Below, piece after piece: positions 1 to 64,000 of a stretch of 64,000 bases of DNA. The stretch's first letter is position 1, and each line of letters opens with the position of its first letter. The notes under the pieces were generated by a model. It ran no database searches. It saw only the letters and a list, made by a program, of their open reading frames with translations, and was not told the origin of the DNA. This DNA comes from Rhodopirellula sp. SM50 (lineage in GTDB: Bacteria > Planctomycetota > Planctomycetia > Pirellulales > Pirellulaceae): contig NZ_NTFY01000013.1 of the NCBI RefSeq assembly GCF_002289565.1, positions 1 to 64,000 on the forward strand. Direction: 5' to 3'. Position numbers and translations under genes: made by a program.

Positions 1-583
1 GCAATAGCTGCTGTGCGGGATCGCCGAGCGGCATGACACAGTTCGCCGAGTCGAGCGGTCGCAAATGGGCCAAAGGTCACCGGCAAGTCGCTGAGTGCTT
101 CGCTGCATAAAGAACATGCGACTAGCATTGCCGAGGAAGCTGCGTCGTCCAGTCGGCAGACATCGTTAAGCGTCTTGCCCTGTGAGCAGCTGATGGCATT
201 GAGCAAGGCGTTTGGAACTTCTGATCGCTGGGACTCGCAGGCAATGCATCTGTCGGTTTCTGTGGTCGGAGTGAGTGTTCAACGCAGCCAACGCACACCT
301 AGCTTCTTGGAGGGCGGCACCCCAATGCCCTCTAAACGAAGTGTGTCTCTTTCGTTGTTTGACGTGCACCAAACGTATTTTCACGTGGCAGTGCGTGTAG
401 CTGATTACATGAAGTTGTGATCGTAATTGCTGTCTCCCACCTTTGTGTGCGAGGCGGTCGAAGCATGCGTCCTAACCAGCGAACGTACTTGTTGGTGGGT
501 GGCACCATTAGAGTGAGGTGCCTCGTTGGTGGGTGGCACCATTTGAGTGAGGGGGCAATTGCTCAATGTTGCCATGCGGTTTG
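1..583. other. Left-edge region without a recognised gene
   Basis: No convincing gene is seen here. The minus strand is open from about position 278 to the left edge (about 92 codons, rich in Ala, Ser and Cys) and could be the 3' part of a gene that runs off the window, but it has no recognised motif and no clear start. Short open frames on the plus strand between 175 and 420 have no family resemblance. A 34-bp tandem repeat lies at 491-552. Confidence 0.3.
491..552. repeat. 34-bp direct tandem repeat, two copies
   Basis: The sequence GTTGGTGGGTGGCACCATT begins at 491 and again at 525, followed each time by nearly the same GAGTGAGG stretch. The second copy is truncated just before the 3' end of the downstream minus-strand sulfatase. 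Function unknown. Confidence 0.75.
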
Positions 584-2182
584 TTATTGCCAGTGCTTTT
601 TCAGTAGGTATTGATTGTCTTTGCCGTGCTGTAACCAGTCGTCGTATTCCGCTCGAGAGCGAAAGGGGGGGATGTGGTGTGGCTGCAGTTTCTCGGATGT
701 TTTCACTAAAGGGGCTGGCGAGAGCGGGATCTTGGCGGCCAGTTTGTTCTTGATCTGCGAAAACTTCGGATCCTCCGCAAGGTTGTGCCATTCTTCGGGA
801 TCGGAGTGATGGTCGTAGAGCTCTTCGCTGCCATCGATGTAACGTGTGTACCGATACCGCTCGCTGCGGACAGAAAACTCGCCATAGTCGTAGGTCGTCA
901 AGGCGACATGATCCCATGCTGCATCAGGCTGCTTGAGAAGCGGGGTCAGGCTATGACCATCGATCGCGTTGTTGGCGGGCAGTCCGCAGACGTCGACGAG
1001 TGTTGGGTAGATGTCTTGCAACGAAACGGGGCGATGACACAGATGTCCATCTGCGGAACCGTCGCGCAGTCCGGCAGTACCGCTCGGGACATGGATCATC
1101 AACACCGAGCGTACGACGTTGTCCCAGAGCGCGAATTTGCGCCAGTGCTGTTTCTCGCCAAGCTGCCAACCGTGGTCGGACCACAACACCACGACCGTGT
1201 TTTCACGTTTGCCACTTTCGTCCAGTCCATTGAGCAAACGTCCAAACATGGCATCTGCAAACGCAATCGACGCCAGGTACCCCTGGACGGCTTGTTTCCA
1301 CTGCCCCGCTTTGATGACGTGCTGATGGTAGCCTCCCCCACGAAAGGCGATGTCTCTTGCCCGTGGTCCAACATCGTCAAGATCGCTCTCCCACCGCTTG
1401 GGCAGGACGATGTCATCGAGGGGAAACAGGTCGAAGTATTTGCGCGGCACATACCACGGCAGGTGCGGGCGATAAATGCCGCACGCCAGAAAGAGCGGTT
1501 TGTCGCGTGGTTGGTTGAGCTGTTGCAGCACATAGTCGACACTCTTGAAGTCGCCCATCTGTTCATCAGGAACATCCAGCGCCGACCAGTCGAACATCCC
1601 ATACATCTGATGGAACGCCGGCATGTTCATCGTCTTTGGCGTCGGCTGATCCGCCGTTGCGAGCGTGGACTTGGTAAAATCGGGGAAGGCTTCGTCGGGC
1701 ATGTTTTGCTGCTGCGACGGCCAGTACTCGTCCCAACAATCGGGATCGACCATGTGGTAGTGGAAGATCTTCCCCGCGCCGCAACTGAAGTAGCCGTGCC
1801 GTCGAAAATAGGCTCCAATCGTTCGGCGATTCGGAATCGCTTCGCGCCAATCCTGGTAGTTGGAGTAAACGCCGGACGTATAAGGTGCCAACCCGGTCAT
1901 GATCGCAGTGCGTGATGGGTTGCAGCCGGGGCTTGGGCAATTTGCGTTGGTGAAGCAGACAGACCGCTTCATAAAACGGGTGAAGTTTGGTGTCACTGCC
2001 TGAGGATGCCCCTTGAGCGGTTCAATCCAATCGTTCAGGTCATCGACGGAAACGAAGAGAACATTGGGGCGTTGTTCCTGCGCGAATGTTGACGCAAACG
2101 CGGGCAACAACAATAGGCAGGTCAAAATCAGCTGGAGTCTGTTATTCACGAGTCTTCGTCTCATCAATGTGTTCTGCATCAT
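584..2182 (-). CDS. Secreted sulfatase, iduronate-2-sulfatase-like
   Basis: A 532-residue alkaline-phosphatase-fold sulfatase that should hydrolyse a sulfate ester on an extracellular sulfated sugar. After a hydrophobic export signal (residues about 18-35) comes the metal-binding segment VLFVSVDDLND (DD at 47-48). The formylglycine site is Cys87 in CNPSR (87-91), followed by TAIMTGLAPYTSG. SDHGWQLGEKQHW and ELYDHHSDPEEWHNLAEDP are the usual downstream sulfatase blocks. The order of blocks and the SVDDLND form fit the iduronate-2-sulfatase-like group; the real substrate cannot be read from sequence. A second Met at residue 8 is an alternative start. It faces the same way as the next sulfatase but is separated from it by a palindromic repeat element, so the two are probably not one transcript. 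Confidence 0.9.
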   Translation of the reverse strand: MMQNTLMRRRLVNNRLQLILTCLLLLPAFASTFAQEQRPNVLFVSVDDLNDWIEPLKGHPQAVTPNFTRFMKRSVCFTNANCPSPGCNPSRTAIMTGLAPYTSGVYSNYQDWREAIPNRRTIGAYFRRHGYFSCGAGKIFHYHMVDPDCWDEYWPSQQQNMPDEAFPDFTKSTLATADQPTPKTMNMPAFHQMYGMFDWSALDVPDEQMGDFKSVDYVLQQLNQPRDKPLFLACGIYRPHLPWYVPRKYFDLFPLDDIVLPKRWESDLDDVGPRARDIAFRGGGYHQHVIKAGQWKQAVQGYLASIAFADAMFGRLLNGLDESGKRENTVVVLWSDHGWQLGEKQHWRKFALWDNVVRSVLMIHVPSGTAGLRDGSADGHLCHRPVSLQDIYPTLVDVCGLPANNAIDGHSLTPLLKQPDAAWDHVALTTYDYGEFSVRSERYRYTRYIDGSEELYDHHSDPEEWHNLAEDPKFSQIKNKLAAKIPLSPAPLVKTSEKLQPHHIPPFRSRAEYDDWLQHGKDNQYLLKKHWQ

Positions 2183-2228
2183 TTCCTGTTTAACAAGTCG
2201 CCGTCACGATCGCAGGCGATGTCTGTTA

Positions 2229-2381
2229 GCCCGGCGGGCAACGCTGCGAAGCATTTTTTCCATGTGTTTCTTGAGGATTTAGCGGCAGGGCGCGAGCCCT
2301 CCGGTTCATCCTCTTTGCCAAAACACCGGAGGGCTCGCGCCCTATCGCAAAAAAATGCTTCACAGCGTCGCCCGGAGGGTC
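2229..2381. repeat. Nested palindromic repeat element A
   Basis: The inner arms are GGCAGGGCGCGAGCCCTCCGG (about 2284-2304) and its near-complement ACCGGAGGGCTCGCGCCCT (about 2326-2344). The outer arms, CAACGCTGCGAAGCATTTTTT (about 2238-2258) and AAAAAAATGCTTCACAGCGTCG (about 2350-2371), also pair. The element fills the gap between two sulfatase genes. Elements with the same core lie at 22226-22388 and 33455-33590. It could act as a transcription or mRNA-stability barrier. Confidence 0.8.
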
Positions 2382-2463
2382 GGTCGAGCGTTTTCCGGTG
2401 GTGTCGGTCTGACCGTCGGCAATCGGCAATCGCGTCAGGCCTTCGTCGCGCATTGGCGGACGA

Positions 2464-3885
2464 TCACTTCGCACGCTGTGGTCGACTGGCGTTGGTCGTT
2501 TTCAGCCATGCTTCCAACTCGGATCGAAGTTGTTCGGCCTTTTTCGGCATCTCGTCGGCGAGGTTTCGCGACTCGCTGAGATCATTTTTTAAGTCGTAGA
2601 GTTCGATCGAGTCATCGTCATAGTATTTGATCAACTTGTAGTCACCTGAGCGAATCGCGCTTCCCAATCGATTCTGTTTGTGAAACGCGTAATTGGGATA
2701 GTGGAAATAGATCGACTCACGTTTCAATTGGGGTTCGTTTTTGAACAGCGGTAACAATGAGATTCCATCGGGAGTATTGGAGGGATCAGCCTTCAGGTTC
2801 GCTGCATCAAGAATCGTCGCATGGATGTCCATGGTAATCGCGGGCGTCGAGGTTTGCGTGGAAGGACTGACGCGACCGGGCCAGCGAACAATCATCGGGA
2901 TTCGAATTCCACCTTCGTACAGGAACCCTTTCTCCGCCCGCAATGGTTGGACGTTTGCCTGGAACGGTCCGTTGTCCGAGGTGAAGATCACCAGGGTGTC
3001 TTCGCCCAACCCCTGTTCGTCAATCGCCTTGATGAGTTTACCGATCGATCTGTCCATTCCCTCAATCATTGCAGCGTACGTCGGATTCTCGACGCCCGGT
3101 CCTTTTCTGCGTTCGTATTTGGCGATCAAGTCGGCGGGAGCTTGGAATGGGTAGTGAACCGAGTAATTCCACCAGCAGAGAAAGAACGGTCGGCTCTCAT
3201 CAGTTGTCGCGGACTTGATGAAGCTGATGCATTCATCAGCGCACCGATCCGGCAAGTACTCGCCGTCGAAGTTTTCTTGCAGATTGGGAATTCTGTACGG
3301 ACTGAAATAGCTTGGTGGCCCCCCAAAACGACAGCCTCCGATATTGATGTCGAAGCCCTGGTGTTCAGGACGCAACTCCGCTTCCGTCGGCTGGTTCATC
3401 TCGGAGTCGGGATTTGATCGGCTGCGATGAGAGAGGTGCCACTTTCCCACAAAGCCTGTCGCATACCCTGCCTGTTTGAGTTGCTCGGCCAGGGTGACCC
3501 GTTCCAGCGGTAGGTGTCGCAACCAAATCGGTGTGATCAGATCCGTACCGGGTTTTTGGAAATTTGGAGGGTGTCCTCCGGCGTGATTCGTAATGTTGAG
3601 ACGAGCCGGTGATTCTCCCGTCATCAGTGCCGCGCGTGTCGGCGTACAAACGGGCGCGGCGGAATAGGCATCAGTGAAAAGCAAACCTTGCTTTGCCAGC
3701 CGATCGAGGTTGGGCGTGTCAAGTTTCTCGTTGCCGTAACAATGAAGGTCTTTCCACCCCAGGTCGTCCGCCATGATCAAAACAATGTTTGGCGAGTGTT
3801 CATGCTTCGCTGTGTCCTGGCCAAACGCAATCGTCGACAAGGCACTCACAGCGATCAGCAAAGCCAAGAAACAATCGAAGCGCAT
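2464..3885 (-). CDS. Secreted arylsulfatase-type sulfatase
   Basis: A sulfatase of about 473 residues. I chose the start at 3885 because MRFDCFLALLIAVSALSTIAFG is then a clean export signal; the frame stays open to 3960, but the extra 25 residues would spoil it. The metal-binding segment is NIVLIMADDLGWKDL (DD at 40-41). The formylglycine site is Cys80 in CTPTR, followed by AALMTGESPARLNI. Later blocks are GFVGKWHLS, FTSDNGPF and the C-terminal ELYDLKNDLSESRNLA. The family converts the Cys to formylglycine and uses it to cleave sulfate esters; the substrate is unknown. It lies 10 bp downstream of a chimeric remnant that itself ends in a sulfatase C-terminus. Confidence 0.9.
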   Translation of the reverse strand: MRFDCFLALLIAVSALSTIAFGQDTAKHEHSPNIVLIMADDLGWKDLHCYGNEKLDTPNLDRLAKQGLLFTDAYSAAPVCTPTRAALMTGESPARLNITNHAGGHPPNFQKPGTDLITPIWLRHLPLERVTLAEQLKQAGYATGFVGKWHLSHRSRSNPDSEMNQPTEAELRPEHQGFDINIGGCRFGGPPSYFSPYRIPNLQENFDGEYLPDRCADECISFIKSATTDESRPFFLCWWNYSVHYPFQAPADLIAKYERRKGPGVENPTYAAMIEGMDRSIGKLIKAIDEQGLGEDTLVIFTSDNGPFQANVQPLRAEKGFLYEGGIRIPMIVRWPGRVSPSTQTSTPAITMDIHATILDAANLKADPSNTPDGISLLPLFKNEPQLKRESIYFHYPNYAFHKQNRLGSAIRSGDYKLIKYYDDDSIELYDLKNDLSESRNLADEMPKKAEQLRSELEAWLKTTNASRPQRAK

Positions 3886-3895
3886 TTTTTTATCA

Positions 3896-4555
3896 TCATT
3901 CTTTGTGTCTCCAATCGGCTTGGCGTTCGGTAGCAACATACCACTCGTCCAAAAGTGCACGGAGCGCCCTGACCTTTATCGGGTTCGTCACGGCGACATG
4001 CACGTTTTCACCGGGATCTTCGTTCAGATTGTAGAGCTGAGGCGCGGCACCGAGAGGTGGGTACTTCATTTTTCCCGTCGCCCCGGTTGTGCCGTTGACA
4101 TGCCTTGAACGTTTGTCGTCATCACCAAGGTCGGTGATGAACTCACCCATTGCGATGGTGTTCGACAAGCCATCGAGCACATCACGAAAGGCGGTTTTAA
4201 ACTGACAATTGAAAAAGCCTCGGTTGCTGATCCTTGCTGATTGGATGATGTTCGACGACTTCGACGCCCCTTGTATCGTGTACGCAGCCCCGTAATTCGT
4301 CCGGTGGACCGAGTCGCCCATGCACGCGCCGTAATTGGTGCGTCCCATGGCGGGAAGCCCGACACCAGGATCGCTGGGGCAACGGAGCGTTGGGATATCT
4401 GATTCGAATGGATCGTAAGGTCCTGCAGCTGAATTGACGATTCGAGTGAACACGCGGCCTGGATAGGGGCCCATCGGGGCATCGATATTCCCGGCACCAA
4501 TCTCCCCGTCTGGAACAGGGACAAATTCTCGTCTGGTGGTCGAGAATGCAGTCAC
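3896..4555 (-). pseudogene. Chimeric remnant: DUF1559 middle joined to a sulfatase C-terminus
   Basis: The first roughly 165 residues match the middle and late part of a DUF1559 pseudopilin-like protein (LRCPSDPGVGLPAMGRTNYG, then FRDVLDGLSNTIAMGEF). The type IV pilin-like N-terminus of that family is missing; the frame closes at a stop near 4568. After about residue 170 the sequence changes to a typical sulfatase tail (QLYNLNEDPGENVHVAV, then a short helix ending at the stop). A DUF1559 protein and a sulfatase tail have no reason to be fused, so this looks like a deletion junction between two neighbouring genes. The GTG at 4555 may not be used. Whether any protein is made is unknown. Confidence 0.65.
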
Positions 4556-5025
4556 TAAATAGCAATGTTAGCGCTCACCTCTTTTAAAGATATGCCTCGA
4601 TCGTCATTCAGCGAAGTTTTTGCGCACAGTGTGGGCGTGAATAGCAGCCTTGCGACGGCGGCCACGGTTGGGGCTGGCTGTTGCCGGAGTCGCTTGCCTC
4701 GTGAGCAAGGCTTTATCGTTGTGGAACGCCAACAAGAGACCATTGGATAGCGGTGAAGCCGCTGCGATGCGGATTTCGGCGATCCATCGCGTGGGCGTCA
4801 GGTCGATCGATGTCACTCCATTGCCGCATCCTCCTGCCGGCGGGGTAGAGCAGACGAAGCAGCCGAATCCATTCTCCGGCAGTTGCCTGACCGTTCCAGG
4901 ATTACAACCGGTCGAGTCGTCGATATTTTCGGTGGAATCTTACTTGGCAGTGTAATGGCTCTCGTATGTGAGAGTGCAGGCGAACCGTTCTCGCCTTCGA
5001 CTTACACTCTCACGAGGCCGTTTCA
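4556..5025. other. Intergenic region without a gene
   Basis: No gene is supported. Around 4691-4708 there is a short hairpin (CTTGC, loop, GCAAG). Frames on both strands of 60-70 codons lack family resemblance. The right end holds the inverted repeat described at 4958-5019. Confidence 0.5.
4958..5019 (+). repeat. Inverted repeat just upstream of the M23 gene
   Basis: The arms are CTCTCGTATGTGAGAGTG (about 4960-4977) and CACTCTCACGAG (5005-5016), with an inner pair AGGCGA/TCGCCT (4978-4983 and 4991-4996). It ends 7 bp before the ATG at 5026. If transcribed, it would form a hairpin covering the leader, where a Shine-Dalgarno sequence would be expected. It may be regulatory or another dispersed repeat. 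Confidence 0.55.
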
Positions 5026-6837
5026 ATGTTAAATCAAAGTTTTCGGGTCGCTGTGGTCACCTCAGCGATCATCCAGCTGAGTTGGTTGCAGTCCGCGGTG
5101 CCACTGCTCGCCGCGCCGCCAATTAGTTTCATTAAAGCCGTGCCCACAGAGAACGAGAAGCTGATCGTCTTTCCGACGGCTCCGCCGTTTGAAGGTGGAC
5201 CAAAGGTTTGGGAGTTGTGTTTCGATTTGAAGGTGAAGAACACATCCACCGATACGATCTATCTGAAAAACGCTCAGGTCGTGGTGTATTCGCAATCGGG
5301 CACGGTTTTGAAGAATGTCAATCTGTTTGACAAAATGAAGAAAAAGGTTGCCGACGACGCGTCCTGGTTGGCCGACGATGCAGGACTGGGGGCCAACGAA
5401 GAAGTGCGTTTGATGATGTTGCCCGATCTCTCATTTCCGATGATTGCCGGACAGACGCCTTCCTTGGTCAAGGTGTTTCTGTACTGTCACGAATTCTCAG
5501 GTGCCGCGACGTTTACGAGCGACGTGCTGGTCTACCACAACAGCGTGTGTTCGTATCGCTACCCTGCCAAGTTGGACAGTTTGGGGACGAATCAGTTTTG
5601 GAATGGAAGCAGTAATGCTGGCGGCGGGCATCATCGTGAAACGCTCTCGGACATGTTTGCCTTGGACCTCGGCATTCTGCGGTGGGACAGCGCCATCGGA
5701 GACTGGGTGGATCTGTGCCCCAATGCGGATGGCTCGGCCAACGAAGACTACCTGGTTTGGAACAAAAAGATCTATGCGATGGCGGACGGCGTCGTGGAGA
5801 AGTTTGCAGCTGGCAACGAGGATCATTTGCCCGGCGCACCAGCGAACGACGCGAACTTCATCAAAATTCAGCACGGCAGTGAAACCGCCACGTACACCCA
5901 TTTTAGGAAGAACACACTCAACAGCGACTTGATGGAGATCGGCGCGTCGGTCAGTGCGGGACAGTTTCTTGGTCGGATCGGCAACTCGGGCAAATCTTCG
6001 CATCCACATCTTCACGTCGAGATCAAAAAGAGTGATGGTGTAGGTCGTCCGATCGGTTTCAGGGACATCTATGTCATTTCAGCTCAGGCGGCGGCGCAGG
6101 CTGCCGCGAACGGTCAGACGCCCCCGTTTGCACTGATGGATGGTGAAGCATTGCCCTGGTGCGAAAATGGCGAACGCAACTTGGTGTATCCGGCACCCAA
6201 CGATTTGGCTTGTGGGACCATCAATCCGTCTCTCGGCGGTGTCGTCAACGATGAATTTGCTGGTTCGAAGTTTGGCGAGGCACCGATTCAAAATCCACAA
6301 CCCGATTGGGCCGACGCCCTCTCGGTGCCTCGCGTGATCGTGCCGCAGCCGCCTCGTCTGCGCAATCCGACATTGACGCTGACCCCTCCTGCGAGGACCG
6401 TGCCGTCACTGATTCGACCACCCGCGAACCGGCGAACGATGTTGAATCCGGCCGTGGCGCGAGCGTTGCAGCAAGGTCGGTCTCGTCGACCGATCGGTAC
6501 GACGAGAGATGTGTCGCGAGTGCCGATTGCCGCGCCCAGGCGTTTGCCCAGTGGGCGTCTGCAGCGGCCCGAAGCACAGCAGCAGCTCCGGAAGACGCTG
6601 CCGATCGTGCCACGTCGACCCAGTCGGGCAGTTCGAACCCGTGAGTCTTCCAAATCGCCCGGACTCCGCGCAACCCTCGGTCGACCACAGGTTCAGGTCG
6701 CTCCGCTGCGGCAGTTCGATCGTCGTGGGCGAGACGATGATCGAAAGCGGGCCCGACCAACCGGTCCGGTCCCCGATGGGCCAAGGCGATCGAACGGCAT
6801 GAATCGGATGCAGCGGCCGGCGATGAACGTAAAATAA
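5026..6837 (+). CDS. Exported M23-family (LytM-like) metallopeptidase with basic Pro/Arg-rich tail
   Basis: A 603-residue protein with an N-terminal export signal ending near AVPLLAAPP (residue 32). Residues about 35-190 form an uncharacterised domain. The M23 region spans about 195-340: the first zinc motif is in HHRETLSDMFALDLG (from about residue 202), followed by WNKKIYAMADGVVEKF, YTHF, and the second zinc motif HPHLHVEI (about 326-333). Family members cut peptidoglycan cross-bridges or act as non-catalytic LytM domains; the ligands His, Asp and HxH appear present here. Residues about 420-603 are a low-complexity, strongly basic Pro/Arg-rich tail that could bind the cell surface or another polyanion. 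No operon partner is evident; the EF-hand gene downstream is on the other strand. Confidence 0.75.
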   Translation: MLNQSFRVAVVTSAIIQLSWLQSAVPLLAAPPISFIKAVPTENEKLIVFPTAPPFEGGPKVWELCFDLKVKNTSTDTIYLKNAQVVVYSQSGTVLKNVNLFDKMKKKVADDASWLADDAGLGANEEVRLMMLPDLSFPMIAGQTPSLVKVFLYCHEFSGAATFTSDVLVYHNSVCSYRYPAKLDSLGTNQFWNGSSNAGGGHHRETLSDMFALDLGILRWDSAIGDWVDLCPNADGSANEDYLVWNKKIYAMADGVVEKFAAGNEDHLPGAPANDANFIKIQHGSETATYTHFRKNTLNSDLMEIGASVSAGQFLGRIGNSGKSSHPHLHVEIKKSDGVGRPIGFRDIYVISAQAAAQAAANGQTPPFALMDGEALPWCENGERNLVYPAPNDLACGTINPSLGGVVNDEFAGSKFGEAPIQNPQPDWADALSVPRVIVPQPPRLRNPTLTLTPPARTVPSLIRPPANRRTMLNPAVARALQQGRSRRPIGTTRDVSRVPIAAPRRLPSGRLQRPEAQQQLRKTLPIVPRRPSRAVRTRESSKSPGLRATLGRPQVQVAPLRQFDRRGRDDDRKRARPTGPVPDGPRRSNGMNRMQRPAMNVK

Positions 6838-6913
6838 GGACAAGAGAATTTGGGGGGAGCAAGAAAGGAGCACGACAAGCATCGCGCGATCCGACAAGGA
6901 CGCTGAATGGTCG

Positions 6914-8044
6914 TCATTTCGTTTCCTTGGCGAGATACTTTGCCAGTTCGATCAACGAAACGCGCTTGTCGTCGTCCTGGTCGGCCTGCTTCAAAATGGA
7001 TTTGGCAAGTTGGCCGCTGACCGGTGACTCAAACAACTCCGATTCATCGATGAAGGTGCTGCGGTTCTTGTCGTGTCGGGTGAGCAACTTCCTCGCTTCG
7101 GCTAGATGTTGGTCGTCGAAACCGAGCGTCTTCCGCGATTGCGTGATGACTTGCTGGACTTCCATCTGCGTCAATTCGCCGTCCCCATTCTTGTCCAACT
7201 CCTTGAGAGGGTTTGTGTTGGAGCCATTTGAAAACAGGCCTGCGGCGGCGGCGAATTCGTCTTTGTCGATGGTGCCATCGGAATTCCGGTCATAGCGTTC
7301 AAACACAGACCGCACCTTTGCGAGGTCCGACTTGCTCATTCCCGAGTCTCGGCGATGCTTGGCCAGCATGGTGGCAATCTCCATGATGCCCAGTTTGCCG
7401 TCGTCGTTTTCGTCATAGTCTTTGGCGGGTAGCGGCAGGAACGCCCCGGCTTGTTCGTCGTTGTCCAACTTTTGGTCTCTGTCGGTGTCAAGCTTTCGGA
7501 CGGTGCGAATCGCGGTGACTTGATCGACCTGTTCGATTCCCATTTCGCGGCGCAAACCGCCCATGTAGGCAAACCGTTTTGCAATTTCGGCAAGCGTGAT
7601 CACGCCATCCTTGTTGGTGTCAAACTCCTCCGGTTCGCTTGGCCAGCCATTGGCGATCTCGTCGGGGTCGAGCTGGCCGTTGCCGTTGCGGTCGTTTCGC
7701 CTCAGGTAGATGTTCGCGTTATTGACCACTTGCTGCGTGACACCGGAGTCGTCTCGCAGTTTTGCGAAGCGGACGCAGAGTTCCAGGTGTGTCAGTTTGC
7801 CATCTCGGTTGAGATCGAACTGTTTGATTTCGTCTTTCCAGTCGATCCGTTTCTGTTCCTCTTTGTCAATGTAGCCGTCTTCGTCGGTGTCGTAGACGGT
7901 CATCGATCGCGTTGCGTCGGTCAAATCGATGGGAGCGATGACTAACGCGTAGAGGTCCGGTTTGTCTCCGGAGAGAATTTGTGCCGAGGCGGTGCCGGCC
8001 AAGATGACGATCGACAGAGCGACGAAAAGAAGAGACTTAAGCAT
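6914..8044 (-). CDS. Secreted EF-hand calcium-binding protein (ten loops)
   Basis: A 376-residue protein with the signal peptide MLKSLLFVALSIVILAG. It is built almost wholly of EF-hand loops, starting near residues 52 (DTDEDGYIDKEE), 77, 118, 142, 186, 211, 252, 284, 325 and 355. Most match the DxDxDG...E pattern. The loops at 186 (DTDRDQKLDNDE), 325 (DKNRSTFIDESE) and 355 (DQDDDKRVSLIE) lack the central Gly and may bind weakly. It contains no enzymatic domain. Such proteins are common in planctomycetes and are presumed to bind calcium outside the cytoplasm. It is transcribed away from the copper genes and appears to be a single-gene unit. Confidence 0.85.
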   Translation of the reverse strand: MLKSLLFVALSIVILAGTASAQILSGDKPDLYALVIAPIDLTDATRSMTVYDTDEDGYIDKEEQKRIDWKDEIKQFDLNRDGKLTHLELCVRFAKLRDDSGVTQQVVNNANIYLRRNDRNGNGQLDPDEIANGWPSEPEEFDTNKDGVITLAEIAKRFAYMGGLRREMGIEQVDQVTAIRTVRKLDTDRDQKLDNDEQAGAFLPLPAKDYDENDDGKLGIMEIATMLAKHRRDSGMSKSDLAKVRSVFERYDRNSDGTIDKDEFAAAAGLFSNGSNTNPLKELDKNGDGELTQMEVQQVITQSRKTLGFDDQHLAEARKLLTRHDKNRSTFIDESELFESPVSGQLAKSILKQADQDDDKRVSLIELAKYLAKETK

Positions 8045-8384
8045 GAGGCACCCTAAGAAAACGAGAAGAGCGAGGTGGTCGTCACCCCCGCAATTCTATT
8101 CGATCCGGTGATCGCGCTGGGCCGGTGACACGGGGTCCCCTGAGCCCACATGGTGCGATCCCCGAGCCGACTGCACGCTAGATGTCGCGGTCGCGCATCC
8201 GATTGATGTGGGATTGCCTTGCGAGGTCCCCGCCTTCGGATAGGTGGTCGCCGGACCAGTGAACCGTCCTTCCGCTCGAAGATTTGTCGTCTTACCACTT
8301 TTGTCGTTGGCTGGTCGGCACGAAAAATGCATACCGTCATGGGGTATGTTTTAAGCGGTGACTTTTTGACAGCTTGGAGAAACG
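8045..8384. other. Divergent intergenic region between EF-hand gene and copper ATPase
   Basis: About 340 bp that must hold the promoters of both divergent genes. The only clear signal is the CsoR-type inverted repeat at 8330-8348. No small gene is supported; short minus-strand frames look random. Confidence 0.5.
8330..8348 (+). promoter_or_regulatory. Probable CsoR operator
   Basis: The perfect inverted repeat CATACC-N7-GGTATG (CATACCGTCATGGGGTATG) lies 36 bp before the copper ATPase start. Known CsoR operators are pseudo-palindromes with ATACC/GGTAT half-sites and a G/C-rich centre. A csoR-like gene follows the ATPase, so autoregulated copper derepression is the natural reading. Confidence 0.7.
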
Positions 8385-10838
8385 ATGGTTGACGTCAACA
8401 AAGATGACACGTCATTGCCGGTCGCCGATCCGTCGATGCAACTTGATCCGGTTTGTGGCATGAAGGTGCCAGCAGACGCAGCTCGTTCGGCGGATTTTGA
8501 GGGTGAACATTACGTTTTTTGCAGCGATGGATGCTTGAAAACGTTCCAAGCGGATCCGGCCGGAGTGTTGGCAAAACGATCCCAGAAGGAGTCGCCAGGC
8601 GATTCGTCCTGTTGCGGCGGAAACGCGGCGACTCCAATCAAGGAAACCACGACCGCGTCGTCGTGTTGCGGTGGTCACTCAGCGACCAAAGCGAGCGGTT
8701 CGCCAGCAGACCCGACGGCGATCTATACCTGTCCTATGCACCCGGAAATCGAGCAAGTTGGGCCTGGCGATTGTCCAATTTGCGGGATGGACTTGGAACC
8801 CAAGGTCATCGCCTTGGCGGACGAGGGTGAAGACAAGCAGTACACCGACATGAAACGTCGGTTTTGGGTTGGCGTTGTGTTGTCGATGCCACTGCTTGTG
8901 ATCGCAATGGGACCGATGGTGGGATTGCGGATCGCGGGCTGGATGAGCCAGTCCGTGTTTGGTTGGCTACAGTTGGTTCTCGCGACGCCCGTTGTGTTCT
9001 GGTGCGGATGGCCATTATTGGTTCGCGGAGCCAAGTCGTTGCGCACGTTGAACTTGAACATGTTCTCACTGATCGCCGTGGGGACATTGGCAGCGTATCT
9101 GTTCAGTTTGGTCGTGGTGCTGGTTCCGGGGGTGATCCCGGAGGCCTTCTTCGAGAACGGTGTTCCGCCACTGTATTTTGAAGCCGCGGCGGTGATCATC
9201 ACGTTGGTGTTGCTCGGGCAAGTGCTGGAACTGCGGGCACGCCAGCAAACCGGTGGAGCGATTCGCGAACTCATGAGACTTGCGCCCGAGACGGCACACC
9301 GAATCACGGGTGATGGCGAAGAAGACATTCCGCTGGATTCAGTGCACAAGGGCGATCGTCTGAGGGTTCGTCCTGGTGAAAAAGTTCCGGTCGACGGGAA
9401 AGTGCTCAGCGGCTCAAGTAGTGTCGATGAGTCGATGTTGACAGGCGAGCCGATGCCGGTGAAGAAGGTGGAAGGCGATCAGATCACCGGCGGGACGTTG
9501 AACCAGACCGGCGCGATCGTGATGGAGGCTGTAGGGGTTGGGGGCGATACGGTTCTGAGCCGCATCGTGCAAATGGTTGCAGAAGCTCAGCGGAGTCGGG
9601 CCCCGATTCAGAAACTGGTCGATGTGGTCGCACGGTACTTTGTGCCAGCGGTCATCGTCTGTTCGATTGTCGCGTTTATCGGATGGGCGGTCTTTGGCCC
9701 GGAGCCGCAACTGGCGCATGCGTTTGTCGCGGCTGTGGCGGTGCTGATCATTGCTTGTCCCTGTGCCTTGGGACTGGCGACGCCGATGTCCGTGATGGTG
9801 GGTGTCGGCCGCGGTGCGAAGGAAGGCGTGTTGATCAAGAATGCGGAAGTCCTGGAAGTCATGGGGAAGGTTGACACGATCGTCGTCGACAAGACCGGCA
9901 CGTTGACCCAAGGACGACCGGAAGTGACGGGCGTCGAGACGTTTGGCGACTGGAATGAAAATGATGTGCTGACGTTGGCTGCGGCGGTCGAAGCACAAAG
10001 CGAACATCCGTTGGCTCAAGCGATCGTTCGCCGAGCAAAGGTGGATGAATTGCAAGTGATTGAGGCAAGTGAATTCGACAGTATCACCGGAGGAGGAGTT
10101 CAGGCTCGCGTCGGTAACCATGATTTGTTAATCGGCAAGGCTGACTTGTTGGACGAACAAGGCATTGAGGGCGTGGATGGGGGCCGGCAGGCTGCGGGAT
10201 CGCATCAACGCGAGGGGGCGACGGTTGTGTTCGTGGCAATTGACAACACGCTGGCGGCAATTCTCGCGATCACTGATCCGATCAAGAAAAGCACACCGGC
10301 AGCGTTGACGACGTTGCATGATCTAGGGTTAAGGGTGGTGATGCTAACCGGGGACGCCGAGCCGACTGCCAAAGCGGTCGCATCGAAGCTGGGCATCGAC
10401 GAGTTTCATGCCGGAGTTTCGCCCCAGGAGAAGCACGACTTCGTTGGCAAGTTGAAGCAGGAAGGCAAGATCGTTGCGATGTGTGGCGACGGGATCAACG
10501 ACGCTCCGGCACTGGCCGAAGCGAACGTTGGCATCGCCATGGGAACCGGCACTGGCGTTGCGATTGAATCTGCGGGCGTCACACTCGTCGGTGGCGATCT
10601 CCGCGGGGTTGCCGCGGCGGCAAATTTGAGCCGCAAAACGATGACCAACATTCGTCAGAATTTGTTCTTCGCGTTCATTTACAACGCGCTGGGAATCCCC
10701 GTCGCGGCAGGATTGCTCTATCCGTTCTTCGGCGTGTTGCTCAGTCCCATGATTGCTGCGGCAGCGATGAGTTTTAGCAGCGTGTCGGTGATTGCAAATG
10801 CGTTGAGATTGCGTGCAGCAACGCTCACGTCGCGATGA
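8385..10838 (+). CDS. Copper-translocating P1B-type ATPase with YHS and heavy-metal-binding N-terminus
   Basis: An 817-residue metal pump that should export Cu(I) using ATP. Instead of an HMA domain it carries a YHS domain (residues about 21-63, DPVCGMKVP ... [10 protein letters not shown]), two short Cys motifs (SCCGGNAAT and SCCGGHSAT, about 75-105), and a heavy-metal-binding domain ([20 protein letters not shown], about 114-133). The core holds the actuator TGE loop (about 353), the transmembrane CPC (about 456-458, in [13 protein letters not shown]), the phosphorylation site DKTGT (about 502), the SEHPLAQA motif and GDGINDAP (about 701). CPC is the Cu(I)/Ag(I) type signature. It is preceded by a CsoR-like operator and followed 72 bp later by csoR. 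Confidence 0.95.
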
Positions 10839-10910
10839 TGTGCGACCGCCTGACTGCGGAAACGCTCAGCGGGTAATCTGCGAAACAAACTCTGCTAAAA
10901 GTCTCCACCC

Positions 10911-11189
10911 ATGCTCTCAGACGACGAGAAAAAGAAACTCAACAACCGACTTCGACGTGTCATCGGACAAGTCGAAGCGGTTGGTCGTATGATCGAGGAT
11001 GAGCAATACTGCGTCGATGTCCTGATGCAGTTGTCCGCCGCGATGGGAGCACTCAGCAAAGTCGGCCAAATCGTCTTGGAAGAGCACATCCGGACCTGCG
11101 TTAGCGATGCAATCAAGTGTGGCAGTGCCAAGGACCGTGACGACAAAATCGAAGAGCTGATGAAGGTTTTTCGGAAGTATGGTGAGTAG
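10911..11189 (+). CDS. CsoR-family copper-sensing repressor
   Basis: A 92-residue all-helical metal-sensing repressor. The Cu(I) ligand triad is complete: Cys34, His59 and Cys63, with the 25/4 spacing of Bacillus CsoR (C45-H70-C74). The N-terminus (LNNRLRRVIGQVEAVGRMIE) is the typical family start. FrmR and RcnR relatives have a different ligand set, so copper is the likely signal. It follows the copper ATPase on the same strand, and the operator upstream of that gene fits repression relieved by copper. The family lacks a classical helix-turn-helix. Confidence 0.92.
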   Translation: MLSDDEKKKLNNRLRRVIGQVEAVGRMIEDEQYCVDVLMQLSAAMGALSKVGQIVLEEHIRTCVSDAIKCGSAKDRDDKIEELMKVFRKYGE

Positions 11190-11341
11190 GGCACGCAACG
11201 TAAACGGCTCGGTCGCTTCGTGGTGCCTCGGCGAAACAATCGTCACCGCGCTCCGTGCCCCGAATGCTGTCTGATCTGCTCCGCATGGCAGTCCAACGGC
11301 GGCCCCGATTTGCTCGGGGCCGGCCCATCACGGACTCCCGC

Positions 11342-11368
11342 TGCGTAGCTGCCGTCGTGAGACGGCGG
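11342..11368 (+). repeat. Dispersed hairpin TGCGTAGCTGCCGTC, copy 1
   Basis: TGCGTAGCTGCCGTC followed by GACGGCGG forms a short stem (CCGTC/GACGG). The same 15-bp start and the same stem recur at 40826-40852. It lies about 150 bp after csoR. No T-run follows, so a terminator role is unproven. Confidence 0.6.
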
Positions 11369-11383
11369 GCTCGGTGAGAGGGG

Positions 11384-11563
11384 GACGGCAGGATGATACG
11401 GGGCAGAATGATACGGGGCAGAACGATGGGGGCAAAACGATGGGGGCAAAACGATGGGGGCAGAATGATGGGGGCAGAATGATGGGGTGGCGGAATGATG
11501 GGGTGGCGGAATGATGGGGTGGCGGAATGATGGGGTGGCGGAATGATGGGGTGGCGGAATGAT
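11384..11563. repeat. G-rich 15-16 bp tandem array
   Basis: About eleven degenerate units. The left part has units like GGGGCAGAATGAT and GGGGGCAAAACGATG. The right part has five nearly perfect 16-bp units (TGGCGGAATGATGGGG) from 11488. Related single units occur at about 20958-20990, 21112-21170 and, more distantly, 22409-22432. One strand is strongly G-biased. Confidence 0.85.
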
Positions 11564-11718
11564 TCTGGGTCCGAGATCTGAGCGGTTCGAACCATATTCT
11601 GTCCCGTAGCATTCTGCCTTTTCAAATCGTTCTTGCTACACTGTTGCGTCTGCGAAAAAAGTGCCAAGGTTGTGGCACGCTATGACTAGGACTTCATTGA
11701 TGTATTACGGGATGCCTG

Positions 11719-12873
11719 ATGCTCAGCCGTTTGATTCGCCTTGCCGCGATGAGTTGTCTGTTCTGCTTGCCGACGATCACGGCGGTCGCCGATGATGGCG
11801 ATCTGTTTTTGAAACCTCCGGCCGTGGCGCGACCGGACAAGCCAATTCATTCCCCGGACAACCGCGCGTTCCAAGGGATTCCGAGTCTGGCGGTTGCTCC
11901 CGGTGGTCGATTGTGGGCAACCTGGTACGCTGGTGTCACGCCCGGCGAAGACCAGAATAACTACGTCGTGCTGAGCACGAGCGACGACGATGGCGAAACG
12001 TGGACCGAAGTGCTGGTGGTGGACCCTGACGAAGCCGGTCCGGTTCGAGCTTACGACCCGGAACTGTGGATGGCACCGGACGGTAAACTGCGTCTGGCAT
12101 GGGCTCAGGCCATCGGTCACGAAGGCACCATTGCCGGGGTCTGGTTTCTGACCATTACGAATCCGAATGACGCCCGGCCGCACTACGAAGCGCCCGAGCG
12201 GGTCACCGATGGAGTCATGATGTGCAAACCGCTGGTCTTGTCGTCGGGCGAATGGGCGCTGCCGGCTTCGACGTGGCGGAAGACCGATCACAGCGCCCGA
12301 GTGATCGTGTCCGATGACGAAGGGGCGACGTGGAGATTGCGGGGCGGTTGCAACGTCCCGGAGAAAGACCGTGCCTTTGACGAACACATGTTGATCGAGC
12401 GACGCGACGGAACGCTGTGGATGTTGGCGCGGACACGGTACGGAATCGGCGAAAGTGTTTCCACTGACGGAGGACGCACATGGCCAGAATTGGCTCCTTC
12501 CAACATTGCCCACCCTAGCGCCAGGTTCTTCATCCGTCGATTGAATTCTGGCAAGCTGCTGTTGGTCAAACACGGGCCCGTCGACGAGCGGATCGGGCGA
12601 TCTCACCTGACCGCGTTCCTGTCCGACGACGATGGTCAGACATGGAGCGGCGGTCTGTTGCTGGACGAACGCAATCAGGTTTCGTATCCCGATGGACAAC
12701 AAGCAGCCGACGGGACCATCCGCATCATCTATGACTTCAGTCGCACGGGTGAACGCCAAATTCTGATGGCAACGTTTCGCGAAGAGGATGTCGCGGCGGG
12801 ACAGATGGTCAGCGATTCGGTCAAGTTGCGCCAGATCGTCAGCGACGCATCGGGCCCGCTGGAAACGGAATGA
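11719..12873 (+). CDS. Secreted sialidase-like (BNR/Asp-box) six-bladed propeller protein
   Basis: A 384-residue protein with an export signal (MLSRLIRLAAMSCLFCLPTI). Four Asp-box motifs (SxDxGxxW) are seen: STSDDDGETW (about 85-94), VSDDEGATW (about 197), VSTDGGRTW (about 247) and LSDDDGQTW (about 304). The region near GIPSLAVAPGGRLWATW takes the place of the classical FRIP segment, and YPDGQQAADGTIRIIYDF is the usual last blade. Members act as exo-sialidases or on other acidic sugars; the catalytic Tyr/Arg set cannot be confirmed by eye. Its last 4 bp overlap the next gene (ATGA), tying it to a tripartite transporter, which suggests the released sugar acid is imported. Confidence 0.85.
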   Translation: MLSRLIRLAAMSCLFCLPTITAVADDGDLFLKPPAVARPDKPIHSPDNRAFQGIPSLAVAPGGRLWATWYAGVTPGEDQNNYVVLSTSDDDGETWTEVLVVDPDEAGPVRAYDPELWMAPDGKLRLAWAQAIGHEGTIAGVWFLTITNPNDARPHYEAPERVTDGVMMCKPLVLSSGEWALPASTWRKTDHSARVIVSDDEGATWRLRGGCNVPEKDRAFDEHMLIERRDGTLWMLARTRYGIGESVSTDGGRTWPELAPSNIAHPSARFFIRRLNSGKLLLVKHGPVDERIGRSHLTAFLSDDDGQTWSGGLLLDERNQVSYPDGQQAADGTIRIIYDFSRTGERQILMATFREEDVAAGQMVSDSVKLRQIVSDASGPLETE

Positions 12874-14204
12874 AATCCATTTGCGCAATCGTTTGGCTGG
12901 TCGCATGCCTTGCGGCCGTCGGGTGCAACCGCCGTGAAGAATGGCCCTTCAGACCGGTCACGTTGGTCTGTCCCTGGTCGGCGGGTGGAGGTACGGATCG
13001 GGTGTCGCGGCAGTTTGCGGTGCAGCTTGAAAGCGAGCTCGGTGTGCCAGTGAATGTGGTCAACGCCACCGGCGGCGGGGGCGTGACGGGGCACACGCGC
13101 GGTGCCACCGCAACGGCCGACGGATACACACTGACCATGGCCACGGTGGAGCTAAACATGTTGCGCTGGCGCAGCCTGTGCCCGATCACGCCCGGTAGCT
13201 TTGAGCCGTTGGCGATGATCAACCAAGATTCGGCAGCGATCTTCGTGTCCGCAGATTCTCCTTGGCATTCGCTGCGGGATCTGGAGGCCAAGCTGCGTCA
13301 ATCAACTGAATCCTTGCGGGCATCGGGAACGGCAGCCGGTGGGATTTGGCACCTCGCATTGTTGGGGTGGTTGGACCGCATCGATCTACCAAGCGGATCG
13401 GTGACCTGGGTTTCGATCAACGGAGCGGCACCTTCGCTCCAGGAGATGATGGCCGGCGGTTTGGAGATCGTGTGCTGCTCCATCCCCGAAGCTCGCGGAT
13501 TGATCGATGCCGGAGAGGTTCGATGCTTGGGGGTGATGAGCAAGGAACGAAGCCCGGCGGCGCCGGAGGTCGCGACCTTTGCCGAACAGGGCATTGACTG
13601 GTCGATCGGGGCCTGGCGGGGGCTGCTGTTTCCCAAAGGTGTTCCCGAGGATCGTGTCACCAAGATGCGACAGGCGGTCTTGAACGTCGCCAATAGCAAC
13701 GAGTTTCGTCAGTTCATGGCGGCGTCTGGATTTCAAGTCGCGGTCGCCGACGGGGATCAGTTTGACGCGTTTCTGACGCAGACGGATGCGGACTTTGGTG
13801 AGATTTTGAATCAACCACAAATGAAGCAAACACATTCGTCAACAATCGGCCCGTATTTTCTTCCATCGATCCTTGCGGCGCTGGGAATCGTCATCGGTGC
13901 GTTTGGATGGGGCATCTCCAGGTCGACGCTGAACGAGGAGACGAAGGCAGTAGCGGCCGGAAATCTGGCGATCGACACTCACGCGTTGTTGCGTTTCGCT
14001 GCGGCCATTGGTCTGTTCATCGTGCTTTGTGAAACGCTCGGCTACGTGATCTCCGCAGGCGTGATGCTGCTTGCGATGTTGCTGATGTTGCGAGTCGGAT
14101 TGCGCCTCGCAGTGACCGTGACCATGGTGACCATTCCGAGCTTGTATCACGTTTTCGCCGTCGTACTCGGCGTTCCCCTTCCCTGGGGCTGGTTGGGTTG
14201 GTGA
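12870..14204 (+). CDS. TctC-TctB fusion: solute-binding lipoprotein joined to small membrane subunit of a TTT transporter
   Basis: A 444-residue protein. Residues 1-19 are a lipoprotein signal with Cys19 (ACLAAVGC). Residues about 25-310 are a TctC/Bug-type solute-binding protein (PVTLVCPWSAGGGTDRVSRQ, then VVNATGGGGVTGHT, the usual ligand-pocket loops). Residues about 325-444 add hydrophobic segments typical of TctB (IGPYFLPSILAALGIVIGAF ... LLAMLLMLRVGL ... VVLGVPLPWGWLGW). In most bacteria TctC and TctB are separate proteins; here they are one frame without a break. It starts within the stop of the sialidase-like gene and ends 1 bp before tctA, so all three are probably co-translated. Confidence 0.85.
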   Translation: MKSICAIVWLVACLAAVGCNRREEWPFRPVTLVCPWSAGGGTDRVSRQFAVQLESELGVPVNVVNATGGGGVTGHTRGATATADGYTLTMATVELNMLRWRSLCPITPGSFEPLAMINQDSAAIFVSADSPWHSLRDLEAKLRQSTESLRASGTAAGGIWHLALLGWLDRIDLPSGSVTWVSINGAAPSLQEMMAGGLEIVCCSIPEARGLIDAGEVRCLGVMSKERSPAAPEVATFAEQGIDWSIGAWRGLLFPKGVPEDRVTKMRQAVLNVANSNEFRQFMAASGFQVAVADGDQFDAFLTQTDADFGEILNQPQMKQTHSSTIGPYFLPSILAALGIVIGAFGWGISRSTLNEETKAVAAGNLAIDTHALLRFAAAIGLFIVLCETLGYVISAGVMLLAMLLMLRVGLRLAVTVTMVTIPSLYHVFAVVLGVPLPWGWLGW

Positions 14205-14205
14205 T

Positions 14206-15729
14206 ATGGATCCTGCACTGTTACAAGCAGCCGGTGATGTTTTCGGCCGCGTTGATGTTTGGCTGATCATCGTCGCCTCGGCGTGCTACGGGATCTTTGT
14301 CGGTGCCATCCCGGGATTGACGGCAACGATGGCCGTGGCCTTATTTGTCCCCGTGGCGTATTGGTTGGATCCGGTGGCCGCGATCGGTGCGATCGTGACT
14401 ATGGTCGCCTGTGCGATTTTTGCGGGCGACATTCCGACGGTTCTGTTGCGAATCCCGGGCACGCCGGCGTCGGCCGCGTATGCCGATGAAGCGTATCGGT
14501 TGTCGGAAAAGGGGCTGGCGCAGCAAGTCTTGTCCGTCTCGCTGACGTGCAGCGTGACCGGCGGCATCATCGGGGCGGTCCTCTTGATGGTGCTGGGCAG
14601 CCAACTCGCAGCGGTCGCGAGCTGGTTTTCTGTCACCGAGTACTTTTGGTTGTACTTGATCGGACTCAGTTGCTGTGTGTTGGTGGTACCGGCGGGCGCT
14701 CGTTGGAAAGCGTTACTGAGTTTGATTCTTGGGATCTTGTTGTCCACGGTCGGCCTGAGCGCGGTGCATCTTGAACCGCGATTCACCTTTCATTCCGTAG
14801 CGCTGTATCAAGGGATCTCGTTCATCCCGGCGATGATCGGTCTGTTCGGGTTGTCGGAGGTGTTTGCGAATCTTTCTCAGGCCAAGCGAGGTGACAGCCG
14901 GGCGTGTGCCGTTGCACCGTCGGTATCATTCGGCACGATCATCGGGGCTTCACGGTCGGCACTGGTGACTCGGTTGGTCAAGCGCCGATCAGGGACGATC
15001 CGGTCGAGCCTGATGGGGGTCTTGATCGGGATGCTGCCTGGCGCCGGCGCCGATATCGCATCGTGGGTCACGTTCGCCGCGGCCAAACGCGGTCGTGGTT
15101 CGAACGCAGACGGGGAATCGATCGATGCCATCGGAGACGCCACGACGGCCAATAGTGCTGCCTTGGCCGGAGGCTGGATACCGACGTTGGTGTTTGGCAT
15201 TCCCGGTGATTCCATCACGGCGATCGTGATCGGGGTGTTGTTGATGAAGAACGTCACACCGGGGCCAGCAATCTTTGAGAGTCAACCATCGCTGGTGTAC
15301 GGCATTTACCTTGTGTTTCTGATTGCGAATCTCGTGATGTTGCCGGTCGGCTTCCTGGCGATCCGCTTGGGGCTTCGTCTGGTGCGGATTCCCAAACAGA
15401 TTCTGTTACCGATCATCGTGTTGTTTTGCGTCACCGGCTCTTATGCACTCAACGCCAGCCTGTTCGATGTCGGAATCATGTTGGCGATGGGACTGGTGGG
15501 GTTTGGATTAAATCGACGGGGGTTTCCGCTCGGCCCGGTGGTCCTGGGATTGGTGCTCGGCGGGCCACTGGAGGAACGTCTGATTCAATCGCTGACCGCG
15601 TCCGGCGGAACCCCATTGGGTTTGCTCAATCGCCCCATCGCCGTCGTGTTGGCGATCGTCACAGCCTTCATCGTCGCAAGCATCTTACGGCGATCGATTC
15701 AGGAGCTGCGTCGGAGGGAGTCTGCTTGA
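14206..15729 (+). CDS. TctA: large membrane subunit of tripartite tricarboxylate transporter
   Basis: A 507-residue multi-spanning protein of the TctA family (about 11-12 hydrophobic segments). The family glycine-rich motifs are present: GIFVGAIPGLTATMAVALF near the N-terminus and GVLIGMLPGAGADIASWVTF in the middle. Downstream are GGWIPTLVFGIPGDSITAIV and LGLVLGGPLEERLIQSL, also typical. It is the secondary transport channel that takes a carboxylate-type substrate from the binding protein. It follows the TctC-TctB fusion with a 1-bp gap. The sialidase-like gene in front suggests a sugar acid rather than citrate as substrate, but this is inference. Confidence 0.93.
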   Translation: MDPALLQAAGDVFGRVDVWLIIVASACYGIFVGAIPGLTATMAVALFVPVAYWLDPVAAIGAIVTMVACAIFAGDIPTVLLRIPGTPASAAYADEAYRLSEKGLAQQVLSVSLTCSVTGGIIGAVLLMVLGSQLAAVASWFSVTEYFWLYLIGLSCCVLVVPAGARWKALLSLILGILLSTVGLSAVHLEPRFTFHSVALYQGISFIPAMIGLFGLSEVFANLSQAKRGDSRACAVAPSVSFGTIIGASRSALVTRLVKRRSGTIRSSLMGVLIGMLPGAGADIASWVTFAAAKRGRGSNADGESIDAIGDATTANSAALAGGWIPTLVFGIPGDSITAIVIGVLLMKNVTPGPAIFESQPSLVYGIYLVFLIANLVMLPVGFLAIRLGLRLVRIPKQILLPIIVLFCVTGSYALNASLFDVGIMLAMGLVGFGLNRRGFPLGPVVLGLVLGGPLEERLIQSLTASGGTPLGLLNRPIAVVLAIVTAFIVASILRRSIQELRRRESA

Positions 15730-15815
15730 CGGTTCGTGTGCCCGCCCTTGCTCGATGCCTCGCTGACGGGCGTTGACGTCGCGGTCGTGAGCGATCATCC
15801 CGCCGATGCGGGCGG

Positions 15816-16226
15816 CTACGACAGAGACGCGTCGATGACTCGCATCACATTCCCGCCAATAACCTTGCGGATGTCCTTGATCTCGATCGCTGAAGCCCCC
15901 GCTTCGATCGCGGCTGCAAGTGCGTCGCCGTCGATGGCGGCTCGTGGTCCAAAACCATAGGCATCAAACACGATCGACTCGGCGTGCAGTTTCATGCCCC
16001 GATCGATTTCCGCCTTGGAGGGTTTCAGGATTCCAAGGGCAACCTCACGCGATTGGTGGATTTTTGGGTTGAGTCGCGCGGTCGATTCCGAAATCGGATC
16101 ACGCGTGAGAGAGTCCTGAGCACGGATCGTTTGTCCAGACATGGCCAATGCGGAAGCTCCGGCAAACGTGCCAAGGAACTGCCGGCGAGCGATGGAGTTG
16201 CGAAGGTAGGTTGACATCGCGGACAA
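15816..16226 (-). pseudogene. Membrane-dipeptidase (M19) gene with its middle deleted
   Basis: A 136-residue frame. The N-terminus has a twin-arginine type signal (ARRQFLGTFAGASALAMSG) and the family opening LHAESIVFDAYGFGPRAAID, typical of planctomycete M19 dipeptidases. After AIEAGASAIEIKDI it jumps to a family-type C-terminus (RKVIGGNVMRVID). The metal-binding core of about 250-300 residues is absent. The two ends are in frame, so an internal in-frame deletion is the simplest explanation. It can have no dipeptidase activity; a short exported peptide might still be made. Confidence 0.7.
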
Positions 16227-16660
16227 CGTTTTGGAGGCTGGTGCGGGGAACAGGGGAAGGCGTCTAACACTATCGGGGATTCCCGATCACTGCTACGCAG
16301 CGACATGGGCGGCTGAAGCCTGCACACCAGCACTCGTTCCCGTTCTTTTGTTTTGTCGCTCCTTCCTCCTGCTCTGCCATTTTTCTGCCGGCGAGTTTTC
16401 TGCCGGCACAGGCAAAACAATGGTGCGAAACATTACGTTTCTGTAGTCCACAGAGGCTTCGAGGCATTTCGACGAAGCGATAAACGACGCCGAAACTCTG
16501 ACGGTCTGCGGAGACAAATCGCGATCACCTGCTATCATGGATGCGTCCCGACGCGTGCTCCCGCCGACGATTGATCGAAACCGGTTCGGTGCTTGGCGAG
16601 TTCGCCGTTTGGATCCCGCCCGACAGAACGACGACCTACCACCATGGGTCCCCCCCTCGA
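16227..16660. other. Intergenic region, no gene seen
   Basis: Separates the divergent dipeptidase remnant and the DUF1592 gene. It contains two short direct repeats (TTTTCTGCCGGC, near 16381 and 16396). The frame of the DUF1592 gene is open upstream to 16541 but that part lacks a signal peptide. Confidence 0.45.
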
Positions 16661-19456
16661 ATGTTTCTCATGTTACGAACAGCCAGTCGATTGTTGCTGC
16701 TGACAGCCGTGCTCGCCGTTGTCGCCCCGTCGATCCGCGCCGAGACGCCTGACGAGCAGCTCCGAGCAAACGCAAACGCCCGCTCCTCAGGGATTGCAGA
16801 CGGCCGACCGAGCCTCGCCGATTTGAAGACGATCGGGCGAGAGCGATCCCGGTTCAACGACGTTGCCGCAGGGAAGGATCAGCCAGGCGAGGGCCCGAGG
16901 AAGACCGAAACGCGTCAAGCGAATTTGGCCCAGTTCGAATCAACGATCAAGCCACTCTTGGAACAAAACTGTCTCGATTGTCATGGCCCCGATACCGTCG
17001 AAGGCAACGTCCGAATCGACACGCTTGATCCAAATCTGTTGACCGGTGGCGATACCGATTGGTGGTCCGAAATTTTTGCGGCCATCATCAAGGGCGAAAT
17101 GCCACCGCCTGACGCGGGCGAGTTCAGTGACGACGAGCGGCGGCTGCTTGTCGATTGGCTGTCCAGTGAACTGCAAACCGCTTCCATCGTGCGCCGACGC
17201 TCCGGCGGTCATTCCGCGTTTCGACGCATGACCCGGTACGAATACAACTACGCGTTGCAAGACCTGTTCGGTGTTCCCTGGGACTTTGCCAGAGACCTGC
17301 CACCGGAACCCCATTCCGAAGAAGGCTTCGAGAACAGTTCCGATGTATTGCATTTGTCGGTCACGCACTTCGAGACCTATCACCGGATCGCCCGCAACAC
17401 GCTCGATCGGGTCACGGCGACGGGCGCCAAGCCGACGACGCGATACTGGGGCATCGCGATGAAGGATGCCGCCCAGCGCGAGTGGTCCAAGCAAGACAAA
17501 CAGATCAACGAGCTGAAAGAAAAATGGGCAGACGATCCGGAGAAGCTCACCGTTGAACTGGAGAAGCTACGCGACACGTTTCGTCAACCACCGCGTGGGG
17601 CCTATTACAAAGACTTGTCCAGTGGCCGGATGGCAGAGGCCGAGTGGCGGTACCACGGCGCCCGGTATGCGTTTGCGCCCACGGAGCAGCCTGCCGAGTT
17701 TCCCGACCCAGGTGACTGCGTTGCGATTCTGCCGAACGGAATGGGAACGCGGCTGACCGTCGAGCTGGGAAACCAGTTGCCTGATGAAGGCACGATGCGG
17801 GTGACCGTTCGAGCGTCGCGTGTGAACACCATCGGCGATGGCTTTCCCAGCCTGCAGTTGCTGTTCGGCTGGCAAGCCAGCAACGAAGGCCGCGCGTTGA
17901 TACGAGTCAGCGGCGAAGACACACCGGTCACGGCTGGCCCGGACCAACCACAGATCATCCAGTGGGACGTGCCGCTGGGTGAAATCTATCCCCGCAACTC
18001 GGTCAGGAAAACGTCGCCGATGGGCGTCACGCCCAGCCCATCGGAATACATCCGCTTGGTCAACAGCTCGGCGTCGTCGTCGGAGATCCAGATCGATTTC
18101 GTGCACGTCGCTGCACCGGTGTATGACCAGTGGCCGTCTCTGTCGCATCGCCGCATTTTTACCGCGACTGAAGACTCCAGCGACGAATTGGCTGATGCCC
18201 GAACGACCATCGCAGCGTTCATGACCCGAGCGTGGCGGCGACCGATCAGCGACGCGGAGATCGATCGCAAGCTGGAGCTCTTCGCCGCCATGCGTCCGCA
18301 ATGTGACAGTTTTGAAGCAGCCGTCGTCGAGGTCCTGGCGACCGTGCTCTCGTCGCCACAGTTCTTGTACGTCTGGAACACGAGCAACGCGCAAACGACC
18401 GACGATTCCACCGACGATTCCACCGACGATTCCACCGACGGCGCGCCGATCGATGCGCATGCTTTGGCCAATCGACTGTCGTTGTTCCTGTGGTGCAGCA
18501 TTCCCGACCAGGAATTGTTGACACTGGCGGATGCCGGGCAGCTGACCGACAGCGGTATCCTGGCATCGCAGGTCCAGCGGATGCTTGACGATCCCCGCAG
18601 CAAACGTTTCTCCAAACACTTCGTGCATCAGTGGCTGGACATGCAGTTGCTCGATTTCCTGAACTTCAAACAACATCTGCCCGGCTTCGATCCGCTATTG
18701 AAAGAAGCCATGCAGCACGAGCCGGTCGCCTTGTTCGACCAGATGCTGCAAGACGACGCGAGCGTGTTGGACTTCATCCACTGCGACTACGCCATGGTCA
18801 ACGAGCGACTGGCCCGACACTATGGCTTGTCCGGTGTATACGGCAACCATTTCCGTCGCGTTTCGTTGGACGAAGGGTTTCGCCGCGGAGGCTTGCTGAC
18901 GCAGGCCGGATTGCTGTCGATGAATTCCGATTGGCCTGATTCCCACCCGCTCAAACGGGCGATTTGGTTGCTTGAAAGCGTCCTCGGTGATCCGCCACCA
19001 CCGCCGCCGCCCGCCGTCCCGCAGATCGATCTGGCCGATCCGGAAATCGCGAAGATGACGTTGAAAGAACGCATCGAAGACCACCGCAATCACGCCGCGT
19101 GCATGTCGTGTCACAGCAAGATTGACCCTTGGGGTATCGCTTTCGAAAACTACGATGCGGTGGGCAAGTGGCGTGATGAAGTTCGAGGCAAACCGATCGA
19201 CGCGTCCAGTGAGTTGTTCAATCACCAAACGCTCGATGGCATGGATGGCTTGAAACGATTCCTGTTACTCAACCGGCAGGATCAATTTGTCCGAGCGATG
19301 GTGTCCAAGCTGGCCACGTACGCCTTGGGCCGCCCTCTGGCGTTTTCCGATCGAGCGGAAATTGACGCGATCACCGCTCGCGTACGCCGCAATGGCGATG
19401 GACTGAGGGCGACCGTCGAAGCGATCGTTCAAAGCGAACTGTTTCGATCGATGTAA
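16661..19456 (+). CDS. Planctomycete DUF1592-type protein with cytochrome-c-like domain
   Basis: About 931 residues. The start at 16661 (MFLMLRTASRLLLLTAVLAV) gives an export signal; a Met three residues later is an alternative. A planctomycete cytochrome C domain holds CLDCH (about 104-108). It is followed by the DUF1587, DUF1595, DUF1592, DUF1588 and DUF1585 series, judged from GEMPPPDAGEFSDDERRLLVDWL, the RMTRYEYNYALQDLFG block and a second heme-like CMSCH near the C-terminus. A 12-bp tandem repeat (18401-18436) gives a variable DDSTDDSTDDST linker. Function is not established; such proteins occur with DUF1552 partners and sulfatases in planctomycetes, and a role in oxidation of polysaccharide-derived compounds is only a guess. 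The DUF1552 gene follows 55 bp later. Confidence 0.9.
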   Translation: MFLMLRTASRLLLLTAVLAVVAPSIRAETPDEQLRANANARSSGIADGRPSLADLKTIGRERSRFNDVAAGKDQPGEGPRKTETRQANLAQFESTIKPLLEQNCLDCHGPDTVEGNVRIDTLDPNLLTGGDTDWWSEIFAAIIKGEMPPPDAGEFSDDERRLLVDWLSSELQTASIVRRRSGGHSAFRRMTRYEYNYALQDLFGVPWDFARDLPPEPHSEEGFENSSDVLHLSVTHFETYHRIARNTLDRVTATGAKPTTRYWGIAMKDAAQREWSKQDKQINELKEKWADDPEKLTVELEKLRDTFRQPPRGAYYKDLSSGRMAEAEWRYHGARYAFAPTEQPAEFPDPGDCVAILPNGMGTRLTVELGNQLPDEGTMRVTVRASRVNTIGDGFPSLQLLFGWQASNEGRALIRVSGEDTPVTAGPDQPQIIQWDVPLGEIYPRNSVRKTSPMGVTPSPSEYIRLVNSSASSSEIQIDFVHVAAPVYDQWPSLSHRRIFTATEDSSDELADARTTIAAFMTRAWRRPISDAEIDRKLELFAAMRPQCDSFEAAVVEVLATVLSSPQFLYVWNTSNAQTTDDSTDDSTDDSTDGAPIDAHALANRLSLFLWCSIPDQELLTLADAGQLTDSGILASQVQRMLDDPRSKRFSKHFVHQWLDMQLLDFLNFKQHLPGFDPLLKEAMQHEPVALFDQMLQDDASVLDFIHCDYAMVNERLARHYGLSGVYGNHFRRVSLDEGFRRGGLLTQAGLLSMNSDWPDSHPLKRAIWLLESVLGDPPPPPPPAVPQIDLADPEIAKMTLKERIEDHRNHAACMSCHSKIDPWGIAFENYDAVGKWRDEVRGKPIDASSELFNHQTLDGMDGLKRFLLLNRQDQFVRAMVSKLATYALGRPLAFSDRAEIDAITARVRRNGDGLRATVEAIVQSELFRSM
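18401..18436 (+). repeat. In-frame 12-bp tandem repeat
   Basis: Three perfect copies of GACGATTCCACC inside the DUF1592 gene, encoding DDST repeats. Copy number could change without shifting the frame. Confidence 0.8.
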
Positions 19457-19511
19457 ACACCGTACCCAAACCGTTACACGTCAACGTTAGCATTCACAGG
19501 GGAAGCCGCCC

Positions 19512-20915
19512 ATGGCATGGAACATGAATATGATTGATCGTCGTCGATTCCTGAGAGGCAGCGGGTGGGCGTTGGCATTGCCGATGTTCGGGTCGGTGGG
19601 AGGGCCGATGGCTCGCGGCGCGGAGGCGCGAGAGAACCCGAAACGTCTCGGCTGCTTTTACTTTCCCGACGGTGTGCCGATGCCCTTGCCGGAAGACCCG
19701 GCCTACAGAGACTGGTCCTGGTTTCCCCATGGTGGCGGCAACGAGTTCACGTTCTCCAAATGCATGGAACCACTCGAGCCGCTCAAAGAGGATTTGACGG
19801 TGCTGTCTGGTTTTTCGCATCCGAAGTCGCGCAACGTTCACGGTCACAACAACGCCGATCAGTTTCTGACCGCAGCGGCCACCGGCGGCGGTGACAAAGA
19901 GTACGAGAACACGATCTCATTGGACCAACAATACGCGCAATACGTCGGGGACCAGACACGTTTTGCGTCGTTGGTGATGTCGACCGATGGGGGAACGGGC
20001 ACCGCGCGCGGAACGCACACGATTTCGTTTGATCGCAACGGGCGGCCGATTCCTGCCGAGCATCGCCCCAAACAGATTTTTGATCGATTGTTCGTGAAAA
20101 ACGACGCCGATTCGGCTCGCCGGTTGCGGCTCAGTCGCAGCGCGCTGGACGAAATGCTGGACGATGCGCGACGTCTGCGACAATCACTGTCGGCCACCGA
20201 TCGACGCAGCCTCGATGAATACCTGGACTCGGTTCGACAAGCCGAGATCAAGGTCGAAAAAGCCAAGCGTTGGCTGGGGGCGCCGCTTCCCAGCGTCGAT
20301 GGCGATCAATTGAATCTGGAGCTGAGCACCGACGAGCCACGCGAGTATCTGCAGACGATGTTCGACTTGATCTTCCTTGCATTCAAAACCGACTCGACGC
20401 GGGTGGCGACGTACCAGATCGGGCGGGAAAACGGAGTCGGACGCAGCGATCATCTGGCGCGTGCGGTCGGATTCAATCTGGCCCATCAATTGTCGCACGA
20501 GACGAAGAATCCCGACGGCTGGAAAAACTTTGGCACCTATTGTCGTTTCCTCAACGAAGAATACGGACGGTTCATCGGCAAGCTCAAGGCGACACCCGAA
20601 CCGAACGGCAGCGGTAACATGCTGGACAACACGCTGCTGCTGTTGGGATCGGCATCGAGTGCATTCCATTTGTCACGCAATTACCCGTTGATTCTGGCCG
20701 GCGGCAAACAGATGGGATTCAAGCACGGGCAATATTTCAATCACGCGGGTGAAAATTTCCAAGGCGGTCCATGGTTGGGCAAGCGTGAGCCGTGGCAAGA
20801 CGAAGCGAAAGGCGAAGACCTGCCGTTGTCGAATCTCTACGTGACGATGCTGCAACGACTAAGAGTCCAAACCGATTCCTTCGCCGACAGCACGGGAGTG
20901 GTTGAAAGTATCTGA
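19512..20915 (+). CDS. DUF1552 family exported protein
   Basis: A 467-residue protein of the DUF1552 family. It starts MAWNMNMIDRRRFLRGSGWA, a twin-arginine-like signal (RRRFLRGSG); the Met residues at 4 and 6 are alternative starts. Family blocks are LGCFYFPDGVPMP, GFSHPKSRNVHGHNNADQFL, SLDQQYAQYVGDQTRFASL and the end block LPLSNLYVTMLQRL. The fold resembles sulfatase/phosphatase-like metal enzymes, but no activity is known to me. It lies 55 bp downstream of the DUF1592 gene, a pairing that is usual in planctomycetes, so both are probably one transcript and act together outside the cytoplasm. Confidence 0.9.
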   Translation: MAWNMNMIDRRRFLRGSGWALALPMFGSVGGPMARGAEARENPKRLGCFYFPDGVPMPLPEDPAYRDWSWFPHGGGNEFTFSKCMEPLEPLKEDLTVLSGFSHPKSRNVHGHNNADQFLTAAATGGGDKEYENTISLDQQYAQYVGDQTRFASLVMSTDGGTGTARGTHTISFDRNGRPIPAEHRPKQIFDRLFVKNDADSARRLRLSRSALDEMLDDARRLRQSLSATDRRSLDEYLDSVRQAEIKVEKAKRWLGAPLPSVDGDQLNLELSTDEPREYLQTMFDLIFLAFKTDSTRVATYQIGRENGVGRSDHLARAVGFNLAHQLSHETKNPDGWKNFGTYCRFLNEEYGRFIGKLKATPEPNGSGNMLDNTLLLLGSASSAFHLSRNYPLILAGGKQMGFKHGQYFNHAGENFQGGPWLGKREPWQDEAKGEDLPLSNLYVTMLQRLRVQTDSFADSTGVVESI

Positions 20916-21305
20916 TCCGCTGTGGGCAGACGCATGTGCTCGCTGGTCGTCGATGGCAAGACGATGGGGGCAAGACGATGGGGGCAAGGACGGCCGGGTG
21001 GATTTGAAGCTGATGCTTTCACGGGTGTGGAGCCCCATGTGAGTCTCTGCTGGTCGACCTGGGATAAAACGCTTGAGCCCGTTTCACGCAGGATGATGGA
21101 GACGGCAGAATGATTCGGGGCAGCATGATGTTTCAGTTGTGGATCGGTCTCCATCATTCTGCCATCCCTTTCGGACTGTCAGAGCAGCGGCCGTCGTCGA
21201 ATTGGTAGGATCCATTGAAGTCAGCTCTGCATTGCCCGAGCGACGACGCCAGCCCTTGTTCACGTGCACCCGCCGCAATGGATCGACTCAACAACGAGGT
21301 CTCCC
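20916..21305. other. Intergenic region with G-rich repeat units and a hairpin
   Basis: Holds two GACGATGGGGGCAA units (about 20960-20990). A larger inverted repeat spans about 21090-21166: GGATGATGGAGACGGCAGAA on the left pairs with GGTCTCCATCATTCTGCC on the right. No gene is supported. The hairpin lies 3' of the DUF1552 gene and could end its transcript. Confidence 0.5.
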
Positions 21306-21590
21306 ATGAACGAAGCGGATGTTCTGCGGCATAACCAACAGGCCTGGGATAAGCTGGTCGAGCGGGGCGATCGCTGGACCAAGCCGGTGGATCGTGCGAC
21401 GATCGAACGAGCAAGAGCGGGGAAGTTTGCCATTGTGTTGACGCCGACCAAGCCGGTTCCCGCTGAATGGTTTCCACCGCTTGAGCACGCGGAGGTTTTG
21501 TGCCTGGCTTCGGCGGGCGGCCAGCAAGCTCCGCTCGTGTCGCATCGAATGCGAAAGGGTGTCTGCCCGGCGATCGGGTGCGACTACTGA
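21306..21590 (+). pseudogene. Truncated class I methyltransferase (N-terminus only)
   Basis: Residues 1-76 match the start of a SAM-dependent methyltransferase family common in planctomycetes and other bacteria: NEADVLRHNQQAWDKLVERG, then IVLTPTKPVPAEWFPPL and VLCLASAGGQQAPL (the beginning of motif I). After this the sequence diverges and stops, so the rest of the SAM fold is missing. The other frames after the break do not continue the family. Its 3' end overlaps the convergent winged-helix gene by 7 bp, which may mark the breakpoint. Confidence 0.65.
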
Positions 21591-21931
21591 AGCGTGACCT
21601 TGGTGGTCCGCCCCGATTGGACGAAGCGAAGTTTGTTTTCGCGGGCCAGCCAGCCGACGGCGGCGGTCACCAAATCTCCCGGGGCTTCGACGCTCTTTTT
21701 GACACTGGTCAGGGTTTGCTCACCGCCATCTTCGAGCGTCTGCCAAACCTCTCCGGCGACCAGACCGATTTCGGAGTTGTCGAAGATCCGCCGAGGTGTC
21801 GACGTTTTCTTGGCAGCGCCGTTGGAACTCGGTTTCTTGGAAGCACCGTTGGTCTGCACTTTGGCTGACTCCAATTCCGGCTTCGACATTGTCTTCGTCT
21901 TCGACGTTTTATCCGCTTTCTTCTTAGCCAT
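21584..21931 (-). CDS. Winged-helix domain protein (DUF2582-like) with Lys/Ser-rich N-terminus
   Basis: A 115-residue protein. The first 45 residues are a Lys/Ser/Thr-rich flexible stretch (MAKKKADKTSKTKT). Residues about 52-115 (EIGLVAGEVWQTLEDGGEQT ... AVGWLARENKLRF) match the small winged-helix family DUF2582. Family members are presumed DNA-binding regulators; no target is known. The basic tail could help non-specific DNA binding. It is a single gene, convergent with a truncated methyltransferase. Confidence 0.75.
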   Translation of the reverse strand: MAKKKADKTSKTKTMSKPELESAKVQTNGASKKPSSNGAAKKTSTPRRIFDNSEIGLVAGEVWQTLEDGGEQTLTSVKKSVEAPGDLVTAAVGWLARENKLRFVQSGRTTKVTLQ

Positions 21932-22506
21932 CGATACTCCCCTGTTCAGGTTGTGAGATTTCTTGGGGGAACGCGCACAGCCCCATTTTGCAACGGCTCA
22001 AACGATCACACAACCACTTCGTCCGGCTCGCCATGCGATCGGGCCCCGTGACGCGGCCGCTAAACGTTGGTTTCTTTAAACAGGGCCGTTGGGGCCTCCC
22101 CTGTTCCGCCGGATAGGCGGTCAGATTCCCACAACGGGAATCCAAAAATCCCTCTCGAAAGCTGCGTTTGATTTTCGCGACCGCCCCGTTTCTCGTCTTT
22201 CTCGCGGTGATTCCCGGAGCAAATGGCGGTCGATCAATGCCACCTACTTTGACGCCAAGCGGGGTGTTTTTGTTAGCGGTAGGGCGCGAGCCCTCCGGTC
22301 TGTCACGGTGTTTTTGAAGCGCGACCGGACGGCTCGCGCCGTTCCGCTAACACCATTCGAGCCAAAGTAGGTGGCATTGGGCGGTCGGTGCCGAGCCGAA
22401 CGCGGTCGCTGGCAGAAAAAAGGGGCGGCAGAAAGCCGTGGGCAGGACGCCGGCGAGAATCGCTCGACGTGTTGCTGGGATTCAACAAGCTTTGATGCAC
22501 AGCGGC
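21932..22506. other. Intergenic region holding palindromic element B
   Basis: No gene is supported. Most of the middle is the large nested inverted repeat described at 22226-22388. Downstream of it lies GGCAGAAAAAAGGGGCGGCAGAAAG (22409-22433), a distant relative of the G-rich repeat units. Confidence 0.55.
22226..22388. repeat. Nested palindromic repeat element B
   Basis: The outer arms are AATGCCACCTACTTTG (about 22236-22251) and CAAAGTAGGTGGCATT (about 22363-22378), a perfect 16-bp match. Next come GTTAGCGG and CCGCTAAC. The inner arms are GGCGCGAGCCCTCCGGTC and GACCGGACGGCTCGCGCC. The inner core is shared with elements at 2229-2381 and 33455-33590; the outer arms differ from element to element. 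Confidence 0.85.
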
Positions 22507-23574
22507 TCAACCGGCGGCCGGTGTGATCTTCAGCTCGCGGAGTAGAAAGGTGTGCGCGATGTCGATGATCGGCAGGCCTTCGTGTTTCGCTCCCCAGGCC
22601 GAGTGCCCCAATCCATCCAGCGTACAGAGTTCCAGTTTCGCTTGGTACTTTTGCTGGAGTTCGATCGCATTGCTAAACGGCACCCTGGTGTCGGCCGTTC
22701 CATGAAAAATCAACAAGGGTGCATCGTCGGCATCAAATCTGCTGCGACCATCAAACCGGCTGAGCAGATCGAGCAGCAAGCCGGAACCCCAGTGGCTGAT
22801 GACGGCCTGGACACGGGAGGACTGGTCACGATGAGTATTCTCCAAGAGTTTCTTTTCATTGGGAAAGTTCAACAGTTCATCTTGAAAGTCTTTCTCGTCA
22901 GATGCTCCCAAGGCAACTGCGATGTACGCGCCCGCCGAACCACCGTACGCGGCAACATAGTCGGGATGAATTCGGTACGTTTGCGAGTTGGCTCGAATCC
23001 ATCGGATCGCAGCCTTCGCGTCCCGAGTCGCGGAGTAGGTCGGTCGATTATCCGGCCAGCCTCTCGGCGCAATCCCGCGATCTCCATGCAGGCGATAATT
23101 GATCGAGAAGCACACCCATCCTCGTTGGGCAAAGTACTCGGCAGCGGTCACCATGGACCACATCAACGAGTCTCCGGTCCAAAAACCGCCGCCGTGAATC
23201 AACACCACCACAGGCCGCTTCTGATGGTGGTTGTCATTCGGCTGGTAGACATCGAGCGTCAGATTGCGAGGGAAGCTTCGAGTCGGATCGGACGGATGGT
23301 AGATCATGCCCTGCGCATAGGGCTCACCCTTCGACACGGTCACATCGTACGTCGCGTCGCGATAGACGGGGCCAAGACGATCGTTCGATCCCGCTTGGCC
23401 CGAGGTCGTCGACGCTCGATCGGGCTCATCCGCTCCGGCGATGGCGGCGAGCAGCGCACCGAGTGCGATCAGCACGTTCATTGTGAGGTATTGAATCGTC
23501 CAGTGAAGCGTCGGGTTTGCCATCGACGGGGTCATGTTGTTGGGTGAGTGGGCTGGATTGATTCGCCGACGCAT
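22507..23574 (-). CDS. Secreted alpha/beta hydrolase (BD-FAE-like esterase)
   Basis: An esterase of up to 355 residues. Catalytic features are the oxyanion motif VVLIHGGGFWTGD, the nucleophile elbow GGSAGAYIAVAL, GTADTRVPFS with the acid Asp, and DGLGHSAW with the His. It resembles the bifunctional feruloyl and acetyl-xylan esterase-like group. The long N-terminus is not homologous; a start at 23481 (MNVLIALGALLAAIAGADE) gives a proper signal peptide and is likely. It probably removes ester groups from polysaccharides outside the cytoplasm. It lies downstream of another hydrolase on the same strand, 24 bp after it, and the two may form an operon. Confidence 0.85.
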   Translation of the reverse strand: MRRRINPAHSPNNMTPSMANPTLHWTIQYLTMNVLIALGALLAAIAGADEPDRASTTSGQAGSNDRLGPVYRDATYDVTVSKGEPYAQGMIYHPSDPTRSFPRNLTLDVYQPNDNHHQKRPVVVLIHGGGFWTGDSLMWSMVTAAEYFAQRGWVCFSINYRLHGDRGIAPRGWPDNRPTYSATRDAKAAIRWIRANSQTYRIHPDYVAAYGGSAGAYIAVALGASDEKDFQDELLNFPNEKKLLENTHRDQSSRVQAVISHWGSGLLLDLLSRFDGRSRFDADDAPLLIFHGTADTRVPFSNAIELQQKYQAKLELCTLDGLGHSAWGAKHEGLPIIDIAHTFLLRELKITPAAG

Positions 23575-23598
23575 GGCGACACCGTTGGATGGTGCTTG

Positions 23599-24633
23599 CT
23601 ACTTGACCGATTCGATCTGGTTTCGCATGTGGTCGATGATCGCGGGCAGGTAGATGATACCTGAGTAGTGATTGGCCAACAGCTTGACGTGATGCGATGG
23701 ATCCAGCTTGGCGGACGTCGCCAAGGCGTTGGCGCTGGACATCGGAACGACGGTGTCGAAGGTTCCGGAGTAGAGCCAGGTGCGGTCGGGAGCCAAGCGA
23801 TGTGCGACACGCGTCGGTTCGATCTGATTGACGAGCGATCGAAGTTGTTCGCCGGTGATGCCTGCTTCTTGCAGTCGCTGGCGCACCTTGGCGGCGTCTT
23901 TGGTTCCGCTTTCGATCACGCTCAACAGGTTTCCGCCGGCAAGGGTGATGAAGACGTGGTCGTAGCCATCGTCGATCGACGCTGCGGTTGCCGAAACGAA
24001 TCCGCCCAAGCTGGTGCCTTGCAGTGAGACACTGGAATCATCGACGTACGGGAGGCACGCGACGGCGTCTCGGGCACGTCGCACATCGGCGATCCCCTGC
24101 CGCATTGCGGTGAAGAAAAAAGCGTCATCGGGCTTCTTGCCGTTTTCGCGACGTTTGCCATAGTGGGGCAGATGGATCAAAAAGGCATGGAAACCGCAGT
24201 GTTGAAATCCATGGGCAAACATGCGTCCCACCGGCATCTTGCTGCCCGATTCGTGAACCACCACGACCGCCCTGGCTCGTTTGGGACGCTGTTGTTCATC
24301 CCGTGCGACGTACCACTCCATCGCGACCGAGTCGTTCCACGGATTGCCGGTGTCGATGGGCGACGGAAAACGCACCGTGACGTCGCCCCGAAGCTCATCG
24401 GCCGCGGTGCACTTGGTCTCGAACGCCGAGGGGGGCCAAGTCAAACCATTTAAACATGCCAGGGCGTCTGGCGATTGCTCGTTGCCGATGTTGATCGAAT
24501 CGGTCGCTTGGTAGGAATTGCCGATCAGCTCCAACGGTACGACGCTTGGCGCAACCGGTGCGGCTTCGTCGCCGAAGCAGATCAAGCCACAGCCAACGGC
24601 GGCGGCGAACCAGATCATTCGGAGTCGATGCAT
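23599..24633 (-). CDS. Secreted alpha/beta hydrolase
   Basis: A 344-residue protein with the export signal MHRLRMIWFAAAVGCGLICF. The first 100 residues are not assigned. The hydrolase fold starts at about residue 115 (RARAVVVVHESGSKMPVGRM), with the nucleophile elbow QGTSLGGFVSATAAS at about 200, the acid Asp in the GTFDTVVPMSSA segment and the His in LLANHYSGI. The closest known types are dienelactone-hydrolase-like or acyl-esterase enzymes; no substrate can be given. It is the first gene of a likely pair with the downstream esterase, and both may act on sugar esters. Confidence 0.8.
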   Translation of the reverse strand: MHRLRMIWFAAAVGCGLICFGDEAAPVAPSVVPLELIGNSYQATDSINIGNEQSPDALACLNGLTWPPSAFETKCTAADELRGDVTVRFPSPIDTGNPWNDSVAMEWYVARDEQQRPKRARAVVVVHESGSKMPVGRMFAHGFQHCGFHAFLIHLPHYGKRRENGKKPDDAFFFTAMRQGIADVRRARDAVACLPYVDDSSVSLQGTSLGGFVSATAASIDDGYDHVFITLAGGNLLSVIESGTKDAAKVRQRLQEAGITGEQLRSLVNQIEPTRVAHRLAPDRTWLYSGTFDTVVPMSSANALATSAKLDPSHHVKLLANHYSGIIYLPAIIDHMRNQIESVK

Positions 24634-24812
24634 CGCAGGGACTCGTTCGTTGTGTTGGAAATGCGAGGTTGGATTGGCAGAAAAAGGGTGGGCAACAAAA
24701 CGTCAACGCTGGAGAAACGGGCGACAGGAAAATGGGTGACAAGAACATAGTGCGCAGTGTTTGGCGTCGCGGTGGGCGGCGTCAAGTTCGCTTTCCATTA
24801 TACCCTCGGCGA

Positions 24813-27800
24813 TTAGACGAGTTCCAACTCGCCGACGGGCGGGCGTTTCTGCGGCAGGTTCTCCGTTTCCCGCTTTCGGTCGTCTGGATGTTGATCCAGT
24901 CGTCGATTGGTGCTGATGATCAGGTACAACGCGGGCACCACGGCCAGGGTCAACAGGGTCCCCAATGCCATGCCGGCCACCAGGATGATGCCGATGCTGT
25001 TGCGAGCCTCCGCCCCGGCACCCGTCACCAGAACCAGTGGGAAGTGGCCCAGGATGGTTGCCGCCGACGTCATCAACACCGGGCGCAGACGCGTCTGTGC
25101 GGCATGCATGATTGCCGCCCGTTTTTCCCAGCCGTCGTGACGCAGCATGTTGGCAAACTCGACGATCAAGATTCCGTTTTTGGCGACCAGTCCGACCAAG
25201 GTGATCAGCCCGACTTGGGAATAGATGTTGATCGTCGTGAAATTCAAACAGGTCAGCACCAGCACGCCCGTGATCGCCGGCGGGACGGAACCGAGCAGCA
25301 CAACCAGCGGATCACGAAACGAATGAAACTGAGCCGCCAGGACCAGATAGATCAGCACCAAGGCAAACCCCAGCGTTCCGGCCAGCTTGGAACCCTCGTT
25401 GCGAATCTGACGTGATTCGCCCGCGTAATCAATTTCCGCGACACCACCGGTGACGTCCCGGGCGATCTGCTCGATCACATCCAACCCCGTCGCTTTGGTG
25501 ACACCCGGCAAGACGGCGGCGGAGATTTTGAGCGAGTCTTGTTGTCCGAAACGATGCAAGCTGCGCGGTGCGGTCACCGGCTGGATCGAGGCGAATGCCG
25601 ACACGGGAATCAACTCGCCGGCCGGGTTGCGGATCTTTAAATCCATCAACGACCCGACGTCTTCTCGCTGGCGGGCGTCCAACTGTGGAATGACGCGATA
25701 CGAACGGTCAAAGAAATTAAATCGGTTGACTTCCCCGCCGCCGAGCAATACCCCCAACTCGCGGCCCACGGCGGCTTGGTCGAGTCCCAGGTCGGCCAAC
25801 ACCTCGCGGTCGACCATCACGCGTGCCTGGGGCAAGTCAAATTTCAAATCCGAGTCGACGAACATGAACATGCCCGTTTGACTGGCGCGTTGCATGATCT
25901 GCTGGGACCAATCCAGCCGCTGTCGCGTCGGTGTGTCGCTTTTGATCACCAGTTCGACGTCGAACTGACCCGCGCCGGGAAGCGGTGGAACCAGGACGGG
26001 AAACGCTTCCAGGCCGACACTCTGGGATGCGATTCCGAAGACTTCGGGAAGCATCGATTGGGTGTCACGCTCTCGATCGTCCCAGTCTTTGGTGATCACG
26101 CCCCCGAAGCCCCCACCGGCGGTGACGAGCGACCACATGTAGTCCGTCTCGGGGATCGCTTGCAAGCTTTCGGCCAACTCGCCGGCCCAATGCGTCGACG
26201 CCGTCAGTGTTGAATCGGGGGCGGCGCTGACGACCAACGAGATCGCTCCCTCGTCTTCGATCGGTGCCAGTTCTTTGCCGGACATCATGTACAGCGGTAC
26301 GGCAGCCAGGGCGGTGATCAACGTCGCCACGGCGATCGACCAACGCAGATCCAGCACCCAAACCAGCAGCCGCGCATAGATCGCTTGCAAACGATCGAAC
26401 AGCCGCGCGGTCAATCGGGTTAGCCGCCCCTCGCGTTCCTCGGTTTGTAACAGCAACCCGCTCATGATCGGCGACAACGTCACCGCCACGATTCCGGAAA
26501 CAATCACGGCGGCGGCAAGGGTAAACGCGAACTCGCGAAACAGCATGCCGGTCAGTCCCGACTGGAACCCGATCGGAGCGTAGACGGTCGCCAGCGTGAT
26601 CGTCATCGCGATGATCGGACCGACCAATTCACGGGCGCCGACCAGTGCCGCACCGGTCTTGGACAAGCCTTCGCGGAGATGTCGCTGGACGTTTTCGACC
26701 ACCACGATTGCGTCATCGACGACCAAGCCGACCGACAACACGATGGCCAGCAACGTCAACAGGTTGAGGGAGAAACCCAATATAAACATGACGATGGCGG
26801 CACCGATCAGCGAGACCGGCATGGCGACCAGTGGTACGAGTGCCGAACGCAGCGACCCCATGAACAGAAAGACCACCAAGGCGACAATCGCCACCGTTTC
26901 CAACAGCGTCGTAAAGATTTCCGACAGCGCCTTGCGCATGAACTTGGTGCCGTCGTAGGCCATCTGCATGTCGACGTGCGAGGGCAATCGGGGTTGCAGC
27001 TCGGACATCGCGACCGCGACGGCGTTGGAGACTTCGATTTCATTGCTTCCCGGCAGCGGCCACACGCTCAAGTAGACCGCTTTTTGGCCGCGGTACATCG
27101 CCGTCGCCGTCGGTTCTTCCGATCCCAGTTCGACATCGGCGACATCTTGCAAACGCACGATCGAATCATCGGTTTGCGAAACGATCAAGTCACCAAACTC
27201 TTCGACGCTTCGCAGATCGGTGTTGGTCAACAAGTCGATCTGAACCGAGTCGCTCTTGACCTGGCCGATGGCGGCCAGGAAATTATTTCGTTGCAGCGCC
27301 TGGTAGACATCGCCCGGCGTCAGATTCAGCTCCGCCAGCCGCTGCGGCGAAATCCAGATCCGCATCGCGGGTGTCTGGCCCGCCTCGACGGCGACGCGCT
27401 GGACGCCGCGGACGGTCGCCAATCGTGGCTGGACGTTGCGGGCCAGGAAATCGGTCAGCGCGGGAATGTCGAACCGATCCGAGGTGAAACTGATGTAAAA
27501 CGTCGCGTAGGGTTTGTCGGCGCGGGCCAGATCGACCGTCGGCGGTTCGGCTTGGTCGGGAAGTTGCGAACGAATCTGACTCAGCCGCGCGTTGACTTCC
27601 GCCAGCGCCCGTGTCGAATCGTGGTTCAGTTGCAATTTGATCGTGATCGTGCTGATGCCGGCGATACTCGTCGATTCAATCGTGTCGACACCGGCGATCG
27701 ACGACACCGCTTGTTCAATCGGTGTCGTCAAAAAACCGCGGACGGTTTCGGCGCTGGCACCGTAATACAGCGTCGTGACCGTGATCGAACTGCTTTCCAG

Positions 27801-27950
27801 TTTCGGGAACTGTTGAACCGGCAACGACGCGGCGCAGCGAATTCCGATGATCACCAAAATCAAATTGGCGACGACGGCCAGCACCGGATGGCGAATGAAC
27901 AGGTCGGTGATCGCGCGGCGTGGAACGGCGGTGTTTTCGTTTTGCCTCAT
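24813..27950 (-). CDS. RND efflux transporter permease (AcrB/MdtB-type)
   Basis: A 1045-residue inner-membrane proton antiporter. I chose the start at 27950 (MRQNENTAVPRRAITDLFIR) because it overlaps the stop of the adaptor gene by 4 bp and begins with the usual DLFIRHPVLAVVANLILVIIG; the frame stays open 96 bp further. Features are FPKLESSSITVTTLYYGASAE near the N-terminus, the proton-relay VGLVVDDAIVVVENVQRHL, the TM repeats with long periplasmic loops, and the C-terminal GLVAKNGILIVEFANML. It should export organic toxins together with the adaptor. No outer-membrane TolC-like gene is seen in the window. Confidence 0.93.
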   Translation of the reverse strand: MRQNENTAVPRRAITDLFIRHPVLAVVANLILVIIGIRCAASLPVQQFPKLESSSITVTTLYYGASAETVRGFLTTPIEQAVSSIAGVDTIESTSIAGISTITIKLQLNHDSTRALAEVNARLSQIRSQLPDQAEPPTVDLARADKPYATFYISFTSDRFDIPALTDFLARNVQPRLATVRGVQRVAVEAGQTPAMRIWISPQRLAELNLTPGDVYQALQRNNFLAAIGQVKSDSVQIDLLTNTDLRSVEEFGDLIVSQTDDSIVRLQDVADVELGSEEPTATAMYRGQKAVYLSVWPLPGSNEIEVSNAVAVAMSELQPRLPSHVDMQMAYDGTKFMRKALSEIFTTLLETVAIVALVVFLFMGSLRSALVPLVAMPVSLIGAAIVMFILGFSLNLLTLLAIVLSVGLVVDDAIVVVENVQRHLREGLSKTGAALVGARELVGPIIAMTITLATVYAPIGFQSGLTGMLFREFAFTLAAAVIVSGIVAVTLSPIMSGLLLQTEEREGRLTRLTARLFDRLQAIYARLLVWVLDLRWSIAVATLITALAAVPLYMMSGKELAPIEDEGAISLVVSAAPDSTLTASTHWAGELAESLQAIPETDYMWSLVTAGGGFGGVITKDWDDRERDTQSMLPEVFGIASQSVGLEAFPVLVPPLPGAGQFDVELVIKSDTPTRQRLDWSQQIMQRASQTGMFMFVDSDLKFDLPQARVMVDREVLADLGLDQAAVGRELGVLLGGGEVNRFNFFDRSYRVIPQLDARQREDVGSLMDLKIRNPAGELIPVSAFASIQPVTAPRSLHRFGQQDSLKISAAVLPGVTKATGLDVIEQIARDVTGGVAEIDYAGESRQIRNEGSKLAGTLGFALVLIYLVLAAQFHSFRDPLVVLLGSVPPAITGVLVLTCLNFTTINIYSQVGLITLVGLVAKNGILIVEFANMLRHDGWEKRAAIMHAAQTRLRPVLMTSAATILGHFPLVLVTGAGAEARNSIGIILVAGMALGTLLTLAVVPALYLIISTNRRLDQHPDDRKRETENLPQKRPPVGELELV

Positions 27951-29041
27951 CGGGTGTCTCCCGGTGCCAGCAATCGTCCTTCGCTGACCTTGAACGAACC
28001 GTCGGTGATCACGGTGTCCCCGGCCGCGATCCCTTCGGCGATCCAAGTCCGTGAACCGTCGCTGCCCAACACCACCACCGGCCGCGACTCGGCTCGCAAC
28101 TGGCCGTTGTTTTCAACCGCGACAAACACATTGGTGCCGGTCGGTCCACGCCGCACCGCCGTCGCGTCCACCGTGACCGCGGGCACGTTGGGCCCGTAGG
28201 GAATGCGAACCTTGACCGAATCACCCGGGTGCAGGGGGGCCCGCGGATCGTCGAGCCGCGCCCGAGCCATCAGCGACCGTGACTGCAGATTCGCCGACGC
28301 ATCGACCGCGATGATCTTGGAGAGGAGCGGTTGTGAGGCGAGCTCTGGCGGCGCCGACGGCAGCAACAACTCGATCTCGTCACCGGTACCGACGGTTGCC
28401 GCGACCGACTGGGGCATCGCAAAATCGATGTTCAGGTAATCCGCCAAGCCCGACAGTTCGGTGATTTCGCTGCCGGCGGCCAGGTATTGTCCGGGGTGCA
28501 GGTCGAACAGGCCCACGCGAGCATCAAAGGGCGCGGTCAGGGTTTTCTTTTTGATCAACGCTTCCAGACGTTCGACTTCGGCAATCGACCGAGAGAGGTT
28601 CGCCGTCGCCTCCTCCAGCAGTTGCTCGCTGCCGGCACCGGATTGTTTCAATCGCTGATTTCTCGCCAATGCGTCTTCGGCCAGTTTGCGAGTCGCCACC
28701 GCGCTCTTCAAGTCGGCGGATTCGAGATCCGTGTCGAACTTGAACAAGACGTCGCCCCGACGTACCGTGTCGCCCGGTTTGACGGCGACCTCCGTGACAA
28801 CCCCCGTCAACTCATTGCGTAGCATCACCGACTGTGGCGCCAGCACCGTTCCGATCACCACGCTGTTGCGGCGGTAGGGTTGGTCCGTGGCGGTCATCGT
28901 GGCGACGGCGACGGGCATTTCCGGCGGCGGGGGCATCGCACCGGCGGCCTGGATTTGGCGGTACTTGGCGTAGCCGACCGCGCCGAGTGCCCCCACCACA
29001 AGAAGGAGGACGAAGACGGAACCGGCGATCAGGCGTTTCAT
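27947..29041 (-). CDS. RND efflux periplasmic adaptor (HlyD/MFP family)
   Basis: A 364-residue membrane-fusion protein. Residues 7-27 form a membrane anchor (GSVFVLLLVVGALGAVGY). The lipoyl halves are VVTEVAVKPGDTVRRGDVLF and KKTLTAPFDARVGLFDLHPG, separated by a helical hairpin of about 60 residues. The beta-barrel and membrane-proximal domains follow. It bridges the inner-membrane RND pump and an outer channel. The last 4 bp overlap the start of the permease gene (ATGA), so the two are translationally coupled. The substrate is unknown. Confidence 0.92.
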   Translation of the reverse strand: MKRLIAGSVFVLLLVVGALGAVGYAKYRQIQAAGAMPPPPEMPVAVATMTATDQPYRRNSVVIGTVLAPQSVMLRNELTGVVTEVAVKPGDTVRRGDVLFKFDTDLESADLKSAVATRKLAEDALARNQRLKQSGAGSEQLLEEATANLSRSIAEVERLEALIKKKTLTAPFDARVGLFDLHPGQYLAAGSEITELSGLADYLNIDFAMPQSVAATVGTGDEIELLLPSAPPELASQPLLSKIIAVDASANLQSRSLMARARLDDPRAPLHPGDSVKVRIPYGPNVPAVTVDATAVRRGPTGTNVFVAVENNGQLRAESRPVVVLGSDGSRTWIAEGIAAGDTVITDGSFKVSEGRLLAPGDTR

Positions 29042-29497
29042 CGGAGAATCAGGAAAGGGAAGCTGACAATGTTCTAAGGAAGGTTAGTTCATTGACGAGG
29101 GAACGTTAATCCGGCGGACGGTGTGCCGAAGCCAAGCCCGGAGAATCGGAAGACGGGTGGCCGAAAAATGTCGGCCAGAAAAACTGGGGGTTGGGGCGAC
29201 GGGAAAACCGTTGGCAAGACAATGTACTGTTTGGATGTCTGCTGTGTCATTTGACCTGATCAATCGGACCGCATCCTCTGGCTGCAGTGGCGAACCACAA
29301 GAGGGGTCGTTGCTGAGGATTCAACAGCCCGCTCGCGCGTTCCGATCAGTGCGGATTTCGCGGTGACCCCGAGCGGACCTGTGCCGACGGCACATTGCGA
29401 CCAATCAAGGGAGAGGCAATCATGGGCGGGCAAGTTCGCGAAAAAGCGTCACCTTGTCCGCACCGGATCACTTTTTTTGCCAAATGCTCCCACGCTC
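29042..29497. other. Intergenic region between efflux genes and thiD
   Basis: About 455 bp with no supported gene. The frame of thiD stays open up to 29363 but that part lacks homology. A short hairpin-like stretch GGCCGAAAAATGTCGGCC lies at about 29158-29175. No thi-box (TPP riboswitch) motif was recognised before thiD. Confidence 0.5.
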
Positions 29498-30379
29498 ATG
29501 AAACCTAACTCGTCTGCCGGAAAGGCTGCCACCCGTTCCTTTTCGATTGCCCGCAAATCGGTTGCCTTGACGATTGCCGGATCCGATCCCAGTGGCGGCG
29601 CGGGGCTGCAAGCCGACTTGAAAGCGTTTCAGCAGAACGGTGTCTACGGGATGAGCGTGGTGACGTTGTTGACGGTTCAGAACACCGTCGGAGTCAAACG
29701 CGTCGAGGTTTTGCCGGTCGACTTGGTGGCGGAACAACTCGAAGGCGTCCTGGAAGACATTCCTCCGCTGGCGATCAAAACGGGCGCCCTCGGCAGTCCA
29801 GCAATCGTCCGCGCGATCGCGCAACGCTTGGAAGCGTATCCAGGCGATTTGATCGTCGACCCGGTTTTGATCAGCAAACACGGCGATCTGTTGGGCGACA
29901 GCAGCATGACGGATGCGTACCGCGAGCACCTGTTTCCGATCGCCACCCTGATCACGCCGAACCGCTATGAAGTCGAAGCCATCCTGGGGCGGAAACTGAC
30001 CGATCTGGATTCCTTTTGCCGGGCCGCCGATGACCTGCATCGGTTGGGGCCAAAGTATGTGTTGATCAAAGCCGGAGTGATCGACGGGGATCGGCGCCAC
30101 ATCCTTGCCGACGATGAACACGTGACTTGCATCGCCGTAGCAGACGTGCCGGGAAACCATGGTCACGGTGCGGGCTGCAGTTTGTCGGCGACCATCGCGG
30201 CACTTTTGACGTTGAGCAGCCCCAAGCATCCACATGCCCTTCGAGTGAGTTCCGCGGTGCAAGGTGCGATTTCCGCCGTTCACACGTCGCTTGAGCTATC
30301 GCCGCCGCTAGGTCAAGGCTGCCGCCCTGTCGAGCATCGTGTTTTGCACGCGGGCAAGAATGCCGGAAAAACCAGATGA
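29498..30379 (+). CDS. thiD: Hydroxymethylpyrimidine/phosphomethylpyrimidine kinase
   Basis: A 293-residue ribokinase-fold enzyme that phosphorylates HMP and HMP-P in thiamine biosynthesis. The start at 29498 was chosen because homology begins soon after; the upstream open part is not conserved. Signatures are LTIAGSDPSGGAGLQADLKA, IKTGALGSPAIVRAIAQRL, VDPVLISKHGDLL and the catalytic anion-hole motif GNHGHGAGCSLSATIAALL (usual form THGTGCTLSAAIAA). It stands alone; no other thi genes are near. The 37-bp palindromic repeat array follows 11 bp after the stop and may serve as terminator. Confidence 0.95.
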   Translation: MKPNSSAGKAATRSFSIARKSVALTIAGSDPSGGAGLQADLKAFQQNGVYGMSVVTLLTVQNTVGVKRVEVLPVDLVAEQLEGVLEDIPPLAIKTGALGSPAIVRAIAQRLEAYPGDLIVDPVLISKHGDLLGDSSMTDAYREHLFPIATLITPNRYEVEAILGRKLTDLDSFCRAADDLHRLGPKYVLIKAGVIDGDRRHILADDEHVTCIAVADVPGNHGHGAGCSLSATIAALLTLSSPKHPHALRVSSAVQGAISAVHTSLELSPPLGQGCRPVEHRVLHAGKNAGKTR

Positions 30380-30390
30380 GACGTCAAAGT

Positions 30391-30562
30391 GGGATAGGCT
30401 TCCAGCCTGTCGATCCCGCAATGACAGGCTGGAAGCCTATCCCACGTCGATCCCGCAATGACAGGCTGGAAGCCTATCCCACGTCGATCCCGCAATGACA
30501 GGCTGGAAGCCTATCCCACATCGATTCCGCAATGACAGGCTGGAAGCCTATCCCACATCGAT
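30391..30562. repeat. 37-bp tandem repeats with one inverted copy
   Basis: The core GACAGGCTGGAAGCCTATCC occurs four times in a row with a 37-bp period (core starts near 30423, 30460, 30497, 30534), joined by CACGTCGATCCCGCAAT or close variants. One copy in the opposite orientation (GGGATAGGCTTCCAGCCTGTC) lies at 30391-30411, so the first two cores form a strong hairpin. The last copy supplies the stop codon of the neighbouring minus-strand gene. There are no unique spacers, so it is not a CRISPR array. Confidence 0.9.
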
Positions 30563-31045
30563 GCCACGCGACACCGTCGTCGCACCCATTGGCGGCAAGG
30601 CTTTCGCGGCGCCGCGGACTTTGACGTATCCGGAGATGGCGACGATGATCGCCGCCAGCAGCACCAGAATCTTGATCCAGGTGGCTTTCTTGTCGCGGAT
30701 CGGTTGCAGTTTGGCACTTCGTCCGACGAGGGCCGCGGCGATGAAAAAGACGGCCAGTGCGAGCAACATCTTCGTGCCCACCAGGGCGTGGTAGAGTCCG
30801 TCGCCCTGGTGCGCTGGAATGGCCCGGTAGTAGTTGTACAGTCCGCTGACGAGAAACAGCAGCACGCCGATGTGGACGAACCGCTTCCACCGCGACGCGA
30901 TCGCCGCGGCCAATTGGCGGTGCGGTTCGTCGCCGAGCTCTTTGGCCGACGGCATCAACACGAACGCCGTGAACACGCTTCCGCCGACCAGAGTGATCGC
31001 CGTACCGACGTGAACGATGCGTGAGAGGATGTCGAGAATTTCCAT
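30548..31045 (-). CDS. Small integral membrane protein, CopD-like
   Basis: A 165-residue protein with four to five hydrophobic segments. The opening RIVHVGTAITLVGGSVFTAF and the later KRFVHIGVLLFLVSGLYNYY and LVGTKMLLALAVFFIAAALV resemble CopD-type or related small four-helix membrane proteins, whose conserved His residues (H12 and H57 here) can bind heme or copper. The function is unproven. The last residues (GIDVG and the stop) lie inside the repeat array, so the natural C-terminus was probably replaced when the repeat entered. It is convergent with thiD. Confidence 0.65.
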   Translation of the reverse strand: MEILDILSRIVHVGTAITLVGGSVFTAFVLMPSAKELGDEPHRQLAAAIASRWKRFVHIGVLLFLVSGLYNYYRAIPAHQGDGLYHALVGTKMLLALAVFFIAAALVGRSAKLQPIRDKKATWIKILVLLAAIIVAISGYVKVRGAAKALPPMGATTVSRGIDVG

Positions 31046-31454
31046 GGGATCGCTTTGGACGGGTGGAGTGTCTGCGGAGAGCTACGGTAACCGCACCAAA
31101 GGAAGCACTTTAACGACGCATAGGGCATGGCGGAAGGCGATGGGGCAGGCGTCCTACCGTTGGAGTGATATCGACGAGCCACCCATCGACGTTACCTGGC
31201 AGGCGACGCTGTGAAGCAATTGTTCGCGGAACGGCGCGAGCGGCCTGTCGGTTTTGTGAGCCGTGACGCGTGAGCGGCCGGGCACTGCGACGTTGCCCGA
31301 GGCCTCACGGCCAGCGGCTCACCATTAACTCTGCAGAACCCGACTAAACCGACAGCCCGCGAGCCCAATACCGCGAAATCGCGAATCACAGGAAATCAAT
31401 GCTCCTCAGCGTTACCTGGCAGGCAGGGTGACTTGGGTTGATGCCCCCGCGAAC
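31046..31454. other. Intergenic region with inverted repeat flanked by direct repeats
   Basis: No gene is supported. The notable structure is at 31191-31424 (see repeat entry). The left 145 bp before it, upstream of the CopD-like gene, should contain that gene's promoter. Confidence 0.5.
31191..31424. repeat. Putative miniature element: 14-bp direct repeats around an imperfect inverted repeat
   Basis: GTTACCTGGCAGGC occurs at 31191-31204 and again at 31411-31424. Between them, GCGAGCGGCCTGTCGG at about 31227 pairs loosely with CCGACAGCCCGCGAGC near 31350, and GTGAGCCG near 31256 pairs with CGGCTCAC at 31314-31321. The arrangement resembles a non-coding insertion with target duplication, though 14 bp is long for that, or a recombination product. 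Confidence 0.55.
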
Positions 31455-33137
31455 TCATTTCGCGGGAAAGAACTTCTCCAGAGTCGTCGCGTCGGGCTTG
31501 GGGGTGACCAGCGATATGATCACGGTCGCAAGCGTCGATGCGATGAAGATCGTCGCGACCGGCATCGTGTGGATCGTGCTGCCGCCCAGCGTGAAATCGA
31601 CCGACCAGTTTTCGATCGCGCCAAACTGGGAGGCCGAAAACAACCAGAACCACACCGACGCCGCGGTCAACACGCCCGCGTAGGCGCCCCACTTGGTCAA
31701 CCCGCGCCAGTAGATGGCCAAGAACGCCAGCGGGAACAAGCTGCTGAATCCGCTGAAGCACCAAATCCCCAATTGGAACACGCGGGTCTGGGCGATCGTG
31801 GTCAAGCTGAGCAGGAAGGTTGCCAAGACGACCGCGATGATGAACCCACGTGAGATCAGGATAATCTGACGATCGCTGAATCGGTCTTCCCGACTGTAGT
31901 GGACCACAATGTCTTTGGTGAACATCGTGCCGATGCACAGGAATTGGCTGTCCAGGCTGGACATGATCGCGGCCAAGATGCCGGCCAGCAGGAACCCCCC
32001 CAGGACATCGCCCGAAAGCGACTTGACCATGAATCCGAGCACCTTGTTGGGATCGCTGGCGATCGGAGGTGGGATGTCGATCAATCCCGTCGTCGCCCAG
32101 ACGCCGATCAACACGCACGGAATCCAGACGATCAAGATGAACACCGGGTGTGCGACCACGGACAACTTGAATGCGTTGGCGTCCCTGGCGGTCAACCAGT
32201 GCTGAAACAGGTGCGGAAACATGCCGACCGAAAACGGGATCAACATGTACGTCAAGAACAACCACGGATCCATCCGCTCCCGCGTGCGAAATTTTTCGGG
32301 CGCTTCGACGGTGGCGAGTTGGTCCGAAAGGGTAACTTCGGCCCGCACCCGCCGCGCCTTGGGAATTTCTTGGGAGACGATGTGCAGTGAATCCATCAGT
32401 CCCGACGGCGGCTCGGTACGCACGACGCGCTGACCATCGCGGATCTCATGGGCACGTCCGCTTTCAACCGATTTGGCGGCCAATCCCGTCGCGATCAAAT
32501 AGAACGCGACGACGCCCAGGACCATGAAGACAATCGTTTGGAAGGTGTTGGCCCAAGCGGTTCCGCGCATGCCGCCGAAGAAAACGTAGACCAGCACCAC
32601 GGCGCAGATCACCAATTCGGTCAACCACGGCGGAATGCTGCCCGATTCGGTCAGCATCAGAAAATCGCCACGCGTCGCGCCTTCGATCGCCTTGCCGGCC
32701 GAGATGATTCCGACCAACAGATAGGGGATGACCAGCCCGACGAGAATCGGGAACAGCAGCAAGCCGATCTTGTCGCTGCCGAGTCGATCGCGAAAAAACG
32801 CGATTTGTGTTGTGTAGCCGTAGCGCTTTCCCCAAGACCAAAGCTTGATGCCCAGCAGGAAGAAGCAGAGCGAGTGAATGATGCCCGACGAGGAAGCGAG
32901 CATCGCATACACGCCCACCCCTTCGGCAAACGCTTCGCCGGTCGATCCGACCAATGCGAACCCGGTCATGGTCGTGCCGAACAGGGACATCAACAACAGG
33001 AACGGGCCGATCGAATGGCTGGCCAGCAGGTAGTCTTTTGACGTGCCGCGAAACAGCCGCGAGGAAAAGAGTCCCAGGCCGACGAGCGCCGCCAGATAGA
33101 CGCCGATGATTAAAACTTTAATGACTCCGGGGCTCAT
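31455..33137 (-). CDS. Sodium:solute symporter family transporter
   Basis: A 560-residue multi-span protein of the SSS family. The start at 33137 (MSPGVIKVLIIGVYLAALVG) overlaps the stop of the preceding small gene by 4 bp. Family features are the shape of 13 or so hydrophobic segments, GMRGTAWANTFQTIVFMVLG (the region of the SSS signature), AIMSSLDSQFLCIGTMFTKD and WRGLTKWGAYAGVLTAASVW. A hydrophilic insert at about residues 230-285 is unusual in length. The substrate is unknown. It is coupled to a DUF3311-like small membrane protein, a common arrangement in which the small protein accompanies the transporter. Confidence 0.9.
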   Translation of the reverse strand: MSPGVIKVLIIGVYLAALVGLGLFSSRLFRGTSKDYLLASHSIGPFLLLMSLFGTTMTGFALVGSTGEAFAEGVGVYAMLASSSGIIHSLCFFLLGIKLWSWGKRYGYTTQIAFFRDRLGSDKIGLLLFPILVGLVIPYLLVGIISAGKAIEGATRGDFLMLTESGSIPPWLTELVICAVVLVYVFFGGMRGTAWANTFQTIVFMVLGVVAFYLIATGLAAKSVESGRAHEIRDGQRVVRTEPPSGLMDSLHIVSQEIPKARRVRAEVTLSDQLATVEAPEKFRTRERMDPWLFLTYMLIPFSVGMFPHLFQHWLTARDANAFKLSVVAHPVFILIVWIPCVLIGVWATTGLIDIPPPIASDPNKVLGFMVKSLSGDVLGGFLLAGILAAIMSSLDSQFLCIGTMFTKDIVVHYSREDRFSDRQIILISRGFIIAVVLATFLLSLTTIAQTRVFQLGIWCFSGFSSLFPLAFLAIYWRGLTKWGAYAGVLTAASVWFWLFSASQFGAIENWSVDFTLGGSTIHTMPVATIFIASTLATVIISLVTPKPDATTLEKFFPAK

Positions 33138-33373
33138 GACACGGCCTCCGGATGGTCGGTTTCGGATGCCGATTTTGTGACGCCTTCCAGATCGTGCGGC
33201 CAAGCAAACTTGGTCGCCAGAAACCAAACGACGCTCGCCGCGATGGAAATCCCGGCGTGATACACCAACGTGACCGGCATGAATCCGAACACCAATCGGT
33301 CGTTATCCCAGTTCCAGAGATCCTGGTGCAAGACGACCAGAAGGACAACAAGTCCCCAAACAAGATATTTCAT
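33134..33373 (-). CDS. Small membrane protein (DUF3311-like) partner of the symporter
   Basis: A 79-residue protein with two hydrophobic segments (VWGLVVLLVVLHQDLWNW and FGFMPVTLVYHAGISIAASV). The HQD..NW and F....L.YH pattern resembles small DUF3311-type proteins encoded directly before SSS symporters. Its stop overlaps the symporter start (ATGA), so both are translated together. It probably assists folding or function of the transporter; nothing is proven. Confidence 0.8.
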   Translation of the reverse strand: MKYLVWGLVVLLVVLHQDLWNWDNDRLVFGFMPVTLVYHAGISIAASVVWFLATKFAWPHDLEGVTKSASETDHPEAVS

Positions 33374-33454
33374 GAAGTGTGATTTGGAAGGTAGAAGGGT
33401 TCTTTGACTCTCCCTTTGCGGGAGAGCCGAATTTCAGTGAGGTGAGGCAACGCT

Positions 33455-33590
33455 GTTAGCGGATCGGCGCGAGCCGTCCGGTGACGGCGCCCTTGGGCGG
33501 CGCGGAAGACCGGAGGGCTTGCGCCCTGCCGCTAGAACTTCGTCAAGGAAGACCGGCGGGCTTGCGCCCTGCCGCTAGAACTTCGTCAAG
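33455..33590. repeat. Palindromic repeat element C with tandem right arm
   Basis: The left arm GTTAGCGGATCGGCGCGAGC (from 33455) continues into CGTCCGGT, and pairs with ACCGGAGGGCTTGCGCCCTG CCGCTAG (from about 33509). The right arm with its tail, about 43 bp, is present twice in tandem (from 33505 and from 33548, GAAGACCGGNGGGCTTGCGC). A CTCTCCC/GGGAGAG hairpin lies just to the left at 33410-33427. It belongs to the same family as elements at 2229 and 22226. Confidence 0.85.
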
Positions 33591-33610
33591 CACGGTGGCC
33601 GTGCAACCTG

Positions 33611-35869
33611 TTAACGGTCGACACGCTCACTTTCGACCGGCGGGGTTGCCGCGACGGTGACGTTGTCGATAAAGATCTCTGCGTTGGTGGCGTTGCCGAA
33701 CAATCCGGGACTGCCCTGGGTGTTGGGCGCGGGGTCGGTCGCGGTCAAGGTCCACGTATCAGGTTCCTCCGTTCCCCGCGGCCAAACCTTGCCGCGCAAG
33801 ACGAGCTGTCCCTCTTCGTTGGTGGCCTGAAACTTGATCGAATACCACGTGTCGGCTTTCCAAGCAAAGGAAACACTGCGCGCCATTCGGTTCTGCGCCG
33901 GCCAGGTGCGAATTTGCAGCTGCTGATTGGTGCCCATCAAATCCAGCGTGTAACGCTGCGCGATCAGACCGATGTCGGGCAACTTGGAAGCCGCCGCCGC
34001 TTTGACGTCTGCGGTCACGGTGTAGTCGTGCATGTCAGTCGGTCCCATCCACGACTGGCTGCGTGTGCCCTTGGGAATGGTGGTGATTTTGACCAACGCC
34101 GGGTCGCCATCGATTTTGCGGGGTTCGTGGCGATAACGGGCGCCGACCCAAGTCACCGGAACGGCGTTGTCGCTGAAATCGAATTGCCAGGGCAACGGAG
34201 GGACGACGCGGAAGCGGGATGTCGCGACGTGGTCGCCGATGCGTGCGGTCACGACTGCGGCGGTGTGGCCAGCGACGTCGCTGGACGCGAGGAAGTTCTG
34301 GTCGGCATCAACTCGGCCATCGCCGGACACTTCATACGTCGCGTTTGTCGGAGTTTCCAAACGCTGTCCGATCGCGTTGTACGCCACCAACCGCAGCGGC
34401 AACGCCTCGCCCGGGATTGAGATGGCTTCGGCGGGGATCAATTGCAAGTGGCTGATCGTGCTGTCGGTGACGGCGGGTCGGGGCTGGGCGTCGAGCGCCG
34501 ACGCGATCGCATTTTGGCCGGATGCGGTGTCCTCTGTCTCCTCGCCGGCCAAACAGTACAGGCCTTCGGTAGTGGGCAGGTACAGCCGGCCTTTGGAAAC
34601 GGCCAAGGAACCGCCGACTTCATGGCCGCGCGGCAAACGTGACTTGTAAACCGTTTCGATCCCGTCTTCGGTCGGTTTGAGAATATAGAAGTAGCCGGTC
34701 GCGGTGCAGGCATAGATCTTTTCGTCGGCGTAGATCAGACTGCCGCGCATCGAGGTACCGAGTTTCAGTCCGTCACCGATCTCGTTGCCGGTTTCCGCGT
34801 CGAGCACGTGCAGGTGCGAGGAATCCTCGACCACGTAGAGCCGTCCGTCGACCAACAAGGGCGAACTCTTGCCGACCGTTAACTCGGGCGTCCGCCAGAC
34901 TTCGGCCGACGCCGTCTCCAGGCTTGCACGTGTGGCATCGATCCGGACCACGGCGCCCATTGCGGTGCCGGTCGGGTTTTCTTCACCGTGGGCGGTGTAA
35001 ACCTGGCCGTTGTCATCGACGACGGCCGACGTGTTGATACCGCGTCGTGAAATCGGCTGACTCCAGAGAATCTTGCCGGTTCGCGGTTGCATGCCATACA
35101 GGAATCCGTCGCCCGCGCCGGCAATCATCACGTCTTGTCCGTTGATGTTCGTGATGACGGGCGTGCTGTAGGTGGTGTCTTCGGGCAGCGGTCGGGTGCT
35201 GGTGATCCAAGCCAGCACGCCCGTCGATTTGTCAAAGGCAAGGAAACGGTGCGCGGGTCTGGCGGTTTCGTCCCAGCCGGTCGTGACCCCACTGATGATC
35301 ACCAAGTCCTCGAACACCACCGGAGTGTTGGTGCGGCCGCCGTAGGTGCTGAGCATTCCGAATTCTTCGCTCAGCGACCGGGACCAAAGCGTCTGGCCGG
35401 TTTGTCCGTTCATCGATTGCAGCAGGCAACAGGCACCGAGCGCGTACACGTTGCCGGTGTCCGGATCGCAAGCCACGTTGGACCAACCGATTCGCTCCGC
35501 AGGCACGTCGGACAGGAACACGTTGTAAACGTTTTCCCAAAGTTGTTCTCCGGTGTTCGCATCCAGGCAGATAACTTTCTCGGCATCTTTGGGGGTGCCC
35601 GGTTGATCACGAACGATGGTGTAGAGTCGTTCGTTGAAGATGACGGGTGTGGAGATCCCGCCGGCTTGCGGGTTCTTCCATCGAATGTTGCTTCCCGAAC
35701 CGCCGGACCATTTGACGTCGTCGACCAGTCCCGATACCTGTGCGATGCCGTTTTGATTCGGGCCACGCCACTGTGTCCAGTTGGCCGAGTCGTTCGCTGC
35801 GGCAATCGGCAAAAAGAAAGAAAGGCAGAGGCAGCAGCTGAGAACAGTCGGGTAGCGTTTGAGTGGCAT
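33611..35869 (-). CDS. Secreted PQQ-like beta-propeller protein with C-terminal domain
   Basis: About 752 residues. The start at 35869 gives MPLKRYPTVLSCCLCLSFFL, an export signal; the frame is open 300 bp further without homology. Residues 25-460 carry tryptophan-docking-like propeller repeats (WTQWRGPNQNGIAQ, LDANTGEQLWENVY, MNGQTGQTLWSR, MQPRTGKILWSQP, LDAETGNEIGDGL). The PQQ-ligand residues of true quinoprotein dehydrogenases are not evident, so a scaffold role is more likely. Residues about 520-740 form further beta-rich domains, the last resembling a family-16-like laminin-G/concanavalin fold (WMGPTDMHDYTVTADVKAAA ... WYSIKFQATNEEG). The WRGPNQNG opening is typical for such planctomycete proteins. 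It is transcribed alone. Confidence 0.85.
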   Translation of the reverse strand: MPLKRYPTVLSCCLCLSFFLPIAAANDSANWTQWRGPNQNGIAQVSGLVDDVKWSGGSGSNIRWKNPQAGGISTPVIFNERLYTIVRDQPGTPKDAEKVICLDANTGEQLWENVYNVFLSDVPAERIGWSNVACDPDTGNVYALGACCLLQSMNGQTGQTLWSRSLSEEFGMLSTYGGRTNTPVVFEDLVIISGVTTGWDETARPAHRFLAFDKSTGVLAWITSTRPLPEDTTYSTPVITNINGQDVMIAGAGDGFLYGMQPRTGKILWSQPISRRGINTSAVVDDNGQVYTAHGEENPTGTAMGAVVRIDATRASLETASAEVWRTPELTVGKSSPLLVDGRLYVVEDSSHLHVLDAETGNEIGDGLKLGTSMRGSLIYADEKIYACTATGYFYILKPTEDGIETVYKSRLPRGHEVGGSLAVSKGRLYLPTTEGLYCLAGEETEDTASGQNAIASALDAQPRPAVTDSTISHLQLIPAEAISIPGEALPLRLVAYNAIGQRLETPTNATYEVSGDGRVDADQNFLASSDVAGHTAAVVTARIGDHVATSRFRVVPPLPWQFDFSDNAVPVTWVGARYRHEPRKIDGDPALVKITTIPKGTRSQSWMGPTDMHDYTVTADVKAAAASKLPDIGLIAQRYTLDLMGTNQQLQIRTWPAQNRMARSVSFAWKADTWYSIKFQATNEEGQLVLRGKVWPRGTEEPDTWTLTATDPAPNTQGSPGLFGNATNAEIFIDNVTVAATPPVESERVDR

Positions 35870-36492
35870 GGAGGTGCTTGATGGCGGGCTTGGGAACAAG
35901 CGTGAGAGACAAACGCCGGGGAAGTCGCGGTGCAGGGCTGCACGCCGAGAACACCACCCGCGGACGGTTTGTATTGACGTTGCCGGTGGAATGCACGAAT
36001 CGTGCCAAGTCAGAGCCGGATTTGAATAAGCCCACCGATGGCAAGGCGTCCCCACGGATAGAAAGCAGCCTGGGATCGTCCGTGCAATCGAATTGATCGA
36101 AGGAAGCCATTTGCCAGACGGTCCGCAGCTGACTCGCATGACCTTTACCGACGGACATTGCACTACCATGGGCGTTCAACGGAGCGGCATCACAACGAAA
36201 CGCACGACCGGTGACGATTCGAACTGGAAAAAATTTTTCCGCCGATGGCAGTTTCTTTGCCGGATGGAGATGCTGCTGACGCGTCGCGATGACTTTCGCG
36301 ACGGTTCAACCCGCCCAGAGCGACCGGATGATGGCAAAACCATGGTGCTGTCGACCGGACGAGACCAGGATCGGGCAAGTGACCGCCGCAGCGATCCAGA
36401 TTGGTACGCGATGTGCCTCGCAACTGGCGATCATCATTACGACCCCATTGGTATGGAGCGGATGAGTTCTGTTGCCTTGCCACTGTCGCTCC
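35870..36492. other. Divergent intergenic region
   Basis: About 620 bp between the propeller gene (minus) and the amidoligase cluster (plus). Frames of 60-160 codons exist on both strands but show no family resemblance and have odd composition. Promoters of both units must lie here; no clear -35/-10 pair or operator was recognised. Confidence 0.5.
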
Positions 36493-37272
36493 ATGAAACA
36501 TGCGCTGCACCTCGAAATACAACCCCAGCCCAACGATTCAAGTTGTGGTCCGACATGCTTAGCGGCCGTCTATGCCTACTGGAATGACTCCGTCGACATT
36601 GGCCAGCTGATCGGTGAGACGGGTGGCGGGAATGGGGCGGGGACATTGGCGGTTCAACTGGGGTGCCACGCGTTGCAGCGAGGCTACGACACCGAGATCA
36701 CGACGTATAACCTGCATCTATTCGATCCGTCGTGGTTTGATCCGACCAGCGGCACCGCCGAGGCCGATCGATTGTCCCACAAGCTGCGACAGCAGCTGGA
36801 GGCCAAACGTTGCCGCAAGGACATTGATGTGAAGCGTTTCGAAGTCGCGACGGGATACTACCTGCAGTACCTCCGGCTGGGCGGGCGCGTGCGGATGCAG
36901 CGTCTGGACGATCGTTTGATCACGAAAACGTTGACCGCCGGCGTGCCAATTCTGTGTGGCTTGAGTGCAACATATTTGTATCAGGAATCACGGGAGCGCC
37001 CCCAACCGCTTGATGCGGACGGACGCAGCAGTGTTGCCGACGACATTGCCGGCGATCCGGTCGGGCATTTTGTGGTGCTGCATGGCTACGACCGTGTTTC
37101 GGGCAATGTTTTGATTGCCGATCCGTTGCACCCCAATCCGTTCGCACCGACGAACAATTACTTGGCGCCGTTGTCGCAAGTCACCTCGGCCATCTTACTG
37201 GGTATCGTCACGTACGATGCCAATTTATTGACTTTGGAACCCACCGCGTCATCAAAAAGGATTTTGGATTGA
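36493..37272 (+). CDS. C39-like cysteine peptidase of an amidoligase cluster
   Basis: A 259-residue protein of the papain-like C39 superfamily. The catalytic Cys18 lies in NDSSCGPTCLAAVYAYW, His192 in GHFVVLHGYD and Asp210 in VLIADP; Gln12 could form the oxyanion hole. There is no signal peptide and no ABC-transporter domain, so it acts in the cytoplasm as a single peptidase, transglutaminase or ligase-like enzyme. The start at 36493 is the Met just before the conserved region. It is the first gene of a four-gene cluster and overlaps the RimK-like gene by 4 bp (TTGA). In proteobacteria such C39-like genes are found next to RimK-like genes, so they likely work on the same peptide or amide product. 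Confidence 0.8.
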   Translation: MKHALHLEIQPQPNDSSCGPTCLAAVYAYWNDSVDIGQLIGETGGGNGAGTLAVQLGCHALQRGYDTEITTYNLHLFDPSWFDPTSGTAEADRLSHKLRQQLEAKRCRKDIDVKRFEVATGYYLQYLRLGGRVRMQRLDDRLITKTLTAGVPILCGLSATYLYQESRERPQPLDADGRSSVADDIAGDPVGHFVVLHGYDRVSGNVLIADPLHPNPFAPTNNYLAPLSQVTSAILLGIVTYDANLLTLEPTASSKRILD

Positions 37273-38744
37273 ACATCGTGCTTGTTGCCGAAACCGCCGA
37301 CGATTGGCTCGGGCGGTTTGAGGGCGTTGAAACCATTGACCCCGGCGAATTCCTATCCAGTCTCAATGGAAGCACTCCACGTGGGGCCAGGGTTTACAAC
37401 CTGTGTCGATCGTACGCCTACCAAAGCCTCGGATACTACGTGTCGTTGTTGGCCGAGGCGCGGGGGCAGCGTGCGGTGCCCGATGTCGTCACGATCCAAG
37501 ACTTGCGGGGGACCGCCGCGATTCGGCTGATTCCGCAACATCTGGAGGAGCTGATTCAAAAGTCGTTGCAATCGTTGACGACTGACAGTTTTGTGTTGAG
37601 CGTGTATTTCGGTGAAAACGTTGCCAAAAAGCACAGCCGGCTGGCTAAAGAATTGTACGCGTTGTTTCAAGCTCCGCTATTGCGATTCAAGTTCACCCGA
37701 GGCAGCAAGTGGCGGTTGCGTGGCGCCTCGGCGATCGCTTTGAACGATGTGCCCAAGCACCACCGTCAATTCGTTGCCGATGCGGCTCAGCGGCACTTCA
37801 CACGCCGGAGCACCGTTCGCACGAAGCGTCAGGTGACGCGATACGACATGGCGATTTTGCATGACCCGAAGGAAGGCGAATTGGCACCGTCGGACGAGGC
37901 CGCATTGAAGAAGATGGTCAAGGCCGCAGCGAAAGAAGGCATTGCGGCGGAGTTGATCACGCGTGAGGACACCGGGCGATTGCTGGAGTTCGACGCGTTG
38001 TTCATTCGCGAAACGACCGCGGTCAACCATCACACCTACCGCACAGCCAGACGTGCCCAAGCCGCGGGGATGGTCGTGATCGACGATCCACTCTCGATCT
38101 TACGCTGTTCCAACAAGGTCTATCTGGCCGAATTGCTCAATCGAGCCAAAGTGCCGACGCCGCGAACCATCGTGGCCCATCGCGGCAACGCCGACGAAGT
38201 CGCCGGGCAACTCAGTTTTCCGTGTGTGTTGAAACGTCCCGACAGCGCGTTTTCGCAAGGCGTCGTCAAAGCCGAAAACGCCGGCGACCTCAAACGTCGA
38301 TTGGACGAATTCTTTTCCGATTCGGAGCTGCTGATCGCCCAAGAGTACATGCGAACCGACTTCGATTGGCGGATCGGGATCCTCGATCAACGCGCCGTGT
38401 TCGCCTGCAAGTACCACATGGCGCGGGGGCACTGGCAGATCGCCCATCACGGTTCGAAGGGCAGCAAACCGAAATTCGGCAAATGTGAAACATTGCCCGT
38501 CGAAACCGCTCCGCGAAAGGCCGTCTCGGTCGCGTTGAAAGCTGCCAACTTGATCGGTAACGGACTGTACGGTGTCGACGTCAAAGAATCCGATGGTCAA
38601 TTTTATGTCATCGAAGTCAACGACAATCCCAACCTCGATTCCGGAATTGAAGACGCCGTGCTCCGCGATGAACTTTATCGACGGATCATGGAGTCGTTCA
38701 CTCGACGCATCGAAGTCCAAAAGCAACTAGCCAACTCGAGATAA
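37269..38744 (+). CDS. RimK-like ATP-grasp ligase with RLAN N-terminal domain
   Basis: A 491-residue enzyme. Residues about 1-150 resemble the RimK-like ATP-grasp N-terminal (RLAN) domain. An ATP-grasp domain spans about 280-480: LLNRAKVPTPRTIVAHRG, PCVLKRPDSAFSQGVVKAE, LIAQEYMRTDFDWRIGIL, and the metal-binding end FYVIEVNDNPNLDSGIED (from about 445). Such ligases join a carboxylate, often of glutamate, to an amine via an acyl phosphate. The start is TTG at 37269, overlapping the stop of the peptidase gene, so coupled translation is likely. The GCS2-like gene begins 2 bp after its stop. The acceptor is unknown. Confidence 0.85.
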   Translation: MNIVLVAETADDWLGRFEGVETIDPGEFLSSLNGSTPRGARVYNLCRSYAYQSLGYYVSLLAEARGQRAVPDVVTIQDLRGTAAIRLIPQHLEELIQKSLQSLTTDSFVLSVYFGENVAKKHSRLAKELYALFQAPLLRFKFTRGSKWRLRGASAIALNDVPKHHRQFVADAAQRHFTRRSTVRTKRQVTRYDMAILHDPKEGELAPSDEAALKKMVKAAAKEGIAAELITREDTGRLLEFDALFIRETTAVNHHTYRTARRAQAAGMVVIDDPLSILRCSNKVYLAELLNRAKVPTPRTIVAHRGNADEVAGQLSFPCVLKRPDSAFSQGVVKAENAGDLKRRLDEFFSDSELLIAQEYMRTDFDWRIGILDQRAVFACKYHMARGHWQIAHHGSKGSKPKFGKCETLPVETAPRKAVSVALKAANLIGNGLYGVDVKESDGQFYVIEVNDNPNLDSGIEDAVLRDELYRRIMESFTRRIEVQKQLANSR

Positions 38745-38746
38745 TC

Positions 38747-39985
38747 ATGTCAGACCGTTTGAAGTTGTTCGATGCGTATGGCATTGAACTGGAATACATG
38801 TTGGTCGACCGCGACACGCTCAGCGTGCGACCGATCGCCGATGTGTTGCTGGCGTCACTGGCCGGCGGTGAATTGACGTCGGAATATGAATCCGGACCGA
38901 TTACCTGGTCCAACGAGTTGGCCTTGCACGTCATCGAGCTCAAGACGACCGACCCGGCGACGAAGATTCGTCCTTTGGCGTCGCGATTTGAAAAGGCGAT
39001 CCGCGATCTGGGGCCTGCCTTGGACGCGCTGAACGTGCGATTGATGCCGACGGGGATGCATCCTTGGATGGATCCCGTCGTCGAGACCGCGTTGTGGCCG
39101 CATCAGTATCACGAGATCTACGATCTCTACAATAAGATCTTTGATTGTCATAGCCATGGCTGGGCGAACGTGCAAAGCGTTCACCTGAATTTGCCGTTTG
39201 CCGATGATCAGGAGTTCGGCCGGCTGCATGCCGCCGTGCGGTTGGTGCTGCCGCTGCTGCCGGCGCTGACGGCCAGTTCACCGGTGGTCGGTGGCAACTA
39301 TTCGGGGCAACTCGATTCGCGGATGACGTTTTATGCCGAACACTGCAGCAAGGTGCCCTCGCTGGTCGGCGACGTGATTCCCGAACCGATTTATGATCAG
39401 GCCACGTACCAGGCGGAAATCATGGATCGTCTGTTCGCCGACATGCGTCACCATGATGCCGAGGGAGTGTTACACGGCGAGTTCCTCAATGCGCGGGGGG
39501 CGATCGCCCGATTTGACCGTGGATCGATCGAGTTGCGGGTGATGGACGTGCAGGAGTATCCCGGTGCCGACGTGGCGGTCTGCGCCGCGGTCATCGCGTT
39601 GGTGAAAGAACTTGTTGCGGAATCCTGGACGTCACTAGACCAGCAAAAGACGGTCCCGACCTCATTGCTTCGCGGTATCCTCAACCAAGTGAGCGAGCGG
39701 GCTGAAAACGCCAAGATCGAATCGCCCGACTATCTGAAGCTGTTCGGTTATCCCGGCTCCAGTTGCCGCGCCGGTGACTTGTGGGCGTTCCTGCTTGACC
39801 GGATGAAGCGAAACGATGAAGTGCTCGATAGTTTGTTTGCACCGCTGCAGGTGATCACCGACCAAGGAACGCTGGCGACGCGGATTTGTGCCGCACTGGG
39901 CAAGAGATTTACGTTGGACGACTTGAAAGATGTGTATGACGAAGTCGCCGATTCGTTGGATCATTGGGAACCCTTTCAGCCGTGA
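38747..39985 (+). CDS. GCS2-family glutamate-cysteine-ligase-like amidoligase
   Basis: A 412-residue protein of the glutamine-synthetase-fold GCS2 family (YbdK and relatives). Near the N-terminus the metal and nucleotide segment FDAYGIELEYMLVD holds the conserved Glu pair, followed by SNELALHVIELKTTDP, LMPTGMHPWMDP, HSHGWANVQSVHLNLPFAD, and later DRGSIELRVMDVQEYPGAD. Family members join the gamma-carboxyl of glutamate, or another acid, to an amine. With a RimK-like ligase next door it is unlikely to be a plain glutathione enzyme; a two-step peptide or amide synthesis fits better. It follows rimK-like by 2 bp. Confidence 0.85.
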   Translation: MSDRLKLFDAYGIELEYMLVDRDTLSVRPIADVLLASLAGGELTSEYESGPITWSNELALHVIELKTTDPATKIRPLASRFEKAIRDLGPALDALNVRLMPTGMHPWMDPVVETALWPHQYHEIYDLYNKIFDCHSHGWANVQSVHLNLPFADDQEFGRLHAAVRLVLPLLPALTASSPVVGGNYSGQLDSRMTFYAEHCSKVPSLVGDVIPEPIYDQATYQAEIMDRLFADMRHHDAEGVLHGEFLNARGAIARFDRGSIELRVMDVQEYPGADVAVCAAVIALVKELVAESWTSLDQQKTVPTSLLRGILNQVSERAENAKIESPDYLKLFGYPGSSCRAGDLWAFLLDRMKRNDEVLDSLFAPLQVITDQGTLATRICAALGKRFTLDDLKDVYDEVADSLDHWEPFQP

Positions 39986-40062
39986 CACGGGAAAGCGTGG
40001 TGCAGGGATCCCGACGCCACGCTCTTGTCGCTGCAAAACCGGCTGACCATCAACGGACGTCA

Positions 40063-40797
40063 ATGAATTCGCTGCCCTCTGCAAACTGCAATCAGAGTTA
40101 CGTCGTGACGTGCGAACATGGTGGCAACCAGGTTCCGAGCGAGTTTGCCGATGCGTTTCGTCGCGGCGATGCAATGGCTTGGCTGGCCAGTCATCGCGGT
40201 CACGACCCGGGATCGATGACGGCCGCGATGCAGTTGGCAGAACACTTGAACGTCGATCTGATTTCATCGACCACCACGCGTTTGTTGGTTGATTTGAATC
40301 GATCGCTCGATCACCAGATGCTGTTTTCCAAATACACTCGCGACCTGGCCGACGAGCGGAAGCGGATCATCCTGGATCGATATTATCACCCCTATCGAAA
40401 CGCAGTGGGAAAGGTGATCGATTCGATCGTCGATCAGGGCCAGACGGCCATCCACTTTTCCGTCCATACCTTTACGCCTCGGATCGCTGGCGTGTGGCGA
40501 CCGATTGATATCGGATTATTGTTTGACCCCGACGCCGGCGGCGAAGCGGAGTATTGTCGGCGCTGGCGACAGCGTTTGGTGGAGCGGTTTCCGAAACGGC
40601 GGGTGCTGATGAACGAGCCGTATGCCGGCACCGCCGACGGGCTGACGACGGCGTTGCGGCAACGTTACGATTCGCGGCGATACTTTGGCATTGAGATCGA
40701 GATCAACCATCGGTTCTTCAAACGATCACCGGAACACCAGCGGCGAGTCGTCGAGGAACTGATCGCCGCCGGTTGGGAGGAGGCGCCGATCGTTTAG
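40063..40797 (+). CDS. N-formylglutamate amidohydrolase-like enzyme
   Basis: A 244-residue protein of the N-formylglutamate deformylase (FGase) family. The start at 40063 (MNSLPSANCNQSYVVTCEHG) fits homology; the frame is open back to 39964. The opening block VVTCEHGGNQVPSEF is the zinc-site segment of the family. Later come HRGHDPGSMTAA, LLVDLNRSLDH, HFSVHTFTPRIAG and GIEIEINHRFF. It removes acyl groups from glutamate in histidine degradation, but here no hut gene is near. It ends the amidoligase cluster and probably hydrolyses the product or an intermediate. Confidence 0.85.
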   Translation: MNSLPSANCNQSYVVTCEHGGNQVPSEFADAFRRGDAMAWLASHRGHDPGSMTAAMQLAEHLNVDLISSTTTRLLVDLNRSLDHQMLFSKYTRDLADERKRIILDRYYHPYRNAVGKVIDSIVDQGQTAIHFSVHTFTPRIAGVWRPIDIGLLFDPDAGGEAEYCRRWRQRLVERFPKRRVLMNEPYAGTADGLTTALRQRYDSRRYFGIEIEINHRFFKRSPEHQRRVVEELIAAGWEEAPIV

Positions 40798-40825
40798 CGA
40801 CGACTGGTCAATCAGTGTCTCCTGT

Positions 40826-40852
40826 TGCGTAGCTGCCGTCGCCAGACGGCGG
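40826..40852 (+). repeat. Dispersed hairpin TGCGTAGCTGCCGTC, copy 2
   Basis: Shares its first 15 bp and the following GACGGCGG stem with 11342-11368. It sits between the convergent ends of the FGase-like and surface-protein genes, where a bidirectional terminator would be expected, but there is no T-run. Confidence 0.6.
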
Positions 40853-40908
40853 AACGTTCATGCGCCGGTCGCTGACGCTTCGCGATAAGGTGGATGGCTG
40901 GTGCTTGG

Positions 40909-42885
40909 TTACCGCCAGGCTGCGAAGGCGTCGTCGAGCAACTGCAGTGGAGAAGCGTCCGATGAGGTCTCTTCACCGTCTTGTCCACTTGAATCGGATG
41001 ACGTGGTTGTCGAACCGGTGTCCGACGAACGGACCGCTTCGGCACTCCATCGGATTCCTTTCGTTTCGGCATTCGAACTCGTCAGCAACGACAAGGGGGC
41101 CGGTGCGTATTCCGGCTCGGCAACGGATTTGGCACCCGTTCGCAGCACGTCCGATGGCGAGGCGAGCGTGGGACTGGCTGCCAACAAGACGGGACTTTCG
41201 GGGCCGTTCCAATCACCGGCCAGTGGAGTCCATCCCGCGTTTCCGCCGGGGCCGAATGCGAAGTATTGATCGGAGGCGCCGGGGGTGAAGGTGTCCTTCA
41301 GATGGAACAGCGAGATGTCGGGCTGATACAGACCGATCGTGTCGGTAGCGTCACCGTTCCAATCGCCCGCCAAGGGTGTCCAACCGGCGTTTCCACCGGG
41401 GCCGAACGCGAAGTACTGATCCGAGGCGCCGGGCGTGAACGAATCCTTCAAGTGGAACAGCGAGATATCGGGTTGATACAGCCCGATGGTGTCGACGCCA
41501 TCGCCGTTCCAGTCACCGGCCAGCGGAATCCAGCCCGCATTGCCGCCCGGGCCAAATGCGAAATAGTGATCCGACGCCCCGGGGGTGAAGGAATCTTTGA
41601 GGTGGAATAGCGAAATGTCGGGTTGATACAGACCAATCGTGTCGGTGCCATCTCCGTTCCAGTCACCGGCCAACGGAATCCAGCCCGCGTTTCCGCCGGG
41701 GCCGAACGCGAAGTACTGATCCGAGGCGCCGGGCGTGAACGAATCTTTCAAGTGGAACAGCGAGATATCGGGTTGATACAGCCCGATGGTGTCGATGCCG
41801 TCGCCGTTCCAGTCACCGACCACCGGGGTCCAGCCCGCATTGCCACCCGGGCCAAACCCGAAGTACTGGTCCGAAGGGCCGGGGGTGAAGGATTCCTTGA
41901 GATGGAACAGTGAGATGTCGCCTTGGTAAAGTCCGATCGTATCGAGCTTGAATTCATTCGTCGTCTCCGTGCGGATGCCGGCGTCGACGTTGAGCAGCGT
42001 TTGACCGCCGCTAAAATCAAGCGTGGCGGTGGCCCCGGTCGCCGGATCGACATCGCTATCGACGGTGGTGTCGGCGCCGACTTGCAGCAACGTGAATTCT
42101 TGGCCGCTGGGCACGTTGTCGAAACGAACCTGGTAATTGCCTGAGGGCAAATTGTAGAACGAATAAAAACCGTTGCTATCGACTTGCATCGAATCGATGG
42201 CGACGGAATCTTGCAACAACACGGCGGTGATATTCTCGACGGGCTGATCGCCTGCTTCTCGAAGACCGTCTCCATCGGCATCTGAGAAGACGCGTCCGGA
42301 AACACTTCTCAAGCTCGGGTCTGGGAATTCGGTTCCGGATGGAATCACATCGGTTTGCGAAATCGCAGCCTGGGCGGATTCGGAAAAGGGGACTCCGAAG
42401 ACGGTGCCGGTTATTGAAATGCCGAGTGTGCCGGACAAACCGCTTGTGGGGAAATCGATGCCCGAAACCAACGTCGCGGTGAACAGACCGTTTTGGATCG
42501 GTTGACCGGCGACGGTTCCGGTCACGGTGCCGGGAAAGTGATCGGGGCCGACGCTGTCAACCTGCAACGTATCGGGACTGACACCTGCGACGATCGCCAA
42601 CGGTGGCGTCGAGTTGGTCGTCTGGAACGAGGCGACGACGTTGAATCCATCCACCAGTCCACTCACTTGACCGGAGCTTGTCACTTCGACGTTCGTCAGA
42701 CTGATGTCTTCGGGGCCGTCGAGTGCGGGATCGAGAACCACCGCGTCGAATCTCAACACGGCGTTGCCGGAAATCTGAAGTCCACCTTCATTGGTGTCAA
42801 CGCTGAAGGTCGTGTCGACGGGGATCAGGCCCGCAGCCAACAGTGTGCGGGCCTCTAAACGCTCAAATCGATTGCGACGACGCAT
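40909..42885 (-). CDS. Large exported surface protein with SdrD-B-like domain and five 50-residue repeats
   Basis: A 658-residue protein. The start at 42885 gives MRRRNRFERLEARTLLAAG, the N-terminal signature seen on many planctomycete surface proteins, and no classical signal. Residues about 30-190 form a beta-rich domain. SGRVFSDADGDGLREAGDQP (about 200) opens an SdrD-B-like domain. Then follow five tandem 50-residue units, each like DTIGLYQPDISLFHLKDSFT plus GPGGNAGW-PLAGDWNGDG, which resemble FG-GAP/VCBS propeller or calcium-binding repeats. The C-terminus is Ser/Ala/Asp-rich and disordered. It probably decorates the cell surface and binds calcium or glycans. It is transcribed alone. Confidence 0.8.
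   Translation of the reverse strand: MRRRNRFERLEARTLLAAGLIPVDTTFSVDTNEGGLQISGNAVLRFDAVVLDPALDGPEDISLTNVEVTSSGQVSGLVDGFNVVASFQTTNSTPPLAIVAGVSPDTLQVDSVGPDHFPGTVTGTVAGQPIQNGLFTATLVSGIDFPTSGLSGTLGISITGTVFGVPFSESAQAAISQTDVIPSGTEFPDPSLRSVSGRVFSDADGDGLREAGDQPVENITAVLLQDSVAIDSMQVDSNGFYSFYNLPSGNYQVRFDNVPSGQEFTLLQVGADTTVDSDVDPATGATATLDFSGGQTLLNVDAGIRTETTNEFKLDTIGLYQGDISLFHLKESFTPGPSDQYFGFGPGGNAGWTPVVGDWNGDGIDTIGLYQPDISLFHLKDSFTPGASDQYFAFGPGGNAGWIPLAGDWNGDGTDTIGLYQPDISLFHLKDSFTPGASDHYFAFGPGGNAGWIPLAGDWNGDGVDTIGLYQPDISLFHLKDSFTPGASDQYFAFGPGGNAGWTPLAGDWNGDATDTIGLYQPDISLFHLKDTFTPGASDQYFAFGPGGNAGWTPLAGDWNGPESPVLLAASPTLASPSDVLRTGAKSVAEPEYAPAPLSLLTSSNAETKGIRWSAEAVRSSDTGSTTTSSDSSGQDGEETSSDASPLQLLDDAFAAWR
41195..41943 (-). 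repeat. Five 150-bp coding repeats
   Basis: Each unit encodes 50 residues. Copies 2 and 4 from the right are nearly identical over about 100 bp (positions from 41399 and from 41699), showing a 300-bp higher-order period on top of the 150-bp unit. This points to recent duplication or gene conversion of a two-unit block. Confidence 0.85.
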
Positions 42886-43242
42886 GGGGAAACCTCGTTG
42901 TTCTGCATTGAAAATCGGAATCCCCGATCGGCAGGCATGCCAACGAGATGGCAGACGAGACGATCGGGCAAACACTAATCTCGCATCCGAACCAGTCGCC
43001 TTATGCCCCATCAGAAACAGAGTGACGCGAACGAATGGTTATACTCACCCCGCGCACTCGATGCGAGCGACCGGGAAAAAAACAGCCATTTTGTTCGACG
43101 GCGGTTCTGCCACCGAATCTGCTGATGGCCTGCCGCTGAACGCATCGGGTTCCACGCTGGTCCCAACGCGGCCGAGCTCACACAGCCGAGCCCACGAACG
43201 ACTCCGGTGGCGAGGGCTTGATGTCCCGGCAGCGTCATCCGA
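42886..43242. other. Intergenic region upstream of the surface protein
   Basis: About 357 bp between the surface-protein start and the end of the aldolase gene. No gene and no strong repeat was seen. The promoter of the surface protein should lie here. Confidence 0.45.
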
Positions 43243-44004
43243 TCAGCTGAGTTCGTCGTATTGCTGAATGTCTTCTCGAAGGCCTTTGGAAAAGTGCCCG
43301 AACTCGCTGCTGTTGACCAGCAACTGGGCACCGAGATCGCGCCGCTTTTGCATCTCTTCAAGCCCCATCGTCGGACCGCCAAACGCGACGCCATGCTTTT
43401 TGCAGGCCGCGGCGACCGCATCCCAAGCTTCGTCGATCGTCATTTCACCGGATTGACGCAACCGCAGTCCCAGGTCACCTGGGCCGACAAAGATCATCTC
43501 GACGCCCTCGACCGCCGCGATCGACTCGACATTGTGAACACCCTCGGGCGTTTCGATTTGCACGCACAGAAAGGTTTCGCGGTTGGCCCACTGGACGTAG
43601 TGGTCGGGGTCGTGAACATGAAAGTCGGCGTCCAGTCCGGCGTTGTCAATCCCGCGGTCGCCCAGCGGCGGGAACTTGACCGCGTCGACCAACATCCTGG
43701 CTTTCTCGGCCGTCGAGACATGAGGGATCAGCAAGCCCGTCGCGCCGTCTTCCAGGTACCGATAGAGCCCCGTTTTTTCCAGCGTCGGCGGCCGCAACAT
43801 CACGTCGATGTCGTACAAGTGCGAGAACGCCAGCAACGCCTGAGTTTCATGGATCGACAACGCGCGGTGTTCCAGATCTAGCCACAGGCAATCGTACCCG
43901 GCACGCGCGGCATGACAGACATAGGCGGGGATATAGTGCCCCAGCACGCAGGTTCGGATGGCTTCTCCATTGCGGATGCGTGCCAGTGTTTTGCTTTTTC
44001 TCAT
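43243..44004 (-). CDS. HpcH/HpaI family aldolase
   Basis: A 253-residue class II (metal-dependent) pyruvate aldolase. Family motifs are CLWLDLEHRALSIHETQALL (phosphate/substrate region), DVMLRPPTLEK, QIETPEGVHNVESIAAVEGV (metal Glu) and MIFVGPGDLGLRLRQSGEM (metal Asp). The barrel is complete. Members cleave 2-keto-3-deoxy sugar acids or related acids to pyruvate plus an aldehyde; garL/hpaI-like. In a polysaccharide-degrading organism a 2-keto-3-deoxy-uronic or aldaric acid is a likely substrate, but the exact one is unknown. It stands alone between the surface protein and an intergenic region of 620 bp. Confidence 0.9.
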   Translation of the reverse strand: MRKSKTLARIRNGEAIRTCVLGHYIPAYVCHAARAGYDCLWLDLEHRALSIHETQALLAFSHLYDIDVMLRPPTLEKTGLYRYLEDGATGLLIPHVSTAEKARMLVDAVKFPPLGDRGIDNAGLDADFHVHDPDHYVQWANRETFLCVQIETPEGVHNVESIAAVEGVEMIFVGPGDLGLRLRQSGEMTIDEAWDAVAAACKKHGVAFGGPTMGLEEMQKRRDLGAQLLVNSSEFGHFSKGLREDIQQYDELS

Positions 44005-44220
44005 CAGGGTGGGTTACCGGGCAGGAAGGATCGAACCGAAAGCCGCATGAATGTCGGCGACCGCATTTTCGTCTTCCAACGGGGCAATCAACAATGGGGC
44101 TGTCGGGGCTCTGCTGACTCTAGCGGAATCTATGTCTGTCGTCGTTCATCTCAAGACGCTGATGCACCCTCTCGCAGGACGTCGATTCATTTGCTGCAGG
44201 ATTTGGCAACCCATTTAGAT

Positions 44221-44265
44221 TCTCTCCCTCTGGGAGAGACGGCGTTTGCGCAGCAAGCAAACGCC
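44221..44265. repeat. Double hairpin
   Basis: TCTCTCCC-TCT-GGGAGAGA (44221-44239) is followed at once by GGCGTTTGC-N7-GCAAACGCC (44241-44265). A CTCTCCC-TTTGC-GGGAGAG hairpin also occurs at 33410-33427, so the first part is dispersed. Confidence 0.7.
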
Positions 44266-44353
44266 AGAGAGGGCCGACGCTGCGAAGTTCATAGCGTTTC
44301 CGCTACGATCAAATCCGCCACTGATAAAACCGACCTCCCCTCGCTTCGCTCGA

Positions 44354-44370
44354 CCCTCCTGCCAGGAGGG
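44354..44370. repeat. Perfect palindrome CCCTCCT-GCC-AGGAGGG
   Basis: A 7-bp stem with a 3-base loop, followed by TGACTTTAAAA. It might act as a terminator for transcription coming from the left, or be a dispersed repeat; a shorter version with the same GGCAGGAGGG-type end is seen near 31416-31430. Confidence 0.55.
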
Positions 44371-44628
44371 TGACTTTAAAACTGCACGATCTCCACCCGG
44401 GATGGTGCCGTGAATTGCAATTCAATACACAAAAAAACGATAGACTCAGGGAATCTGAAGGATTTCCAGGCACGCGATCGCAACGTCGAGTTTCGTCAGT
44501 CGGCAGGCTCAGCGCGCGCGATCACGAATCGATTCGCGGGTTCGCTAAAATAATTCCGGGACGGCCAAAGGGCGCAGCGACAGCGGCTACAATGCGACGC
44601 TTTCAAACGTGTCGATCGCGGATAGATC

Positions 44629-46797
44629 ATGAAAGTCACCCCGTTTATTTTGGTCTTGGTTGTCGGTTTGTCACTTCATCAGGCCTTGTGGCCTAGGGGA
44701 CTGCGGGCCGAAGTGGTAACGCGTCGGCCGAACATTGTCTTGATGATGGCCGACGACATGGGGATGGGGGATACGAGTGCGTATCAGGATTTCACCGGCA
44801 ACGGGGATGACGTCCAAGTCCACACGCCACAAATGGAACGGCTGGCCAGAATGGGCGTGCGGATGACCGATGCCCACACGCCTTCTTCACGGTGTTCGCC
44901 GACGCGGTACGGGTTACTGACCGGGCGATATCCGTGGCGCAATCGGTTGAAGTATTGGGTGTTGTTTGGCGCCCAGGGTGACCCGATGATCGAAGCGGAT
45001 CGGCCGACGATCGCATCGATGTTGCGCGACCAGGGATACTCGACGGGGCTGGTCGGCAAGTGGCACGTGGGGCTGCGCTATCGCCGCAGCGACGGTTCAC
45101 CGGCCGCCCAATGGAGCGACGCCGATCTGCGCAAGCCCTTGTTCACGACGCCACTGGACCACGGTTTTGATTTCGCCCGATTCACGTCGCGGTCTCATGG
45201 AACTTCGGGACCCGACGCGGGTGCAAAAAAAGCGAAGAAGCCAAACGGCCCCCGGCAAAGCGTCGGACCGGGGCACATTCACGGTCGCACCGCGATCGCT
45301 GCAACAGCCAACGGAAAACAGCTTGCCACGGTCGGCCCGGCCGCGTATGTGTTGAGCGAGTTGGGCAGCCGTCACTCCGATCACGCCATCGAGTTTCTGG
45401 AGCAACAGACGCGACCCGGACGAGGCTCAAGCAAGCCATTCTTTTTGTATTACCCGTCCAATTCCAATCACGGACCGTACACCCCGGACCGAGCGATTGA
45501 TGGCAAGCCGGTTGCGGGCGCGGCGCGCACGAAGTCGGGCGATCCGATGGACGCGCGGCACGATTTTATTTACGAGAACGATGTCGCGCTGGGACGGTTG
45601 CTCGACTGGTTGGAAAAGACGGACGATCCCCGGCACGCCGGCCGCAAGATGATCGAGACCACCCTGGTGATCTTTACCAGCGACAACGGCGCGGAAAAGA
45701 ACAGTGACATAGCGACCGGACCGTTTCGTTCGCACAAGGGATCGGTCTATGAAGGCGGCCACCGCGTGCCCTTTATCGCGGCGTGGGCGGCGGGAGGCAT
45801 CGGTGACGGTGATGCGACGACGCCCGGCCAAACCTCTGGCCAACCCATCGGGCTCCAGGATTTGTATGCAACCGTTGCGGAAATCGTCGGTACCGACCTG
45901 CCCGATTTAAGACGCGGTGAAAAAGGCGCCGAAGACAGTTTCAGCGTCCTGGCGGCACTCCGTGGAGAATCAATCGCCGGACGCCCGCCCTTGTTCTTCA
46001 ACGATCACAAGGAAGCCAAGGGGGACCCGGCCGCGGTTGCCATGCGTCTTGATTCGCCCACGATCGACGGCACAACGTATGACGGGCAATGGAAACTGTT
46101 TTTTGATGCCCGTCTGTTGCGAGCCGGACAAACGCACCCGTATGAACTGTACAACTTGACGGTCGATCAGTGGGAAACCAATGATCGAATCGATGACCCA
46201 ACGCTTGAGCCGTTGATTCATTCCATGGCAGAGCAAGCATTCTTGCATCGCAACGCCGGCGGCCATCGCCTGGTGCCGATCGCGACCACGAAGCGAGCGA
46301 CGATTGACTTGCATGCCGACGCGGCGGTTGCCAAGCAGATCGATGGCAAGTCGGTCGCTGAAGCGGTGATCGACTTCGGTGACACGCAATTGACGATGGT
46401 GATGGAAGCCGTTGCCGACAAACGAGCGTCCGCGGAGCCGGCGTTCCGCACCGCCGCAGTCGGCTTAGGGATCCGCGGCGGCCGTCCGGGCAAAGTCGAT
46501 CAGCACGAAGCCATCGTGATCAAATTCGATCGGGACGTGATCGTTGAATCCGCAGCGATCGTGGCCGGGCAAGACGGTGTCTGCGGCGGGTTTTACCGGG
46601 TCGGCGAGGGGGCACCGTTGGCGATCTACTGCGTCGATGCCGACCTGGACGCCAAAGACCAAAGTGGTTTGCTGAGCGACATCGGGGTGCTGCAGGCGGG
46701 AGCGTCGTTGCGATTGGACAGCAGTCCGCACTACGGCGTCGAAGCCGCCGGGATCTGGAGTCTGCAACACCTGACCGTTCGGTTGGTCGAACACTAG
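44629..46797 (+). CDS. Large secreted sulfatase with C-terminal extension
   Basis: A 722-residue sulfatase, longer than the usual 450-550. The export signal MKVTPFILVLVVGLSLHQAL is followed by NIVLMMADDMGMGDTSAY (metal DD) and the formylglycine site Cys89 in CSPTR (89-93), then YGLLTGRYPWRNRL. GLVGKWHVGLRY, FYTSDNGAEKN-like IFTSDNGAEKN and YELYNLTVDQWETNDR are the remaining core blocks. Residues about 545-722 form an added beta-rich domain (from TIDLHADAAVAKQIDG) without a recognised family; it could bind carbohydrate. Its stop overlaps the stop of the convergent MarR gene (CTAG). The substrate is unknown. Confidence 0.9.
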   Translation: MKVTPFILVLVVGLSLHQALWPRGLRAEVVTRRPNIVLMMADDMGMGDTSAYQDFTGNGDDVQVHTPQMERLARMGVRMTDAHTPSSRCSPTRYGLLTGRYPWRNRLKYWVLFGAQGDPMIEADRPTIASMLRDQGYSTGLVGKWHVGLRYRRSDGSPAAQWSDADLRKPLFTTPLDHGFDFARFTSRSHGTSGPDAGAKKAKKPNGPRQSVGPGHIHGRTAIAATANGKQLATVGPAAYVLSELGSRHSDHAIEFLEQQTRPGRGSSKPFFLYYPSNSNHGPYTPDRAIDGKPVAGAARTKSGDPMDARHDFIYENDVALGRLLDWLEKTDDPRHAGRKMIETTLVIFTSDNGAEKNSDIATGPFRSHKGSVYEGGHRVPFIAAWAAGGIGDGDATTPGQTSGQPIGLQDLYATVAEIVGTDLPDLRRGEKGAEDSFSVLAALRGESIAGRPPLFFNDHKEAKGDPAAVAMRLDSPTIDGTTYDGQWKLFFDARLLRAGQTHPYELYNLTVDQWETNDRIDDPTLEPLIHSMAEQAFLHRNAGGHRLVPIATTKRATIDLHADAAVAKQIDGKSVAEAVIDFGDTQLTMVMEAVADKRASAEPAFRTAAVGLGIRGGRPGKVDQHEAIVIKFDRDVIVESAAIVAGQDGVCGGFYRVGEGAPLAIYCVDADLDAKDQSGLLSDIGVLQAGASLRLDSSPHYGVEAAGIWSLQHLTVRLVEH

Positions 46798-47300
46798 ACC
46801 CCTTTGTTGAGTTCCACTTCGTCGCCGGGGATTTCACCTGGGGTCAGGTGGGGCGACGCTTCGAGATGTTCGGCGTCCATCAGGCCGGCGACGCGTTGCA
46901 GGGTCGAAAGGATTTGTAGCCGCTCCCATTCTTCCAGCGACGAGAGCGCGTCACGAAAGCGGTCTTGGAGCAGCGAGGGTGAATCCTGGAGGACCTGTTC
47001 GCCTTTCGGTGAAATCTCGATCATGACGGAGCGTTTGTCGTTGGCGCTGGGCTTGCGCAGGATCAGTTCCCGCCGTTCCAGTCGTTGCAAGATGCCCGAG
47101 ACCGTCGCTTGGCTGAGATGCACCGCGCGGGCGATCGCTTTGGGGGAGGCGCTGCCGAGACGCTGGGCCTCTTGCAAGACGGCCAGTTGGGGGCCTGTGA
47201 ACCCGTGGCCGTTGACCAATTTTCGAGAATGCAGATCGACCGCCCGAATGATCTGCCTGATCGCCGCCACGATCTGGTCCTCATGAGTCAACAAATGCAT
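46794..47300 (-). CDS. MarR-family regulator (EctR/CosR-like) beside the betaine operon
   Basis: A 168-residue winged-helix repressor. The N-terminal segment IRQIIRAVDLHSRKLVNGHG is very like that of the MarR-type regulators of compatible-solute genes (EctR of methylotrophs, CosR of vibrios). The HTH lies at about 50-80 (SPKAIARAVHLSQATVSGIL), followed by the wing KPSANDKRSVMIEISPKGEQ. It is divergent from the glycine betaine operon with 261 bp between the starts. It likely represses that operon at low salt. The signal it senses is unknown. The last residues are an acidic tail. Confidence 0.85.
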   Translation of the reverse strand: MHLLTHEDQIVAAIRQIIRAVDLHSRKLVNGHGFTGPQLAVLQEAQRLGSASPKAIARAVHLSQATVSGILQRLERRELILRKPSANDKRSVMIEISPKGEQVLQDSPSLLQDRFRDALSSLEEWERLQILSTLQRVAGLMDAEHLEASPHLTPGEIPGDEVELNKGV

Positions 47301-47561
47301 CGATCCCGAAGTGAATGAAATGAAACGCGTCTTCCACCGTCACCACTCAATTTAGCTCAATCGGCACTCGCGGAAATTTCAGGCCGGTTCAGGCGTTCGG
47401 TTCGGTGAAAAAGCGCGAGGTTGACGCCGCCGGGGATCCGTCCATAGACTCTCACTCATCGCAAAACTGCTTTCAGCACAAACCAATTTCTGTTATCCTG
47501 CGTGACTTGTCCAGAGTGGCTAGACCGCAAGTCGACGATAATTTCCCCCAGGCAACACCAG
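47301..47561. promoter_or_regulatory. Divergent control region of the MarR gene and the osmolyte operon
   Basis: All control signals for the 11-gene operon should lie in these 261 bp. A weak -35/-10 candidate for the plus strand is TTTCAG (47471-47476), 17 bp, TATCCT (47494-47499), about 60 bp before the GSMT start. No clear palindrome for the MarR protein could be picked by eye. Confidence 0.35.
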
Positions 47562-48389
47562 ATGACGCCCGACGAATTCCTGCTCGAATATAAATCCCAA
47601 GACTACGGGGCGGCCCCCACAGAGGTGCGGTCAACAGATACCTACACCGACGAGTATGTTCGGGGGTTCGTGGAGAAGTGGGATGAGTTGATCGACTGGC
47701 AGCAACGCTGGGAGTCGGAGGGCGATTTTTTCATCGAGCAGCTCAAGGCTCACGGCGTCAAACGGGTGCTGGACGTGGCCACCGGGACCGGTTTTCATTC
47801 GGTTCGGCTGCTTGAGGCCGGTTTTGATGTGGTCAGCGCCGACGGCAGCCCTTACATGCTCGCGCGTGCCTTTGAGAACGCCCGCCAGCGGGGGCGTGTG
47901 CTGCGCACCGTCCAGGCGGATTGGCGTTGGCTGAACCAGGACGTCTACGGTCGCTTCGACGCCGTGATCTGCCTGGGCAATTCCTTCACGCACCTGTTTG
48001 ACGAGCGGGATCGGCGCAGGGCGTTGGCGGAATTCTACTCGGCGTTGGTCCACGACGGGGTCTTGATTTTGGACCAGCGGAACTACGACGAAATGCTCGA
48101 TCACGGTTTCAGCTCAAAGCATAAATATTACTACTGCGGCGAAAAAGTCTCGGCGGAACCGGAGCACGTCGACGAGGGGCTGGCACGATTTCAGTACTCG
48201 TTTGACGACGGGTCGGTTTACCACCTGAACATGTTTCCGCTGCGAAAGGATTACACGCGTCAGCTGATGCAAGAGGTCGGTTTCCAAACGGTGAACACGT
48301 ACGGCGATTTTCAGGAGACCTACCACGAGCGTGAGCCCGACTTTTTCGTCCATGTTGCGTCGAAGAAATATGAGGGCGCGCCGCAATGA
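47562..48389 (+). CDS. gsmt: Glycine/sarcosine N-methyltransferase
   Basis: A 275-residue class I methyltransferase that methylates glycine to sarcosine and dimethylglycine with SAM, the first steps of betaine synthesis from glycine. The start at 47562 (MTPDEFLLEYKSQDYGAAPT) fits; the frame is open 60 bp further. SAM motif I is VLDVATGTGFHSVRLLEAG (69-87), then DAVICLGNSFTHLFDERDRR, DQRNYDEMLDHGFSSKHKYY and HVDEGLARFQYSFDDGSVYH, all characteristic of GSMT. Its stop overlaps the SDMT start (ATGA). It is the first gene of the long operon and lies divergent from the MarR gene. Confidence 0.93.
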   Translation: MTPDEFLLEYKSQDYGAAPTEVRSTDTYTDEYVRGFVEKWDELIDWQQRWESEGDFFIEQLKAHGVKRVLDVATGTGFHSVRLLEAGFDVVSADGSPYMLARAFENARQRGRVLRTVQADWRWLNQDVYGRFDAVICLGNSFTHLFDERDRRRALAEFYSALVHDGVLILDQRNYDEMLDHGFSSKHKYYYCGEKVSAEPEHVDEGLARFQYSFDDGSVYHLNMFPLRKDYTRQLMQEVGFQTVNTYGDFQETYHEREPDFFVHVASKKYEGAPQ

Positions 48390-49237
48390 GCATGAGTTCA
48401 GAGACGGCGACGCAGGTCGCCCGTGAGTACTACAACAGCTCGGACGCGGATCATTTTTACTCCGAGATCTGGGGTGGCGAGGACATCCACATCGGGTTGT
48501 ACGCATCCGACGATGAGCCGATCAAGGAAGCCAGTCGGCGAACGGTCGACCATCTGCTCAAGCGGATCGGCGATTTGGACGAGCATTCCACCGTGATCGA
48601 CGTCGGGTCGGGTTACGGCGGCGCGGCGCGTCGGATGGTGGAGCGGTTTGGTTGCCGAGTGGTGTGTGTCAATCTGTCGGAGACCGAGAACGCGCGCAAT
48701 CGTCGACTGAACGAGCAGGCCGGTCTGGCCGATCGGATCGACGTCGTCGACGGCAGTTTTGAAGAGCTGCCGTTTGAGGGCGGCCGATTCGACGCCGCCT
48801 GGTCCCAGGACGCCATCTTGCACGCAGGCAATCGGCCACGCGTGCTGGGCGAGGTGGACCGGGTGTTGAAACCCGGCGGACGATTCGTGTTTACCGATCC
48901 GATGCAGTCGAACGATTGCCCCGAAGGTGTGCTGGATCATATTCTGGCGCGGATCCACTTGGCCGACCTCGGTTCGCCAGGATTCTATCAGGGCGTTGCG
49001 CGAGATTTGGGGTGGAACGATCTGGGGTTTGAGGACCTGACCGATCAGCTCGTCAATCATTACTCCCGCGTGCTCAGCGTGACTGAAGATCGCCAGTCGG
49101 AATTGAGCGGCAAGATTTCCGACGGGTACTTGGAGCGAATGAAAACGGGGCTTCAGCACTGGGTCGATGGAGGCCGGAAAGGGCACTTGAGCTGGGGCGT
49201 GTTTCTGTTCGGTAAGCCATCCAGGCGTGTTGATTGA
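48386..49237 (+). CDS. sdmt: Sarcosine/dimethylglycine N-methyltransferase
   Basis: A 283-residue class I methyltransferase that converts sarcosine and dimethylglycine to glycine betaine. SDMT-specific blocks are YYNSSDADHFYSEIWGGEDI and IHIGLYASDDEPIKEASRRT near the N-terminus. Motif I is VIDVGSGYGGAARRMVERFG (70-89), followed by FDAAWSQDAILHAGNRPRVL and GGRFVFTDPMQSNDCPEGVL. Together with GSMT this gives the full three-step route from glycine. It overlaps GSMT by 4 bp at its start and, if the TTG at 49234 is the true start, the BCCT gene by 4 bp at its end. Confidence 0.94.
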   Translation: MSMSSETATQVAREYYNSSDADHFYSEIWGGEDIHIGLYASDDEPIKEASRRTVDHLLKRIGDLDEHSTVIDVGSGYGGAARRMVERFGCRVVCVNLSETENARNRRLNEQAGLADRIDVVDGSFEELPFEGGRFDAAWSQDAILHAGNRPRVLGEVDRVLKPGGRFVFTDPMQSNDCPEGVLDHILARIHLADLGSPGFYQGVARDLGWNDLGFEDLTDQLVNHYSRVLSVTEDRQSELSGKISDGYLERMKTGLQHWVDGGRKGHLSWGVFLFGKPSRRVD

Positions 49238-51078
49238 ATCGATGTTCCGAGATCAACGGGCCGATAAGCCCGGCACGTTTTCAGGCACGTTCCATTTCCT
49301 CTACCGATCGATTCTTGAGCCATACGACTACTTCTCAACGCCCCACCCCACCCCGTGCCGAGCAGATGCCGCGCGTGGTGATCGGTCCGCACTTTGAGAT
49401 GCATCCGGTCGTCTTTCTTACGAGTGCTGCGATCGTGTTGGCGGTCGCATTGCTGTGTTTCGTGTGGCCGGCCAACGAGTTGCAGGATGCGTTTGTTGCC
49501 GTTCGCAAGGCCATCGCGGTCAACTTCGGATGGCTCTATGTCGCCTCGATGGCGTTCTTCTTTGGCTTTGCGTTTTGGTTGGCGCTGGGCAAGTACGGAC
49601 AGGTTCGACTGGGGCGTGATGACGAGTTGCCGGAGTTTAGTCGAGGGTCATGGTTCGCCATGTTGTTCAGTGCCGGGATGGGCATTGGGCTGTTGTTTTT
49701 CGGCGTGGCGGAACCGATCATTCATTACGAAAGCACGCCGCCGGGTTTTGCCGACGGGCTGGATCAGTCGCGATTGTCGATGGCGGTCACGATTTTCCAC
49801 TGGGGGCTTCATCCCTGGGCGCTTTACTGCGTCGTCGGCCTGGCGCTCGCCTACAGCGGCTTTCGCCGTGGGCTGCCGTTGAGTTTTCGGTCGCTGTTGT
49901 ACCCGGTCTTTGGCGATCGAATTTGGGGACGGCTGGGTGATTTGATCGACATTCTGGCCATCGTTTCGACATTGACAGGAGTGGCCACATCGTTGGGGAT
50001 TGGGGCCCAGCAGGTCAATGCAGGGCTGTCGCATTTGTTCGGGATCGGTGCGGGAATCGGCGTGCAAATGGCACTGATCGCCGGGATCACGGCGATGGCG
50101 ACGGCATCGGTGGTCGTCGGATTGCACGGCGGGATTCGGCGATTGAGTGAGTTGAATTTGGTGCTTGCGGCGACGTTGATGGTGTTGGTGGTGTTGGGCG
50201 TCGGCGTGTTCACCTACCTGGGTGCAGCGATTGAAAACACCGGCGCCTACCTGCAAACGCTGCCATTTAATTCATTAAGGACCGGGGCATTCAACGAGCC
50301 GTCTCAAACCTGGGTCAACGGCTGGACGGTGTTCTACTGGGCGTGGTGGATCTCATGGTCACCGTTTGTCGGGATGTTCATCGCCCGCATTTCTCGCGGG
50401 CGGACGATCAAGGAATTTGTGATCGGCGTGTTGCTGGTTCCCACGGCGGTGGGCATTGCCTGGTTGACCGCGTTCGGCACGACGACGCTGCGGCAATACA
50501 CCGATCATGTCGAACGCTTGTCGAGCGACCCGGACTATGATCCCGGCCGCGAGTTGCCGAAGTACTGGGTCGGTGAAGTCGGCCCGACGGGCGAATTGGC
50601 TCGGCTCGCTTCGGGCGAGTTCAAGCGTGCGCAACAACCCTTGACGGCGGTTGAATACTACCAGGCAGCCGTGGTCACGCCGGACGGGCGGTCGAAGGTC
50701 GATACGCTGCCGACGGTCTTGTTTGTCATGCTGGAAGGATTGTTTCCATCGGTTGTGATTCAAACGGTGGCGATCGGCATCGCAACGCTCTGTATCGTTC
50801 TCTTCTTCGTCACCTCGTCGGATTCCGCGTCGATGGTGATCGATATCATCGCGTCGGGCGGGTCACGAAATCCACCCGTCGGGACGCGACTTTTCTGGGC
50901 GATCAGTGAAGGGCTGGTCGCCGCTGCCTTGCTCTATGGCGGAGGCCTGGACGCATTGCAGGCCGCGTCGATCGCGGCCGCACTTCCCTTGACATTTGTC
51001 TTGTTGCTGGCCTGTTACGGGTTGGTGACTTCGCTTCACAGAGATTCTCAAATCTCTTCCTCACCACTTTCCTCCTAA
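49234..51078 (+). CDS. BCCT-family betaine/choline-type transporter
   Basis: A protein of up to 614 residues with 12 transmembrane segments. The BCCT signature is clear: WTVFYWAWWISWSPFVGMFI followed by ARISRGRTIKEF, plus FFGFAFWLALGKYGQVRLG, GMGIGLLFFGVAEPIIHY and FHWGLHPWALYCVVGLALAY. It should take up glycine betaine or a related solute by Na+ or H+ symport. The TTG at 49234 overlaps the SDMT stop, but an ATG at 49366 (MPRVVIGPHFEMHPVVFL) is a good alternative since the first 44 residues are not conserved-looking. A periplasmic loop of about 60 residues at 420-480 holds YDPGRELPKYWVGEVGPTGE. In the same operon as its substrate's synthesis genes. Confidence 0.93.
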   Translation: MNRCSEINGPISPARFQARSISSTDRFLSHTTTSQRPTPPRAEQMPRVVIGPHFEMHPVVFLTSAAIVLAVALLCFVWPANELQDAFVAVRKAIAVNFGWLYVASMAFFFGFAFWLALGKYGQVRLGRDDELPEFSRGSWFAMLFSAGMGIGLLFFGVAEPIIHYESTPPGFADGLDQSRLSMAVTIFHWGLHPWALYCVVGLALAYSGFRRGLPLSFRSLLYPVFGDRIWGRLGDLIDILAIVSTLTGVATSLGIGAQQVNAGLSHLFGIGAGIGVQMALIAGITAMATASVVVGLHGGIRRLSELNLVLAATLMVLVVLGVGVFTYLGAAIENTGAYLQTLPFNSLRTGAFNEPSQTWVNGWTVFYWAWWISWSPFVGMFIARISRGRTIKEFVIGVLLVPTAVGIAWLTAFGTTTLRQYTDHVERLSSDPDYDPGRELPKYWVGEVGPTGELARLASGEFKRAQQPLTAVEYYQAAVVTPDGRSKVDTLPTVLFVMLEGLFPSVVIQTVAIGIATLCIVLFFVTSSDSASMVIDIIASGGSRNPPVGTRLFWAISEGLVAAALLYGGGLDALQAASIAAALPLTFVLLLACYGLVTSLHRDSQISSSPLSS

Positions 51079-51089
51079 GGAGACATGAG

Positions 51090-51314
51090 ATGGAATGGTC
51101 GGATTCACTACACAAAACTTATGAAGTCAAACAGATCGATGGCGACGGCACCGTGTTGGAGTCGTTTCCGGTGGATGCCAAAAGCGGCGAAGCTGCCGCC
51201 AAACAGCTGGAAAACCTGGCCGACGGGGCTGAGAAAATCGCCGTCTGTTTGGACGGCGCGCCGATCAACGAGATGGGTGTCGACTATTGGCTCAAACGCG
51301 TACGACGCCGCTAG
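51090..51314 (+). CDS. Small protein of the osmolyte operon, unknown
   Basis: A 74-residue acidic soluble protein (MEWSDSLHKTYEVKQIDGDG) without known family. The start at 51090 was chosen because a good Shine-Dalgarno sequence, AAGGAG (51077-51082), lies 7 bp upstream; an ATG at 51085 in another frame is too close to it. It lies 11 bp after the BCCT stop and before the Fn3-like membrane protein. Alternating hydrophobic and charged residues suggest a small alpha-beta fold. Its role is unknown. Confidence 0.65.
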   Translation: MEWSDSLHKTYEVKQIDGDGTVLESFPVDAKSGEAAAKQLENLADGAEKIAVCLDGAPINEMGVDYWLKRVRRR

Positions 51315-51349
51315 GCGAGAAGTCCGCTTCCTTGGGGATGTTAGGTCTA

Positions 51350-51970
51350 ATGAACACTCGCCGAAATCGCCGCGGCGCGCAGGCACTGGGTGGCCCAGTA
51401 TTTGCCGGCATGCCGGTGTTTGCCGACATGGCTGGGGCCGTGCTGTTGCTGCTTGGAACTCCGCTGACGATGTTGGGCTCGGTCGCGATGGCAGCCGAGC
51501 CCGAGTCGGAGTCGCCGCGTGACCTCGAGTCGCCGCCTGCGTTGGCGTTTGTCGAACCCCAGTTGGGCGTCTCGCGTGAGGGGTACTTCACGCTCGAGTG
51601 GTCGGCGGTGGACGGGGCGGTGTTGTACCGCGTCCGCGATCGTGCCGACGAGATTGCGTATCAGGGCGTCGCGACAAAATCGTTTCAGTCCGGTTTGAGC
51701 GACGGGGTCTACCGGTATCGTGTCGAAGCGATCGGCGATGACGGGCAAGTCCTCGCGACCTCCGAACCGGCGGTCGCGACGGTCAAGCACTGGGGCCTGT
51801 TTCCGTCACTTGGTTTGTTTGCGATCGGAGCGGTTGTTGTGTCCGGTATCGTTTTTGTCATCATGCGCGGGCGTTATATCGAAAAACAGTGGATCGAAAA
51901 ACAGATCGCCGGCGGCGACGATCACGCGTCATCGTTGCCAACCTTGAACGAATCGGGTGACCAATCATGA
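51350..51970 (+). CDS. Exported fibronectin-III-like protein with C-terminal membrane anchor
   Basis: About 206 residues from MNTRRNRRGAQALGGPVFAG. A hydrophobic signal (residues about 25-50, ending AVAMAAEPE) precedes a single Fn3-like domain (about 65-135: TLEWSAVDGAVLYRVRDRAD, GVYRYRVEAIGDDGQVLATS). A transmembrane helix follows (LFAIGAVVVSGIVFVIMRG, about 155-175) with a short cytoplasmic tail. It overlaps the symporter gene by 4 bp (ATGA), so it is probably an accessory of that transporter, sensing or holding something outside the membrane. Confidence 0.65.
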   Translation: MNTRRNRRGAQALGGPVFAGMPVFADMAGAVLLLLGTPLTMLGSVAMAAEPESESPRDLESPPALAFVEPQLGVSREGYFTLEWSAVDGAVLYRVRDRADEIAYQGVATKSFQSGLSDGVYRYRVEAIGDDGQVLATSEPAVATVKHWGLFPSLGLFAIGAVVVSGIVFVIMRGRYIEKQWIEKQIAGGDDHASSLPTLNESGDQS

Positions 51971-53559
51971 CCAGCGCCGAGATGGGAGCCGAAGGAATCT
52001 TGGGCCTGTTGATCTATTCGGAATCCGTTGACGCCGGTCGCATTCTCAGTCAAGAGGCCGGCTATGGGATGCTGTTGTTGTTCGGATTGGCGTGGATCGG
52101 TCTGGGCATTTGGTGGGGCCGCCGGGCGACGTCCTATGACGGGTTTGCCGTGGCGGGCCGGAACGTCGGATTGGCCCTCGGCACGGCCACGGCGGTGGCG
52201 ACTTGGGTGACATCCAACACGACGATGTTGGCGCCGCAGTTCGCGTTGCAATTGGGCATTTGGGGTGCGTTGGCGTACTCGACGGCCAGTTTCGGATTGT
52301 TCGCGTTTGCTCCGCTGAGCGGTAGGATTCGTCGCTTGATGCCGCACGGCTACACGGCGGTCGAGTTTGTTCGGCGTCGGTACGGGCGTTTGGGCTCGAT
52401 CCCGTTTTTAATCATCTCGCTGTTCTACGCGATGACGTGGTTGATCTCGATGGCGATGGCGGGCGGCAAATTACTCAACGCACTCTCGGGCATTCCTTAT
52501 GAAGTCGGGATGACGGTTGTGTTAGCGGTGTGTGTGCTGTACACGCTTTTCGGCGGCATGTACGCGGTCATCGGAACGGACTTTGTGCAAAGCATCATCA
52601 TCCTGATCGGGCTGGTTGTCGTCGCGATCGCGGTGCTGCTGCATGTCGATATCGCGGACGTTCATCATCAGTTGCAAGACGATCGACCGATGCTGTTGTC
52701 GGTTCTGTTTCCGGCGGCATTGATGGCACTGTTCAATAATATGCTGTTCGGTTTTGGCGAAATTTTTCACAGCAACGTGTGGTGGAGCCGCGCGTTTGCG
52801 ATGCGTGAGGGGGTTGGGCCCAAGGCGTATTGTTTGGGAGGGTTGCTGTGGCTGCCTGTTCCGATCGTCGCCGGGTTTTTGGGCTTGGCCGCGCCGGCCT
52901 TGGGGATCGGAGTCAGCCAACCCGACACGGTCGGGCCGTTGGTTGCCGCGACATTGTTGGGCACCGGCGGGGCGTTGTTGGTGTTCGTGGTGGTGTTTTG
53001 CTCGCTGGCGTCGAGCATCGACAGCTTGTTGGCTGCGACGAGCGACTTGGTCGTCAACGACATTGCCGAGCCGCTGGCGAAGCGGGTCACGGGGAATCGC
53101 GCCAGCGACGCGATCAAGCGGCGTTGGTCGCTGTTTGCGATCATTGGGTTGGGGGGAGTCACCTGGTGCGCCGCTTATCCCAACGTGGGCACCCTTGCGA
53201 CGGTTTTGTTTTTTGCCGGACCGATGGTCGGAAGTTGCATTTGGCCGATCATCGGTGGTTTGTATTTTCGTCGTTCCAGTCCGATCGCGGCTTGTGCCTC
53301 GATGGTGGTCGGCACGTCACTCGGGTTGGTGGCGTATTTTGCGATCGGATGGTTTGTCGCGTCGTTGATCGGGGCGGCGACTTCCGGGGTGGTGTTCTTG
53401 ATAGGGATGTATTTGTACCCCGATGACTTTGATTTCGGATTGTTGTCTGATTCGCCGGGAACGCCGCAGTCAGGCGGTGGCGAAGAGGGTGGCCCCATCG
53501 ACCCCAATGGACGAGGTGTTATGGTTGGAGATATTCCTAAGGAAGGAGAAACGCGATGA
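51967..53559 (+). CDS. Sodium:solute symporter of the osmolyte operon
   Basis: A 530-residue SSS-family transporter with about 13 hydrophobic segments. Family marks are GFAVAGRNVGLALGTATAVA, GGMYAVIGTDFVQSIIILIG, LASSIDSLLAATSDLVVNDI and FAGPMVGSCIWPIIGGLYFR. It starts in the stop of the Fn3-like membrane protein and ends in the start of a 40-residue membrane peptide, so three proteins are coupled. Proline/betaine/choline or an unusual amide could be its substrate. A strong Shine-Dalgarno (AAGGAAGGAGA) for the next small gene lies within its 3' end. Confidence 0.9.
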   Translation: MTSAEMGAEGILGLLIYSESVDAGRILSQEAGYGMLLLFGLAWIGLGIWWGRRATSYDGFAVAGRNVGLALGTATAVATWVTSNTTMLAPQFALQLGIWGALAYSTASFGLFAFAPLSGRIRRLMPHGYTAVEFVRRRYGRLGSIPFLIISLFYAMTWLISMAMAGGKLLNALSGIPYEVGMTVVLAVCVLYTLFGGMYAVIGTDFVQSIIILIGLVVVAIAVLLHVDIADVHHQLQDDRPMLLSVLFPAALMALFNNMLFGFGEIFHSNVWWSRAFAMREGVGPKAYCLGGLLWLPVPIVAGFLGLAAPALGIGVSQPDTVGPLVAATLLGTGGALLVFVVVFCSLASSIDSLLAATSDLVVNDIAEPLAKRVTGNRASDAIKRRWSLFAIIGLGGVTWCAAYPNVGTLATVLFFAGPMVGSCIWPIIGGLYFRRSSPIAACASMVVGTSLGLVAYFAIGWFVASLIGAATSGVVFLIGMYLYPDDFDFGLLSDSPGTPQSGGGEEGGPIDPNGRGVMVGDIPKEGETR

Positions 53560-53678
53560 CGTTTTCCCTCTGGTTTCTGGAGTTGATTGTGGTGGGTGGA
53601 CTTACGCTATGTGGCGTGGGTGCGGCGGCACTCATCGTGTTTTGGATCCTCGACTTTAAAGAAAAAAGAATCTGGTAG
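53556..53678 (+). CDS. 40-residue single-span membrane peptide
   Basis: A 40-residue protein (MTFSLWFLELIVVGGLTLCG, then a second half ending FKEKRIW). It has one long hydrophobic helix and a basic C-terminus. Its ATG overlaps the symporter stop (ATGA), and AAGGAAGGAGA at about 53539-53549 is a strong ribosome-binding site. It is a good small-protein partner of the transporter, as is common for SSS systems. No family was recognised. Confidence 0.75.
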   Translation: MTFSLWFLELIVVGGLTLCGVGAAALIVFWILDFKEKRIW

Positions 53679-53688
53679 ACCCGTACTG

Positions 53689-54768
53689 ATGATGAACACG
53701 ACACAAAGGCGCCGTGCGTTGACGGAGTTTGCGACCAATTCGAAAGGCCGCAAATTGGATCCCAAGGATCTGCTCACTCACACCGACATGCAGGTCGACT
53801 GGGAGACGCTGCACAAGCTTGCGGGCACATCGATCGTCAATCCGCGGCAGTTCGACCGCGAGACCGTGGTGGCGATCGCCCAGTTGGCCGCGTTGTTGGA
53901 AACGCGGAATGTGGAGATGAAGAAGCCGCTGGACGGGAAAATCGCGATCACGGCGTTTTTCGAAGCGAGCACGCGGACGCGATTGTCGTTCGAAAGCGCG
54001 GTGCTCCGATTGGACGGAAAGGTCCTGTCGGTCCCCGACGGGCAGGTCACCGGCATCGCCAAGGGCGAGTCGTTGGCCGACATCGGCGAGATGTTCAATA
54101 CTTACGGAGATGTCGTCATCATGCGGCATCCCGAAACCGAAAGTGTCGAGGAGATTCAAAAGAATCTCGAGCGTCCGCTGATCAACGCCGGCAACGGCAG
54201 CGGTCATCACCCGACCCAGGCGCTGCTGGACTGGTACACGTTGCTGAAATGGCGGCCGGAGTTGAGTGACCCGTCGTGCCCGAACGACAGGAAAATTCAT
54301 TTGGGAATCGTCGGCACGCCGGGATCGATGCGTGCGGTCAAGAGTTTTCTGCGTCTGTCGCTGATGTTCGTCGATTCGGTTTCCAAAATCACCTTGGTTT
54401 CCGAAATGGCCGACCCGGTCGGATTGGATTTGACCGAGCCGATCGAAGAGTCGCCGATTCCGATCGAGATCACCAATGATGTCCAGCAGGTTTTGCCGAC
54501 GCTGGATGTCGTCTATGTCAACTCGATCGCGTTTCTCGGTGACAGCTACCGGAATCTGGACAGCCGGTACGCGTTGGATGCGTCGAGCAATTTGCAACCG
54601 GGTGCGGTGATCATGCATCCGCTCGCCCGCAACGAGGAACTGTCCGAGGATTTGGACGAATCGGAACACAACCTTTATTTCGCCCAAGCCGCGGGCGCCG
54701 TGTTCGTCCGTCAAGCCGTGTTGGCCGCCGTCTTGAATCGGCTGGACCGGATTTCGGAACTTTGCTAA
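53689..54768 (+). CDS. Divergent aspartate-carbamoyltransferase-like enzyme
   Basis: A 359-residue protein of the aspartate/ornithine carbamoyltransferase family, about 50 residues longer at the N-terminus than usual. The carbamoyl-phosphate site is present: STRTR (94-98, in FEASTRTRLSFES), KGESLADI (the 80s loop, Lys125), MRHPE and HHPTQALLD (173-181). The amino-acid site differs: the usual LRxQ.ER stretch is replaced by YVNSIAFLGDSYRN (276-289), DxKxxR is replaced by GTPGSMRAVKS (209-219), and HPLPR is HPLAR (310-314). So it probably carbamoylates an amine other than aspartate. Its operon also holds an amidotransferase, a carbamoylase-type hydrolase and a cysteine hydrolase, so N-carbamoyl-glutamine or similar is a likely product. 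A second ATG at 53692 is possible. Confidence 0.85.
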   Translation: MMNTTQRRRALTEFATNSKGRKLDPKDLLTHTDMQVDWETLHKLAGTSIVNPRQFDRETVVAIAQLAALLETRNVEMKKPLDGKIAITAFFEASTRTRLSFESAVLRLDGKVLSVPDGQVTGIAKGESLADIGEMFNTYGDVVIMRHPETESVEEIQKNLERPLINAGNGSGHHPTQALLDWYTLLKWRPELSDPSCPNDRKIHLGIVGTPGSMRAVKSFLRLSLMFVDSVSKITLVSEMADPVGLDLTEPIEESPIPIEITNDVQQVLPTLDVVYVNSIAFLGDSYRNLDSRYALDASSNLQPGAVIMHPLARNEELSEDLDESEHNLYFAQAAGAVFVRQAVLAAVLNRLDRISELC

Positions 54769-54803
54769 CGACACCACGATAGAGATTAATACGGAAGGCA
54801 CAC

Positions 54804-56726
54804 ATGTGCGGAATCACTGGATTTTGGAACCCCGCGCGGACGAACGAGCGCGAGCTGCGTTTCACGCTAGACCAAATGTTGGACGTGTTGGACCATCGCG
54901 GTCCCGACGAACGGGGCAGCAAGTTTTTTCTCGACCAAGGTCTCGCCCTCGGGCACACCCGCCTATCGATCATCGGCTTGGATCACGGGCACCAACCGAT
55001 CGAGACCCGCGACGGTGACTACGCGGTCACGGTCAACGGGGAATTGTATGGTTACAAACGCGAGCGAACCCGGTTGGCGTGTCAGTCGCTCGCCAGCGAC
55101 GGAAAGAGCGACAGCGCGATCACGCTGCCGTTGTATCTGCGGCACGGTTTGTCCTTCGTGGAACGGTTGCGGGGAGAATTCGCGATCGTTTTGTACGACC
55201 ATCGCGAGAAACGTTTGATTCTGATTCGGGATCGATTCGGCATCAAACCGCTGTACTACGCCGTCAAGGACGATGGGATTGTGTGGGGATCGGAGGTCAA
55301 GTCGATCTTGAAGCACCCCAGCGTCGTTCCGCGACTGTGTCCCAAGGCTGCGATCCATCAGATGATGCAGGTCATGGTTCCGGGAACGACGGCATTCGAA
55401 GGCGTGCAAGCGATTCAGCCCGGTCACATGCTGATCGTCCAACGGGTGGGCGATCGCTTGGTGACCGAATCGAAGCGTTGGTGGGATCTGGAGTTCCCCA
55501 CGTCGCACGAATCCGGTGCGGATCCGCAAGAGTATGTCCAAGGCGTTCAGGACCGCTTGATCGACGCGGTCGCGACCCGATTAGAGGCCGACGTGCCGGT
55601 GGGGTGTTACCTGTCCGGCGGCATCGACAGTTGTTCGATTTTGGGATTGGCGACGACGCTGCAGCAATCGCCGGTCAAGGCGTTTACGATCGCCTTTGAC
55701 AGCGATGAATACGACGAATCGAACATCGCTAAGTTGATGGCCGAGCGCACCGGTGCGGAACAAGAGTTGTTGCGGTTGACGGAAAAGGAACTCTACGGGC
55801 CGGCGTTCGAGCGGGCGACGTGGCATGCCGAGCGGACGTTTTACAACACCTTGGCGGTGGCGAAGTGGCACATGAGCCGGCGCGTCCGGGCCTGCAACTA
55901 CAAGGCGGTCATCACGGGCGAAGGCTCCGATGAATTGTTCGGCGGCTATCCGTTCTTCAAACGCGACTGGCTGGGACGCGAAAAAGGGGAAGGGGGTATT
56001 TTTGCCGGCGCCATCTTGGCCGAAGAGGACCAGTTGCACCCGGCCTGGCAAGACCTGTGCGGTTTTACGCCGTCGTGGATTCAACCCTGGATGCTGACGC
56101 TGCGTGCGGCACGTTCGCTGCTGTCGGACGAGTTGATCGATTTGCTGGAGACCTACGATCCGGTCGCCGAAGTCGCTGCGGCGATTGACCCCGACCAGGT
56201 TCGCGGCAGACATCGTTTGGATATCTCGCAATACACTTGGAGCAAGACGATGCTCGAAGGCCAGATCCTGACCTGGGGCGGTGACCGAATGGACATGGCC
56301 AACAGCATGGAAGCCCGACCGGCATTCTTGGACCATCATCTGGCCGAGTATGCGGTGACGATTCCGCCGGACATCCGCATTCGTGACGGCATCGAGAAAT
56401 GGGTGTTGCGCGAAGCGATGGTCAACGTGTTGCCCAGGGAACTTTACGAACGAAAGAAGTTCGCGTTCATGGCACCGCCGGCGCACACGGATCCGGTCAA
56501 GCGAAACGCCGTGCAGGAGATGATCGATCACTGGTTGACGCCGACTCGCATGAACGAGTTGGGAATCTTGGATCACGATCGTGTGGATCAGTTTATTACC
56601 CAGGCATGGCGCGAAACCGACGGCACGATTGCGCGTCGAAATGACATTCTGATGAACCACGCATTACAGCTGCACATGTTGCAGGGACAGTACGTCGAAG
56701 GCATGCCGCTGCCGACGGTCGATTAA
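54804..56726 (+). CDS. Asparagine-synthetase-like glutamine amidotransferase
   Basis: A 640-residue class II amidotransferase. The N-terminal Cys2 nucleophile (MCGITGFWNPA) and DHRGPDERG, GHTRLSIIG and NGELYGYKRE segments form the glutaminase domain (about 1-210). The PP-loop SGGIDS (about 271-276, in GCYLSGGIDSCSILGLATTL) and GEGSDELFGGY form the synthetase domain. It adenylates a carboxylate and aminates it with glutamine nitrogen. Ordinary asparagine synthesis is possible, but the place next to a carbamoyltransferase suggests amide formation on an N-carbamoyl amino acid. It is in line with AsnO-like enzymes that make the osmolyte N-acetylglutaminylglutamine amide. Gap to the next gene is 13 bp. 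Confidence 0.9.
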   Translation: MCGITGFWNPARTNERELRFTLDQMLDVLDHRGPDERGSKFFLDQGLALGHTRLSIIGLDHGHQPIETRDGDYAVTVNGELYGYKRERTRLACQSLASDGKSDSAITLPLYLRHGLSFVERLRGEFAIVLYDHREKRLILIRDRFGIKPLYYAVKDDGIVWGSEVKSILKHPSVVPRLCPKAAIHQMMQVMVPGTTAFEGVQAIQPGHMLIVQRVGDRLVTESKRWWDLEFPTSHESGADPQEYVQGVQDRLIDAVATRLEADVPVGCYLSGGIDSCSILGLATTLQQSPVKAFTIAFDSDEYDESNIAKLMAERTGAEQELLRLTEKELYGPAFERATWHAERTFYNTLAVAKWHMSRRVRACNYKAVITGEGSDELFGGYPFFKRDWLGREKGEGGIFAGAILAEEDQLHPAWQDLCGFTPSWIQPWMLTLRAARSLLSDELIDLLETYDPVAEVAAAIDPDQVRGRHRLDISQYTWSKTMLEGQILTWGGDRMDMANSMEARPAFLDHHLAEYAVTIPPDIRIRDGIEKWVLREAMVNVLPRELYERKKFAFMAPPAHTDPVKRNAVQEMIDHWLTPTRMNELGILDHDRVDQFITQAWRETDGTIARRNDILMNHALQLHMLQGQYVEGMPLPTVD

Positions 56727-56739
56727 CGATGAGAACTCC

Positions 56740-57990
56740 ATGGACTTGAGCGTTAACCTAGAACGAATCAAAAGCGACATCCACGAACTTGCCGAGATCG
56801 GTCGCTGTCGCGACGATCGTGGCATTTATCGGATGGCGTTCACCGATGCGGACATGGAGGGGAAACGCTGGCTCAAGGATCGGATCGAACACGCCGGGTT
56901 TGAGCCTCGGACGGACGGCGCCGTGAATGTTTCGGCCGAGTTGTCGGGGGCGACCGACCAGGCGAGAATCCTGGTCGGGTCGCACATCGACACGGTGCCG
57001 TGCGCCGGAGCCCTGGACGGGACGCTGGGCGTCATCGTCGCCTTGGAATGCCTTCGTTGTCTTCGCGAACAGGGCGTCGTGCCCGAGCGCACGATCGAAT
57101 TGATTGCGTTCAGCGACGAAGAAGGGCGATTCGGCGGGATGTTCGGGTCTCAGGCGGTGTGCGGACAATTGAACCCAGACGTGTTGGCCACGCTTTCTGA
57201 TTTGGACGGCGTGCTACTGGGCGACGAGCTGCGGCGGCACGGATTCGATCCCCTCGGTGCGCTCGATGCGGCGCGCGACCCCGAGACGATTGCGAGCTAT
57301 TTGGAATTGCACATCGAGCAGGGCCCGGTGCTGGATCGCGGTCAGAAATCGGTGGGCATTGTCGACGAGATCACCGGATTGTTTACCTGGTCGGTCAATC
57401 TGAAGGGCGAAGCGAACCACGCCGGAACGACTCCGATGGAGATGCGGCACGACGCCTTCATGGGTTTGGCCGACTTTGCCTCCGCCATCCCCCGGATCCT
57501 GGACGAAAACGGCAGTGCGCGAAGCCGTGCCACGATCGGCAAGGCGCAGATCTTGCCGGGTGCCGCGAACACGGTTCCGGGGATCGTCGAGTTTTCGCTG
57601 GACGTACGGGACACCAGCCCGGAAACGCTGGCCGATCTGGGCAACGCCTTTCGCAAGGCGCTCTCGGCCATCGCCCGGCGCCGGAACTTGATGTTCGAAT
57701 TCCAGCAAAAAAGTTTTTTGCCGCCGGTCGCCGCCGACCCCGTGATCGTCAAACGGTTGCTCCGCCAAGCCGAACGGTTGGAACTGACGCATCTGCAAAT
57801 GCATAGCGGGGCGGCCCACGACGCGCAAATCATGGGTAGCATGGTTCCGGTTGGCATGATTTTTGTTCCCAGTAAGAATGGACAAAGTCACTCGCCGGCC
57901 GAATGGACATCCTGGACGGACATCGAAGCCGGGGCGAACCTGATGCTGCATTCCCTGATGGATCTGGCTAACCCGATTTCAACGAACTGA
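56740..57990 (+). CDS. M20-family N-carbamoyl amino acid hydrolase / allantoate amidohydrolase-like
   Basis: A 416-residue dizinc amidohydrolase. Metal and substrate motifs are VGSHIDTVPCAGALDGTLGV (about 79-98, His and two Asp), IELIAFSDEEGRFGG (Glu pair at about 127), LELHIEQGPVLDRGQ, GEANHAGTTPMEMRH and MHSGAAHDAQIMGSMVPVGM (about 353-372). These are the marks of the hydantoinase/carbamoylase and allantoate amidohydrolase subfamily, which split N-carbamoyl or ureido groups. It would release an amino acid, CO2 and NH3 from an N-carbamoyl amino acid. In this operon it can recycle the proposed carbamoyl osmolyte. It lies 13 bp after the amidotransferase. Confidence 0.92.
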   Translation: MDLSVNLERIKSDIHELAEIGRCRDDRGIYRMAFTDADMEGKRWLKDRIEHAGFEPRTDGAVNVSAELSGATDQARILVGSHIDTVPCAGALDGTLGVIVALECLRCLREQGVVPERTIELIAFSDEEGRFGGMFGSQAVCGQLNPDVLATLSDLDGVLLGDELRRHGFDPLGALDAARDPETIASYLELHIEQGPVLDRGQKSVGIVDEITGLFTWSVNLKGEANHAGTTPMEMRHDAFMGLADFASAIPRILDENGSARSRATIGKAQILPGAANTVPGIVEFSLDVRDTSPETLADLGNAFRKALSAIARRRNLMFEFQQKSFLPPVAADPVIVKRLLRQAERLELTHLQMHSGAAHDAQIMGSMVPVGMIFVPSKNGQSHSPAEWTSWTDIEAGANLMLHSLMDLANPISTN

Positions 57991-58003
57991 CGAAACACGA
58001 CCC

Positions 58004-58777
58004 ATGAACCAAGACGAAAACGAACCGTACGCTTCCCCGTTGCTCGATCCCTCCCACGTCGATCCGCTCCGGGATGTCTATCACGAGGCGATCGTCGACA
58101 ATCCCGAGCGGCAGGAATTGTTGGTCGAGGGGCACACGGCGTTACTGTGCATCGATATCCAGTATCTCGACGCGGCCCGCGGGCACGGCGTCTTTCGCGA
58201 TGCCGAGAACAGCGGTATCCCGATGGAGGCCCAGGAATACTATTTCGACCGACTCGAGCAACTGGTGTTGCCCAATGTGAGACGGTTGCAGGATGCATTC
58301 CGGGCCCGCCAATTGGAAGTGATTCACACGCGAATTCAGGCGCTCACGCGGGACGGCCGCGACCGCAGCAAGGGGCATCGGCGGTTGGGATTGTTGGCCG
58401 CACCGGGGTCACGTGACGCGGACTTTTTGGAGATGGTGGCGCCGGACGAACAGCGGGATGAGATTGTGATCAACAAGACGGCCAGCGGAGTGTTCTCGTC
58501 AACCAATCTGCATTATGTCCTGAATAACATGGGGATTGAGTCGCTGATGGTCGTCGGCGTGTACACGAACGAGTGCGTGGAAACGACCGTCCGCGACGCC
58601 TGTGACCTGGGATACTTGGTGACCGTCGTCGAAGACTGTTGCGCGACGGTGACGCCCGAGTTGCATGAAGCTTCTTTGGCCACATTGTGTGACCGCTACG
58701 CCCGCGTGGCGCGTCTGTCGGATGTCTTGAAAACCATCCGCACGGCTCTGCCATCGGAAGCACCGGTGGATGCGTGA
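58004..58777 (+). CDS. Cysteine hydrolase (isochorismatase-like; N-carbamoylsarcosine-amidase-type fold)
   Basis: A 257-residue protein. The catalytic triad of the family is present: Asp51 (ALLCIDIQYLD), Lys158 (IVINKTASGVFSSTNLHYVL) and Cys191 (VYTNECVETTVRDACDLGY). There is a cis-peptide-type VGVYTNECVE. The first 40 residues are an extension rich in acidic residues. Related enzymes are N-carbamoylsarcosine amidases, nicotinamidases and ureidoacrylate hydrolases, which cut amide or carbamoyl groups. It closes the operon, 13 bp after the M20 gene. It may remove the terminal amide of the proposed osmolyte; N-carbamoylsarcosine hydrolysis to feed sarcosine to the betaine genes is an alternative. 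Confidence 0.9.
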   Translation: MNQDENEPYASPLLDPSHVDPLRDVYHEAIVDNPERQELLVEGHTALLCIDIQYLDAARGHGVFRDAENSGIPMEAQEYYFDRLEQLVLPNVRRLQDAFRARQLEVIHTRIQALTRDGRDRSKGHRRLGLLAAPGSRDADFLEMVAPDEQRDEIVINKTASGVFSSTNLHYVLNNMGIESLMVVGVYTNECVETTVRDACDLGYLVTVVEDCCATVTPELHEASLATLCDRYARVARLSDVLKTIRTALPSEAPVDA

Positions 58778-58985
58778 TCCGCACCACTGGATCGAACGAG
58801 GGGCGGCACCAAACGCGGTGAATTGCTAATCGAACGGACGGTTGTCGCCCCGATGGGGGCCATCCGCAAGCGGGCCTGCATGCCGCCGTCCAGGCACACT
58901 CGACGACCAGAACGATCGATTACAATCGGGCCTGTCAGGCATTCGATGCCCTTCGATTTCGCAATTCACCCATCGCGACCGAATC

Positions 58986-60461
58986 ATGCATTTCCCCACC
59001 AAACAGATCGCGATGGCTGCGTTTGTGGCCATCGCATTGGCGCAGACGACGCGGATCGACGCGGCCACGGCACGCCCGAACCTGGTCTTCATCATCGCCG
59101 ACGACTGCACCTTTCGTGACATCGGATGTTATGGCGGCCAGGCGCACACGCCCCACATCGATGGCTTGGCCGAACAGGGCATGAAATTCACGCGTTGTTT
59201 TCAGGCCGCGCCGATGTGCTCGCCGACCCGACACAACATTTACACCGGTCTGTACCCGGTCAAATCGGGAGCGTACCCGAACCACACGTTTGCCGAGCAG
59301 GGGACGAAGAGCATCGTCCACTATCTGAAACCGTTGGGGTATCGCGTCGCGTTGTCGGGCAAGACACACATCGGTCCGAAAGACGTTTTTCCCTTCGAGT
59401 ACAGCGGCAAACGCAACAACCCCGACATGGAAGCGGTCGATCAACTGCTATCACAGTGCGGTGAGTCTTCCACTCCGTTTTGTTTGTTCGCCTGCTCCAA
59501 TGAACCGCATTCGCCCTGGAACAAAGGCGACGCCTCGCGTTATCCGCCGGAGCAAGTGAAGCTGCCACCGTATTTGACGGACACTCCCGTGATGCGGGAA
59601 ACTTTCAGCCGCTATCTGGCCGAGATCACGTACTACGACAGCCAAGTCGGACAGATCTTGGAATTGATCGACAAACACAAGATGCGTGACAACACGCTTG
59701 TGGTCGTGGTATCCGAGCAAGGCAACGCATTCCCGTTCGCCAAATGGACGTGCTACGGTAATGGGCTTCAGTCGGCGATGATCGTTCGCTGGCCGGGGCA
59801 CGTGAAGGCCGGTTCGGTGACCGATGCGATGGTGGAATACGTCGACTTGGCGCCGACGTTTGTCGAGGCCGCCGGAGGGACACCCGCGGACGTCTTGGAC
59901 GGCAAGAGCTTTGTGCCGGTGCTGACCGGCCAAGCCGACACGCACAAGAATTTCGCCTACGGCATCATGACCACGCGAGGCATCATCAATGGCAGCGATG
60001 CATACGCGATCCGCACGGTGCGAGGTTGGCGTTATCGGCTGGTTTGGAACCTGAACCACGAAACGAAATTTACCAACGCCTGCACCAAGGCAGACTACTT
60101 TCAATCCATGATCCAAGCCGCTCAAGCCGGTGATGCCCAAGCGGCTGAACTGGTCAGAAAGTATCACTACCGACCCGAGTTCGAACTGTTCGATTGTGAA
60201 ACCGATCCCTTGGAAATGAACAACATCGTCAATGATCCAAAGTACGCCAAAGTCGTCTCACGGTTGAAGGATGAGTTGACCGGTTGGATGAAATCGCAAG
60301 GTGACGAGGGAATCCAAACCGAGCACGACGCGATCCTGCATCAAGGCAGGTACAAAGGGATGTCCCGTGAAGAAGCTTATGAAGCGTTTCGTAAACGGGA
60401 AAACAAGGCAAAGCAAACGGAAGGGAAACGGGCCAAGGGCAAGAAACGCAACACGCAATAA
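58986..60461 (+). CDS. Secreted sulfatase
   Basis: A 491-residue sulfatase. The start at 58986 (MHFPTKQIAMAAFVAIALAQ) gives an export signal; the frame is open back to 58842. The metal-binding segment is PNLVFIIADDCTFRDIGCYG, and the formylglycine site is Cys78 in CSPTR (78-82), followed by HNIYTGLYPVKSGAYPN. SGKTHIGPKDVFP and VVSEQGNAFPFAKWT are the later core blocks; the last differs from the more common SDNG form. The C-terminus is Lys-rich (ENKAKQTEGKRAKGKKRN). The subfamily resembles heparan N-sulfatase-like enzymes, but the substrate is unknown. It follows the osmolyte operon by 208 bp and is probably a separate unit. Confidence 0.9.
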   Translation: MHFPTKQIAMAAFVAIALAQTTRIDAATARPNLVFIIADDCTFRDIGCYGGQAHTPHIDGLAEQGMKFTRCFQAAPMCSPTRHNIYTGLYPVKSGAYPNHTFAEQGTKSIVHYLKPLGYRVALSGKTHIGPKDVFPFEYSGKRNNPDMEAVDQLLSQCGESSTPFCLFACSNEPHSPWNKGDASRYPPEQVKLPPYLTDTPVMRETFSRYLAEITYYDSQVGQILELIDKHKMRDNTLVVVVSEQGNAFPFAKWTCYGNGLQSAMIVRWPGHVKAGSVTDAMVEYVDLAPTFVEAAGGTPADVLDGKSFVPVLTGQADTHKNFAYGIMTTRGIINGSDAYAIRTVRGWRYRLVWNLNHETKFTNACTKADYFQSMIQAAQAGDAQAAELVRKYHYRPEFELFDCETDPLEMNNIVNDPKYAKVVSRLKDELTGWMKSQGDEGIQTEHDAILHQGRYKGMSREEAYEAFRKRENKAKQTEGKRAKGKKRNTQ

Positions 60462-60513
60462 GTCGATTGGAGCGAGCGGCGTTTGCCCATCGTATTCGTT
60501 GGTGAGAATTAAA

Positions 60514-60831
60514 ATGAAACAGCTTGCGATTGTGACGGCGGTTTGTTGTCTGGGTTTGACTTGTGTTGGGAAGGCGGAGGCTGAAGCGGAGCAAACCAAC
60601 ACGCCTCAGTACGTTGTGGCGCCGATCGAAACCGAAGTGCAACGTCGAGAGATTTCGGGAAGTGCCAGTGCTTATGCGATGGTCAACTGCAACGCGTTTG
60701 TGGTTGATTCTCAATTTGCTCCGAATGCCTTTGACACCACATCGCTGATGTCGGAATTGCGTACGCTTGCCGATGCGGATGCTGGTCCGTTGAAACTTGT
60801 CGTGCGATTGAATCGGTTGGACCAGGATTGA
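60514..60831 (+). CDS. Small exported protein, possibly the 5' half of a split thioredoxin-like gene
   Basis: A 105-residue protein with a signal peptide (MKQLAIVTAVCCLGLTCVGK). The rest (TPQYVVAPIETEVQRREISG ... LKLVVRLNRLDQD) has no recognised family. Its stop overlaps a TTG start of the thioredoxin-like gene (TTGA). The second protein lacks a signal peptide of its own, though its fold is normally exported, so the two may once have been one protein split by a frameshift. Either two coupled proteins or a broken gene is possible. Confidence 0.55.
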   Translation: MKQLAIVTAVCCLGLTCVGKAEAEAEQTNTPQYVVAPIETEVQRREISGSASAYAMVNCNAFVVDSQFAPNAFDTTSLMSELRTLADADAGPLKLVVRLNRLDQD

Positions 60832-61495
60832 AGAAGGAGAAGCTTCTTTTTCGAGTGCAAAGTACGGCCGCCGGGCGAGAGCTGGTGGAGCAGATCTTTG
60901 ATGCCCGTCGTCCGCCGACGATTCCGAAGGACATCAAAGACGGTCCGCTGTTTGGTTTCCTTCAGTCTCAGCGAAAGCAATATCGCCCTTCGCCAGCGAT
61001 GAAGCTGGCGCGTGAATTGGGGTTCGAAACGATCAGCTACGTCCATTCGCCGGGGGGTGGGGCGCCGGAGAAACTGATTGGGCATTCGGTTCCCAATTTC
61101 GAGTTGGATCGGGTGGGCGGCGATCGTTTGGAGCTGAATCGATTTCTTGATGGACGGCCGGGTTTGGTGACCTTCTGGGGCGTTGCTTGCGGGCCCTGTT
61201 GCCAAGAAGCCCCACACCTTACGCGGATGCATCAAAAGTACAGCGACAGGTTCGCGATCGTCGCGGTCAACGGATATGACGAGGCGTCCGAGGTAGTTGC
61301 CAAGTTCGCGACGCAGAACAAACTGGAGCATCCGATCGTGTTAGGCGGCGGAGAAGTCGCGTCGAACGTCTACTTTGTTGGCGCCTATCCGACGACCTTC
61401 TTCGTTGATCGCAAAGGCACGGTGGTCGACTATCAGGTGGGATTCGATTCTGGCGAGGCACTGGAGGACCGGGTTCGTGAGATGGTCGGTGTCCG

Positions 61496-61499
<4 letters not shown>
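60828..61499 (+). CDS. Thioredoxin-like (TlpA/redoxin) protein
   Basis: A 223-residue protein. Residues about 85-223 are a TlpA-type thioredoxin fold: GHSVPNFELDRVGGDRLELN, then GLVTFWGVACGPCCQEAPHL with the CGPC active site, then YPTTFFVDRKGTVVDYQVGF. The N-terminal 80 residues (KKEKLLFRVQSTAAGRELVE) are not assigned. It is a thiol-disulfide reductase by family. The start is a TTG overlapping the previous stop; no signal peptide is present, which is odd for this type and supports a frameshift with the upstream gene. Its stop overlaps the stop of the convergent kinase gene (TTAA). Confidence 0.8.

Positions 61500-64000
<2,501 letters not shown>

Follow-up and report, generated by a model that had tools for sequence, protein, structure and literature searches.

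The window analysed here, a 64,000-nucleotide stretch of DNA from Rhodopirellula sp. SM50, contains four adjoining genes that form a real unit (Table 1), and this four-gene set probably makes and turns over a glutamate-containing small peptide. The preliminary description had placed a C39-like, a RimK-like, a GCS2-like and an FGase-like enzyme in 36493-40797, and all four are indeed present on one strand, with Pfam matches above the curated cut-offs for each protein. They are also as tightly packed, except for the last gene, as had been claimed: the RLAN-RimK start overlaps the end of the C39-like gene by 4 bp, the GCS2 start lies 2 bp downstream of the RLAN-RimK end, and another 77 bp separate GCS2 from the FGase-like ATG.

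Table 1. Genes of the four-gene set, with positions in the window and Pfam matches
Gene	Position	Strand	Start	Pfam match
C39-like cysteine peptidase	36493..37272	+	ATG	PF13529 (Peptidase_C39_2) 2e-9
RLAN-RimK	37269..38744	+	TTG	PF14401 2e-43, PF08443 6e-12
GCS2-fold carboxylate-amine ligase, separate subfamily	38747..39985	+		PF04107 (GCS2) 2e-24
FGase-fold (N-formylglutamate amidohydrolase-like) hydrolase, 244 aa	40063..40797	+	ATG	PF05013 8e-21

Alternative starts exist for two of the genes, namely a TTG at 36472 giving a longer C39-like frame, and an in-frame TTG at 39964, from which the FGase-like frame would overlap GCS2. The set is flanked on the opposite strand by frames at 33611-36169 and 40909-43011, with matches to PQQ beta-propeller and SdrD_B families. 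Promoter and terminator scans gave values at about the level of shuffles (1 vs 1.9 and 6 vs 4.3). A phage or defence origin is unsupported, as PADLOC gave no match at E 0.01, PHROG a single one, confined to the ATP-grasp part of RimK (1.6e-8), and the GCS2 protein found none in 50,697 phage records at E 1e-5.

Scattering of the genes in relatives, named beforehand as the observation that would undo the cluster, was not what the comparative neighbourhood analysis suggested at the same time returned. Order and strand were kept among 126 loci with both ligases, all four genes were close by in 81 of these, and none of the 81 had another gene order or strand. The named loci belong to eight phyla, i.e. 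Planctomycetota, Bacteroidota, Pseudomonadota and five further ones. The recurrence of the same content, order and strand at 126 loci excludes chance juxtaposition, and the two different amide-forming ligases, the papain-like peptidase and the FGase-fold enzyme of the preliminary description do constitute one conserved unit. Kept in order over such a range, the set probably has a common product. Gaps between domain edges inside the set have medians of 30-42 nt (126 loci, a few with 1.7-6 kb), and there is typically no space for an extra gene. The set is patchily distributed, being found in 16 of 45 genomes of one genus and 16 of 198 of one phylum.

The steady part of the set is the two ligases. 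A search with GCS2 only gave 80 loci, with RLAN-RimK adjoining in unchanged order and strand in 78; it was not found beside GCS2 at the remaining two (L116 and L154). Both ligases lie in a single frame of 990-1028 aa at five planctomycete loci, and a Pfam scan of three fusion frames identified RLAN and GCS2 in all three and RimK in two. RimK and GCS2 are also correlated in pairwise identity (r = 0.84, 6428 pairs, a raw value that includes species kinship). Such fusion and steady pairing fit successive action on one small substrate. RLAN-RimK is also found without GCS2, in 13 of 60 planctomycete neighbourhoods, with one more cut by a contig end. The hydrolases are dispensable, as C39 (nearby in 102 of the 126 loci) or FGase (nearby in 99, not near in 27) can be missing. 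A full C39 was not found in ten Bacteroidota genomes carrying the ligase pair, and its role may therefore be unconnected to synthesis. At L155, a locus without C39, the upstream genes resemble SecA and a permease by eye. When a substitute for FGase was sought downstream in 10 of the 27 loci, six genes fell into six different Pfam families and four into none.

Turning to the enzymes themselves, the GCS2 protein carries a GhExE signature at residues 12-16 (G12, E14 and E16 each in 122 of 123 sequences) and is, by this and PF04107, a predicted member of the carboxylate-amine ligase superfamily (GCS2 fold). One source (PMC2588565) gives GhExE as the metal/ATP signature of this superfamily, and has it also in the Pup ligase PafA, a GS-fold carboxylate-amine ligase like the GCS2 protein here; the set differs from the PafA system in that no Pup-like ORF was found near it (1.2 kb flanks, 126 loci). 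While the GCS2 family profile matches the YbdK structure 1r8g (1.8e-7), the protein scores 59.6 bits against the YbdK-type model TIGR02050 (cut-off 176.4), which two paralogs in the same genome pass with 306.9 and 274.2 bits, and it reaches the cut-off of none of the glutamate-cysteine ligase models matched (NCBIfam). The family score thus disposes of the objection, raised in advance, that this might be a plain gamma-glutamylcysteine ligase.

In the second ligase, an RLAN domain at residues 27-172 (PF14401: 148.1 bits, cut-off 25) precedes a RimK-type ATP-grasp ligase at about 192-482. The structure matches of its AF2 model (pLDDT 92.4; VIA list) cover residues 190-485 only, and the nearest solved folds of the RimK half are ArgX, LysX and RimK, with Z about 27-28 over 262-273 residues. 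The RLAN profile gave no PDB sequence match (best E 0.63). K283, K322 and R368 are conserved in 114 of 114 sequences, and D437, E449 and N451 in 113; modelled fold and residues (K, R, D, E, N) together make this a predicted RimK-like ATP-grasp enzyme. It shares that fold with RimK, LysX and ArgX, but has the extra RLAN domain and stays below the RimK family cut-off (TIGR00768, 74 vs 143.4 bits). A related system, i.e. stand-alone RLAN-RimK with GNAT-DUF3335 (C39-like), occurs at L034-L036 and L082. It has the ligase family and the adjoining C39-like peptidase in common with the set, whereas a GNAT acetyltransferase replaces GCS2 and FGase; at L081 the GNAT frame alone stands beside stand-alone RLAN-RimK. 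The stand-alone RLAN-RimK proteins of these loci do not group in the branch that holds the RimK proteins of the set.

For the C39-like protein (259 aa, signal peptide not evident by eye), the likely catalytic set is Cys18, His192 and Asp210 with Gln12, conserved in 98, 100, 100 and 97 of 100 sequences, respectively. Its AF2 model (pLDDT 93.9) best matched the C39 exporter peptidase PCAT1 (Z 16.0, rmsd 2.3, 142 aligned), along with the pseudomurein endoisopeptidase PeiR (Z 14.6, rmsd 2.4, 147 aligned) and the phytochelatin synthase Alr0975, which forms a glutathione acyl-enzyme (Z 14.5, rmsd 2.5, 156 aligned). Fold and Gln-Cys-His-Asp set, both common to Alr0975 and the exporter peptidases, indicate a putative C39-like papain-fold peptidase. 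Unlike the exporter peptidases, with which 142 of the 259 residues align, it has no attached ABC transporter domain and so does not qualify as an exporter leader peptidase; the likeness to Alr0975, with 156 of 259 residues aligning, is of fold only, as the phytochelatin family is absent among the Pfam matches listed. The FGase-like protein matches the structure 2odf_A (Atu2144) at 1e-12, and E18, H19, H44, D48, H131 and H135 are conserved in 98 of 98 sequences. It belongs to the wider FGase family PF05013, while its score against the HutG N-formylglutamate deformylase model TIGR02017 is 14.9 bits, the cut-off being 278.75.

To find further partners, genes up to 9 kb from each of 128 loci were clustered, using our own gene picking and blastp at E 1e-6, by which remote relatives can be missed. 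Within this range no further gene family had a fixed place across phyla, no exporter or uptake system had a fixed place, and no transporter, regulator or amino-acid-making gene that would name the substrate recurred. The largest groups (10-17 loci) consisted for the most part of Legionella genes in synteny, with one or two planctomycete members in two of these groups, and the broadest cross-phylum group comprised 9 loci, on both strands and at scattered positions. A group of eight lying antisense over FGase was an artefact of gene picking, judged by the locus gene positions. Short ORFs were searched in the 1.2 kb flanks of 126 loci, and the 12 largest groups included no cross-phylum conserved short ORF, Pup-like ORF or carrier ORF, nor was a small acidic LysW-type carrier protein found in these flanks. 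In the largest group, all 76 of the 76 members proved to be the end of the FGase frame, and the other 11 cover 5-7 loci each and are single-clade, except for one group of five with one outlier (L060).

Tentatively, and with somewhat less than even confidence, we read the set as a cytosolic, self-contained route to a small non-ribosomal peptide of gamma-glutamyl type, whose substrates, product and reaction order we infer. The GCS2-fold enzyme would phosphorylate a carboxylate, most likely that at the gamma position of glutamate or of a close analogue, and couple it to an amine, so that a gamma-glutamyl-type amide results. RLAN-RimK would then activate a second carboxylate with ATP and add another amino acid, with RLAN perhaps assisting in the choice of acceptor. 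An acyl or formyl cap may be removed, or one end trimmed, by the FGase-like hydrolase, and the C39-like peptidase may cleave or transfer part of the finished compound in turnover, comparable to phytochelatin synthase acting on glutathione. On this reading the FGase-like enzyme would deacylate or cleave the product, a putative small compound of gamma-glutamyl or N-acyl-glutamyl type. A small peptide is favoured because the ligases are paired or fused with neither room nor a fixed place for another gene, because the likely catalytic residues of all four enzymes are conserved, because the C39 model matches Alr0975 and PeiR nearly as well as exporter peptidases, and because the ligase identities run in step (kinship included). 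It is weakened because ArgX, LysX and RimK modify proteins or carrier proteins at their ends, because FGase can be absent and RLAN-RimK can occur without GCS2, and because no recurring neighbor names the substrate.

That GCS2 and RimK instead attach an amino acid, glutamate or another, to the C-terminus or a side chain of a protein, cf. PafA and RimK, with C39 and FGase removing it, is unlikely, though it deserves consideration: the best structural matches are RimK-type folds adding residues to S6 or LysW, two ligases against two hydrolases resemble a write-and-erase set, and the papain-fold isopeptidase PeiR is among the C39 matches. Nevertheless, no conserved Pup-like or carrier ORF was found in the flanks (1.2 kb, 126 loci), no other neighbouring gene keeps its place across phyla, and loci can lack either hydrolase. 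Salvage or breakdown of gamma-glutamyl or N-formyl-glutamyl compounds, with ligases re-making or detoxifying fragments, is improbable; both family and conserved residues mark FGase and C39 as hydrolases, and patchy presence suits an accessory function, but two ATP-using ligases as the steady part would be odd for breakdown, and an uptake system with a fixed place did not emerge. Even less probable is a pathway based on a ribosomal peptide (RiPP) or on a carrier protein (LysW-like), with its precursor encoded elsewhere and C39 as processing peptidase, to which the leader-cutting exporter peptidases as best C39 fold matches and the carrier-using ArgX and LysX would point, since the 1.2 kb flanks of 126 loci yielded no conserved short ORF, no exporter has a fixed place and C39 is dispensable.

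Ordinary glutathione synthesis plus two extra genes is scarcely credible and was rejected, for although a GCS2-fold and an ATP-grasp ligase are the glutathione layout, GCS2 lies below the YbdK-type and glutamate-cysteine ligase cut-offs, the glutathione synthetase domain PF02955 is absent among the matches listed for RLAN-RimK, and the set occurs in 4 of the 24 genomes with a strong match to that domain (129 bits or more, among the matches listed) vs 47 of 246 overall (Fisher p = 1.0). The set is thus independent of glutathione synthetase. GshA/GshB and the fused GshF likewise pair, and sometimes fuse, a GS-fold glutamate-type ligase with an ATP-grasp ligase, but in the set the GCS2 subfamily is different, RLAN-RimK replaces glutathione synthetase, C39 and FGase are added and there is no co-occurrence with the synthetase domain. 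The domain order of GshF is opposite to that of the fused RLAN-RimK/GCS2 frames.

Iyer et al. are said to have predicted in 2009 amidoligase neighbourhoods in which ATP-grasp and GS-fold or GNAT ligases stand beside unrelated peptidases, with the product unknown, and no experimental description of the four-gene set was found among the literature matches listed. Returning to the small gamma-glutamyl-type peptide, a bolder and rather doubtful extension is that it would be an unseen cofactor or buffer in at least eight phyla, independent of glutathione and with its own turnover peptidase, the sister system of RLAN-RimK and GNAT-C39 making an N-acylated relative. Identification of the product would establish a new peptide metabolite or modification, and the RLAN domain, this GCS2 subfamily and their relatives would thereby gain a function.

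The preliminary description had noted a cluster of closely packed genes with a more distant last one, and this was borne out: the C39-like peptidase and RLAN-RimK genes overlap by 4 bp, RLAN-RimK and GCS2 are separated by 2 bp, and 77 bp separate GCS2 from the ATG of the FGase-like hydrolase. All four proteins had Pfam matches above the curated cut-offs, and none of the four reached the cut-off of any NCBIfam model matched. The neighbors on either side, a PQQ beta-propeller protein and an SdrD_B-domain protein, are both on the minus strand, opposite to the set, and have no evident link to it.

Coordinates of the four-gene set and of other features mentioned in the text (window positions unless a locus is named)
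Feature	Position	Strand	Remark
C39-like peptidase	36493-37272	+	Pfam Peptidase_C39_2 2e-9
RLAN-RimK ligase	37269-38744	+	TTG start; Pfam RLAN 2e-43, RimK 6e-12
GCS2 ligase	38747-39985	+	Pfam GCS2 2e-24
FGase-like hydrolase	40063-40797	+	ATG start; Pfam FGase 8e-21
HpcH/HpaI aldolase	43243-44004	-	downstream of set; no link to it seen
Sulfatase	44629-46797	+	downstream of set; no link to it seen
YbdK-type ligase	L186, 1258-2379	-	elsewhere in genome
YbdK-type ligase	L187, 1477-2598	+	elsewhere in genome
ATP-grasp/MATCAP row	L194 (G000:C87:41500-49500), 1536-7995	-	same genome

The RLAN domain was present in 65 out of 246 planctomycete genomes, and in 60 of the 64 besides the window's own the neighborhoods were compared. 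RLAN-RimK was found together with GCS2 in 46 and without it in 13, the remaining neighborhood (L050) being ended by a contig edge. An alignment of GCS2, run against genomes of 84,980 species, gave at least 555 confirmed relatives, and RLAN-RimK adjoins GCS2 in 78 of the best 80, which were retained. Adding the window and a plasmid record brings the total to 126 loci with both ligases, among 128 with GCS2; duplicates are few (123 distinct GCS2 sequences). Within 4 kb and on the same strand, both hydrolases were found near the pair in 81 of the 126 loci; a further 21 have just C39, 18 have just FGase and 6 have neither. The median spacing from one domain edge to the next is 30, 42 and 42 nt, with a few gaps of 1.7-6 kb. 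Scattering of the genes in relatives, named beforehand as an argument against a cluster, was not observed: of the 103 pairings with C39 and 101 with FGase detected at any distance within the locus, none had opposite strands or a different order. The four-gene set is a real, widely conserved unit.

The two ligases are the core of the set. Five planctomycete loci (L083, L084, L085, L087 and L088) hold both in one frame of 990-1028 aa; in the three frames scanned with Pfam, RLAN lies near the N-terminus and GCS2 towards the C-terminus, with a RimK domain listed between them in two. C39 is absent beside the ligase pair in a number of Bacteroidota. A genome-wide search in 14 genomes, out of 15 loci named, gave no full-length C39 match in the ten Bacteroidota genomes lacking it at the locus, among which drafts may be incomplete; the best scores there did not exceed 20-25 bits and came from frames of 729-746 aa in three genomes. 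In an eleventh genome (L104), C39 was found on a different contig (302 bits), and all three positive controls were recovered (332-347 bits). At 27 of the 126 loci there is no FGase nearby; of these, 21 have at least 4 kb of downstream sequence, including two (L108 and L130) with FGase 5-6 kb further downstream. Ten downstream genes, examined as replacements for FGase, shared no common family. We infer that synthesis requires the ligases only, with trimming or turnover as the part played by C39 and FGase.

In the family sets, C39 retains Q12 (97/100), C18 (98/100), H192 and D210 (both 100/100), RimK retains K283, K322 and R368 (114/114) and D437, E449 and N451 (113/114), GCS2 retains G12, E14, E16, R264 and D267 (122/123) and E262 (123/123), and FGase retains E18, H19, H44, D48, H131 and H135 (98/98). 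We take these residues to be catalytic from what is known of the families. For G12, E14 and E16 of GCS2, the basis is the GhExE signature of GS-fold ligases, as outlined in PMC2588565. The predicted structure of RLAN-RimK (pLDDT 92.4) matches ArgX, LysX and RimK over residues 192-482 (Z 26.8-28.1, rmsd 2.2-3.0, 262-273 aligned), in a match list that spans residues 190-485; RLAN had no sequence match in the PDB. That of C39 (pLDDT 93.9) matches the PCAT1 exporter peptidase (Z 16.0, rmsd 2.3, 142 aligned), ComA (Z 15.3, rmsd 2.0, 137 aligned), the pseudomurein endoisopeptidase PeiR (Z 14.6, rmsd 2.4, 147 aligned) and the glutathione acyl-enzyme of phytochelatin synthase Alr0975 (Z 14.5, rmsd 2.5, 156 aligned); these matches are within 1.5 Z of one another and point to no particular substrate. 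A sequence comparison gave FGase a single clear relative of solved structure, Atu2144 (2odf, E 1e-12). With the profile of the GCS2 family, the matches were YbdK (1.8e-7) and plant glutamate-cysteine ligase (2e-4 to 6e-4).

No evidence was found for glutathione synthesis as the identity of the set. GCS2 of the window scores 59.6 bits against the YbdK subfamily model (cut-off 176.4), which speaks against the plain gamma-glutamylcysteine ligase that the preliminary description had allowed for; its relatives in Legionella (73.8 bits) and Algibacter (53.2 bits) are also under the cut-off, and two further GCS2 proteins in the window's genome are above it (306.9 and 274.2 bits). Among the 246 planctomycete genomes the set occurs in 47, a strong glutathione-synthetase-domain match in 24 and both in 4, in a count that leaves out four RLAN-positive genomes, and this overlap matches chance expectation. 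By eye, the neighbors of the YbdK-type ligases at loci L186 and L187 resemble an M20-type amidohydrolase and a phospholipase D, respectively.

At four stand-alone loci (L034, L035, L036 and L082), RLAN-RimK directly adjoins a member of one protein family, which is a GNAT-DUF3335 (C39-like) protein in both scanned (L036 and L082). A GNAT frame also occurs beside stand-alone RLAN-RimK at L081 and downstream at L090, of divergent form, and a putative member of the same neighbor group, assigned by grouping, is downstream at L092. No neighbor of this kind was seen at the five remaining undivided stand-alone loci (L046, L078, L080, L095 and L096). The arrangement with a GNAT-type neighbor is analogous to the set, but without GCS2 and FGase, and RLAN-RimK can therefore be accompanied, in two different systems, by a C39-like peptidase together with another enzyme that is acyl- or amide-forming. 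In the divergent form (L089-L093), the RLAN matches are fragmented and lie upstream of a RimK-type frame (303-353 aa) that stands by itself. At L194, three glutathione-synthetase-like ATP-grasp genes alternate with two MATCAP (tyrosine carboxypeptidase family) genes in a tight row, all above Pfam cut-offs, possibly another set of ligases and carboxypeptidases.

The 79 named loci, many from MAGs and assigned by the organism in the record title, were from Pseudomonadota (32), Bacteroidota (30), Planctomycetota (7), Thermodesulfobacteriota, Myxococcota and Bdellovibrionota (2 each), and Acidobacteriota, Hydrogenedentota, an unclassified bacterium and a Legionella adelaidensis plasmid record (1 each); these counts are not abundances, because the loci are the best 80 of at least 555 obtained with a query in which a Legionella sequence came first. 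GCS2 of the set kind (E 1e-40 or better) was found in 16 of 198 sampled genomes from the phylum of Algibacter, one split into two frames, and in 16 of 45 from the genus of a Legionella-titled MAG, centers included, and the set is therefore accessory and patchy. A tree was built from a thinned selection of 77 RLAN-RimK proteins, of which 63 come from unfused sets, 4 are fused and 10 stand alone. All 63 from unfused sets form a single group, supported at 89 by SH-aLRT alone, which also includes stand-alone L046, L078 and L080; the fused and remaining stand-alone proteins lie outside, where the tool warned of long branches. Planctomycetota, Bacteroidota and Pseudomonadota are mixed together in the tree. 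One MAG titled Klebsiella pneumoniae (L123, CAMBTO010000005.1) has the full set, with 46% identity to the Legionella GCS2, and its title may be wrong. The 9 kb "plasmid 27" of L. adelaidensis (L094, NZ_LR134436.1) bears fur, bamE, a RatA-family gene and dapF. Some Legionella contigs have several of these plasmid genes around the set as well, and the record may be a chromosomal fragment.

As to the product, the main rival reading, modification of a protein, seems rather unlikely. Among the 12 largest groups of short ORFs (20-120 aa) in the 1.2 kb flanks none is cross-phylum, and the sole large group consists of FGase frame tails (76 of 76 members). Nor was any other gene found at a fixed position across phyla within 9 kb in the 128 loci; for the most part, the largest neighbor groups consist of syntenic Legionella genes, and the broadest group to span phyla covers 9 loci, on both strands and at dispersed positions. 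It is possible that the set tags a protein encoded elsewhere. Other GS-fold ligases without a Pup-like ORF are read as metabolite-making in PMC2588565, and by that reasoning the lack of such an ORF makes a small product more likely than tagging. Linked ligases often carry out successive ligations in peptide-derived metabolites, according to a paper on R2K ATP-grasps (PMC4431377), which refers to Iyer et al. 2009. Among the literature matches listed there was no experimental study of the set. The pathway of two ligases and two hydrolases is apparently uncharacterized so far, and our best, if tentative, reading is that its product would be a small gamma-glutamyl-type compound.
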